This document shows, in pieces, positions 1 to 39,964 of a DNA stretch of 39,964 nucleotides; within the stretch, counting starts at the first letter, position 1; each line of letters begins with the position of its first letter. The position numbers and the translations under genes were made by a program. The DNA is from Pirellulales bacterium (GTDB lineage Bacteria > Planctomycetota > Planctomycetia > Pirellulales > DATAWG01). The DNA lies in contig DASZFO010000238.1 of the NCBI GenBank assembly GCA_035939775.1, positions 1 through 39,964 on the forward strand, in the 5' to 3' direction. The notes under the pieces were generated by a model. It worked only from the letters and a program-made list of their open reading frames with translations. It did not search any database and had not been told where the DNA came from.

Positions 1-1
1 G

Positions 2-844
2 GTCGGAATCTGGCGGCAACAATACGTCAGCTACCAGGGACTCCGTCCAATGCCAGAAATGGCGTTCAGTGATGAAGAATTCCGTGCAGCCGGTATGAAT
101 CCCCTCGAAGCGAAGCAAGCGCTGCGCATTTTTGGCGAACGCGATGCAGTGCCGCTCGAGCGTTTTCGGCGCGGTTACGCCGGATGGCTGCTGACCAACC
201 AGCAGTTCTTGGACGAGCATGATATCCTGCTCACCGAGCATGCCGAAACCATACTCCGGTGGGGCACGCACCTAACCGGAATCGTCCTTCCGCCCCGCAT
301 GTTCCTTCCCGGAACCGATCCCACCGAAGACCCTGACTGGGGGGCTTTTAACTCAGCCTGCGAAGAGTTTTTCACCCGCTGGCGATTGCAGAGCCTAGCG
401 GGCCCGTACTTGCCGGTTCCGCTCCAGGCTTTAATCGCTGGTTCGTTTCCTTGGACGGTGGTTAAGCATTTGATGCGGGCCGGTGGCGTCTTCTTTCTGC
501 CGGACACGATGCCCATCCCAAGCCGCGATCAAATTCGCGGTCAGTTGGATGATGCGCTACATCACGGCGAACAACCGGATCATCTGAGTGAGTGGCTCAA
601 TATAGTTCGCGCAAGCAATAGCGCACGAAATCAACTCGATCGATTCGCACGCCTGTTTGAAATCCAACATTATTGGCGGCTTCTGTGCCAGCGACACACG
701 TCGATCCTTGAAGGAAATATTGGCCGTGTAGAAATTGCGCTCGGTCGGTTTTTCGGCATCTCACTAGGTGCTATTCACGCCGACTTGATCGAGATCAGGG
801 AACGCCTTGGGAAAGGCTGGCTCGATCGGCCTTGGCCAATTTGA
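2..844 (+). CDS. Hypothetical protein, probably 5'-truncated by the window edge
   Basis: I do not recognise the family. The frame is open from base 2, and the codons ahead of the first ATG (base 50) read like normal coding sequence (GIWRQQYVSYQGLRP), so the true start may lie outside the window; if not, the ATG at 50 gives 264 residues. The product is mixed alpha-helical, rich in Trp and Arg, with no signal peptide, membrane span or nucleotide-binding motif that I can see. It may be the C-terminal part of a larger cytoplasmic protein. It converges with the minus-strand ATPase gene ending at 1309, separated by about 460 bp, so the two are not one operon. Coding status is likely; function unknown. 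Confidence 0.6.
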   Translation, partial: VGIWRQQYVSYQGLRPMPEMAFSDEEFRAAGMNPLEAKQALRIFGERDAVPLERFRRGYAGWLLTNQQFLDEHDILLTEHAETILRWGTHLTGIVLPPRMFLPGTDPTEDPDWGAFNSACEEFFTRWRLQSLAGPYLPVPLQALIAGSFPWTVVKHLMRAGGVFFLPDTMPIPSRDQIRGQLDDALHHGEQPDHLSEWLNIVRASNSARNQLDRFARLFEIQHYWRLLCQRHTSILEGNIGRVEIALGRFFGISLGAIHADLIEIRERLGKGWLDRPWPI

Positions 845-1308
845 TGGAATCGCCACGAAGCGAACTTGAAACGCGATGCGTTGCCGGTCAGATGTTTCTC
901 CGCCTCGCGCGACCAACTCCGACCAGCTCATGTGGCGAAGCACGACTGCGCGGCAATCTAGCCGCCGAATGTTGGAACGGAAATCAATCGCTCGGGATAG
1001 ACAACTCATCTCCCTGAAAGAAAGTCTTGTCGACGCCAGCTACTTGAGCGTCAGCATGGATTTTGAGCGTCTCGCGACGAGCAAACTTTTGGCCAGAGGA
1101 GCGGCATCCGGCTGCGCACCTATTCCAAAACGAAGTCCGTTTGAGCGGGGATTCCACACTTCCCGCGAAAGGCTTCCCGAACTGGAGGTCCGAGGCGAGG
1201 CGACCAGAACGCGATTCTGCCGGTCGAATCACCGATTCGGGCGGCCAACGCGCGAACGATCGCCAGCCAGATCTTTGACCGCGCGCAGATTGCAAGAATT
1301 ACTGCCGC
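845..1308. other. Gene-poor stretch between convergent genes
   Basis: About 460 bp with short overlapping open frames on both strands but no clear start, ribosome site or recognisable protein. The minus-strand frame ending at 984 has a protein-like tail (KIHADAQVAGVDKTFFQGDE) over roughly 985-1080 that could be a gene remnant. I could not support a gene or a terminator here. Confidence 0.4.
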
Positions 1309-2481
1309 TCACGCGCCGCCTAACTTCGAGATTTCGTCGCGTAGCTTGGCTGCCGCCTCGTAATCTTCCCTCGCCACGGCCCGTTTCATCTCGAGCCTCA
1401 ACCGCGCCAGCAAGCTGTACTGACCAATGCCGGCTTCCCCGGGTCGATCCGCCAATTGATTACCTCGATCAACCGGCCGACTTTCCGAAGCGGCATCGAA
1501 GGAATTCGAGCCGCATCGTTCCGCTTCAAGTTGTTCACGGCGCTCGAGCATCGCCAGAGTGTGAAAATCCGGTCGAAGGGGAGACAATTCGATTGCCGCA
1601 ACTTCCGCCATGTCTACCTCCCCGCGCCGATCGAGTAGCAGTTTCTTGTGCCGGTGGTAAGTCGCGCGGGATTCACCGCAAGCGACCTTGAATGCCCTTT
1701 CGCGCGCTGCTTCCGGCGCTGACAGTCGGTCGAATTCTCGATCCGCCATGAGCTTGGCGACCAGGATCAAACCGGGATCCGCCGCACTCTCCAGCGTTCG
1801 CAAAATCAAGCTTCGCCAATCAAGGCCCGATTCCTTGTGTTTGGCGGCGGTGACGTAGAACCGGAAGCTGGAATTCGTCATCAAATAGAGATGATTGTCG
1901 ATGAAGTGGAAGATCTCCTCGTCGGCGAACCAACCTCCGCGACCGACTTCCCTGTGGATTTCGAGGGCGGTCGGACGGAATAAGATCAGCACGCCCCGAT
2001 CATGCAGGGCGGTGATATTCCGATTCAGGCTGTTCCACTCGTTGGCGAGAATGCAGACGCGACTAATCGAATCGAAACTTGGAGGCGCGCCGTGGCCTGA
2101 ACCTGTGGATGGGGAACGGGCGCTGCCCCATTCAACTCTCTTGAGCGGTTTGGTCTCGCACACGCATTTCAACATGGCGGTGTTGTCGCTCGATTTCAGC
2201 AGGCCATCCAAATCGTCTAACACAAGGGGGTCGCGCCGGAACTCATAAAGCTTCCGATAGAGGTCATACGGCGTGTGCTTTCCCTTGATCAGGCCCCATT
2301 TCCCGGCGCCGTGGACCTCCTGCATGGCGCGAACCACGGTTTCACTTTTGCCCAGTCCCCCGGCTCCGATAACGGTAAACAGGTCGTAAGATCCCAATGC
2401 AAACGCCCGGGCTAGGCTCCGGAATTCGCCGAACTCCGTGACAAGCAGTGCGTGTGGTGGATTCTTTTGCTTATCGCGCAT
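1309..2481 (-). CDS. AAA-type P-loop ATPase with C-terminal UVR-like helix pair
   Basis: A 390-residue predicted cytoplasmic ATPase. The Walker A motif GAGGLGKS is at residues 39-46 and a Walker B-like LVLDDLD at about 86-92, preceded by the short N-terminal segment typical of stand-alone AAA/STAND-like ATPases. The middle (about 135-300) is rich in Trp and Phe and probably completes the ATPase fold. The last ~35 residues (AVAREDYEAAAKLRDEISKL) match the UVR helix pair of UvrB/UvrC and ClpC-type proteins, a protein-protein interaction element. Residues about 121-135 (SARSPSTGSGHGAPPS) are low-complexity and look like a variable loop or small inserted repeat. The ATG at 2481 follows a good GGAAGGG ribosome site, and a perfect 13-bp inverted repeat lies 83-113 bp upstream. 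Resemblance to ATPases of integrated or plasmid-like elements is an impression; the substrate is unknown. Confidence 0.75.
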   Translation of the reverse strand: MRDKQKNPPHALLVTEFGEFRSLARAFALGSYDLFTVIGAGGLGKSETVVRAMQEVHGAGKWGLIKGKHTPYDLYRKLYEFRRDPLVLDDLDGLLKSSDNTAMLKCVCETKPLKRVEWGSARSPSTGSGHGAPPSFDSISRVCILANEWNSLNRNITALHDRGVLILFRPTALEIHREVGRGGWFADEEIFHFIDNHLYLMTNSSFRFYVTAAKHKESGLDWRSLILRTLESAADPGLILVAKLMADREFDRLSAPEAARERAFKVACGESRATYHRHKKLLLDRRGEVDMAEVAAIELSPLRPDFHTLAMLERREQLEAERCGSNSFDAASESRPVDRGNQLADRPGEAGIGQYSLLARLRLEMKRAVAREDYEAAAKLRDEISKLGGA

Positions 2482-2563
2482 ATGCCCTTCCCGGAACTTG
2501 GCTCCGATTCTGTAGAGATCGCCGTTTCCGCGACTCCGTTTCTCGATGCTAACTGCGAAGCGT

Positions 2564-2594
2564 GAGACAATGAGACGAATTGTCTCATTGTCTC
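2564..2594. promoter_or_regulatory. Perfect 13-bp inverted repeat, operator-like
   Basis: GAGACAATGAGAC (2564-2576), a 5-nt spacer, then its exact reverse complement (2582-2594). Each arm holds two GAGAC direct repeats 3 nt apart. The site is about 85-115 bp upstream of the minus-strand ATPase start at 2481, where an operator for a dimeric or tetrameric DNA-binding protein would fit. No T-tract follows, so it is not a simple intrinsic terminator. Confidence 0.55.
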
Positions 2595-3252
2595 GACGAA
2601 CGGCGATTCTTCTCTTCGTTGCGCGAATAGGATTATCCGGCAGGTAGCAGCAGCAACCCAGTTAGACCGCATGGATGCGCTATAACTAGTGGAGTCGATC
2701 AAGGCAGTCGGCGGCGAGCCGGCCAGAACGAAGCCTGAAACGCCGATTTCCCCGAACTCTGTGGGCAAAGCGGCTGGCGGTCGCGAGCAGATCCGTCCGT
2801 CAATACCAAGCATCTAGGCGACGGTGGCGCGTAGCGAAGGCGCGACGGCGGCGGTCCATTGGCCGTCCGCCTTGGCGGCTCTCATTTTCAGTGAACTTAC
2901 GTCAATGGCGAAATCGCAACCTGTTGAAAACGAGTTCACGTGCCGAGTGATGGGCTCAGTTTCGCGAGAATTCCTTTGGCGCGGCTCCGCCAAATGTTGG
3001 GAAATCCCTTTTCTTGTTTATGTCTCGTTTTCGCCCGGAATTAAGCTCGGCGCGTCAGGCGAGCCAAGCTCCTTCGGCTTTCTGTGGCCCGTCGTTGATC
3101 GCTATTCCATCCCCATGTACTTATGACGCGTTTTTCGTTGAAATCAAGCTGCCTCACATGCTCGATCTTTCAAAAGATCACGAGAGACCTTCAGTCAGCA
3201 TCCCGTCACGTACCGACGGAAGGACTTTGCGGTCCGTCCACGACTCCAAGTG
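2595..3252. other. Gene-poor intergenic stretch
   Basis: No open frame here looks like a protein. A short hairpin (TTTGGCG at 2975-2981, CGCCAAA at 2988-2994, 6-nt loop) lies in the middle without a U-tract. The stretch separates the ATPase gene from a small minus-strand gene. Confidence 0.4.
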
Positions 3253-3558
3253 TTATTCCGCTGGTCCTGTCGAATCGTCAACCAACGCTCGTAAGCGTGC
3301 AAGTAAATCAAGCTGACCACGACCATGCCTCTGCAGCCCGTTCTTGATTTCGTCTGGGCCGTGCCAGCGGAGGATGTTGTTGATCGTGTCGACACAATCG
3401 CCGACCTTATCGAGCGCGTGATCCATAAGATATTTCACTTGCCGACTTGCACGCTCCAAGTCCGCAGGATTACGGTGCAATCTATCGTTTTGGGTAGACA
3501 ACAGTCCGAGAGGACGTTGCCCTCTTTTGAGTTCGAGAAAAAAGCGATCGTCGTCCAT
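3253..3558 (-). CDS. Small hypothetical protein
   Basis: A 101-residue charged, helical protein (starting MDDDRFFLELKRGQRP) with no membrane span or known motif. Support for it being real: amphipathic helix-like spacing over residues 30-90, normal soluble-protein composition, and an AGGTG ribosome-like site about 8 nt before the ATG at 3558. Family and function are not recognised. It could be a chance frame, because the surrounding sequence is gene-poor. Confidence 0.4.
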   Translation of the reverse strand: MDDDRFFLELKRGQRPLGLLSTQNDRLHRNPADLERASRQVKYLMDHALDKVGDCVDTINNILRWHGPDEIKNGLQRHGRGQLDLLARLRALVDDSTGPAE

Positions 3559-3874
3559 TGTGGCACCTATTCCAAATGAGTGTTGCTCAGTTCATTGATT
3601 GTCGATCGATCGTATCAATTCCGTGAGCGGCATCCAATACCGACTGTTGTCGCGCGTGGCCGCCTAAATGATTGGCGCGGCGCTGCCGGAATCGCGTGAA
3701 CGGACTTCGGACGACGAGGCGATGGCTCGGGTCCCCATGTATTTGCGAATCCTCGAACGTCTTGTCGATTCGTCGCCGACGTGCCCAAAGCACGCCAGTT
3801 GACCGATTGTAGAAAAGTTGCCTCGCCCCAGGAACACTGCTAGATTCATCGGTGAACTTCGCGAAGGGATGTAA
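3559..3874. other. Upstream region of the nuclease/ATPase cluster
   Basis: About 315 bp between the small minus-strand gene and the SbcD-like gene. It must hold the promoter for the plus-strand cluster. A TTGACC at about 3800 is a possible -35 box, but no -10 box at good spacing is obvious. AAGGGA just before the ATG at 3875 is a good ribosome site. Confidence 0.35.
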
Positions 3875-5140
3875 ATGTTCAAGTTCATTCATGCGGCCGA
3901 TCCGCACCTCGACAGTCCGCTTCGGGGATTGGAACGCTACGAGGGAGCCCCGGTCGATGAGATCCGCGGTGCCACACGCCGTGCCCTCGAAGCGTTGATC
4001 GATCTGGCAATCGTCGAGCAGGTTGCATTCGTCCTGATTGCGGGCGACATCTTTGACGGCGATTGGCGAGATTACAACACGGGATTGTATTTCGTTTCGC
4101 AGATGGCCCGCCTGCGTGAAGCGGGGATCCCCGTATACGCGACATCTGGCAACCACGATGCGGCAAATCGAATGAGCCGCGCGCTCAAGCTGCCAGACAA
4201 CGTGCGCTACTTGGCGACGGACCGGCCGGAAACCGCGGTTTTGGATCGGTGGGACGTGGCGGTCCACGGGCAGGGATTTGCGACGGCTGCAGTGCGCGAA
4301 GATCTGTCCTTGGGATACCCTCGAGCCAGACCAGAGCTATTCAATATCGGTATGCTGCACACGTGCGCCACTGAAAGGGAGGGCCATGATGCTTACGCCC
4401 CTTGTACGATCGAAGGCTTGAAGTCGAAAGGTTACGAGTATTGGGCCTTGGGGCACGTCCATTGTCGTGAGAAATTGTGCGCCGATCCGATGGTCATGTT
4501 CCCAGGCAATCTGCAGGGGCGGCACATCCGAGAAACGGGACCCAAGGGATGTCTCGTCGTTACGGTTGAAGATGATCGCGCCGTAACCGCCGATTTCCGC
4601 CCGTTGGACGTCTTGCGCTGGGAGCGAGCCTCTGTGGACGTTGGTCAATCGCCTGACCTCGATGACGTGCTCTCTCGCGTGCGTCGATCGTTGACGCAGC
4701 TCCAGCGGCGAGCCGACGAGCGAATCCTCGCGGTCCGTCTAGAGCTGACGGGGACGACACCTGGGCACCAAGAGTTATTGTCAAGGCGCGAGGCGCTGAT
4801 CAATCAGATTCGGGCTGCCGCCATCGATGTCGGCGCCGGAGGGCTTTGGCTAGAAAAGGTTGAGGTGCTAACGCGAGAAACACAAACTGCTGGCGATTAC
4901 CGCTCGAAAGCAGAAGGCCCGCTTGGCACGCTCGCCGAAGTGGTGAGATCCCTACGAGATAATCCCGAGGGGTTGCGACAGCTCATGAGTTTTTCCGACT
5001 TGGCGACAAGATTGCCAGCCGAACTGACTCAAGGTGCCGGGGAATTGCGGTTCGATGATCCGGAATGGTTGTCGGCCGTGTTGAGTGAGGTCGAACCGCT
5101 CTTGGTTGACCGACTACTGGGGAAGGGAGCCGCGTCGTGA
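3875..5140 (+). CDS. YhaO/SbcD-like metallophosphoesterase (DNA exonuclease family)
   Basis: A 421-residue calcineurin-like phosphoesterase of the Mre11/SbcD/YhaO group, which cuts DNA ends with two active-site metals. The metal-binding motifs are all present in order: DPH at residues 9-11, GDIFD around D58, GNHD at 92-95, MLHT around 155-165, and GHVH with H194 and H196. A C-terminal capping region follows, as in YhaO. The ATG at 3875 has an AAGGGA site 5-10 nt upstream. Its stop overlaps the start of the next gene (GTGA, 5137-5140), so the two are probably translationally coupled and form a nuclease/ATPase complex like SbcD-SbcC or Mre11-Rad50. Family assignment is firm; a repair versus defence role cannot be read from sequence alone. 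Confidence 0.9.
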   Translation: MFKFIHAADPHLDSPLRGLERYEGAPVDEIRGATRRALEALIDLAIVEQVAFVLIAGDIFDGDWRDYNTGLYFVSQMARLREAGIPVYATSGNHDAANRMSRALKLPDNVRYLATDRPETAVLDRWDVAVHGQGFATAAVREDLSLGYPRARPELFNIGMLHTCATEREGHDAYAPCTIEGLKSKGYEYWALGHVHCREKLCADPMVMFPGNLQGRHIRETGPKGCLVVTVEDDRAVTADFRPLDVLRWERASVDVGQSPDLDDVLSRVRRSLTQLQRRADERILAVRLELTGTTPGHQELLSRREALINQIRAAAIDVGAGGLWLEKVEVLTRETQTAGDYRSKAEGPLGTLAEVVRSLRDNPEGLRQLMSFSDLATRLPAELTQGAGELRFDDPEWLSAVLSEVEPLLVDRLLGKGAAS

Positions 5141-8100
5141 GAATCGATCGGCTGAGATTCTCGGCCTTCGGACCGTTCACGGGCCGGGAGATCGATCTAT
5201 CGGCGGGCAACCAAGGACTCCATGTCATCTACGGGCCGAACGAGGCTGGAAAGAGTTCGGCGCTCCGTGCGCTCCGCCATCTGCTTTACGGGATCCCGCC
5301 ACGGACGCCGGACAACTTCGTCCATCCGTACGAGCAAATGCGTATTGGGGGGATCCTTCAAGCTGCCGACGGCACTGCGCTCGAAGTCGTTCGTCGCAAA
5401 GGCCAGCGCCATACGTTGCGCGGCGCTGACGACGACGTGCCGTTGGATGACGACTTGCTCACCAGGTTCTTGGGGGGGATCGACCAGAGCGTGTTCGATA
5501 CGATGTTCGGCATCGACCACAAGACGCTTGTGGCCGGCGGCGAAGCGATCGTCAAGGGGAGTGGTCGCGTGGGCGAGCTGTTGTTTGTGGCTGGAGCCGG
5601 ACTGGCACAATTGAACACGCTGCAGAAACAGCTTCAGGACGAGATGAGCAATCTGTTCAAACCGAACGCACAAGTGCCTCGAATCAACCGATCACTGCGG
5701 GAGTTGCGTGAGGCGCGAGACGATTTGAAAGCGAGCATACTACCAGTCGCGGAGTGGCAAAAACACGACGGGGCCTTGCGAGAATCCGAGTCGCGATTGA
5801 CGAAACTAAATGACCATCTTCGGGAAAAACAAGCCGATTGCAACCGGTTGATGCGCATCAATCAAGCCCTGCCGACGCTCGGACGTTGGAAATCAGCCAC
5901 GATGGCACTTGTGCCGCTTAGCGACGCGCGGATTCTGGCAGACGATTTTTCGAGGCGGCGAACTGATGCGATGGCGAGGTTGCAAAGCGCCAAGCAGAAG
6001 GAACAAGAGGCGGTTGAGCGGCGAGAGCAGTTGGTTCGCGACCTGGAGCCGCTCGTCGTCTCGGATATCCTCCTGAATGACGCCGACTCGATCGAGCAAC
6101 TTCGGGAACGGCTGGGCAGCCACCGCAAAGCCGGGCTCGATCGCCCCGGACTTGCCACGGCGCATCAGGGCGCCGAGGACGGCGCCCGGGAGATCCTCAG
6201 GACCTTGGGTAGGCCAACGAAATTAGACGGTGTCGAATCTTTGCGATTATCTCGTGACAGGACCCTTCGAGTGCAGAACTTGGCGAACCGGCAAGCAGGT
6301 TTGGTTCAATCGCTGGACAGGGCCTTGGAGGATTGTTCCGGACTCCGTGGTCTTATCGAGCAGATCAAACGCGCCGTTGCCACCGCGGCCGCGCCAGCCG
6401 ACCCGACGAAGTTGCGTACCGCTGTGGAGTACATCCAATCGCAAGGCGACCTCCAGCAGCAAAAGGTCGTTCTTGAGGCGGAAATTGAAACGCTCGCTCA
6501 GGATGCCGAAGTGCGATTGCGGCAGCTTAGGTTGTGGTCGGGCACGCTTGAGGAGCTTGAGCGACTTGCCGTCCCAGATGAGGAGACAATCGACCGGTTC
6601 GAACACGATCTCAGGGATTCGACCGCACAACTCGATGCTTTGGATCGCCGTCGAACTGAAGCCGACGGAGACCGGCAAGCCTTAATCGAACGGCTGGAAC
6701 AGTTGGAGGCGACTCGCGAGATCCTGACTTTAGAGAGTCTCAATTCTGCGCGTCGGCAGCGCGAGGAAGGCTGGCAACTCGTGCTCGAAGTTTGGCGAGA
6801 CGGGAAGCCGGATTCCGCCCGCGTGGAGGGTTTTGTTCGACACTTTGCCTCCGCCAATGAGCTGACGGAAGCGTACGATCGCAGTGTCCATGCAGCGGAT
6901 GAGGTCGCTGATCGTCTGCGACAGGACGCTGAACTTGTCGGAACCAAGTCCAAGTTGCTGGCAGACGAGCAGCAGACATCCGATCGCCTTTCCAAGTTCG
7001 ACGCCGAGATCGCGGACAGGAAGGCGGAACATGCTGGGTTGCTGGAGGACTGGAAGAATAACTGGACCAAGGTGCCGATCGCCGTGTTGACCCCGCGAGA
7101 AATGCGCGCCTGGCGAAATAAACAACAGGCGCTTGTCGGCACCGCGGCCCTGTTGCGGGCCAAGAGGCTGGAAGCAGATCGAATTTGGGGGCGAATCGAA
7201 GTCGCCCGCCGGGAACTGGCAGACGAACTCCAGCGGCTGGACGATGTCGAGGCTTCTGCGGACCACTCGCTGCCGGTCCTTCTCGGGCGCTCTAAGCATC
7301 GCGTCGAGATGCTCCAGGATCTTGCGACTAAGCGAAACAATCTGTCGGAGGAGTTGAATAGGGCCAATGTCCAACTCGTCGGCACAGAGGACCGGCTCGC
7401 GAAGGCCGAGCGACAACTTAACCATTGGAAAACTGACTGGACCGCCGCGATGGACGAACTCGGGTTGGAGCACAATGCTACCGCCGAGCAGGCGAACAGT
7501 GTGATCGAAGGGCTGACGCAATTGTTTCAGAAGCTCCATGATGCGCGTCAGCTTGCCTTGCGAATTGACGGCATTGATGAAGACGCCCGTCAATTCGCTG
7601 AAGATGTGGCCGGAGTTCTCGAGCGATTGGCGCCCGATCTGGCGAATCGTCCGATTGCCGAAGCGGTGACCGATCTGAACTTCCGGCTTACTGAATGTCG
7701 CAAGGCACAGAGCCGTTGCGAGTCCCTCGAACGGAAGCGGCAAGACGAAGATAAGAAATGCAAGCAGGCGCGAAAGCTCATCGAAGATGCCGAGTTAGAG
7801 CTTGCGAATCTGTGTCAGGAAGCTGGCTGCCAAGGCCCCGATGAACTGGCCGGGGCAGAAAACCGCTCCTCACAACGTCGTGATTGGACCCGGAAGATGC
7901 AGGAGCTGGAAGCTCAGCTTTCCCTATGGTGCGGCGGCCGCCCCTTGCCGGACTTTGCCGCCGAGGCGGAAGCAGAGCCTGCCGACATCCTGGTCCCTAG
8001 AATCGACGATTTGACGCGGGAAGTCGACGAACTTGCCAGCCAACGTGAGAGCGTGCTGCAAACGATCGGCAGCGAACGGAATGAGTTGGCCCGTATGACC

Positions 8101-8649
8101 GGTAGTGGCAATGCCGCGGCCAAGGCCGACGAATGTGAGTCGCTGCTTGCCCGTTTGGAGGCTGACGTCCGACAACTCGCCGTGCTACGGATGGCTGCGG
8201 CCGTGCTCCGAGCCGCCATCGAACGGTACCGAGAAGAGAATCAAGGGCCGGTGTTGGAGCGCGCCAGTCGGCTTTTCGCATTGTTGACGCTGGGTTCCTT
8301 CACTGGATTGCGCACGGATTTCGATGAAGATGGCCAGCTCATACTCTTGGGCGTGCGCGCTGACGGGAAGACCGTTCGCGTTGCAGGAATGAGTGACGGG
8401 ACAGCCGATCAACTTTACTTGGCGTTGCGACTGGCCAACCTCGAGCATTGGTTGACAGCCCACGACCCAATTCCGTTTGTCGTGGACGACGTCTTGTTGA
8501 ATTTCGATGACGATCGGACAGCGGCGGCGATGCGCTGCCTTGCCGAGCTGTCTCACAACATGCAAGTGGTCTTGTTCACCCACCACCGACATGTCGTGGA
8601 AGTCGGCCGCCGGGAGTTGGCGCATGAGTTGTTTATCCACGAACTCTAG
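5137..8649 (+). CDS. YhaN/SbcC-like SMC-type ATPase
   Basis: A 1170-residue Rad50/SbcC-type ATPase of the YhaN kind, partner of the upstream nuclease. The N-terminal half-domain has Walker A GPNEAGKS at residues 33-40, followed by the YhaN-typical segment around LLYGIPPRTPDNFVHPYEQM. Long coiled-coil stretches rich in Glu, Arg, Leu and Gln fill roughly 170-1050, without an obvious CxxC zinc hook. The C-terminal half-domain carries an ABC-like signature (MSDGTADQLYLAL, about 1084), Walker B (FVVDDVLLNFDD, about 1112) and an H-loop (FTHHRH, about 1147). Translation starts at a GTG that overlaps the previous stop by 4 bp. It probably tethers or bridges DNA and gates the nuclease using ATP. The next gene begins 34 bp downstream, which suggests a three-gene unit. 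Confidence 0.9.
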   Translation: MRIDRLRFSAFGPFTGREIDLSAGNQGLHVIYGPNEAGKSSALRALRHLLYGIPPRTPDNFVHPYEQMRIGGILQAADGTALEVVRRKGQRHTLRGADDDVPLDDDLLTRFLGGIDQSVFDTMFGIDHKTLVAGGEAIVKGSGRVGELLFVAGAGLAQLNTLQKQLQDEMSNLFKPNAQVPRINRSLRELREARDDLKASILPVAEWQKHDGALRESESRLTKLNDHLREKQADCNRLMRINQALPTLGRWKSATMALVPLSDARILADDFSRRRTDAMARLQSAKQKEQEAVERREQLVRDLEPLVVSDILLNDADSIEQLRERLGSHRKAGLDRPGLATAHQGAEDGAREILRTLGRPTKLDGVESLRLSRDRTLRVQNLANRQAGLVQSLDRALEDCSGLRGLIEQIKRAVATAAAPADPTKLRTAVEYIQSQGDLQQQKVVLEAEIETLAQDAEVRLRQLRLWSGTLEELERLAVPDEETIDRFEHDLRDSTAQLDALDRRRTEADGDRQALIERLEQLEATREILTLESLNSARRQREEGWQLVLEVWRDGKPDSARVEGFVRHFASANELTEAYDRSVHAADEVADRLRQDAELVGTKSKLLADEQQTSDRLSKFDAEIADRKAEHAGLLEDWKNNWTKVPIAVLTPREMRAWRNKQQALVGTAALLRAKRLEADRIWGRIEVARRELADELQRLDDVEASADHSLPVLLGRSKHRVEMLQDLATKRNNLSEELNRANVQLVGTEDRLAKAERQLNHWKTDWTAAMDELGLEHNATAEQANSVIEGLTQLFQKLHDARQLALRIDGIDEDARQFAEDVAGVLERLAPDLANRPIAEAVTDLNFRLTECRKAQSRCESLERKRQDEDKKCKQARKLIEDAELELANLCQEAGCQGPDELAGAENRSSQRRDWTRKMQELEAQLSLWCGGRPLPDFAAEAEAEPADILVPRIDDLTREVDELASQRESVLQTIGSERNELARMTGSGNAAAKADECESLLARLEADVRQLAVLRMAAAVLRAAIERYREENQGPVLERASRLFALLTLGSFTGLRTDFDEDGQLILLGVRADGKTVRVAGMSDGTADQLYLALRLANLEHWLTAHDPIPFVVDDVLLNFDDDRTAAAMRCLAELSHNMQVVLFTHHRHVVEVGRRELAHELFIHEL

Positions 8650-8683
8650 GCCAACGGACCGGCGAAAGCCCACTGAGCCGACT

Positions 8684-11413
8684 ATGCCAGAAGAAAAAGA
8701 AGCTCCAATCCGGCGTTTGGCCGTGATCGCCGTCCATGGCGTCGGCTATCACGAGCCGGGAGCAACAGTGCGGGACGTGGCAAACCTGCTCCTAACCCAA
8801 TCGGAGAGCGCGATCAGGTATAGCCCGTTTGAGGCAACGGACATAAGCATCGCGACGAGACCCGTGTACGTTCCACTCGAAACCCCAACGGCTCCCGACC
8901 GGTCGCCGTCGGCCGGTCAGTTCGAGGCCAACCGGGAAATCACCGCCAGGAAGCGGGACAGGGCCACCGCCCCTCGACCCGACACCGGTTTGTTCGAGGA
9001 GCGTTCGGAGTTTGTACTGAATTTGCACGCCGCCGGCCCGCCCGCGACAAAGCAAGAACGCACTGACCTAGCGGCTTCAGAGCAGGCGACAGGTTTTGCC
9101 AAGGCCGACGACGACGGTTACGCCTTGGGTTTCATGCGCGACCAACTGCGCGGCAAGTCTTCGACGAAGGGCGATACCGTCTACAAAGTCGATCGCCTCA
9201 ACGCCGCGCCTCGCCATGCGGAAAAGCCAGACGTCGAATCGCAGCCCGGCGAACAACCGCCAGGCAAGCCCTCGCCAGACGGCAACACTGTTTTCGAAAC
9301 TCAGCGTCTCAACGCAATCCGCCGCCAGGCGGAAATGCCTGACGTCGAGTTGCATGTCTATGAGATGTATTGGTCAGACCTCTCACGGATCGGCACTTGG
9401 GTGGTTAGAATTCTTGCCGAACTCTATCAGCTTCTCCTGCATTTGGGGAGTCTCGGGCGACTGACGGCGGATTTTGCCCTTGCGGAACACCGGCTGGACT
9501 CAAGCAGACTCAGCTGGGCGCGATTCGATTTCTGGGTCCGAATGTCGGTCCGGATATTCACATTGCCGATTCCGATCTTGCATCTGCTTTTGCTGGCCCT
9601 TGTCTTTATGCCGATCCCCGGTCAACTGCTCGGCGTCCGGGGCGCGGCGCTCGCTGCGCCGATCTTGCTCGGCCTTTTGGCCGCGGTCCTCGTCGTTTGG
9701 CGCCTGTTACTTGAGAGGCGTCCGCCATGGCTGGTCTGGCTCCTTGCGCCGCCTCTAGTGGCCGCCGGCGGAGTGCTGATTGGCAATTGGTTAATCAGCC
9801 CGAACGCGCAAGGTGTCGGTCGGCTTAGCAGCTTCCAACTGCTCGCGCTCGAATGGTGCGTCGTGGCCGCGGCAATCTTGAGCTGGGGCATGCGCTTGTA
9901 CGACAACGTTCGCCCCGGAGCGAAGCGAATCGGTTGGATCATCGGCGGCATACTTGCCGTGTTGACGCTCGTGCAGCTCCTGCAAGCGAACGGCTCGAAT
10001 ACGGCCATCTTCTCGGCCGCCCTGAAGTTAGTGGAGTCGCTTGTTCTCGGTTTGTTCGCGTGTTGGCTGGTCTTACTGGCCTGCGAGTGGCTGGTATTTC
10101 TCACGGGCTTCTGGGCATTGTGCGCGACGCGGCGGTTCCCACCGGAAGTGAAAGACCGGGCCAAGCGCGCAGTGCATACCGCTTGGCTCGCCTTATCACT
10201 CCCAAACGTGCTGTTCTTGATCATCACCCTGGTCCTTTTTCGGGCCATGAATCAAGCCGCGGTCGCAGTGTTTCCCAGCGACCTGCCTCTCTATCATCCC
10301 TGCTGGCTGCTGCGCGAGCTGGCCCGCTTTCCCGAGCAGTTGTCGGCGGTTGACTTCCACGACAAGCTGATTGTTGCCAGTGCCACGCCAGCGTTTCTGA
10401 TCGTCTTGTTCGCGCTCGCCGCGACGGTGGTCATGGCCGTCTGGGGGCTGATGCCGGTAGTCCTGTATGACCTGGTACCCCCGACGAAGAATTCTGACGC
10501 GCTCTCGCAAACGCTCGGGAATTGGCTGAATTATGGATACCGCTTGCTGGCGATCGCGGGCTTTATCTTGTATTTCGCGTTTCCGTTCGTTCTCAGCGGA
10601 GGTCTGCTGGCGGAGTTTTTGGGGATTCCGGTGCCGCTCCTCTCAACAGTCGCCACGCCACAGTTGCTCGGCCTCTTGGCGGTTGGGGTGCTGGGCTCGG
10701 CTGGCGGCCTGCTCGCCTTCAACGGCCGCCTGGAGAAGGTGGCCCTCGGTTTTCGCACGGCCCTGAATACGATCTTGGACGTAGATTGTTGGCTGCGCGA
10801 GCACCCGCGAGGCGAAAACCCGCGCGCCAGGATCTGCGCGCGCTATGTGTCGCTACTCCGCCATATCTGGGCCTGGCGAGACACGCGCGACGACGGCCGG
10901 TACGACGGCGTCATCATCGTGGCCCACAGCCAGGGAACGGCAATCAGCGCCGAGCTATTGAGATTCCTCCACAAGTACCCCGACCCAGAGCTTGGCCGAC
11001 TTGACGAAGGGGACGTGCCCCTGGCTTTGTTCACGCTCGGTTGCCCGCTTCGCCAACTTTACGGCTGGCGGTTTCCTCACTTGTATGCGTGGGCGAGGCA
11101 CACTGACACGACTCGCTGGAGCCGCGGCGCCCCCCGATTCATTCCGGCAAACCAACTGCCTGATCCTACACAACTCGGTGTGCGGAAATGGGTCAATGCA
11201 TTTCGTAGCGGCGACTATGTCGGACGCTACCTATGGCGGAGCGACGCGTGCGATTATCAATGGGACTGGTCGGAAAAGGGGCTGACGGTTTCGGAGGATC
11301 AGGCCGGCGTGCGCCGGGAGTTCTGCATTGGGGCCGGTGGACACATTCACTACTTTGACAGCACGGCGCCGCAAATTGCCGCCGAATTAAATCGGTTGAT
11401 CAGCAAATTCTGA
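8684..11413 (+). CDS. Membrane-embedded alpha/beta-hydrolase (lipase-like) protein
   Basis: About 909 residues from the ATG at 8684; the same frame stays open upstream inside the ATPase gene, but those codons are not protein-like. The N-terminus has LAVIAVHGVGYHEPG (about 12-26), a first hydrolase strand and oxyanion region. Residues about 60-215 hold a charged, variable part with two similar RLNA-R-AE-PDVE segments. From about 290 to 690 there are many hydrophobic spans, perhaps eight to ten. The C-terminal part has the nucleophile elbow VAHSQGTA with Ser749 and a late His in GAGGHIHYFD, as in GxSxG serine hydrolases. The likely activity is esterase, lipase or acyl hydrolase at the membrane; the substrate is unknown. 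Only 34 bp separates it from the SMC-like ATPase, so co-expression is likely. That pairing is unusual for a plain repair operon. Confidence 0.75.
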   Translation: MPEEKEAPIRRLAVIAVHGVGYHEPGATVRDVANLLLTQSESAIRYSPFEATDISIATRPVYVPLETPTAPDRSPSAGQFEANREITARKRDRATAPRPDTGLFEERSEFVLNLHAAGPPATKQERTDLAASEQATGFAKADDDGYALGFMRDQLRGKSSTKGDTVYKVDRLNAAPRHAEKPDVESQPGEQPPGKPSPDGNTVFETQRLNAIRRQAEMPDVELHVYEMYWSDLSRIGTWVVRILAELYQLLLHLGSLGRLTADFALAEHRLDSSRLSWARFDFWVRMSVRIFTLPIPILHLLLLALVFMPIPGQLLGVRGAALAAPILLGLLAAVLVVWRLLLERRPPWLVWLLAPPLVAAGGVLIGNWLISPNAQGVGRLSSFQLLALEWCVVAAAILSWGMRLYDNVRPGAKRIGWIIGGILAVLTLVQLLQANGSNTAIFSAALKLVESLVLGLFACWLVLLACEWLVFLTGFWALCATRRFPPEVKDRAKRAVHTAWLALSLPNVLFLIITLVLFRAMNQAAVAVFPSDLPLYHPCWLLRELARFPEQLSAVDFHDKLIVASATPAFLIVLFALAATVVMAVWGLMPVVLYDLVPPTKNSDALSQTLGNWLNYGYRLLAIAGFILYFAFPFVLSGGLLAEFLGIPVPLLSTVATPQLLGLLAVGVLGSAGGLLAFNGRLEKVALGFRTALNTILDVDCWLREHPRGENPRARICARYVSLLRHIWAWRDTRDDGRYDGVIIVAHSQGTAISAELLRFLHKYPDPELGRLDEGDVPLALFTLGCPLRQLYGWRFPHLYAWARHTDTTRWSRGAPRFIPANQLPDPTQLGVRKWVNAFRSGDYVGRYLWRSDACDYQWDWSEKGLTVSEDQAGVRREFCIGAGGHIHYFDSTAPQIAAELNRLISKF

Positions 11414-11731
11414 ATAGCTACAAACCGTCTGGCAGGAGCGCGCGACCAGCCACAGCACGGCTAACGAAGATGTCGCCGCCGTCGCTAATCGTGAGCGGCT
11501 AAAGGCGAGATGTGCCGAGAACCTTGCCCGCAATGTGGGATCGATGGCGGAGTTCGAGCGAAAAGGGCCCGCCGGACTCAAAAGGCGGTTAACGGCTTTG
11601 GTAATCAATCGTCGCATCTCATTGCAGAATCGTTGGTTTCGATCTTTCTTCACGCACGTTCTGCTGCGTAATTCCGAAATCCTTCTGCACTCATTTCGAT
11701 CGAATTGGCGTGACATCGCTTGCGAAGTGCG
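11414..11731. other. Intergenic stretch between convergent genes
   Basis: About 320 bp between the membrane hydrolase (plus) and the HELVEM protein (minus). The frames here are short and Arg/Ser-rich and look non-coding. I saw no clear terminator hairpin with a T-tract. Confidence 0.35.
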
Positions 11732-12487
11732 CTAACTCCGCCGCTTCGCGCGGGCAATCTCCTTTAAAGAAGTAACCTTCAGTTTCTTTCCGCGTGATTC
11801 GCTCCGGTGACCACGGCGGTCTTCCTTTGCAAAGCTCCTCCTCTTTGCGGCCGACCCGCTGACCTGGGTCCACTTCCCGTTCTTGAGCACGAGCTGGTAG
11901 CCGCCGGAGAGGATCTGAAATGGCTTTTTGACCTTGTTGAGGCGGTCGAATTGGGTTGAGCCGGCCTTGCGAAAAGCTTCAAAGTAGGATGGATATACGA
12001 AGTCGCTCATCGCAACGCCCTTGACGGCGAAGCTGAGTGCCTCGACCGGATCCGCACTTTCGTATGCATAGCTGAGCTTCGGGTCGGGGCCCGTCGTCAT
12101 CATGTTGATGGCGGGATCGACCAGCATCTCGACGAGTTCGTGAGACGCCGACACGCTCACCAGGTCGTGGTTCTGTAGTGTCGTTCGAACGAACACTTTG
12201 GAGAGCGGAAAACCGTCTGGTGTGAGATCGTGGTAGGCGAGTGCTCCCGGCTGATCTGCATTGTCGAGGAAGACCATACCCCAGGAGTTCTTCACAAAGT
12301 TGACCGACTTGATCAGCTTCGCGGGCGTGCCCCAGACGGGTGCCACATGTTCGTCGACGTAGGCCTGCATCGCCGCGATCAGGGCGTCGAAGTCGACACC
12401 AAGAGCGGTCGTGGCCTGATTGAAACACGCAATGCTGGGAATTTGTCCCTTGTCGAATGCGCCAAACGTGGGTTTCGCAGTAGTCAT
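11732..12487 (-). CDS. Conserved unknown protein with SASHELVEMLVDP motif, possible zincin-like
   Basis: A 251-residue soluble protein. The centre carries VSVSASHELVEMLVDP (about residues 117-132). HExxEMxxDP resembles a minimal zinc-protease helix (HExxE), but a third ligand cannot be assigned with confidence. Similar HE-EM-DP motifs occur in poorly described bacterial and phage-like proteins; this is memory of the motif, not a search result. The last ~45 residues are Lys/Arg/Ser-rich and probably disordered or nucleic-acid-binding. No signal peptide. The ATG at 12487 has TGGAGAA upstream and a good sigma-70-like promoter (12561-12589), so the gene is probably transcribed alone. The coding call is strong; protease activity is a guess. 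Confidence 0.7.
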   Translation of the reverse strand: MTTAKPTFGAFDKGQIPSIACFNQATTALGVDFDALIAAMQAYVDEHVAPVWGTPAKLIKSVNFVKNSWGMVFLDNADQPGALAYHDLTPDGFPLSKVFVRTTLQNHDLVSVSASHELVEMLVDPAINMMTTGPDPKLSYAYESADPVEALSFAVKGVAMSDFVYPSYFEAFRKAGSTQFDRLNKVKKPFQILSGGYQLVLKNGKWTQVSGSAAKRRSFAKEDRRGHRSESRGKKLKVTSLKEIARAKRRS

Positions 12488-12560
12488 ATATTCTCCATCT
12501 GGGAAGGGAACAAGGCTTCCGCCAGGTTGAAGAAGTGACGGCGGGCTGCTTCGGAAGCGG

Positions 12561-12589
12561 ATTAGAACCGTTCTTTACGGCGCAATCAA
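12561..12589 (-). promoter_or_regulatory. Predicted sigma-70-type promoter for the HELVEM gene
   Basis: On the minus strand, TTGATT (12584-12589), a 17-bp spacer, then TCTAAT (12561-12566): 4/6 and 5/6 matches to the -35 and -10 consensus. It lies about 75 bp ahead of the ATG at 12487. Planctomycete promoters are poorly defined, so this is a pattern match only. Confidence 0.45.
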
Positions 12590-12746
12590 GCATCCGCTTT
12601 GTGATCCGTGGGTACGTCACAAAAGACCTTCACTTTGCCGGATTGCCGCCGACAGTTGGCCCCAGGCGGCGATAACCACTTGCGAATCGGCGTCAAACAA
12701 CGACGCGTCGAGACAGTTTGGAGCGTCCGATTTGCAGCGAGTCCAG

Positions 12747-13040
12747 CTAGAACCACCTTGGCAAGCGGCTTTGAACCCCGCTGTACCCACAAATAGCCCG
12801 CTCTGCGACGGGCAGATTCTCGGCCAGACGGCTAGCCCACAGCGTCAGCCAAACAGCCACCAGTGCCATCAGCCCGACGCACATCTTGAAAACCGAGACT
12901 GCCCAAACCCCGACATTCTGGAGGTATTCCCAACTCACGCCAGACCCGAGCAGCGATTGGAACCGAGCGGGCCGAGCGGACAGAAGAACGAGGAACAGAA
13001 TCCAAACTAGGCCAAGAAATCCTATTTCGGCGTCACGCAA
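12747..13040 (-). CDS. Small two-helix membrane protein, hypothetical
   Basis: A 97-residue frame with two clear hydrophobic helices: IGFLGLVWILFLVLL (about 6-20) and a second from about 46 to 68 (VWAVSVFKMCVGLMALVAVW), each flanked by Arg. It would start with TTG at 13040, overlapping the stop of the carboxypeptidase remnant by 8 bp, so it may once have been coupled to that gene. No family is recognised. The polar C-terminal ~25 residues may run past the true end of the conserved part. Support is the membrane-protein pattern and the coupled position; lack of a good ribosome site counts against it. Confidence 0.45.
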   Translation of the reverse strand: MRDAEIGFLGLVWILFLVLLSARPARFQSLLGSGVSWEYLQNVGVWAVSVFKMCVGLMALVAVWLTLWASRLAENLPVAERAICGYSGVQSRLPRWF

Positions 13041-13750
13041 TTCGCATCACTGGGTACAGGTTGAAGCGCTCGTCCCAAGATGCATGCCGGCGGGCAAAAA
13101 ACTCCAGGCGCGCGGCTGAACTCTTGGCGAATTCAGGGTCGTCAGAGAGCTTCTTCTTGAAATCGGCTGTCAGCGCGGGATCTGCTGCCAGATGAGCGTG
13201 CGACGTCTTCAGCGACGTAATCTTCCATGTACTCCTTCTTCTCAAAGGCGGCGTTGAACGCTCCCCACGCGGCCAACGAATCCGGCGCCTGCGGTTCGAA
13301 CAAGGCCATCACCAGCCGCGCCTTGGCCTGCGCGATCGGCACTAACAATGCCCCGGCGCCAAGGTCGCGCGTTTCCGGTTTCCACGCACCTTCAAGTGAC
13401 AGGTACTGGTGGCCTTCAATCGGTCGCGGGCTGAAACTGACTTTGTCGGCGCGGAAAGTCTCGACCGCAATCTTCAAGAGCGGTACGGACAGGACTCGGA
13501 AAGCGATGTCGTGTTGTTTGAACTTTTCCGCGACCCATGCCGAATGCGCGGCGGGCACCAGATAGCCGGCCTGCGGGGCGGTGACGCTAATGCCGGGCCG
13601 CACGTCGTCGCGTAGCGGCACTTTCCAGATCTGCGGCTTGCTCTCGTCGTAATGGGTCATCAGCGCGCCAGAGATATCGGAGATCGCGCGGGTGCCGGAG
13701 GCGAGTCGCCGATGCGTCGTAAACTCAGGCGATGTGGGCGCTCGCGATGT
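13033..13750 (-). pseudogene. Broken M14 zinc carboxypeptidase gene (5'-truncated, frameshifted)
   Basis: Two overlapping minus-strand frames together encode the C-terminal third of an M14-family carboxypeptidase-like protein. The first (from about 13750; ATG at 13660) reads PEFTTHRRLASGTRAISDIS, MTHYDESKPQIWKVPLRDD, then the family-typical APDSLAAWGAFNAAFEKKEY and MEDYVAEDVAR. The second frame continues with HLAADPALTADFKKKLSDDP, ARLEFFARRHASWDERFNLYPV and the stop at 13033. A one-base shift near 13185-13205 separates them. The N-terminal catalytic domain with the zinc ligands is missing, because a stop codon lies just upstream (13751-13753) and the amidase gene begins at 13864. The fragment therefore cannot make an active peptidase. 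Confidence 0.75.
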
Positions 13751-13863
13751 TTACAATGTTGCGTGGGATTGATGCTCCGCCGGCTCGTACAGTGATAGGC
13801 CTCACGATTCGCGCATTTCCGGTACAATTGCCGTTGGGGTAGTCGCGGCCAGAGGAGAGTTGG

Positions 13864-15099
13864 ATGAACTCCACGCGTTCGGTCACTGCAGCACAGAGCG
13901 GTGCGTTCGTCGAAATGTTTGAGCTATCGCCGACTGCCGACGGCCCGCTGGTCGGACTGAGGTTCGCCGTAAAGGATTTGATCGACGTGGCGGGGACGTT
14001 GACGGGTTGCGGCAATCCAACCTGGCACGATACGCATCCGCCGGCTGCCGTACATGCGGTCTGCGTCGAGCAGTTGTTGGCTGCCGGAGCGCATTGCGCC
14101 GGCAAGACGGTGACCGACGAAATGGCCTTCAGTCTGATCGGAGAGAACCACTTTTACGGCACGCCACTGAACCCGGCGGCGCTTGATCGCGTGCCGGGCG
14201 GGTCGTCGAGTGGCTCGGCCTCGGCCGTCGCTTGCGGGTTGGTCGATTTCGCCCTTGGGACCGACACGGGCGGCTCGGTACGCGTCCCGGCAAGCAATTG
14301 CGGCATCTGGGGGCTGCGACCGTCGCACGGTTTCGTCTCGGTGGCCGGAGTTATGCCGTTTGCTCCGACATTCGACACCGTCGGCATTCTGGCGCGCAGC
14401 GCCAATGTGCTTCGACGGTCGGCGGAGGTGCTGTTAGCGGGCGAAGCCAAAATCGGCAGCGAGCGGCCGACTGTTCATCTGTTGGACGATGCATTCGCTC
14501 TGGTCGATCCGGATGTTCGCCAAGTTCTGGAACCGGCGATCGAGCGATTGCGGGCATTGTACGGCCAGCGCGTTCAGTCCATTTCACTCGCGCAAATCTT
14601 CGGCGACGGACCCGGTCGGCGGTGGGAGGCGTTGCTCGACACTTACTGCGTGCTGCAATGGACGGAGATTCGCAGTTCGCTGGGCGCCTGGATCGCCGCG
14701 GAGCGGCCACAGTTCGGGCCGGCGACCGCGGCAAGTTTCAAGCTGGTGTATGATCTCGAACGCCCGCGGGCGCGCGCGGCGATTGAACTTCGAGAAGCGA
14801 GTTACCGAGCTCTGCGCCAAGCGATTGGTCCGAACGATCTATTGTGTCTTCCGACGGTCCCCTGTTCCGCGCCCGCGAAGGCGAGCAACGCCCAAGACCG
14901 CACCAGCGGTTATTATCGCAAGGCTTTGTCGCTCACCTCGATGGCGGGCATCGGCCGGCTGCCGCAAGTCTCGCTACCGTTGGCGAGCACGGCGAATTCG
15001 CCGGTCGGCTTGTCGCTCATCGGCGCCCACGGACAAGACCTGTTCCTGATCGGCGCGGCCGAGGCAATTGGCCCCGCAATTGGAACTAGTGAGAATTAG
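13864..15099 (+). CDS. Amidase signature family amidase
   Basis: A 411-residue amidase of the amidase-signature family, which hydrolyses amide bonds with a Lys-cis-Ser-Ser triad. The triad is visible: Lys37 in FAVKDLIDVAG, cis-Ser114 in GGSSSGSASA, and nucleophile Ser138 in GTDTGGSVRVPA, with family-like spacing (24 residues between the serines). The length is a little shorter than GatA or large amidases, and no GatB/C partner is nearby, so a stand-alone amidase acting on a small amide or carbamate is likelier than a tRNA amidotransferase subunit. The ATG at 13864 has GGAGAG 6-10 nt upstream. It is divergent from the carboxypeptidase remnant and convergent with the trypsin-like gene 78 bp downstream, so it is probably transcribed alone. 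The substrate cannot be told. Confidence 0.9.
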   Translation: MNSTRSVTAAQSGAFVEMFELSPTADGPLVGLRFAVKDLIDVAGTLTGCGNPTWHDTHPPAAVHAVCVEQLLAAGAHCAGKTVTDEMAFSLIGENHFYGTPLNPAALDRVPGGSSSGSASAVACGLVDFALGTDTGGSVRVPASNCGIWGLRPSHGFVSVAGVMPFAPTFDTVGILARSANVLRRSAEVLLAGEAKIGSERPTVHLLDDAFALVDPDVRQVLEPAIERLRALYGQRVQSISLAQIFGDGPGRRWEALLDTYCVLQWTEIRSSLGAWIAAERPQFGPATAASFKLVYDLERPRARAAIELREASYRALRQAIGPNDLLCLPTVPCSAPAKASNAQDRTSGYYRKALSLTSMAGIGRLPQVSLPLASTANSPVGLSLIGAHGQDLFLIGAAEAIGPAIGTSEN

Positions 15100-15177
15100 C
15101 GCGGGCTTCTGTCTTAGTTATCCCCTCACCTTAGCACAACGCGCATTGTCAAATGGCGTTCGCACCCTGACGCCCGC

Positions 15178-16416
15178 TCAGTGCGGGATTTCTTCGAAGA
15201 GATCCTTGATCTCCAAGACGTATTCCCATTCGTCGGGGCGAAGCGCGATATCGGCACGCATTGCAAATCCGATTCCCTGCACTCCCTTGCTGGGGTCGCC
15301 AGACAATGTATTTACTGCAACGACACGCCCGTATTTGTTTACTAGCGGACCTCCACTATTCCCGTGATTGATTGGGGCACTTGTTTGCAGCATTATGTCC
15401 GCGCGCTTTCCGGAGATGATTCCCTGCGTAACGGTGTTGTCCAGACCGAGAGGGTTTCCGATTGCGACAACCTCTTCGCCGACTTTGATCGATTCAAACG
15501 ACGCGATCGGGGCCAATGTCTGCAATTCTGACGACTCGACCAGCACAATCGCAAGATCGACATCAGGGCTCTTCGCGAGCGCCGCCACTCGCCCCAACAC
15601 AGTCGTCTTTGAGGTTAGTACGACCCGGCAGCGGCTCGGCAAGGTTGCCCTTGAAATAAAGGAGTTCTCGCCGACGGTCAAAACGTGCTTGTTGGTCAAT
15701 AGAAGGTGTCGATCGCCGCGGCTGGCGATAACAAAGCCAGTTCCTAGCCCTTCGGAAGTCTCGATGCGGACAACGCTCCGATTGCCGCGTTCGGCAATCC
15801 TCTCGATCCAGTCGCTTGGCACGTTCCTTGCGTCTTCGGATGTCGCTTCGATTCGGGCCGGTCGCGTCTCGCCGCCCGCCACCGGTTGAATTACGTCGCT
15901 TGCGCTGGGTACCGTATCGAAATCCACCGCCGGATCCGTGTCGGGCGACTCTTTCGATGGCACCGGAGCGACGAGCGGCGGCGTGGAATTGAAATGTGGC
16001 ACCTCGTCACGACGCGGCATCTTCTTTTCGGACGCGGCGTCGATCGATCCGGCCCAGGAAGCAACAATGACAATGATTCCAACCAGCGCGATTCCCGCCA
16101 GCGCGACAAAACCAGGGTCCAAAGGAGCGACTCGCATCGCGCCGCCCGATACTCGATTAACTTTTGCGTCGTGCTCGGCGCGCTCGACATCGGTCATTTC
16201 GATGGCCGTTGCGGACGGCAACGGCGGTGGCAGCCGCGTCGCTGTGAAATTGAAAACGCCTGCTACGCGCCTGGCCACGATCCACGAACCCTTTCGCCCT
16301 TGCCTAACCTGTGCCTCCGGCTCAAGGCGCCCCTGCCGAGCCATCACCGCCAAGTCGTTCAAGGCCAACGGCCCGACATGACGTGAGCCGCTCAAATAAT
16401 ACCAGTCGCGAGACAT
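15178..16416 (-). CDS. Membrane-anchored trypsin-like serine protease with N-terminal GYF_2 domain
   Basis: A 412-residue protein in three parts. Residues 3-55 form a GYF_2 (DUF4339) domain (DWYYLSGSRHVGPLALNDL, ending GSWIVARRVAGVF), a peptide-binding or adaptor module common in planctomycetes. One TM helix spans about 100-123. A linker leads to a trypsin/HtrA-like protease (about 205-395) with catalytic His244 (TNKHVL), Asp287 (DVDLAIV) and Ser354 (NHGNSGGPLV). No PDZ domain follows, unlike DegP. With the short N-terminal part inside, the protease would face the periplasm or the paryphoplasm. It is divergent from the GTPase gene, and its GYF_2 domain matches the type in the 23.8-kb membrane protein, so it probably belongs to the same functional cluster. 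Confidence 0.88.
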   Translation of the reverse strand: MSRDWYYLSGSRHVGPLALNDLAVMARQGRLEPEAQVRQGRKGSWIVARRVAGVFNFTATRLPPPLPSATAIEMTDVERAEHDAKVNRVSGGAMRVAPLDPGFVALAGIALVGIIVIVASWAGSIDAASEKKMPRRDEVPHFNSTPPLVAPVPSKESPDTDPAVDFDTVPSASDVIQPVAGGETRPARIEATSEDARNVPSDWIERIAERGNRSVVRIETSEGLGTGFVIASRGDRHLLLTNKHVLTVGENSFISRATLPSRCRVVLTSKTTVLGRVAALAKSPDVDLAIVLVESSELQTLAPIASFESIKVGEEVVAIGNPLGLDNTVTQGIISGKRADIMLQTSAPINHGNSGGPLVNKYGRVVAVNTLSGDPSKGVQGIGFAMRADIALRPDEWEYVLEIKDLFEEIPH

Positions 16417-16862
16417 CGCCTGATTCGGAATTGGGGTTGCGGTAATACAGCCATCTTGCCTGTGGCGATTCCACTCTCATTGTGGGAGCCGTGAATAGAG
16501 CTGTCAATCGAAAGGGCTGAAGCCACAGGGCCTTTGATTTTTTCAATTTGGGAACCGCACAATAGCCCGACGCGCAAGCGAGGGTTTCAGTTTTCCAGGG
16601 TAATTCTCTCGCTTGCGCTTCGGGCTAGTGAATGAAGCGGTCGTCGCAAACCTCCTGGTTTGAAAAAGTAAAAGGCCCTGGCTGAAGCCAAACAAGCGCC
16701 CATTTTCTCTCGTTGCTTGTTGCCGATCGACTTTTAGACCCTTGACGCGTCCCCCCCTGCCTGCCCTAATGACTGTACTTATGTATTTCTCGCGGGATTC
16801 CCCCGCACGCAGCGGACGCGCCCATTCCGCTTCTCTCCGGGCGATCGGAATTGCAGCCGGCC
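16417..16862. other. Divergent intergenic region between protease and GTPase genes
   Basis: 446 bp separating two divergent genes, so it should hold both promoters. It contains a nested inverted-repeat element (listed separately). After that, TTGACG at 16742-16747 and TAATGA near 16766 are possible -35/-10 boxes for the GTPase gene, but the spacing is 18 bp and the match weak. No protein-coding frame is convincing. Confidence 0.45.
16515..16689. repeat. Nested inverted-repeat element (REP/MITE-like)
   Basis: Outer arms at 16515-16546 and 16660-16689 share AAAGGCCCTG and TTGAAAAA in opposite orientation, both next to GGCTGAAGCC-like sequence. Inside, a 22-bp arm starting TAGCCCGACGCGCAAGCG (16563-16584) pairs with its near-complement ending GCTTGCGCTTCGGGCTA (16606-16627), 20 of 22 positions matching, with a 21-nt loop. 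The inner palindrome resembles repeats I associate with planctomycete genomes; copy number was not checked. Confidence 0.65.
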
Positions 16863-17897
16863 ATGAATTCCAACGGCTCAAAACCGCCGCAGCGGATCAC
16901 TCTGGTGAATCGGGTAACCTGCCCGCATTGCTGGAATGTCTTTCCGCCCGAGCAGGCTCTATGGATTGCCCAGCACCCTGACTTACTCGGCGACCCGCGG
17001 CTCGGCGCGGAGCAGCCGCTCCGCTTCTTGCCCACTCGGTTTAATATCGAGGGCGCGGCGATCGACGCGCGGGGGTTTCCCTGTCACGGCTTGGCCTGCC
17101 CGAAATGCCATCTGCCGGTGCCGCGGGCGCTGTTCGAGATGCAGCCGATGTTTCTATCGATCCTCGGGGCGCCGGCGTGCGGCAAATCGTATTTCTTGGC
17201 GGCGCTCACGTGGCAATTGCGCAACGTGCTGCCCAAGCAATTCTCCCTGACTTTCGGCGATGCCGATCCAATTTCGAATCATCGCCTCCACGAATACGAA
17301 GAATTGCAGTTCCTCAATCCCAATGCCAACGCACTTGTCGAATTGAAGAAGACCGAAGAGCAAGGGGATTTGTACGATACCGCACTGTTCGGCGAGCAGC
17401 CGGTGAGCTATCCGCGGCCGTTCATGTTCACGCTCCGCCCGGCCGAATTGCATCCGAATTACGGCGCGGCGGGAAAACTCTCGCGAGTGCTTTGCCTCTA
17501 CGACAACGCCGGCGAGAGCTTCCTGCCCGGCCACGACAAGGCGACCAGCCCCGTCACCCGCCATCTGGCTTTCTCCCGGGCGCTCCTATTCCTTTTCGAC
17601 CCGACGCAGGATCCGCGCTTCCGCCGCGCCTGCCAGGGCAAGACCAACGATCCGCAAATGCAAGAGCGCTCACAGCGATTGGAGCGCGAGGCGTCCGGTC
17701 GGCAGGAGACGATCTTGGCGGAAGCCGCGGAGCGCGTGCGCCGGCCTCTCGACGCGGGCCAAGCACAATCGGCCGCTCATCTTGATCGTGACGAAATACG
17801 ATTGTTGGTCGAGCTTGCTCGACGATCGTCGCTTGAAAAACCCTTGGGTCGCCAGCACAAAGGGCCCGGTCTCGGCGATGAATCTCGAAGCGATTGA
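16863..17897 (+). CDS. DO-GTPase-like protein, N-terminal part (frameshifted)
   Basis: First part of a predicted GTPase. The N-terminus has a zinc-ribbon-like pair, CPHC (about residue 20) and CPKC (about 79). The G domain follows: P-loop GAPACGKS (about 102-109), G3 region LYDNAGESF (about 213-221) and a strand FLFDPTQD. Around base 17745 the reading changes: this frame goes on as low-complexity Arg/Ala/Gln sequence to a stop at 17897, while the shifted frame continues the fold with the G4 motif. The ATG at 16863 is preferred; a TTG at 16851 is in frame. The layout (P-loop, DNAGE, then TKYD, with a GAP1-like gene next door) fits the DO-GTPase class of predicted conflict/signalling GTPases. 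Family call is from memory of those motifs. A sequencing error, mutation or programmed shift could explain the break. Confidence 0.7.
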   Translation: MNSNGSKPPQRITLVNRVTCPHCWNVFPPEQALWIAQHPDLLGDPRLGAEQPLRFLPTRFNIEGAAIDARGFPCHGLACPKCHLPVPRALFEMQPMFLSILGAPACGKSYFLAALTWQLRNVLPKQFSLTFGDADPISNHRLHEYEELQFLNPNANALVELKKTEEQGDLYDTALFGEQPVSYPRPFMFTLRPAELHPNYGAAGKLSRVLCLYDNAGESFLPGHDKATSPVTRHLAFSRALLFLFDPTQDPRFRRACQGKTNDPQMQERSQRLEREASGRQETILAEAAERVRRPLDAGQAQSAAHLDRDEIRLLVELARRSSLEKPLGRQHKGPGLGDESRSD

Positions 17898-18240
17898 ACA
17901 AATGTCATCGCGGCTGCGGGCCCTGTTGTGGAAACTCTCGCCAGAAATCGTCTCGGCCGCAGAGAGCTTCGCCGAGCAAGTGTTGTATTTGCCGGTTAGC
18001 GCCACGGGCCGCAGCCCGGAAATCGATCCGGCGACTGGAGCAAAGGGTTTTCGCCCGCGCGATATTCATCCGCAATGGGTGGAAGTCCCCCTGCTTTATA
18101 CGCTCAGCCGCTGGGTCGATGGCTTGGTGCCGCACCTTCGGCCCGGCGCGAGCGCGACGACCGGCGTGCCGGGTTTGAATGCCATGCCGCCGAATATCGC
18201 GGGCGCGAAGGGGGCCGCCGCGGGAGGCGCCACTCCGTGA
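17782..18240 (+). CDS. DO-GTPase-like protein, C-terminal part after frameshift
   Basis: Continuation of the GTPase in the shifted frame. Just before 17782 this frame reads AKHNRPLIL, running directly into IVTKYDCWSSLLDD, where TKYD is the guanine-specificity (G4) motif. The rest (AMNLEAIEQMSSRLRALLWK, then VEVPLLYTLSRWVDGLVP) completes a helical C-terminal region. Removing one base near 17745 would join it to the first part as one ~459-residue protein. The stop (18238-18240) overlaps the GTG of the next gene at 18237, with GGGAGG upstream, so the GTPase and the GAP1-like protein are coupled. As an independent product it would lack the P-loop and could not bind GTP. Confidence 0.65.
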   Translation: MIVTKYDCWSSLLDDRRLKNPWVASTKGPVSAMNLEAIEQMSSRLRALLWKLSPEIVSAAESFAEQVLYLPVSATGRSPEIDPATGAKGFRPRDIHPQWVEVPLLYTLSRWVDGLVPHLRPGASATTGVPGLNAMPPNIAGAKGAAAGGATP

Positions 18241-20726
18241 GCCTGGAACTCATCTACACCTCCGCCGCGAAAGGACTCAAGCCGGGCACTCGCGGTTTCT
18301 GCACCGTGGCGATGACCCAGGGAATGCCTCCGCAACTGGCCGACCGGCTCGAGTCCCTCAGCGGCTATCGCCAAGTTTTCGGGCCTCAAGATCCGCAAGC
18401 CGCGCTTAATCCGGTCGTGCAGAGTCATCTGCGGCTATCGGTCGCCGGACGGAACTATCACATCCTCTCGCGAATCTGCGCGGCGGGCTTGGATTACAGT
18501 CAACGGGCCAACAAGTTCGCCTATCACCTGGTGCTTGACGCCAGCGAACTGCCGCCGGCCGGGCCGGCTTGGGCGATTCTGCAATCCGGCCTGATGAAAA
18601 CGGCGTGGAACGGCGCCCCGCAATTCCTGCCGGCCGGACCTCGCTGCCCGGCGGCCAATGTGGCGCCGGCAATCTGCCGGACGTGGCAGCAGGTTACGGG
18701 CGATGCGGGCTGGGGAGGCGCCTTGGCGGAGTCGGCGGTCGAGAAACCGAAGAACCCAGTCACGATCATCTTTCGGCCGGGTCTCGATCCGTTGCCATTG
18801 ATTGCCGAGTCGCTAGCGCTATTGCCAGCGGAGTTGCGCTGGAATGTGACGTTTTCCACATACCACACCAAGTTGCCTCCCGGCGTGGAGTGCAACTGGC
18901 GCTGCGTTTTGCAGGGAAGCCCCGAGTCGAAAGGGACAACCGGATTGGTCATTGATCTCTGCCACCCTTTGGCGGCGGCGCAAGGCGGCGCATTGGTCGT
19001 TGCCTCGCGGTCGGGGAAGGTGCCGGCCTCGCCAGTTCCCGCTTCAAGTGGAGCCCCCGACGAGCGGGAATTGGAACTGCTGCTGGAGCCCGTCGATCTC
19101 CGCGCCCCGCGCGGCGACGAATGGATTCCCGCACCCATTTCTGCCCCCATCGCGGCGATTGAACCGTTGCCTCCACAGCTTCCGGATGGGGTCTCGCTTT
19201 CGCCGTCCATCTCGACCCGACTGCCGCGGCGCAAACCGCGATTAAAACAACCCGCCCGCTGGCCGCTTATCGCCGCTGTCGTGGTGGGTGTGCTAATTCT
19301 TGCTGGCGGCGGCGGCGTGCTCTTGCTCGCTCGAAAAGACACAAATGATGCCGGGCGAACGTCAACGGAGCCCGTCAAAGATGGGCGCAAAGAGGTCGAC
19401 GCAGAATTAGCGAAAAAGCACGAGATTGAACGATTGCACGACGCCCACGCGGAGCGCGCTGCACTGAGGCAGAGTTTCCTGATTAGTGAAGGCTTGGTCG
19501 CCTTCCATTTGGGCCAAGCAAAAGTGGCCAAACTCAAGATCAAGGAAGGAATCCCGAAAGCGATCGAAATCTGGGCCGACGTCGTGGTTAACGTAGAAGA
19601 GGCTCACCGCACGATCCAACGAATCCGCGAAGCAAGGAAAACAGAAGAAAAACTGCAAGTCGCATTGGCGGACCTTCCGAGCACTGCTTCACTTCCGCCG
19701 AAAACCGCGTTCTCGCGAGCGGAAAAAAGGGCGTGGCCGATTCTAATGCGCAGTCTGCCAGAAGTAGATTATGAACTCGGCCTGATCGGTGGCGACTTCC
19801 TTACTGGCGGATACCGTCTCTTTCTCCGGGATCGACCACGGAACGAGATATCGCAGTTTTGGGATCTCAATTTGAGTTTGCTTTCGAAAAGTGGTACGAA
19901 ACTCCAAGAATCTAGGATCGGCGATTTTTCGCTGGATCAGGGAAAACTACAATTTCGCTGGGACGATCGTACCGCAAAGCCCCCAATGGCGGATCAATTG
20001 GCGAACTGCGTGCTTCGGGTGAGCGCCAAGCAATCGAGTATTGTGGAAAGCAAGGCGATTGCTCTCAGGAATGCAATCACTCTACCTCCCATTGAATTCG
20101 CAGCCGTTCTCAATAATGGCGAGGCCCGGCTTTCCTTCAGACTTGATCCATTGCCTGCACAAAAAGATGCTGTCCCGAGTGCGGAATTATACCTCGTCGG
20201 GCGCGACAGCCAAAGCCACTCGATCAAAACTCTTGGCGGTACGGATACCATCATCGTTGATAACCTCATCAAGCTACGCTTGTTGACCGGGTGGGATGAA
20301 TTAGTAGTCGAGTACGTTGGGGTTCCGTTGAACTGGAGTTTACCAGAAGAGAACCTACTTGCTCGCGTGATAAGGAAGTCGCCCGAGCCGACGCAGGTCA
20401 AACGCGCCCAGGTGAAAAGATTCATTGAATTCGTAAATGAGAGGTGCAAGGCAATCGAAAAGCGAAAGAAAGAACTGGAAGAGGAAAAAAGGGACGCGAT
20501 CGAGGCGCAAAAGAAGGTCGACCTTACGAGCGAGATCACGAAACAAGTTGCCGAAATACACGAGCGAGAAGCGGAACGAAAGGATGCGGAGAGCCTGCTT
20601 GGGATCTTGGATGGTCTGGCAAGCCTACAGCTCGGCTACCGCATTACCTTCGCGGTTGCAGGCGATGACCGCAATTACAACGTTGATTTAGTCCGCGCAG
20701 GCGACGCGCAGGCGACCGGACGGTAA
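18237..20726 (+). CDS. GAP1-like GTPase-associated membrane protein
   Basis: 829 residues from the GTG at 18237 (GGGAGG ribosome site; overlaps the GTPase stop by 4 bp). The N-terminal ~250 residues match the GTPase-associated protein 1 N-terminal type (LIYTSAAKGLKPGTRGFCTV, SHLRLSVAGRNYHILSRI, GLDYSQRANKFAYHLVLD), a partner domain found beside DO-GTPases in predicted NTP-dependent conflict systems. A Pro-rich linker leads to a TM helix (about 341-366, PLIAAVVVGVLILAGGGGVL). The rest (about 370-829) is a charged coiled-coil and beta-rich part with long Lys/Glu helices near 720-790. It would sit in the membrane with the GAP1 domain in the cytoplasm next to the GTPase and the coiled-coil part outside. 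The regulatory role is inferred from the gene pair. Confidence 0.75.
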   Translation: MSLELIYTSAAKGLKPGTRGFCTVAMTQGMPPQLADRLESLSGYRQVFGPQDPQAALNPVVQSHLRLSVAGRNYHILSRICAAGLDYSQRANKFAYHLVLDASELPPAGPAWAILQSGLMKTAWNGAPQFLPAGPRCPAANVAPAICRTWQQVTGDAGWGGALAESAVEKPKNPVTIIFRPGLDPLPLIAESLALLPAELRWNVTFSTYHTKLPPGVECNWRCVLQGSPESKGTTGLVIDLCHPLAAAQGGALVVASRSGKVPASPVPASSGAPDERELELLLEPVDLRAPRGDEWIPAPISAPIAAIEPLPPQLPDGVSLSPSISTRLPRRKPRLKQPARWPLIAAVVVGVLILAGGGGVLLLARKDTNDAGRTSTEPVKDGRKEVDAELAKKHEIERLHDAHAERAALRQSFLISEGLVAFHLGQAKVAKLKIKEGIPKAIEIWADVVVNVEEAHRTIQRIREARKTEEKLQVALADLPSTASLPPKTAFSRAEKRAWPILMRSLPEVDYELGLIGGDFLTGGYRLFLRDRPRNEISQFWDLNLSLLSKSGTKLQESRIGDFSLDQGKLQFRWDDRTAKPPMADQLANCVLRVSAKQSSIVESKAIALRNAITLPPIEFAAVLNNGEARLSFRLDPLPAQKDAVPSAELYLVGRDSQSHSIKTLGGTDTIIVDNLIKLRLLTGWDELVVEYVGVPLNWSLPEENLLARVIRKSPEPTQVKRAQVKRFIEFVNERCKAIEKRKKELEEEKRDAIEAQKKVDLTSEITKQVAEIHEREAERKDAESLLGILDGLASLQLGYRITFAVAGDDRNYNVDLVRAGDAQATGR

Positions 20727-20785
20727 AAGGCATGGCGACATCGGCCAAGCGGCCGTAAAAGAAGTCACTGCGCGTCGGATGTATT

Positions 20786-23677
20786 ATGCTCGATTACCAG
20801 CGAATTGTTGACGACGTGCGGAGTTCCATGTTCTCCAATAGCATGGAAGGCGTCGATTTTCTGCGCTCGGCAGCGGCGGATTATTCAGTTGCCTGCGATG
20901 AGGTCAATGAGCGGCTGCGGCGGTGCGGTTCGTTGTTGCGGCAAGGATTGCGGAGCGAGGCAATCCAGCTTGCGGAGATCGAGCCGAATTTGCTCGATCT
21001 CGTGGCCACGCTCGATTTCCCCGAACGGTCGCAATGGGAGCAGGTGGTTGCGCATTATGGGATCGTGCCTCCGCCGCCGCTGATGTTCGACGTAGCGGCC
21101 GACTTGAACGAGGCCTATGCCGTCGAACAACCGCTTACCGAGTTGCTCCGCCATCATCGCCTGCTGGCCCTCGCCCGCGGGCCGCTCAAGAACCGAATCA
21201 ACACGCTGCGGAGTCTGATCCAGGCCGATTCAGACAATCAAATCTGGCGAGAGGACTTGCAGACGTTCGAGGCGGAGCGGCTGAAACAACTGCAACACGA
21301 AGTGGCCGACGCGGCCCAGGCCGGCGATCTCATGACGCTCGCCTCTCTGCACGACGAATTGCGCGCCGATGGCTGGTCGAGCCTTCCGCCCGCCTCGCTG
21401 GTCAGATGGACCGCTGGCGCCAGGCAGAAGCTCGAAGAGCGCGACTTCCGCGCGAATATCGAACGGATCGCGGGAGGGCTGCGTGAGGCCCACGCCGCGC
21501 TCGACGCCGACTTGGGACGGCAGAGCCGCGATCAATGGAATGCCTGCGTCAATGGAAGCACATTCGAGCAAGACGACCCGTTCGTCGAGATGGCAACGTC
21601 GGCTCTCGCCTGGCTGGCCGAGCAAGACGAATGGCTGGCACGCGAGGCTGAGCATCGAGCGGCCGTGGTTAGTTTGGCAAGCGGTCTCAGCGGCAAAATT
21701 GCGCCCGAGGAGTTGCGTCGTCTCCACGCAGCCGCGGTCGCAAACGGATTCCAACTGCCTGAGGAAACGGAGGCCCGCTATCGAGACCGCCTGAACCAAC
21801 TAATTCACGCGGCCAAACGCCGGCGCATTGCCATCATTTCTGGGATTTGCTTAGGAATCCTGGGCTTGGCGGCGTTGGTATTTTTTGGGATCCAGCGCTA
21901 TCAACTCGGCCAAGAAATTGATCACCAACGAGATGCGCTTGGCGCGCTCTTGGACAACAGCGACTTGCCGGCGGCGGAGCGACTCCTGGGCCGGCTCAAG
22001 GAAAACTCTCCGGCGGTGGCGGCGAACACCGAAATCGCGGAACTCGATCGGCGACTGGAAACAGCGATCCAGAAAGAGACCGACCGCCACAAGTCGTTCG
22101 ACGGCTACATGCAGGCTGCCAAAGCACGAGGGCCGGACCACCCCGATTATGAGGCGCTGCAACAGGCGACGACCCTGGCCAAGACGAATGCCGAGAAGCT
22201 CGTGCTCGATGACTTTAAGCAGGAGATTTCCGCGGCGGAGCGCGCGGCAGCCGAGAAAAGGAATGCCACATTCTTGACCGACCTTGACCCGTTCCGCCCT
22301 CGTCTCAAGGGCTTGAAGGAACTGAGCGCGCAACCGAATTCCGACCCCAAGGCATTGCTGGCCGAGATCGATCGCTTCCGCAACGATCTAAACGCGCTGG
22401 AACATCGCAGCGGCGATCTGGGAAACGGCGCACAAGGCCAAGCGCAAATCATCCTGACCGAATTGGAAACGATCGAAGCTGCCGTGAAGCTCCGGCGGGA
22501 GGAAGAAAAACAGTTGGCCGCCGTTACCGGCGCCATCGGCGACCCGGAGGCGTACAAGGCCGAGCTGACCCACTACCTGCAACAATTCCCTGATTCGCCG
22601 CGCGCCGCCGATTTCAAACGAGCGATCGACGAAGAGCCACTCTGGGTCGGCATCGCGAAATGGAATGCACTTTTGACGGCATTCAGACAAACGGACATTA
22701 CGCAGCTTAAACCCGATGGCGCCAAGGAACTCTTGGCAAAAGCTAGGGAGGTTTTCGCCAAATTCGACGAGTATCCCGCCGCCGACGCAGTCCGCCTGCG
22801 GATGGCTTATCTGGAGGGGATCATGCGCCGCGTGGATTCGGAGCAGCAGCGAATCGAGGAGCCGCTCAAACGGCTGTTTGGCGATTCGCTGATTAAAGAT
22901 TTGTGGATGATCCAAATGGGAGATGGCCGCCGGTTTTACCTGAAGGACAACCCCCATCTTAAAGACTCCGGAATGGCGCCAATAAACTACATCACCGGTT
23001 TCGACCTCGTTGAGAAGAAGGCGGGCGTCGACTCCGCAAAGGTCACGTTCAATGGCAGCGCGCCGCAGGTTGGAGTAGCCAAATCGATTCGTCCGATGAT
23101 TGATGCGCTGAACGACGCGAATTGGGAGCAGACATTCTTCCATATCGTGAAGGCGATCGACGAGAACAAGGAGATCGATCCGATCCTAAAGGTCAACTTG
23201 TTGCGACAAACCCTCGAAATCGGCAGCCGCGGCAGCGCGGTCTTCGAACGGGCGTTCGCCAAACATTCTGACGCGCTAAAGGATGCCAATGTCAATCCAT
23301 TCGCCAATTGGCTCGATCCGAAAGATCCGGACTCTCCCAATCAGCGCGTGCGCGCGGAGCAGGTGCTGAAAGACTTTCCGGACATTGGGGCCGCGGGGAG
23401 GGAGACCGCCGACGAATTGAATAAACTCCACCAGCCGCCGGGCAAGATTCGCGTCTGGGTCGGCTGGCTCCGCCGCGGCGCTGCCGGCAATTGGCGTTGC
23501 GAGCCAACTTCGCTAAGAGATCAATCGGGCGAACTGTTCGTCGCCGTGAAGAAGGGGATCGGCAATGGAATTACATTCGAGCGCATGGGGACTGTAAAAG
23601 ACGACATCGCGACGATGGAGATTCCCGCAGGAAGCGGCTGCATTGAGGGAAGCCCGCTGTTTCTCGTCGCGCCGTGA
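20786..23677 (+). CDS. Large single-pass membrane protein of unknown family
   Basis: A 963-residue protein I do not recognise. Residues 1-345 are helical and cytosolic-looking, starting MLDYQRIVDDVRSSMFSNSM, with repeated Leu/Arg helices. One strong TM helix follows basic KRRR (about 347-369, IAIISGICLGILGLAALVFF). Residues 380-700 form long charged helices (coiled-coil or tetratricopeptide-like). The last ~260 residues are more globular and beta-rich (GRRFYLKDNPHLKDSGMAPI, IRVWVGWLRRG). No enzyme motif was seen. The gene starts 59 bp after the GAP1-like gene in the same orientation, and its architecture (cytosolic head, one TM, large outer helical part) mirrors that protein, so a shared membrane complex is likely. 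The function is unknown. Confidence 0.7.
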   Translation: MLDYQRIVDDVRSSMFSNSMEGVDFLRSAAADYSVACDEVNERLRRCGSLLRQGLRSEAIQLAEIEPNLLDLVATLDFPERSQWEQVVAHYGIVPPPPLMFDVAADLNEAYAVEQPLTELLRHHRLLALARGPLKNRINTLRSLIQADSDNQIWREDLQTFEAERLKQLQHEVADAAQAGDLMTLASLHDELRADGWSSLPPASLVRWTAGARQKLEERDFRANIERIAGGLREAHAALDADLGRQSRDQWNACVNGSTFEQDDPFVEMATSALAWLAEQDEWLAREAEHRAAVVSLASGLSGKIAPEELRRLHAAAVANGFQLPEETEARYRDRLNQLIHAAKRRRIAIISGICLGILGLAALVFFGIQRYQLGQEIDHQRDALGALLDNSDLPAAERLLGRLKENSPAVAANTEIAELDRRLETAIQKETDRHKSFDGYMQAAKARGPDHPDYEALQQATTLAKTNAEKLVLDDFKQEISAAERAAAEKRNATFLTDLDPFRPRLKGLKELSAQPNSDPKALLAEIDRFRNDLNALEHRSGDLGNGAQGQAQIILTELETIEAAVKLRREEEKQLAAVTGAIGDPEAYKAELTHYLQQFPDSPRAADFKRAIDEEPLWVGIAKWNALLTAFRQTDITQLKPDGAKELLAKAREVFAKFDEYPAADAVRLRMAYLEGIMRRVDSEQQRIEEPLKRLFGDSLIKDLWMIQMGDGRRFYLKDNPHLKDSGMAPINYITGFDLVEKKAGVDSAKVTFNGSAPQVGVAKSIRPMIDALNDANWEQTFFHIVKAIDENKEIDPILKVNLLRQTLEIGSRGSAVFERAFAKHSDALKDANVNPFANWLDPKDPDSPNQRVRAEQVLKDFPDIGAAGRETADELNKLHQPPGKIRVWVGWLRRGAAGNWRCEPTSLRDQSGELFVAVKKGIGNGITFERMGTVKDDIATMEIPAGSGCIEGSPLFLVAP

Positions 23678-23706
23678 TTTTCCAACTGTCAACTTGGAGC
23701 CTAACT

Positions 23707-23786
23707 GAGAGCCGCCGGGGACTGTCCCCCTTTTGCGCAGTCCGCGGAGCAAAATGGGGACTGTCCCCTTTGCCCAGGCGGTTCTC
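23707..23786. repeat. Inverted repeat with GGGGACTGTCCCC cores
   Basis: Two GGGGACTGTCCCC palindromes (from 23717 and ending 23768) form inverted arms: GGGGACTGTCCCCCTTTTGC and, about 12 nt later, its complement-like GCAAAATGGGGACTGTCCCC, matching at 18 of 20 positions. Short outer arms, GAGAGCCGCC (23707-23716) and GGCGGTTCTC (23777-23786), extend the stem. It fills the gap between two cluster genes and could form a strong RNA hairpin that tunes read-through. Confidence 0.7.
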
Positions 23787-23826
23787 GGATCGGCTCTAAC
23801 TGGTTTTTGCTGCGAGGTGGCCTGAA

Positions 23827-24735
23827 ATGGAAAGCCAATTGTATATCCGAGTTCGCGGGCGCGTGCTGGGTCCATACGACCAGGAAAAGCTGCAATCCTT
23901 GGCCCGCCGCGGGCAACTGAGCCGGATGCACGAATTATCGCCCGACGGCGCGAGCTGGGTCCGGGCGTCGAACTATCCGGAGCTGTTCGTCGGCAATCCG
24001 GTCGAGATCCCCAACGACCATCAGGCTGCGGCGGCGGAAGCGACGTCCGCCGCGGCGGTCGCGGGGACTGGTCAGCCACACCAGTATGCGCAGAAACAGC
24101 AGTGGCATTACACGAGCGCGGGTGTGCAACGCGGACCGGTGGACTTCACGAACCTGCAACTACTCAGCGCCTCGGGGCAGCTCGGGCCGGACGACTTGGT
24201 CTGGTCAGATGGAATGCCGGCCTGGATTCCACCACGACTTGTGCCGGGCCTGGTGAAGGGGGGCGCCACGCCAACCGGCGCGGAACCGTTCGATCCAGAG
24301 TTCGCTCGTTCAACTGACAAGGATGAATCCTTGCCGGATCGGCTTTGTCGCTCGGCCCATTCTTCGCGTCCCTGGGTCGTGTTCGTAGCTATTTCTATCT
24401 GGATGTACGCCGGACTTGCTACGATCGGTGGAATGTGGATGTTGATCCTTGGTGCACGCGTCCGCGCCACGTCTCTTGTCGCATTTGGAATCTTCAGCCT
24501 CATTGGCGCCTTGAACCAAGCGATCCACGGATATCTGCTCGGCGCGTACATCGCGCGGTTGAGAAGCCTCCAATACAGCCCGAAATCGATCGTCCTCGCA
24601 AAGGTGCATGATTCGCTGCGGGCGTATTGGATCTACGTGGCGATCAACCTGATTATCGCTCTTGTGTTGATCAGCTTTTTCGTTATTTGGGCCTTCGCGG
24701 AGGGTGTGACGCTGCCGGATCGCTTCTTCCAGTGA
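23827..24735 (+). CDS. Double GYF_2 domain membrane protein
   Basis: A 302-residue protein with two GYF_2 (DUF4339) domains: residues 5-55 (LYIRVRGRVLGPYDQEKLQS) and about 92-140 (WHYTSAGVQRGPVDFTNLQL, ending MPAWIPPRLVPG). An Ala/Gln-rich linker lies between them. The C-terminal half holds about three to four hydrophobic spans: WVVFVAISIWMYAGLATIGG (about 184-209), SLVAFGIFSLIGALNQAIHG (about 215-243) and YWIYVAINLIIALVLISFFV (about 265-292). GYF_2 domains probably bind proline-rich tails of partner proteins on the cytosolic face. The ATG at 23827 has a GAGGTGG ribosome site. It sits between the unknown membrane protein and the J-like trypsin gene and shares the GYF_2 type with the 15.2-kb protease, so it is a candidate scaffold of the cluster. 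Confidence 0.85.
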   Translation: MESQLYIRVRGRVLGPYDQEKLQSLARRGQLSRMHELSPDGASWVRASNYPELFVGNPVEIPNDHQAAAAEATSAAAVAGTGQPHQYAQKQQWHYTSAGVQRGPVDFTNLQLLSASGQLGPDDLVWSDGMPAWIPPRLVPGLVKGGATPTGAEPFDPEFARSTDKDESLPDRLCRSAHSSRPWVVFVAISIWMYAGLATIGGMWMLILGARVRATSLVAFGIFSLIGALNQAIHGYLLGAYIARLRSLQYSPKSIVLAKVHDSLRAYWIYVAINLIIALVLISFFVIWAFAEGVTLPDRFFQ

Positions 24736-24780
24736 ACTTACCGCGATCTTTAGCAACGAACCAAGACTGCTCCCAAACCA

Positions 24781-27588
24781 ATGGACAAACCATTCGATCC
24801 ATATCGCGATTGGCTGGGGATTCAGGCCGCGCAGAGGCCGCTTTCCTACTATCAATTATTGCGACTCGGGCCGTTTGAAACTGACGCCGCCGTCATCGCT
24901 CGGGCAGCCGATCGGCAAATCGAAACGGTGCGCGCGTTTATCAGCGGTCCGAATTCGCGGCTGGCCCGCCGCACACTGTTCGAGCTGGAGTCAGCAAAGA
25001 AATGCCTGCTCGATCCGGCGAGCAAGCGGGCCTACGACGAATCGCTGCGCGGCAGGCGAATCGTGCAACCGTTGAAGGACGGATCCATCGCCACCTCATC
25101 TCAACGATCTTTGCAACCGTGGGAAGAAGCCCTGGCTGAATCAGCGGCCACGGCTCATCCGCCTGCAATGCCGCCGGCTTTCCCCAGCGGCGGCGCAGAC
25201 GCGGAGTTGTATCACAAATGGCTGGGAATTCCGGTGAGCGAACAGCCGGCAAACCATTATCGTCTGCTCGGGATTGCGGACCTTGAATCCGATTCGGATG
25301 TCATCGCATCGGCAGCCGATCGGCAAATGGCCCACGTGCGCACATTCCAAATTGGGCAACATTCGGCCGCGTCCCAACGGATCCTGAACGAAATCGCCGG
25401 CGCCAGGCTTTGCCTGCTCAACGAGAAAAGGAAGACGGAGTACGACATTGTGCTGCGGACGAGATTGGCCTCGCAGGCATTGGGGATCCCAGTTAAGGCT
25501 GATCCAAATGCACTACGACGAACCGATAAAGCTAATCCAAAAACACCACGACGAGCCGAATCAAAGACGCGGCTGATCGTCGCGTGCGCGGCGTGCGGCT
25601 GTCTCGCGGCGGCGGCGGTTGTTTTCGTCATCGCCAGTATCTTCAACCGGACCGAACCGGCTGTCTCGGCTGATGCAAAGCCAAAGCCTGAGCCGGAGGT
25701 CGTTATCCAGCGCCCGACCACAATACCAAGCCAATCGCCCCCGCCGCAGCGAGAACGAGTCGTCGATCAGAACGGCGCGAACGCGGCATTCGGTGGTTAT
25801 TCGGGATTCGGCGGTCCCGTTGCCGCAACTCGGCCGCGCGAAATCCACGGGCAAGCTGTGCCGCCCGCGCCGGACGGTAGTGCGGCGGAGACCAGCGACG
25901 GGGACGCTCGAACTCAATGGATCAACGAGAGTTACCACATTACCCTCCGCCATTTGCAAGGCAAAAAGTGGGCCGAGTTTGATTCGACGGGACATCTGTG
26001 GGCTCAGTACGAAGAGACAGGACGCACCAAAGATTACATTGAACTATTCCGCCAGGATCGCCAGCAGAAGCAGCGAGTCCTCTCCGACAGGACGGAATTG
26101 TTTCAGAACGGCAAATGGGAATGGGTGGCCACCGGCAGTTGGGCCGCGGCGCCGCAAGAAACCGCGCGCACCACGTCTCTTCAAAGCACTAGCAACCCTT
26201 CAGCAAACGAGACGCTTTCGGACGTCATTGAAAGAGTCGAGAAGTCGGTGGTCCGCATTAACGTGACGGGGCGCGGCTTGACTGCAACCGGCAGCGGTTT
26301 TATCGCCGGCGATGGCGACACCGTCGTCACCAACTATCACGTCATCGAGAACGCGCTCGACGCCGAAGTTGAGTTTCAAGACGGCGAGCGCGTGAAGGTT
26401 GTCGGCTATGCGGCCGTCGAGCCCCGAAAGGACATTGCAATCCTGCGCTTGGCGTCTTCAGTCGCACAGCGCCATATTCCGCAGGTCCTTGCAGCACAAC
26501 TTCCAAGGCAAGGCGACCACGTTTGCTCAATCGGCGCGCCGCGGGGTCTGTCGTTCAGCGCGTCCGACGGAATCGTCAGCGCAGTCCGTAAAGGGAGCGA
26601 GTTCGTCCAAGATCAATGGATGGCAGCTAATTACGATCGCGACATGACCTGGATTCAGACGACAGCGCCAATTTCGCCAGGAAACAGCGGCGGCCCGCTC
26701 ATCTCGGCCGCGGGCGAGATCGTCGCCATGAACACGTGGTGCCGCACCGACGGGCAGAATCTGAATTTCGGCGTATCGACGACCGACATCGCCCAATTGC
26801 TGAATCAGCGGAGCAATGCCGTCCAACTGCTTACGACGTTGCCCAGAAAGTCAGCGCCCGAGAATGAATCCCCTTCGATCCGCAAGCCGGACGAACGAAT
26901 CGTGTTGCCGTCTGGCAAAGTCGTCGATATCAAGACGGATTTCCTGGATGAATTGAACCAGCGGCTTGGCAGCGGCACTTTTTTTCCAACCGGCCGCATC
27001 GTGGCGAATCTCAATTATGACAGCGGGAAACCATTCGCCCACGCATCTCAGGAGCGCGGAACTCTTCAAGGGCCAACGCTGGCGTTATTTGAGACGGGGA
27101 AACCATCAATCGTCGCCGTGTACGTGGATGGCTCGCTCAATGCGACTCTGCTGACTTGGAACGAGAACGGCCAACGAAGCCTGTTTGGACACTACCGAAA
27201 GGGCGAGAAAGACGGCGTGTTTTGCTTGTTTGGCGCAAATGACAAACTTTGGCTCATTCAAGTGTATAAGCTCGGCAAACTTCAATCATCGCACATCGTC
27301 GAAGATAACGTCATCGTTAAGAGTTTTGAAGCGGATTCAAACGCCACAAGGGATCCGATGCTCGTCACTGCGACATCGGAACTTGAATCGACCTTCTCGA
27401 AATTCAAGGAACACGAACGCAAGCTGAAGAAGGCAGTCGCCGATTGGGACGAAAAGCGGCGACGCGCTCTAGCAGCCGAGAATGCAATCGCGGCACGCCA
27501 AAACATAATGGATCGCGAAAGCACGCGCCGAGCGAATTCCGGCGCTGTTATCGGTGTGCTTCGTGAGGCTTCGGGCCTTGGTCCTTGA
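24781..27588 (+). CDS. Membrane trypsin-like protease with two HPD-less J-like domains and MORN-like tail
   Basis: A 935-residue protein with several parts. Two DnaJ-like segments occupy about 8-82 (YYQLLRLGPF, CLLDPASKRAYDESLR) and 140-225 (HYRLLGIADLESDSDVIASA, CLLNEKRKTEYD); both have the J-domain helix pattern but lack HPD, so they probably do not stimulate Hsp70. A TM helix spans about 263-287. A small beta domain (YHITLRHLQGKKWAEFD) precedes the trypsin-like protease with His520 (TNYHVI), Asp551 (RKDIAIL) and Ser636 (GNSGGPLIS). The C-terminal ~220 residues have MORN-like strands (GHYRKGEKDGVFCLFG) and a basic helix. The ATG at 24781 lacks a strong ribosome site but starts 45 bp after the GYF_2 gene. 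It is probably a membrane protease controlled by the cytosolic J-like domains; substrates are unknown. Confidence 0.85.
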   Translation: MDKPFDPYRDWLGIQAAQRPLSYYQLLRLGPFETDAAVIARAADRQIETVRAFISGPNSRLARRTLFELESAKKCLLDPASKRAYDESLRGRRIVQPLKDGSIATSSQRSLQPWEEALAESAATAHPPAMPPAFPSGGADAELYHKWLGIPVSEQPANHYRLLGIADLESDSDVIASAADRQMAHVRTFQIGQHSAASQRILNEIAGARLCLLNEKRKTEYDIVLRTRLASQALGIPVKADPNALRRTDKANPKTPRRAESKTRLIVACAACGCLAAAAVVFVIASIFNRTEPAVSADAKPKPEPEVVIQRPTTIPSQSPPPQRERVVDQNGANAAFGGYSGFGGPVAATRPREIHGQAVPPAPDGSAAETSDGDARTQWINESYHITLRHLQGKKWAEFDSTGHLWAQYEETGRTKDYIELFRQDRQQKQRVLSDRTELFQNGKWEWVATGSWAAAPQETARTTSLQSTSNPSANETLSDVIERVEKSVVRINVTGRGLTATGSGFIAGDGDTVVTNYHVIENALDAEVEFQDGERVKVVGYAAVEPRKDIAILRLASSVAQRHIPQVLAAQLPRQGDHVCSIGAPRGLSFSASDGIVSAVRKGSEFVQDQWMAANYDRDMTWIQTTAPISPGNSGGPLISAAGEIVAMNTWCRTDGQNLNFGVSTTDIAQLLNQRSNAVQLLTTLPRKSAPENESPSIRKPDERIVLPSGKVVDIKTDFLDELNQRLGSGTFFPTGRIVANLNYDSGKPFAHASQERGTLQGPTLALFETGKPSIVAVYVDGSLNATLLTWNENGQRSLFGHYRKGEKDGVFCLFGANDKLWLIQVYKLGKLQSSHIVEDNVIVKSFEADSNATRDPMLVTATSELESTFSKFKEHERKLKKAVADWDEKRRRALAAENAIAARQNIMDRESTRRANSGAVIGVLREASGLGP

Positions 27589-28281
27589 CCAGCTTCGTCC
27601 AAGCGGAGCTATCGCCGGAAGTGGCAGTGCGTCAAGCGTGTGTGATCGCGGCGCTTTCGACAACATGACCTGGCGCTCAGCCTCCGTTGACGACGGCGGC
27701 GGCTGCGCGCTGATCAGCGACTATGAAAGCTGAATCCGCTCAGGCCGACTCGGCTCGACGGCGGTACTGACGGAGCGGCAGGCGTTCGTGGCCGCACTGG
27801 TCGGCAAGCCATGCACTTGCGTAAACAACGCCATCAACGAATGCCATCGGCTCGCTGAAGAGAGCCGTTGCAATTCCTTGATCGCGTTTTCCGACCATAA
27901 TCGGAGACTGTGTAAGAACTTAAAGCGATCGAACCCGCTCTGGGATTCTGAGCAGGGCGGCTATATATCTAGGCTGCGGTCGGCACGAGGCACCCGGGCG
28001 GCCCGCCTTAGCGCCGGGGACGTACACGTTGAGCGACTGGCGCAGACCGGTTGGTCGCGAACGACAGGTTCGGGGACTGCACGCTGGGCTCTCGGCGATT
28101 GGCGAGCCACCCAGCGCAGCGAGGACGGCTCGCCCGAGCCGTGCCGTCAAGTTGCGGTACGGGCGGTCCGCGACCGCCCGCTGCTTTGGTCGATAATCGG
28201 TGATATTGGAGGCCGACGCAAGAAATCCGGCCGATTTCCGCTGTCGCGCCAGCGACGTCGGCCGATCCGACCCAAGCGCAT
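27589..28281. other. Eroded non-coding stretch
   Basis: About 690 bp with no gene I can support. The plus-strand frame from 27788 starts plausibly (ALVGKPCTCVNNAINECHRL) but turns into Arg-rich, low-quality translation and has no ribosome site; its first ~35 codons may be a gene remnant. The minus strand shows only unlikely frames. The region lies between the protease cluster and a degraded EF-Tu fragment. Confidence 0.45.
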
Positions 28282-28310
28282 AAAAATGGGGATGGATCGC
28301 TCCATCCCCA
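28282..28310 (-). terminator. Intrinsic terminator downstream of the EF-Tu fragment
   Basis: On the minus strand a 10-bp stem TGGGGATGGA / TCCATCCCCA (28287-28310) with a 4-nt loop is followed by a T-tract (28282-28286). It lies about 20 bp past the EF-Tu stop codon, as expected for a rho-independent terminator kept from the original gene. Confidence 0.75.
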
Positions 28311-28328
28311 CTCGCTCGCCCAACCCGC

Positions 28329-28595
28329 TCACTCGACGACTTCAGTGATGACGCCCGAACCGACCGTCCTGCCGCCTTCCCGGATGGCAAAGTGGCTTCC
28401 CACGTCGAGCGCCACATCCTTGTCCAAGTCGACCAGCACGGCGGCATTGTCGCCGGGCATGACCATTTTGCTTCCTTGCGGCAGCCCAATCGTGCCCGTG
28501 GCCCCGAGACGGATTGTTGCGGCGTAGGCAGCCTGCAGATAGAATCGCGCCCAAGGTCATTTCGATAGCCCTTCAGTCCGCCGTGTGGATCGGAG
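28329..28595 (-). pseudogene. tuf: Fragment of elongation factor Tu (C-terminal domain III)
   Basis: In one minus-strand frame the sequence reads [20 protein letters not shown], then [20 protein letters not shown] and [15 protein letters not shown] with a stop at 28329-28331. This is the last ~60 residues of EF-Tu, where MVMPGDN and [11 protein letters not shown] are hallmark motifs of domain III. Upstream the match weakens ([12 protein letters not shown]), and a neighbouring frame keeps GGLKGYR, which recalls the GGRHTPF-GYRPQF part of EF-Tu, so small indels are likely near 28530-28570. Domains I and II with the GTPase are absent. The upstream gene on the other strand starts at 28663. This is a dead remnant of a second tuf copy, not a working factor. 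Confidence 0.8.
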
Positions 28596-28662
28596 TCCAA
28601 CGCGTCGCGACTCCCAGTTGGCGTTTTCCAACTTAGTCGGTTTTGAATTCGCTCGACTGCCG

Positions 28663-29829
28663 ATGGCACGACATGCTCCATCGTTTGCCGCCGCTGCTTG
28701 TTTGGCGCTCCTGGAATTCGCGGTGCTGGGAATTCCCGTGAGAGCAGAGCACCCCGCCGCCGCGGATCAACGGCCCGCGCTCGGCGCGAAGCTGACGGGC
28801 AAGCAAGTCGCGGCCTTTGCAGAATTGGCGCTCGCGGGACTGGATAAAGAGTATCCCAACAAGCCGCAGCACGTGATGACGGGGCCGGAATCCAAGCTGA
28901 GCCCGCGCGAGCTGCACCCCGCGTTTTTCGGCTGCTTTGACTGGCACAGTAGCGTGCACGGGCACTGGATGCTGGTCCGGTTGCTGAAGCTCTATCCGGA
29001 TCACGCCGCGGCTGAGGAGATTCGCGGGCGGCTCGACGCCCATTTCAGCCGCGCATCACTCCAGCGCGAAGCCGATTACTTCACCGTCAAGGAAAACTTG
29101 TCGTTCGAGCGGATGTACGGCTGGGCCTGGTGCCTGCGGTTGGCGGCCGAGCTGCACGCCTGGGACGATCCGCAAGCGCGGCAGTGGCGGGACAACATTC
29201 GGCCGCTGGAGAGCAAGCTCGTCGAGCTAACAATGGCCTACCTGCCAAAGCTGAGCTTCCCCGTTCGCACCGGCGTCCATCCGGACACGGCGTTCGCACT
29301 GGCTCAGACGCTCGACTATGCTCAGACCGTGGGCAACAAAGCGTTGGCTGATCTGGTTAGCCGGCGGAGCCGTGACTATTACCTTGACGACACGAAGTAC
29401 AACGATGACTACGAGCCATCCGGCGAAGACTTTTTCTCCCCGGCGCTCAACGAGGCCGACCTGATGCGCCGCGTGCTTAAACCGGATGAATTCGCATCGT
29501 GGCTCGACCGCTTCTTGCCCGGCTTGGGTGACGGCTCGGCGAAACGGCTGCTGGCGCCGGTTGAGGTTAGCGACGTCGCCGATCCGAAGCTCGTGCATCT
29601 CGCCGGCTTGAATCTGTCGCGAGCCTGGACGCTCGCCGGCATCGCTCGCGGCCTTCCCGTCCAGGATCTGCGAGTGAAACGTCTCGAAGAGGCCGCTGCA
29701 AAGCACGCCGAAAAGGGACTGGGGTACGTCTTTAGCGGTCACTACGAGGGCGAGCATTGGTTGGCCACGTTTGCGATCTACGCCCTCGCGGAGGGTGGGA
29801 CCGATTCTCATTCTTCAACCGCTCGCTGA
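28663..29829 (+). CDS. Exported DUF2891-family protein
   Basis: About 388 residues from the ATG at 28663 (the frame is open upstream, but the N-terminus then begins with non-conserved Arg-rich sequence). The start gives a signal peptide: MARHAPSF, a hydrophobic core (AAAACLALLEFAVLGI) and a cleavage region near VRAEH. The mature part has the DUF2891 signature HPAFFGCFDWHSSVHGHWML and a helical repeat fold, with further conserved-looking GAWCLRLAAELHAW-type and DYYLDDTKYNDDYEPSGEDF segments. The many His, Asp, Trp and Glu residues suggest a carbohydrate-active or metal-binding role, but the family has no established function. It would act in the periplasm. The gene stands alone between two remnant-rich regions. 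Confidence 0.85.
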   Translation: MARHAPSFAAAACLALLEFAVLGIPVRAEHPAAADQRPALGAKLTGKQVAAFAELALAGLDKEYPNKPQHVMTGPESKLSPRELHPAFFGCFDWHSSVHGHWMLVRLLKLYPDHAAAEEIRGRLDAHFSRASLQREADYFTVKENLSFERMYGWAWCLRLAAELHAWDDPQARQWRDNIRPLESKLVELTMAYLPKLSFPVRTGVHPDTAFALAQTLDYAQTVGNKALADLVSRRSRDYYLDDTKYNDDYEPSGEDFFSPALNEADLMRRVLKPDEFASWLDRFLPGLGDGSAKRLLAPVEVSDVADPKLVHLAGLNLSRAWTLAGIARGLPVQDLRVKRLEEAAAKHAEKGLGYVFSGHYEGEHWLATFAIYALAEGGTDSHSSTAR

Positions 29830-29993
29830 GGCCAATACCGTACGGTGCGCCGCGGGCGGCGACTTGGGCAAATACATCACGCTTGTGACGCTCACACTTG
29901 CAGACCGTCGTGCTCAATGCCAGGCCTTTGGAAACAATGAACCGTGCGAAGCGTCGAGTTTCCGCTGGCCGACGAGCTGTCTCCGCCCGGCAG

Positions 29994-30035
29994 CTAAGCT
30001 GCGGCGGTCGATCCAACGAATGGCACGTAATTCTC
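29994..30035 (-). repeat. Tail repeat copy 1 (reads NYVPFVGSTAAA-stop)
   Basis: Read on the minus strand this gives ENYVPFVGSTAAA followed by TAG (29994-29996); further upstream it reads QCLGLAASRVN after a stop. The core nucleotides TACGTGCCATTCGT and ACCGCCGCAG are shared with copies at 30219-30260 and 38700-38768. It is probably the 3' end of a lost gene or a dispersed repeat. Confidence 0.55.
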
Positions 30036-30200
30036 GTTAACTCTCGACGCAGCAAGCCCTAAGCATTGCTAGCCCCATGCGAATCGGGGACGCGACGATT
30101 TTACATTTGGTCTTGCGAAATCAACTTGTCCGAACGCCAAGCGATTTCTGCCTCGGCTGTCCATTTTCGAATCGTGCTGCGATAGCAATGCTTACCTGTT

Positions 30201-30260
30201 ATGGAGAAGGATCTTGCGGAGATTTACGTGCCATTCGTCGATCCAACCGCCGCAGGTTAG
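30201..30260 (+). repeat. Tail repeat copy 2 (19-residue frame ending YVPFVDPTAAG)
   Basis: Plus-strand ATG at 30201 opens a 19-codon frame, MEKDLAEIYVPFVDPTAAG, stop at 30258-30260. The last 13 codons match copies 1 and 3. With copy 1 it forms an inverted pair about 265 bp across. Whether the peptide is made is unknown; a remnant of a larger gene is more likely. Confidence 0.5.
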
Positions 30261-30484
30261 GTTTCGCCAAAAAGATGGCTATTCTCGGCGCGCCATCACT
30301 GGCCATTCATCAGCCAACGCCGGTTGGTTGATTATGACAGGCACGCTCTCAGGGGCAATATTGCCCGTCGACAACAACCCGGATCAGTCCGGCAGTCCGG
30401 CGAGATTCTTCAATTCCATGTAGGCGAAAGCTACAATGAAACCAGACCTACACAACGGCGATTCACCCGTTGATATCGAGCTCG

Positions 30485-31075
30485 ATGCAGCGCAACGACG
30501 AGTTCTCCGAGCTATTCGAACGTGTTCGCGGGGGGGATGCGGACGCGGCCTGCGTCATCGTCCGGCGATACGAATCGGCGATTCGGGTCGCCGTTCGCTC
30601 GCGGTTGCTCGATCCGGCCCTCAAGAGTCAGCTCGATTCGATGGATGTCTGCCAGTCGGTGCTGATCAGCTTTTTCATTCGCGCGGCCGCCGGAGCGTTC
30701 GACCTGCACGAGCCGAGGCAACTTGTCGCCCTGCTGTTGAAGATGGCGCAGAACAAACTGGCGGTGCAGGTCCGCAATCAGCATCGCCAACGTCGCGATA
30801 TCCGCCGCGCCGGCGGCTGGGTCGGCCAGTTGGAAGGATTGGCGTCGCCGGCGCCGGGTCCGATCCGGCACGCCGCCGGCAAGGAACTCCTCGATCGGGC
30901 GCTGGGAATGATGTCGCCAGAAATTCGCGGCATGGCCGAGCAGCGGATGCGCGGCGAGTCTTGGTCGATGATCGCCTCGCATTTCGGCGGCAGCGCGGAC
31001 GCCCGGCGGAAGCAGTATGAACGGGCCGTGGCCCAGATCGCCGACTCCTTGGACGCCTCGAACCTCGAAGGGTAA
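30485..31075 (+). CDS. ECF-type RNA polymerase sigma factor
   Basis: About 196 residues from the ATG at 30485 (a TTG at 30470 is also in frame). The N-terminal half fits sigma region 2 (FSELFERVRGGDADAACVIV, DSMDVCQSVLISFFIR) and the C-terminal half a region 4 helix-turn-helix (MSPEIRGMAEQRMRGESWSM, IASHFGGSADARRKQYERAV), joined by a linker. Planctomycetes have many such ECF-like factors, each paired with a Ser/Thr kinase. The kinase gene starts 6 bp after the stop, so the two are one operon, and the sigma factor is probably activated through phosphorylation by that kinase rather than by an anti-sigma factor. The pairing is known from the phylum; the signal and the target genes are unknown. 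Confidence 0.85.
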   Translation: MQRNDEFSELFERVRGGDADAACVIVRRYESAIRVAVRSRLLDPALKSQLDSMDVCQSVLISFFIRAAAGAFDLHEPRQLVALLLKMAQNKLAVQVRNQHRQRRDIRRAGGWVGQLEGLASPAPGPIRHAAGKELLDRALGMMSPEIRGMAEQRMRGESWSMIASHFGGSADARRKQYERAVAQIADSLDASNLEG

Positions 31076-31081
31076 TCGATC

Positions 31082-34051
31082 GTGGCCGCGGATGCCCAAA
31101 CCGATCTGTCGCACGCGGCTGCCTCGCTCAACGCCGCCATTTCGAGCGTGCGAGAGTTCCCACGCTCCGTGTGGATGGAACTGCTGCGCCGCGACCAGTG
31201 TGAGCGGTGGCGCAGCGGGCGGCGGACGCCCGTCGAGATCTATATCGATCTGCTGCCCGAGCTGAGCGCCGATCGCGAGGACATCCTGATCTTGATCAGT
31301 GGCGAAGTGCAGTTGCGCCGCGAGATCGGCGAGGCCTGCACGCTGCGCGAATATCAGACCCGATTTCCGGAACTCGCCGACGACATCGCGCTGCAGTTCG
31401 ACCTCGATCCCTACTTTTCCCAGCGAAACGACTCCAGCGACACGGGGCGCGGACGATCGGGATTCAGTAACGCCGATTTGCCCGGCTACGAAATCTTCCG
31501 GGAACTCGGCCGCGGGGCTTCCGGTGTGATCTATCTTGCTCGGCGGATTTCGCTCGATCGCCTGGTCGCCGTGAAGGCGATTCCGTTGTCGGCGGGCGAC
31601 CCGCACCGATTGAGCCGTCAGCGTCGAGAGGCCTCAATTCTCTCTAGGCTTCAGCATCCCCACGTCGTCCAGATTTACGATGTGATCGAAACCCCCGGAA
31701 TGCTGTATTTGATTATCGAATATGTGAATGGACCGACGCTGACTGAATCGACGACGGGAAGCCCGCAGCCGCCGCAGGCGGCCGCGCGGCTTGTGCTGAC
31801 GTTGGCCGAGGCGATTCACGTCGTGCACGAGGCAGGAGTGCTCCACCGCGATTTGAAGCCGTCCAACATTCTCTTGACGTCCGCGGGCGAACCGAAGATC
31901 ACCGATTTCGGGCTGGCCAAGCTGCTTTCAAACGACAGCCAATTGACGACAGACAATTGCCTGCTCGGAACGCCTTGCTACATGCCGCCGGAGCAGGCTT
32001 CGGGCAGCGCTGGTGAATGCAGGCGAGAAGGGGACGTGTATTCGCTCGGGGCGATTCTCTATGAGCTGTTGACCGGTCGCCCGCCATTTCGCGGCGTGAC
32101 GGTCCTCGACACGCTCAGCTTGATCCGTGACCGTGAGCCGGTTGCATGCCGGGCGTCGCAGCCTCAAACTCCGCGGGATCTCGAGACGATTTGCTTGAAG
32201 TGCCTGGCCAAAGCGCCGCAAGAGCGTTACGAGACGGCTGCCGCCTTGGCCGACGACCTGAGTCGGTTTCTGGACGGCGCTGCAATCAAGGCCCGCCCGC
32301 CGTCGCGGATCGAGACAGCCGTGCGGTGGTGCCGACGTCGGCCGGCGATCGCCGGTTTGGGCGCAGGCCTGCTGGTGGCAATCTTGGCCGGGTTCGGCGG
32401 AATCCTTTGGCAGTGGAACCGGGCGGAAACGGAACGGCAACTTGCCGACCAACAGTCCGTCGAGATTCAACGAACCGCCGAACGACTGCGAACCGCGCTG
32501 GTGCTCGTCGAGCGGGGGCACACCTTCCGAAGTTGGCGCCGCTGGGACGATGCCGTCGATGCGCTTGATGAAGCGATCCGCCTATGTCCCGAACTCCGCT
32601 CAGCCTGGGAGGAGCGAGGATCGCTCTTCACCGAAATGGGCCTGTGGGATTATGCGCTTGCGGACCGGCGACAGGCTTTCGAACTCAACGAACCGGCGCT
32701 AGCAGTCGATTGGTGGTCGCTGGCCGTGCTCATGGTCGAGGAACATGATCAGGAGGGCTATCGCCGGTTATGCGCCCGAATGGGTGAGCGGTTTTCGGGC
32801 TACAGCGACCAGAATGCAACCGACTGCATTCGGGCGGAGTGCTTGCTGCCGGGTGTCGGCATCGATTACGGCCACGCTGAAGAACGGCTGCGGGCAACGC
32901 CGACCCATGGCTACGACCCGCTTTCGCTGTACGTGCGAGGGTTGGTCCAACTTCGCGCGGGGAAACTGGACTCGGCAGCGTCGAGCTGCCTGGAATCACT
33001 GCAACTCGGCACCGACTGGAAAGAGCGGGCATTGAATTACCCGCTCCTCGCACTGGCGAACGCGAAACGCGGCGCGGCCGGCGAAGCACGCGCTGAATTG
33101 GAGAATGCAACATCCGCAAGAGAACATTGGATTCAAGATTTGTACACAAGCGGCGACACGAACTGGATCGGAGACAAAGGCATGTCGGCCGAATGGGGAG
33201 TCTCGCCGTCGGCATGGCTCGAATACAACCATTTGTACGATGAGGCGCGGAGCGAGTTGCACCAACCGCCGGCGAACGACGATGTCCGACTGATTGTTCT
33301 TCGGGCACGCGCGCTGGCCGCGATCGACCGATCCGACGCGGCCGATGCGAGTTACCGGCGGGCCATTGCGCTGGACCCTGGCAACGAGTTCGTTCGCGCG
33401 GAGCGCCAGCGATGCGAGGCCTATCGGCGGGTCAAGGAAGGGGACTTTGCTCGCGGAGCCGACGAGTTTGCCGCTGCGATCAAAACTGAGCCGACTGACG
33501 TGCGGCTTTGGGTCAATTCGGCTCACGCGCACCTGGCAGCCGGGATGATCGACGAATATCGCCGGGACTGCCGTGAAATGTTACGCCGGTTTCGCGTCAC
33601 AAAGAATCCCGCAGACGCCGACCTGGTCGTCTGGAGCTGCGTGGCGCGTCCCGATGCGTTGCCGAGCATGGAGGAATTGCTTCCGCTGGCGGACCTTTCC
33701 GCGGCTGCCTATCCGGGAGCGGCGCGGACTCGAGGGGCAGCGCTCGTCCGCGCCGGCCGTTGCGAAGAAGCGCTTCGGGAGTTCGACAAAGCAGCCCGAT
33801 TCAATATCCCCAATCCGTCCGTCATGTGCCTGCAAGCAATCGCCGGCTGTCGGCTCGGACAGATTGCATTGGCGCGAGAGCACTTGGACGCCGCGAGCCG
33901 CTGGATCGCGGAGGCCGATCGCCGGACACTGCCCGATATCGACATGCCAAAGCCGTGTTGGGGCAATCTCGTCTGGTATGATCACCAGGACGCGCTTCGT
34001 CTGCTCGACGAAGCGAACCGGCTGCTTGCCAATCCGTCGTTGGCCAAATAG
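31082..34051 (+). CDS. Membrane Ser/Thr protein kinase with TPR-like C-terminal domain
   Basis: 989 residues from a GTG at 31082 with AAGGG upstream. The N-terminal ~130 residues (VWMELLRRDQCERWRSGRRT) form the short region seen before planctomycete kinases. The kinase domain (about 133-400) has the glycine loop GRGASGVIYLARR, Lys165 in VAVKAI, HRDLKPSN with catalytic Asp257, and DFG with Asp275, followed by GTPCYMPPEQ. The activation loop carries SNDSQLTTDNCLL, a segment that looks like a common small DNA repeat translated in place. A TM helix spans about 420-445 (IAGLGAGLLVAILAGFGGIL). The rest is a TPR-like helical array of roughly 500 residues, presumably the sensing or partner-binding part outside the cell membrane. 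It is co-transcribed with the sigma factor gene and probably phosphorylates it. Confidence 0.92.
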   Translation: MAADAQTDLSHAAASLNAAISSVREFPRSVWMELLRRDQCERWRSGRRTPVEIYIDLLPELSADREDILILISGEVQLRREIGEACTLREYQTRFPELADDIALQFDLDPYFSQRNDSSDTGRGRSGFSNADLPGYEIFRELGRGASGVIYLARRISLDRLVAVKAIPLSAGDPHRLSRQRREASILSRLQHPHVVQIYDVIETPGMLYLIIEYVNGPTLTESTTGSPQPPQAAARLVLTLAEAIHVVHEAGVLHRDLKPSNILLTSAGEPKITDFGLAKLLSNDSQLTTDNCLLGTPCYMPPEQASGSAGECRREGDVYSLGAILYELLTGRPPFRGVTVLDTLSLIRDREPVACRASQPQTPRDLETICLKCLAKAPQERYETAAALADDLSRFLDGAAIKARPPSRIETAVRWCRRRPAIAGLGAGLLVAILAGFGGILWQWNRAETERQLADQQSVEIQRTAERLRTALVLVERGHTFRSWRRWDDAVDALDEAIRLCPELRSAWEERGSLFTEMGLWDYALADRRQAFELNEPALAVDWWSLAVLMVEEHDQEGYRRLCARMGERFSGYSDQNATDCIRAECLLPGVGIDYGHAEERLRATPTHGYDPLSLYVRGLVQLRAGKLDSAASSCLESLQLGTDWKERALNYPLLALANAKRGAAGEARAELENATSAREHWIQDLYTSGDTNWIGDKGMSAEWGVSPSAWLEYNHLYDEARSELHQPPANDDVRLIVLRARALAAIDRSDAADASYRRAIALDPGNEFVRAERQRCEAYRRVKEGDFARGADEFAAAIKTEPTDVRLWVNSAHAHLAAGMIDEYRRDCREMLRRFRVTKNPADADLVVWSCVARPDALPSMEELLPLADLSAAAYPGAARTRGAALVRAGRCEEALREFDKAARFNIPNPSVMCLQAIAGCRLGQIALAREHLDAASRWIAEADRRTLPDIDMPKPCWGNLVWYDHQDALRLLDEANRLLANPSLAK

Positions 34052-34105
34052 CGCCCACCCACGGAACTTGGTGCGAGATGCTGGACGGCAGAGCGGGATG
34101 TTCGG

Positions 34106-37100
34106 CTACAAACGGCATCCAGACGACACATCTCGGATTGCGAGAAGTGACCGCTTGCGACGGAGACCAACAACTGCACTGCAGCAAATCAAGGCGACGC
34201 CCCCTAGAGCAAACGTCGACGGCTCGGGAGTCGCTGCGGGAACCGTGAGTGGAGCGGAGATTGCGTACAGGAAGAGCTGAGTACTCTGAGGCTGACCGGC
34301 ATGGAGGAGCCAACCAGGGGATCCAATAAAAGGGTCGCCGTAAGCTGAAATACTGCCGGCGCCACGGCTGACGCCGAGATTGTTAACTGTTCCCAATCCG
34401 ATTGGCACAAAGAGGTTGCCGGTTGTAAAGGCCTCGGTGCCGTTCCCCTGTGTTCCTGTCCAAACGGCCGGATTTTGTGTGGGTGCCGGAAGGGGAGACA
34501 CGCCTAGCAAGTCGTGAATAATCTGAACGTTTGCACCGGCAAAGAGAGACGAGTCGAGATTGGTCGGGGTGACCAAAGAGTTCCCTTGGGCATCGAAGAC
34601 CGGAATGTTATAGATGCCGATGTTGTCAATCGCATTCTTCGAGTCAGTGGATGCGATTGCAGAGAATGTCACCTGGGCGCCGCCGTAAACGACTTGACTG
34701 CCCCCGTTTTGGTTGATCGCGTCTTGATTCACAAAACTGTTGTAATGGTTGATGTCGTTGCTTGTCGCCGGGTCGGTTCCATCCGTGACGAACGCCACCC
34801 GGAATTCATCGCCAGGATGCAGTCCGGACGGTGTAGTGATGACAACGCCCGCCTCGGATCGCGACACGGCGGCGAGCGAAGCTGCGGCCAAGACAAGCGC
34901 GACATGCTGTCCTCGACGCCTCAACGCTCGTTGTCGGCCGGCCCACCCGACAAGTGCCATTCCGCCAACGACGATTAGGAGCAGGCCGGATGGCTCGGGC
35001 ACCGCGCCGGGATTCAAAGGCGCCGCCGGGCTGGCGAGGGAATCGCCGTCCGGCGGATTGACGAGCCCGACGTCGATACCGAGTGGTGGTTCCTGAACTA
35101 CCGCCTCCGGTGCCGCCGGATTGATCAACGGATTGCCTGATGAGTCACTGGCGTCGATCGTCACGAGGCCGTGGCTCGTCGCCGCGCCGCCAATGACCAA
35201 TGCCGACTGAATGATGTGATTGGCCGTGAGATCGCTGCCGTCGCTGATTTGCGTCGTGCCCGCGCCGTCGATATCGCCCACCTGCTGATTCGTGCCGGAG
35301 ACGAGAACGCCGGCGGCGGCGGAACTGTTGTTGACGACGTTCGCTCGGTTCGTACCTGACGAGAGCGCGGAAACGGAGCCGGCAAGTTCGAGCGTTCCGA
35401 AGCTGGCCACTCTCGCCGACACGCCAGCTCCGACCGTCGCCGTGCCGCTGATGGCCTTGAACCGCAGCGTGCCGGAGTCGCCGATCGCTAGCGAACTGGA
35501 ATTGCCGAGCGAAGGAGCGCCATCGACCTCCAGCACTCCGCTCCCGGCCTTGCCAAACGCGGCCCCTGGAGCGTTGACCAACGGCGCCATCGGGACATTG
35601 CCGCTGGACCCGCCGGCGAAGGTCACGGTGGTATCGATCACATTGAACGTGCCTGTGCCTGTGTTGGTCACCGGCCCGGTGAAGATGGCCGGATTGTAGG
35701 CGACGGTGATTGTCTTGCCGTTCTCGTTGGTGACCGGCCCGTTGATGGTCGTTGTCCCTCCGGTGAAGGTGATGCTGCCGTTGTTGTCGAGGCCCATGCC
35801 GCCGGTGCGAAAGATTCCCCAGCCGCTGATCTGGCCGGTGTTATTCAGCGGATGGTTGTTGTTGTCAAACGTCCCGCCCGTGAGATTGATGATGCCGGCA
35901 TTAGCGGCCAAGCCGCCGGTGACCAGGAGCTTGGCGCCGGAGCCGGCAGTGAGCAGGCCGGCGGCTGAATTCGTCAACGTCCCGCCGAACGAGAGCGTGC
36001 CGCCGAGGGCCTCGATCGTCCCCGTATTGGCGACCGCGCTAGTGACGAGTCCGAAGCCCTCCAGAGCGCTGTGGTTGGCGATCGCGCCGCCGCCAAGACG
36101 CGCGGTGGCGTCGGAAAGCGAGATGAGTCCATTGTTCGTCCAAGCGCCGGTAATGCTCAACGAATTCCCGGCAGCCACATGGACAGTGCCGTCTACGTTG
36201 TTAACGAGCGCGCCGGTGATGTTTCCGTTGCCCTCGACGAGACCGTCGTTTGTAATCCCGCCGGCGAGCGACATGACGCCGCTGACCGACACCGTTCCGA
36301 AGTTGGCCAGCGGCGAAGTGACGGTGCCGTCCCCTTGGATCGTGCCGCCGAATTCGTTCGTAAGCGGGCCGTCGCCGGCGACGGTGCCGCCGGTGAGCGT
36401 GAGCAGGGCGAGATTGTCGAAACCGTCGCCGTTGGCGGTGACGGTTTGCCCTGTGGCGACAGTCATGGCCGTGTCGTTCTCGATCCCATTGCCCGCCGTG
36501 AAGTTCGGGCCGAGATTGACAGTTCCCTGATTGAGCAGCTTGCCGTTGAACACGCCGCTTTGATAGTTGAATACGCCCTGGTTTTGGAGCGTGCCGTTCA
36601 CCGTGCCGCCGGCCTGCGTGATCGAGGCGGCATAGAGCGTGCTGCCGGCATCTTGTTCGATCGTGCCCGTCGGGCTGATCGTGAGCGTTCCAGTGACGTA
36701 GTTCGACCCGCCGGCGCTGACGGTCAAGGAGAACAGCCCTGTCCCGCCCAGAGTTTCGTTTCCAGTCACCATCAGCGTCTGCCCGCCGCCAAGCGAAAGC
36801 GCGGGCCCGAAGTCATTAGCGATTGAGCTGCCCGCCTCGCCCGACGAATCGAAGACAACGTTGGTTGTGATATTGAGCGTGCCGGACGTCCAATTGAAAA
36901 GCGACGGATTTGAAAACAACCCAAGGGAAGGCGTGTTGATCTGTCCGCCGCTCAAATTCAGGGCCGTGCCCGCGGTCGGGCCGACAAGGATCCCGGAGTT
37001 GCCGACGGTGAGCACGCCAGTACCGCTGACCGCCAGCACGCCCGGGCTATTGAGGCCAACAAACACATTGGGGCTGCTGACGAAGCCGCCGCTCAGGTTA

Positions 37101-38050
37101 TAAGCGCCTGGTGACCCCCCTAACCCGTTGCCGATCGCCAGACCGACTGGACCGACGATATTGGAGCCGCCATCCTGGTTGAACGTCCCGGAACCGTGAG
37201 AACTGCCGATGGACTCGCTGGATGCGGTGAGCAGACCGCCATGAAGGAAATACACGCCGTTCGCCCCGCTCCCAATGCCGATCTCAAGAAATGTCAGACT
37301 GTTCGTACCGCCGGACTGAATAAACGTTCCTGCACTGCCGTCCCCGACGGCGATGTGCTCGCCGCTGTTGCTGATCAACGTGCCGGTGCTCGTCAGCGTG
37401 CCGGCGCTCAGGATATAGGTGCCGCTGGAGTTACTGTTGTAGCCCAGGTAAAGCAGGTTGTTGGTGCCGAGCGAGTTGGTTCCACCACTTTGGGTGAACG
37501 TCCCCGTGCCGCTGTAACCAACGATCTCGCCCGTGTTGCCCGCGGCAACGAGCGACCCGGTTCCACTGAGGTTGTAGTACCCGTTGTCGGTTGGATTCAG
37601 GCCCAGGTAGAGGGCGGTGCCGTTGACCGTGTTCACGCCGCCGCTCTGGTTGAATTTGCCGCTGCCGTTGCCAGCCGACCAGCCGACGTATTCGAAGGCG
37701 GACGTCAGATTATTAGCCGACATGGAGAACGTCGCCGTGTCGGTCGGCATCCCCCCGGTCAAATCGACCGAGAGAAACGCGAGCGTGACGGCGGGGCCGG
37801 TGTAGTCGTAGGTGATCGTGCGGCTGACACCGTCGGTGTTAAGGACGTTCGCCGTGTCGCCTCCCGCCGGCACTCCCGCCGGAGACCAATTGCCCGCCAC
37901 GCTCCAATTGCCGTCAAGCGCGTTCCAGGCTCGCGTCGTCGCCAGGGACGGCCTGATGAGCGACAGTACGATTGCAACCGCGACGACAACCGAGCCGAGA
38001 GCTTTGCAGCGACGTGCGGGAAGCCATCGGCGAACGATGCGCAGGTCCAT
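34106..38050 (-). CDS. Giant PEP-CTERM surface protein, apparent in-frame fusion of two proteins
   Basis: 1314 residues. It starts with a signal peptide (ALGSVVVAVAIVLSLIRPSL). Residues about 45-980 are Gly/Thr/Asn-rich beta-helix repeats (TFTQSGGTNSLG, YNLSGTG, LTNEFGGTIQGDGTV) like autotransporter-type passengers. A PEP-CTERM sorting tail follows at about 1018-1045 (VPEPSGLLLIVVGGMALVGW, then RRRG). Directly after comes a second signal-peptide-like stretch (VALVLAAASLAAVS, then SEAG), a ~210-residue domain (VVITTPSGLHPGDEFRVAFV) and a second PEP-CTERM tail near 1278 (TPEPSTFALGGVALICCSAV, RRKR). PEP-CTERM tails are cut by exosortase for surface attachment and belong at a C-terminus, so the internal one marks a join of two genes. 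A TTG at 34924 (minus) could start the second protein separately. The ATG at 38050 has GGGTGG upstream. Confidence 0.85.
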   Translation of the reverse strand: MDLRIVRRWLPARRCKALGSVVVAVAIVLSLIRPSLATTRAWNALDGNWSVAGNWSPAGVPAGGDTANVLNTDGVSRTITYDYTGPAVTLAFLSVDLTGGMPTDTATFSMSANNLTSAFEYVGWSAGNGSGKFNQSGGVNTVNGTALYLGLNPTDNGYYNLSGTGSLVAAGNTGEIVGYSGTGTFTQSGGTNSLGTNNLLYLGYNSNSSGTYILSAGTLTSTGTLISNSGEHIAVGDGSAGTFIQSGGTNSLTFLEIGIGSGANGVYFLHGGLLTASSESIGSSHGSGTFNQDGGSNIVGPVGLAIGNGLGGSPGAYNLSGGFVSSPNVFVGLNSPGVLAVSGTGVLTVGNSGILVGPTAGTALNLSGGQINTPSLGLFSNPSLFNWTSGTLNITTNVVFDSSGEAGSSIANDFGPALSLGGGQTLMVTGNETLGGTGLFSLTVSAGGSNYVTGTLTISPTGTIEQDAGSTLYAASITQAGGTVNGTLQNQGVFNYQSGVFNGKLLNQGTVNLGPNFTAGNGIENDTAMTVATGQTVTANGDGFDNLALLTLTGGTVAGDGPLTNEFGGTIQGDGTVTSPLANFGTVSVSGVMSLAGGITNDGLVEGNGNITGALVNNVDGTVHVAAGNSLSITGAWTNNGLISLSDATARLGGGAIANHSALEGFGLVTSAVANTGTIEALGGTLSFGGTLTNSAAGLLTAGSGAKLLVTGGLAANAGIINLTGGTFDNNNHPLNNTGQISGWGIFRTGGMGLDNNGSITFTGGTTTINGPVTNENGKTITVAYNPAIFTGPVTNTGTGTFNVIDTTVTFAGGSSGNVPMAPLVNAPGAAFGKAGSGVLEVDGAPSLGNSSSLAIGDSGTLRFKAISGTATVGAGVSARVASFGTLELAGSVSALSSGTNRANVVNNSSAAAGVLVSGTNQQVGDIDGAGTTQISDGSDLTANHIIQSALVIGGAATSHGLVTIDASDSSGNPLINPAAPEAVVQEPPLGIDVGLVNPPDGDSLASPAAPLNPGAVPEPSGLLLIVVGGMALVGWAGRQRALRRRGQHVALVLAAASLAAVSRSEAGVVITTPSGLHPGDEFRVAFVTDGTDPATSNDINHYNSFVNQDAINQNGGSQVVYGGAQVTFSAIASTDSKNAIDNIGIYNIPVFDAQGNSLVTPTNLDSSLFAGANVQIIHDLLGVSPLPAPTQNPAVWTGTQGNGTEAFTTGNLFVPIGLGTVNNLGVSRGAGSISAYGDPFIGSPGWLLHAGQPQSTQLFLYAISAPLTVPAATPEPSTFALGGVALICCSAVVGLRRKRSLLAIRDVSSGCRL

Positions 38051-38184
38051 TTTCCACCCGCTGGCTGGGCCGCAGAATGAACATCAGCGATGCCTCACTT
38101 TCTTAATAACCGTTTGGGCGGCGCACGGACGCGATTAATTCAAAAGTTTTTCGAAGACGCTCCGCCGGTCCCAGGTCGAGCGGC

Positions 38185-38628
38185 GGCATCGACGGCGCTA
38201 GAACCACGCAAGTCAATTCCGGCAGTGATCTTACGGCCAGTCAAATCGTTCAATCGGTGCTCGGGATTGGCGGCACATCGCCCAGCCGCGGCTGCGTGAC
38301 TATCGACGCCAGCGACGCCTCGGGCAATCCGCTGTTCGCCTCCCCTGCGAGTCTGTTCGGCGGCGATCCGAGTTCGGGTGGACTGGCCTTGGCGACTTCA
38401 GTGGCGCCCAGCGGTCCCTTCGAAGCGGGCGACACGAGTTCCGCAAGCTTGAGCACCGCATCGACCGACAGCGCCAATGTGGCTGTTCTGGCAATTGGGA
38501 AATCCGTCGGGAGCGACAATTCTGCGCCGGTGCCCGAACCATCCACGCTCCTGCTGGCGCTTTTTGCGGTATTAGGTGTTGTCAGCACCCAATTCGCGCG
38601 ACACCATTTCCGATGTAAAACAGTCTGA
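38185..38628 (+). pseudogene. Truncated PEP-CTERM protein (C-terminal remnant)
   Basis: The plus-strand frame reads GGIDGARTTQVNSGSDLTAS, QIVQSVLGIGG and VTIDASDASGNPLF, which align with the large minus-strand protein (DIDGAGTTQISDGSDLTANH, then VTIDASDSSGNPL). It ends in a PEP-CTERM tail (VPEPSTLLLALFAVLGVVS, then FARHHFRCK) and a stop at 38626-38628. No signal peptide or beta-helix part precedes it; upstream lies only ~130 bp before the divergent start of the giant gene. A GTG at 38257 would give 123 residues. It is the 3' end of a paralogue whose 5' part is lost. The tail has few basic residues after the helix, but the sorting signal otherwise looks intact. Confidence 0.65.
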
Positions 38629-38699
38629 TCCCGCTTGGTCGCGACGCTCTACTCTTGGGTGGTTGGCTCGGCGCTCTAGGCTGCGTTCCTGTCATCGGT

Positions 38700-38768
38700 C
38701 TAACCTGCGGCGGTCCCCCCGACGAATGGCACGTATTTCTTCTGGAAGCTCTTGGCTGGAAATGACAT
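38700..38768 (-). repeat. Tail repeat copy 3 (22-residue frame ending YVPFVGGTAAG)
   Basis: Minus-strand ATG (38766-38768) opens MSFPAKSFQKKYVPFVGGTAAG with TAG at 38700-38702. The last 12 codons match copies 1 and 2 near 30 kb. It lies about 70 bp ahead of the transposase gene, so it may be part of the end of that element or flanking debris. Confidence 0.5.
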
Positions 38769-39850
38769 AGGCAAAAAAGCCTCACTTGCGTAGATGGGGG
38801 TTTGTCGTCACACCCATCACCGGCAAGGAGGCCAAGGATGCGATATTTTAACCAAGGACGGTTTCGCCAACAGGTGAGATTCTTACAGCATCAGTTTCTC
38901 CTGGACGGGAATCTTCCCTTCAGCGATATTCTGTCAACGGAGCTGATCCAGCAAGCATTGACAGCACTTCAGGTGGGGGTGATCGATTGCGTCTACACGC
39001 CGCTGGTCACCCTGTGTGTGTTTCTGGGTCAGGTGCTGAGCGCCGATCACTCCTGCCGCGCGGCCGTGACGCGCCTGATCGCGTATCGCGTTGCGAGAAA
39101 AGAAAGGCCATGCTCGGCAGAAACCGGCGCGTACTGTCAGTCCCGCAAGCGGCTGCCAGAAGAGTTCTTCTCGCAGCTCGCGCGGCAGACGGGACGCCAG
39201 CTCGATGCCAAGGCGAAATCGGATTGGCTGTAGAAGAATCGACGTGTTCACATCTTCGACGGCGCGACCGTCTCGATGCCCGACACGGCCGCAAATCAAC
39301 GGGCCTATCCCCAACCGCCACAGCAAAAACCCGGCCTGGGATTTCCCCTGGCCCGCATCGCGGTCATCTTTTCCCTAGCGTGCGGCGCGGTGCTCGACGT
39401 GGGGATCTGTCGTTACGCCGGCAAAGGCCAAAGCGAGTTGGCCCTGCTGCGTCAAATGTGGTCGATCTTTCAGCCTGGCGACATCATGCTGGCCGATCGC
39501 TTGATGTGCGCGTGGACAGAACTGGTGATGCTCAAGCAGCGCGACGTGGACAGTGTGTGTCGTTTTAACTCAGCCAACCGCAAGACCGACTTTCGTCGAG
39601 GAAAGCGTTTGGGGACAGACGATCATATTGTCACGTGGTTCAAGCCCACCAAGCCGCGGTCAATCGATCGGCAGACCTACAACACGCTTCCCGAATCGTT
39701 GACGATCCGAGAATGTCGCGTGCCCAGTGCCCAACCCGGCTTTCGGGTGAAGGTCGTCGTGATTGCCACCACGCTCTTGGATCACATCGCGTATCCGCCG
39801 TCCAAACTGGCGGAACTGTATCTCGCCAGGTGGAATGCCGAAGTCTACCA
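38760..39850 (+). mobile_element. Degenerate IS4-family insertion sequence
   Basis: The IS holds only the broken transposase gene. The left end is not defined: a GGCAAAAAAGCC hairpin (38770-38781) and copy 3 of the tail repeat lie just before the gene, but no matching right-end inverted repeat can be seen, as the 3' part is missing at about 39845-39850. Sequence after that point (to 39964) has no recognised content except a short TGGCATGC-type hairpin. Confidence 0.55.
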
Positions 39851-39896
39851 GCCGGAATACCCATCAAGCACGAGCTTGTATCAGCTCACCGCTTGA
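38838..39896 (+). pseudogene. IS4-type transposase with internal stop and missing 3' end
   Basis: The ATG at 38838 has AAGGAGG upstream. The frame reads MRYFNQGRFRQQVRFLQHQF, then LARQTGRQLDAKAKSDWL and an in-frame TAG (39231-39233). The same frame resumes at once (KNRRVHIFDGATVSMPDTAA) and runs to 39896. DDE motifs of IS4 transposases are visible: Asp in IFDGATVSMPD, Asp in DIMLADRLMCAW, and Glu in the YREK-like LYLARWNAE. Right after that Glu the family sequence ends and unrelated codons lead to a stop, so the C-terminal Lys of YREK and everything beyond are lost from about 39845. Both the nonsense codon and the truncation make it inactive. Confidence 0.8.
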
Positions 39897-39964
39897 GATT
39901 AAAGTGTCCGCTAGCGCGTTGTTGAAGCTGGCATGCTGGTATTGCCAGCGGGCGTCTAACAGCA

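Follow-up and report, generated by a model that had tools for sequence, protein, structure and literature searches.

A planctomycete DO-GTPase/GAP1-N2 locus with a constant third component, which may encode a GTP-switched cell-envelope machine

Introduction

The class of DO-GTPase/GAP1-N2 systems has already been published (Kaur, Burroughs, Iyer, Aravind 2020, eLife 9:e52696; PMC7159879). In these systems a zinc-ribbon GTPase with a Walker B Glu is directly followed by GAP1, which contains the N2 and M domains and a transmembrane (TM) segment, and a protein with FNIII repeats is typical. Planctomycete systems, in which a pair of GYF domains is fused either to a trypsin domain or to a TM-rich region, were put into the same class, and the main text of that study mentions none of MotA, ExbB, TolQ and PilM (PMC7159879). 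As far as a literature search shows, the DO-GTPase/GAP1 systems are known from comparative genomics only.

The present analysis concerns a stretch of 39,964 nucleotides from a Pirellulales bacterium (the window; contig DASZFO010000238.1), in which a gene cluster at positions 15178-27588 had been read, from the sequence only, as a candidate membrane signalling or conflict system with a DO-GTPase and GAP1. The genes of the cluster are real and, apart from the GTPase frame, were confirmed at the coordinates given. The claim that the combination was not described proved to be mostly wrong, because the planctomycete GYF-trypsin and GYF-TM versions had been reported (PMC7159879).

Results

The locus comprises the following features:

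15178-16416, minus strand: protease (412 aa) with a GYF_2 domain (2.4e-6), one TM segment and an HtrA-like Trypsin_2 domain (5e-25), divergent from the operon
16851-17738, plus strand: proximal part of a DO-GTPase2-like protein, with the zinc-ribbon Cys pairs CPHC and CPKC, the P-loop GAPACGKS and the Glu-containing switch/Walker B motif DNAGE
17739-18240 (open part 17782-18240), plus strand: distal part of the DO-GTPase in the next frame, with the base-specificity motif TKYD
18237-20726, plus strand: GAP1, with GAP1-N2 (aa 2-128), GAP1-M (aa 149-241), one TM segment (about aa 338-356) and a C-terminal part predicted to lie outside
20786-23677, plus strand: P963 (963 aa), with one TM segment (about aa 346-364) and a helical half predicted to be cytosolic
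23827-24735, plus strand: double GYF_2 protein (302 aa; 7e-22) with a TM-rich C-terminus, the conserved fourth gene
24781-27588, plus strand: protease (935 aa) with two J-like domains (aa 6-92 and 142-228), one TM segment, an HtrA-like Trypsin_2 domain (5e-25) and a C-terminal tail

By its domains, the locus belongs to the DO-GTPase/GAP1-N2 systems and, among these, to the planctomycete GYF type. It shares with the published systems the zinc-ribbon GTPase directly followed by GAP1, and the subtype feature of two GYF domains is present as a fusion to a TM-rich region in the window and as GYF-GYF-TM-trypsin proteins in relatives. It differs in that the position of the FNIII protein is taken by P963, a constant third component of 960-1000 aa; no FNIII match was found by Pfam in the genes of the cluster or in two P963 relatives tested. 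Further differences are the J-like trypsin protein of the window and the ExbB/ExbD and PilM-like linkages of relatives.

The GTPase is not encoded by a single open reading frame. It runs in the frame of 16851 up to RVRR (about 17738), and the part with TKYD reaches 18240 in the next frame; the frame change is located within 17738-17782, near 17.74 kb. All aligned relatives have one intact frame of 415-483 aa and carry two to three extra residues at this point (RVRR then AGL) without any change of frame, and programmed frameshifting was thus rejected. At least 90% of the rows in the GTPase alignment keep the key residues of the P-loop, DNAGE, TKxD, CPHC and CPKC, with the window read across the break. 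The Pfam DO-GTPase2 scores are 19.3 bits for the proximal part and 22.5 and 20.6 for intact relatives, at a curated cut-off of 27. Because the score stays below the cut-off even in an intact relative, the protein is, on its motifs and its GAP1 partner, a divergent member of the DO-GTPases. The GTGA overlap noted in the sequence-only reading was recovered: the end of the GTPase gene shares four nucleotides (18237-18240) with the start of the GAP1 gene.

GAP1-N2 (PF20013, 90.6 bits, 1.2e-25) and GAP1-M (PF20014, 54.6 bits, 1.3e-14) were both found in the protein encoded downstream of the GTPase gene, at a Pfam cut-off of 24. Arg residues of GAP1 that are invariant correspond to R79 and R90 in the window protein. 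An AF2 model of aa 1-278 (pLDDT 94.7) has the strand and helix order b-b-a-b-b-b-a, which is the longin order. The top structural matches of the model are the RabGEF modules DENND1B (Z 7.0) and DENND1A (Z 6.9), over 204 and 206 residues (model 1-274), together with TagF (Z 6.9, with a Foldseek E of only 1.3e-3), which has been reported to be longin-like (PMC3325213). They are followed by longin proteins of GTPase-regulator complexes, namely Lst4, folliculin-FNIP2, GATOR1 and CPLANE, and the whole list is dominated by longin/DENN proteins, at Z values of about 7 that are middling and lack sequence support; a viral structure library contained no match for GAP1. In predicted fold and in the order of their domains, GAP1-N2 plus GAP1-M may resemble longin-DENN RabGEF modules (DENND1, folliculin/FNIP) and TagF; no sequence similarity was detected. 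This ranking, with its moderate Z-scores, is new. DENN domains have been described as known only inside the DENN module (PMC3521125), and the predicted fold, if true, would bear on the origin of the longin-DENN proteins by which eukaryotes regulate Rab-type GTPases.

P963 is likewise new as a constant component, and it matched no Pfam or NCBIfam family. The part predicted to lie outside consists of a long helical arm and a small beta domain. Fold searches returned nothing but helical repeat proteins that are unrelated and superpose poorly, and therefore no fold is claimed; the matches of the sequence to solved structures were mostly coiled coils and were treated as compositional.

The TM segments and Pfam results of GAP1, P963, the double GYF_2 protein and the GYF_2-TM-trypsin protein agreed with the sequence-only reading. 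The double GYF_2 protein has a weak NCBIfam match to GltJ (3e-5), which is confined to the GYF region and lies far under the cut-off. The His-Asp-Ser residues are retained in both proteases, in the upstream one as TNKH, DLAI and GNSGG, and the predicted topology, with the N-terminus inside and the trypsin domain outside, fits the proposal of outward-facing proteases. Pfam reports no PDZ domain in either, so they are not full HtrA/Deg proteins. The J-like domains were corroborated by a seven-row profile: of the solved structures searched, DnaJ-family chains came first, with about 30 DnaJ-type chains in the list and a best E of 1.5e-3. As the HPD motif is absent from the aligned domains, they are J-like and not those of a canonical co-chaperone. 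The nearest relative in the GTPase tree (L042) has a divergent GYF-TM gene at the place of the upstream protease.

PADLOC found no ZorA at family level, no ZorB and no Zorya effector genes in the window. Its matches of the proteases to RT-Protease and nacht models stem from the trypsin domain alone, and those of the kinase gene at 31082-34051 to PD-T4-6 are generic kinase matches; neither was taken as defence evidence.

A scan of genome contigs with the single GAP1 protein found no relative, and relatives were found by searching the contigs with the GTPase alignment instead. In 61 of the loci the sequence extends 9 kb or more downstream; 56 of these keep the order GTPase-GAP1-P963, and in 45 the GYF gene follows. 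A search that started from P963 recognised 17 loci, and in 14 of them GAP1 or the GTPase lay next to it. The order of the core is kept across Planctomycetota; the homologues are not scattered, and the claim of one conserved membrane system was supported. Rhodopirellula baltica (L093) and Botrimarina (L116, for the GTPase) are among the cultured carriers. The further expectation that all six families recur in the same order failed, since only four are constant.

In many relatives the output slot contains other modules instead of a protease, above all an ExbB/ExbD-type motor. In 27 of the 108 unique loci, the operon extends into an ExbB-like gene (PF01618 above the cut-off), usually accompanied by genes for two ExbD-like one-TM proteins, an extension that is new. 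The linkage was seen again in genomes outside the order of the window (L163-L168), and hosts such as those of L163-L167 carry the operon with all seven genes. Where the TM segment of the ExbD-like proteins begins, they share an Asp without exception; they have no Pfam ExbD match, and against solved structures they showed no relative beyond coiled coils, which were treated as compositional. In the window, which lacks ExbB and ExbD, the J-like protease gene stands where relatives have these genes, and a close copy of the ExbB of relatives was not found elsewhere in the genome (best 70 bits). Other variants in relatives are of the GYF-T2SSE and FHA-GTPase/PilM-like kinds. The T2SSE profile also caught GYF domains, and thus ATPase fusions were counted only above 560 aa and in a family with a Pfam T2SSE match (L115), and the T2SSE labels of L129, L158 and L161 in the tree were not relied on.

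Discussion

The system may be a machine of the cell envelope that is switched by GTP, in which the GTPase and a longin/DENN-like regulator gate an envelope complex with exchangeable outputs; we give this mechanism a probability of about 0.5. The cytosolic zinc-ribbon GTPase would be the switch, and GAP1 its membrane-tethered partner, the longin/DENN-like domains of which would bind the GTPase, possibly as GEF or GAP, and read its nucleotide state. This state, set by a presumed biological trigger, would determine the conformation of GAP1 and of P963, a putative helical strut with one TM segment and large halves on both sides, across the inner membrane. The double-GYF membrane protein would be the adaptor, and GYF proteins would bind proline-rich stretches and in this way recruit the exchangeable outputs. 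The output would be force from a proton-driven ExbB/ExbD/ExbD-like channel in many relatives, and proteolysis by two HtrA-like proteases facing the periplasm in this genome. Together, the fixed core, the constant P963, the ExbB/ExbD/ExbD linkage and the possible longin/DENN fold of GAP1 would replace a vague 'conflict system' by a testable machine. Several points speak against this model, namely the middling Z values of GAP1, the sub-cut-off DO-GTPase2 score, the missing Pfam ExbD match of the ExbD-like proteins, the absence of ExbB/ExbD from the window, and the conflict role that was proposed instead (PMC7159879).

As a tentative extension, GAP1-N2/M might be a bacterial regulator of DO-GTPases of the longin-DENN type, and the ancestral system an envelope machine driven by protons and gated by the GTPase (GTPase, GAP1, P963, GYF adaptor, ExbB, ExbD, ExbD). 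This machine would have arisen independently of MglA/Agl-Glt, and the locus of the window would be a derivative whose motor gave way to proteases.

A comparably tentative alternative is a housekeeping machine for envelope, adhesion or surface motility, which would be the planctomycete counterpart of MglA/MglB-AglRQS-Glt of Myxococcus xanthus, where a Ras-type switch and a PAS/longin-fold regulator are combined with a GYF protein (GltJ), one MotA-type and two MotB-type subunits. The numbers of motor genes in relatives, one ExbB-type and two ExbD-type, equal those of aglR-aglQ-aglS (one PF01618, two ExbD/TolR; PMC3169522), MglA binds the gliding motor (PMC9120999), and an origin of longin domains from bacterial MglB-type domains has been proposed (PMC3521125); the weak GltJ match and the GYF-T2SSE and FHA-GTPase/PilM-like variants point in the same direction. 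However, neither an MglA-family GTPase nor an MglB roadblock GAP was matched by Pfam in the cluster, the longin-like fold of GAP1 being an analogy, the GltJ match involves only the GYF region, no Glt outer-membrane proteins were recognised, and the motor is missing in the window. The patchy distribution (97 of 396 genomes of the order have the system, and a genome of the same family lacks it) also speaks against a housekeeping role. The likeness is one of plan and not of membership.

Somewhat less probable is the published proposal of a system against invaders, in which GAP1 and variable partners sense the invader, the GTPase defines a threshold, and containment of the infection falls to proteases or membrane effectors (PMC7159879). 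It is favoured by the class assignment itself, by the strong association of GAP1-N2 systems with bacteria that are multicellular or form aggregates (PMC7159879), by the same patchy presence and by the exchangeable output modules. Nevertheless, the core proteins have no PADLOC family, no specific defence genes were present among the window neighbours tested, and the GTPase tree, with its Lentisphaerota, Rhodopirellula-type and Fuerstiella/Kuenenia-type clades, largely follows host lineages, unlike highly mobile defence genes. The linkage to genes for ExbB/ExbD, a T2SSE-type ATPase and PilM-like products points to envelope machinery. It should be noted that MotA-type channels also occur in Zorya, an anti-phage system with MotA/MotB-like ZorA and ZorB, so that the ExbB/ExbD linkage is compatible with defence as well. 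The ExbB of relatives weakly matches the ZorA profile (1.7e-5), whereas the two ExbD-type genes and the GTPase core set these loci apart from Zorya.

Because the GTPase frame is broken, by mutation or by an assembly error, function in this particular genome is uncertain. That the system is decaying here, with a disabled GTPase and the other genes as relics, is unlikely: the frame change, the residues missing there by comparison with relatives and the absence of ExbB/ExbD from the window would fit, but across 9 kb every other gene is intact and the catalytic motifs are kept, and a single isolated indel is also expected from assembly error in an assembly of 384 contigs.

Least probable is that the proteases are ordinary HtrA-like quality-control enzymes that lie beside a four-gene system by chance: trypsin or J-like genes are indeed found near the operon in only 20 of 108 loci, and Trypsin_2 domains occur in 18 genes of the genome and J-like domains in six, but where such genes occur they are close to the operon (19 of 396 near genes versus none of 231 at a greater distance; Fisher p 1.6e-4, the profiles having been built from window proteins and the loci selected through the core genes), in L081, L101, L104, L158 and L161 the fourth gene encodes a direct fusion of the double GYF to trypsin, as in the published systems (PMC7159879), and one window protease itself carries a GYF_2 domain. 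The clustering is far beyond chance: the 6.4-Mb genome has only four GYF_2 genes and 18 Trypsin_2 genes, two of each fall within these 12 kb, and dozens of genomes show the order again.

A conserved core and its GTPase

The 6.39-Mb host genome is assembled in 384 contigs, of which the window is contig C238. The cluster consists of one divergent gene and a run of five genes on one strand, and its genes belong to one conserved system.

15,178-27,588: whole cluster, with the divergent GYF_2-TM-trypsin gene upstream of the run
16,851-18,240, + strand: GTPase, frame broken
next in the run: GAP1 (Pfam GAP1-N2 1.2e-25, GAP1-M 1.3e-14)
20,786-23,677, + strand: P963, 963 residues, one TM
next in the run: double-GYF_2 TM protein
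24,781-27,588, + strand: J-like-TM-trypsin protein

In Pfam, GYF_2 is found in two genes (2.4e-6 and 7e-22) and Trypsin_2 in two (5e-25 each), and both proteases retain the His/Asp/Ser motifs; P963 has no family match in Pfam or NCBIfam. The proposal of J-like domains was borne out, as DnaJ-type chains headed the solved structures matched by a profile of seven such domains (best E 1.5e-3); the HPD motif is absent from them. The divergent intergenic region (16,564-16,626) carries a 19-bp inverted repeat, AGCCCGAMGCGCAAGCGAG and its reverse complement, possibly a REP-like element, a 21-bp form of which has four copies elsewhere in the genome.

Of the DO-GTPase-like gene proposed by the sequence-only reading, the four-base overlap with the GAP1 start stands, but the frame is interrupted. 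The frame opening at 16,851 encodes zinc-ribbon Cys pairs, the P-loop GAPACGKS and DNAGE and is coherent until RVRR near 17,738, and the TKYD motif and the remainder are read in the next frame. The break (17,715-17,800) is private to this genome: 22 aligned relatives have a single continuous gene with two to three extra residues at this site. Its cause may be a genuine mutation or an error of assembly; the rest of the cluster's genes are intact. Because even intact relatives score below the Pfam DO-GTPase2 cut-off (22.5 against 27), the GTPase represents a divergent branch of the DO-GTPase2 family.

Distribution of the core

Within the order, 97 of 396 genomes (54 of 252 counting good genomes) have a GAP1 relative. 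The system is thus frequent but unevenly distributed, and it was not found in the one same-family genome searched. Two collections yielded 108 unique loci, and gene order was counted on the 61 whose downstream sequence reaches 9 kb or more. The single system of shared gene order that had been proposed holds for the core, with GTPase-GAP1-P963 kept in 56 of the 61 and the GYF gene also present in 45, but trypsin or J-like proteins occur in only 20 of the 108. Searching in reverse, from P963 across the phylum, turned up strong relatives in about two dozen of 392 genomes, a minority, and GAP1 or the GTPase adjoins P963 in 14 of 17 recognised loci. Since the GTPase tree groups loci by lineage (Lentisphaerota, Rhodopirellula-type and Fuerstiella/Kuenenia-type each cluster), it points to mostly vertical inheritance with losses.

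Three loci (L163, L164, L165) have two GAP1 genes flanking the GTPase, one before and one after. A lipoprotein-like gene of about 200-300 residues, absent from the window, precedes the GTPase in 14 loci (including L042, L044, L048, L053, L059 and L101). In L133, from a MAG labelled Ectothiorhodospiraceae, a lipoprotein-like gene and a trypsin gene accompany GTPase-GAP1, by either transfer or misbinning.

Candidate output modules

An ExbB/TolQ/MotA-like gene (PF01618 above cut-off) is present in 27 of the 108 loci, many of those without it being merely cut by contig ends. As a rule it lies downstream of the GYF gene and is accompanied by one or two genes for ExbD-like one-TM proteins, which have in common an invariant Asp at the TM start; genomes outside the order (L163-L168) have the set downstream as well. 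MotA, ExbB, TolQ and PilM are all absent from the text of Kaur et al. (PMC7159879), and the ExbB/ExbD linkage of DO-GTPase/GAP1 operons is new relative to that work. The locus with the nearest GTPase relative (L042, 64% identity) has an ExbB gene where the window has the J-like-trypsin gene and, like the window, a divergent GYF-TM gene upstream. The whole host genome contains no close ExbB (best match 70 bits); as ExbB loci are scattered over the GTPase tree, loss in this lineage would be the simpler reading. Rhodopirellula-type loci (L070, L071, L073, L074, L091, L093, L127) have a protein of about 885 residues in the ExbB place, and several have a kinase-like gene of about 1000 residues upstream.

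In other lineages the fourth or fifth gene is a different output module, which is new. In seven loci of one family (L107, L114, L115, L119, L121, L125, L143) the fourth gene is a GYF_2-T2SSE ATPase fusion (PF00437 2e-96 in L115), and both GAP1 (about 370-395 residues) and P963 (about 377) are short. In the Lentisphaerota (L130, L136, L147, L149, L150, L153) a GTPase fused to an FHA-looking domain, a short GAP1 without TM and P963 precede a PilM-like protein of about 610 residues, the FHA and PilM calls coming from sequence reading rather than profiles.

Proteases and J-like proteins are optional parts of the system: with profiles seeded on the window's own proteins, their genes make up 19 of 396 operon neighbours versus 0 of 231 more distant genes (Fisher p 1.6e-4). 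Five loci (L081, L101, L104, L158, L161) encode a direct fusion of trypsin to the double GYF. The claim that this combination was undescribed is mostly wrong, because the portion of Kaur et al. (2020, PMC7159879) consulted already describes planctomycete systems with a GYF-domain pair fused to trypsin or a TM-rich region; that portion mentions neither the J-like protease nor P963.

Predicted folds and proposed mechanism

The AlphaFold2 model of GAP1 residues 1-278, built with 50 relatives (pLDDT 94.7), has a first domain with longin strand/helix order followed by an alpha/beta domain. A structural aligner ranked DENND1B first (Z 7.0, rmsd 4.4, 204 residues), then DENND1A (6.9), TagF (6.9), an Asgard longin, Lst4, CPLANE, folliculin-FNIP2 and GATOR1 subunits, nearly all top matches being longin/DENN proteins of small-GTPase regulator complexes. 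A Z near 7 can reflect a common arrangement, and Foldseek was weak (best E 1.3e-3, TagF), so that a longin/DENN-like fold of GAP1-N2/M is a well-focused lead, not proof. For TagF, a resemblance to a longin domain has been reported (PMC3325213); longin, DENN and TagF are unmentioned by Kaur et al. (PMC7159879). The P963 model (pLDDT 88) has helices on both sides of the TM and ends in a small beta domain, and fold searches gave no convincing match.

On the most economical reading, the GTPase would act as a switch, and the longin/DENN-like part of GAP1 would read or set its state. Both GAP1 and P963 are predicted to have one TM between a cytosolic half and a large outer half, and they would transmit the change through the inner membrane; the GYF protein would recruit the outputs: a proton-driven ExbB/ExbD/ExbD channel in relatives, in plan like Myxococcus AglR-AglQ-AglS under MglA (PMC3169522, PMC9120999), and two periplasm-facing proteases in the window. 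The observations of the sequence-only reading are partly confirmed, and its interpretation as a GTP-sensing membrane complex is partly supported. The purpose may be defence, as proposed for DO-GTPase/GAP1-N2 systems by Kaur et al. (PMC7159879), with which a MotA/B-type channel is compatible, as in Zorya, or it may be an envelope or surface function.

Elsewhere in the window, a metallophosphoesterase gene and, after it, an AAA_27 ATPase gene with an overlapping start (3,875-8,649) form an SbcCD/YhaO-YhaN-like pair, and an ECF sigma factor gene precedes a large gene of Ser/Thr kinase-like type (30,470-34,051), a usual planctomycete pair.
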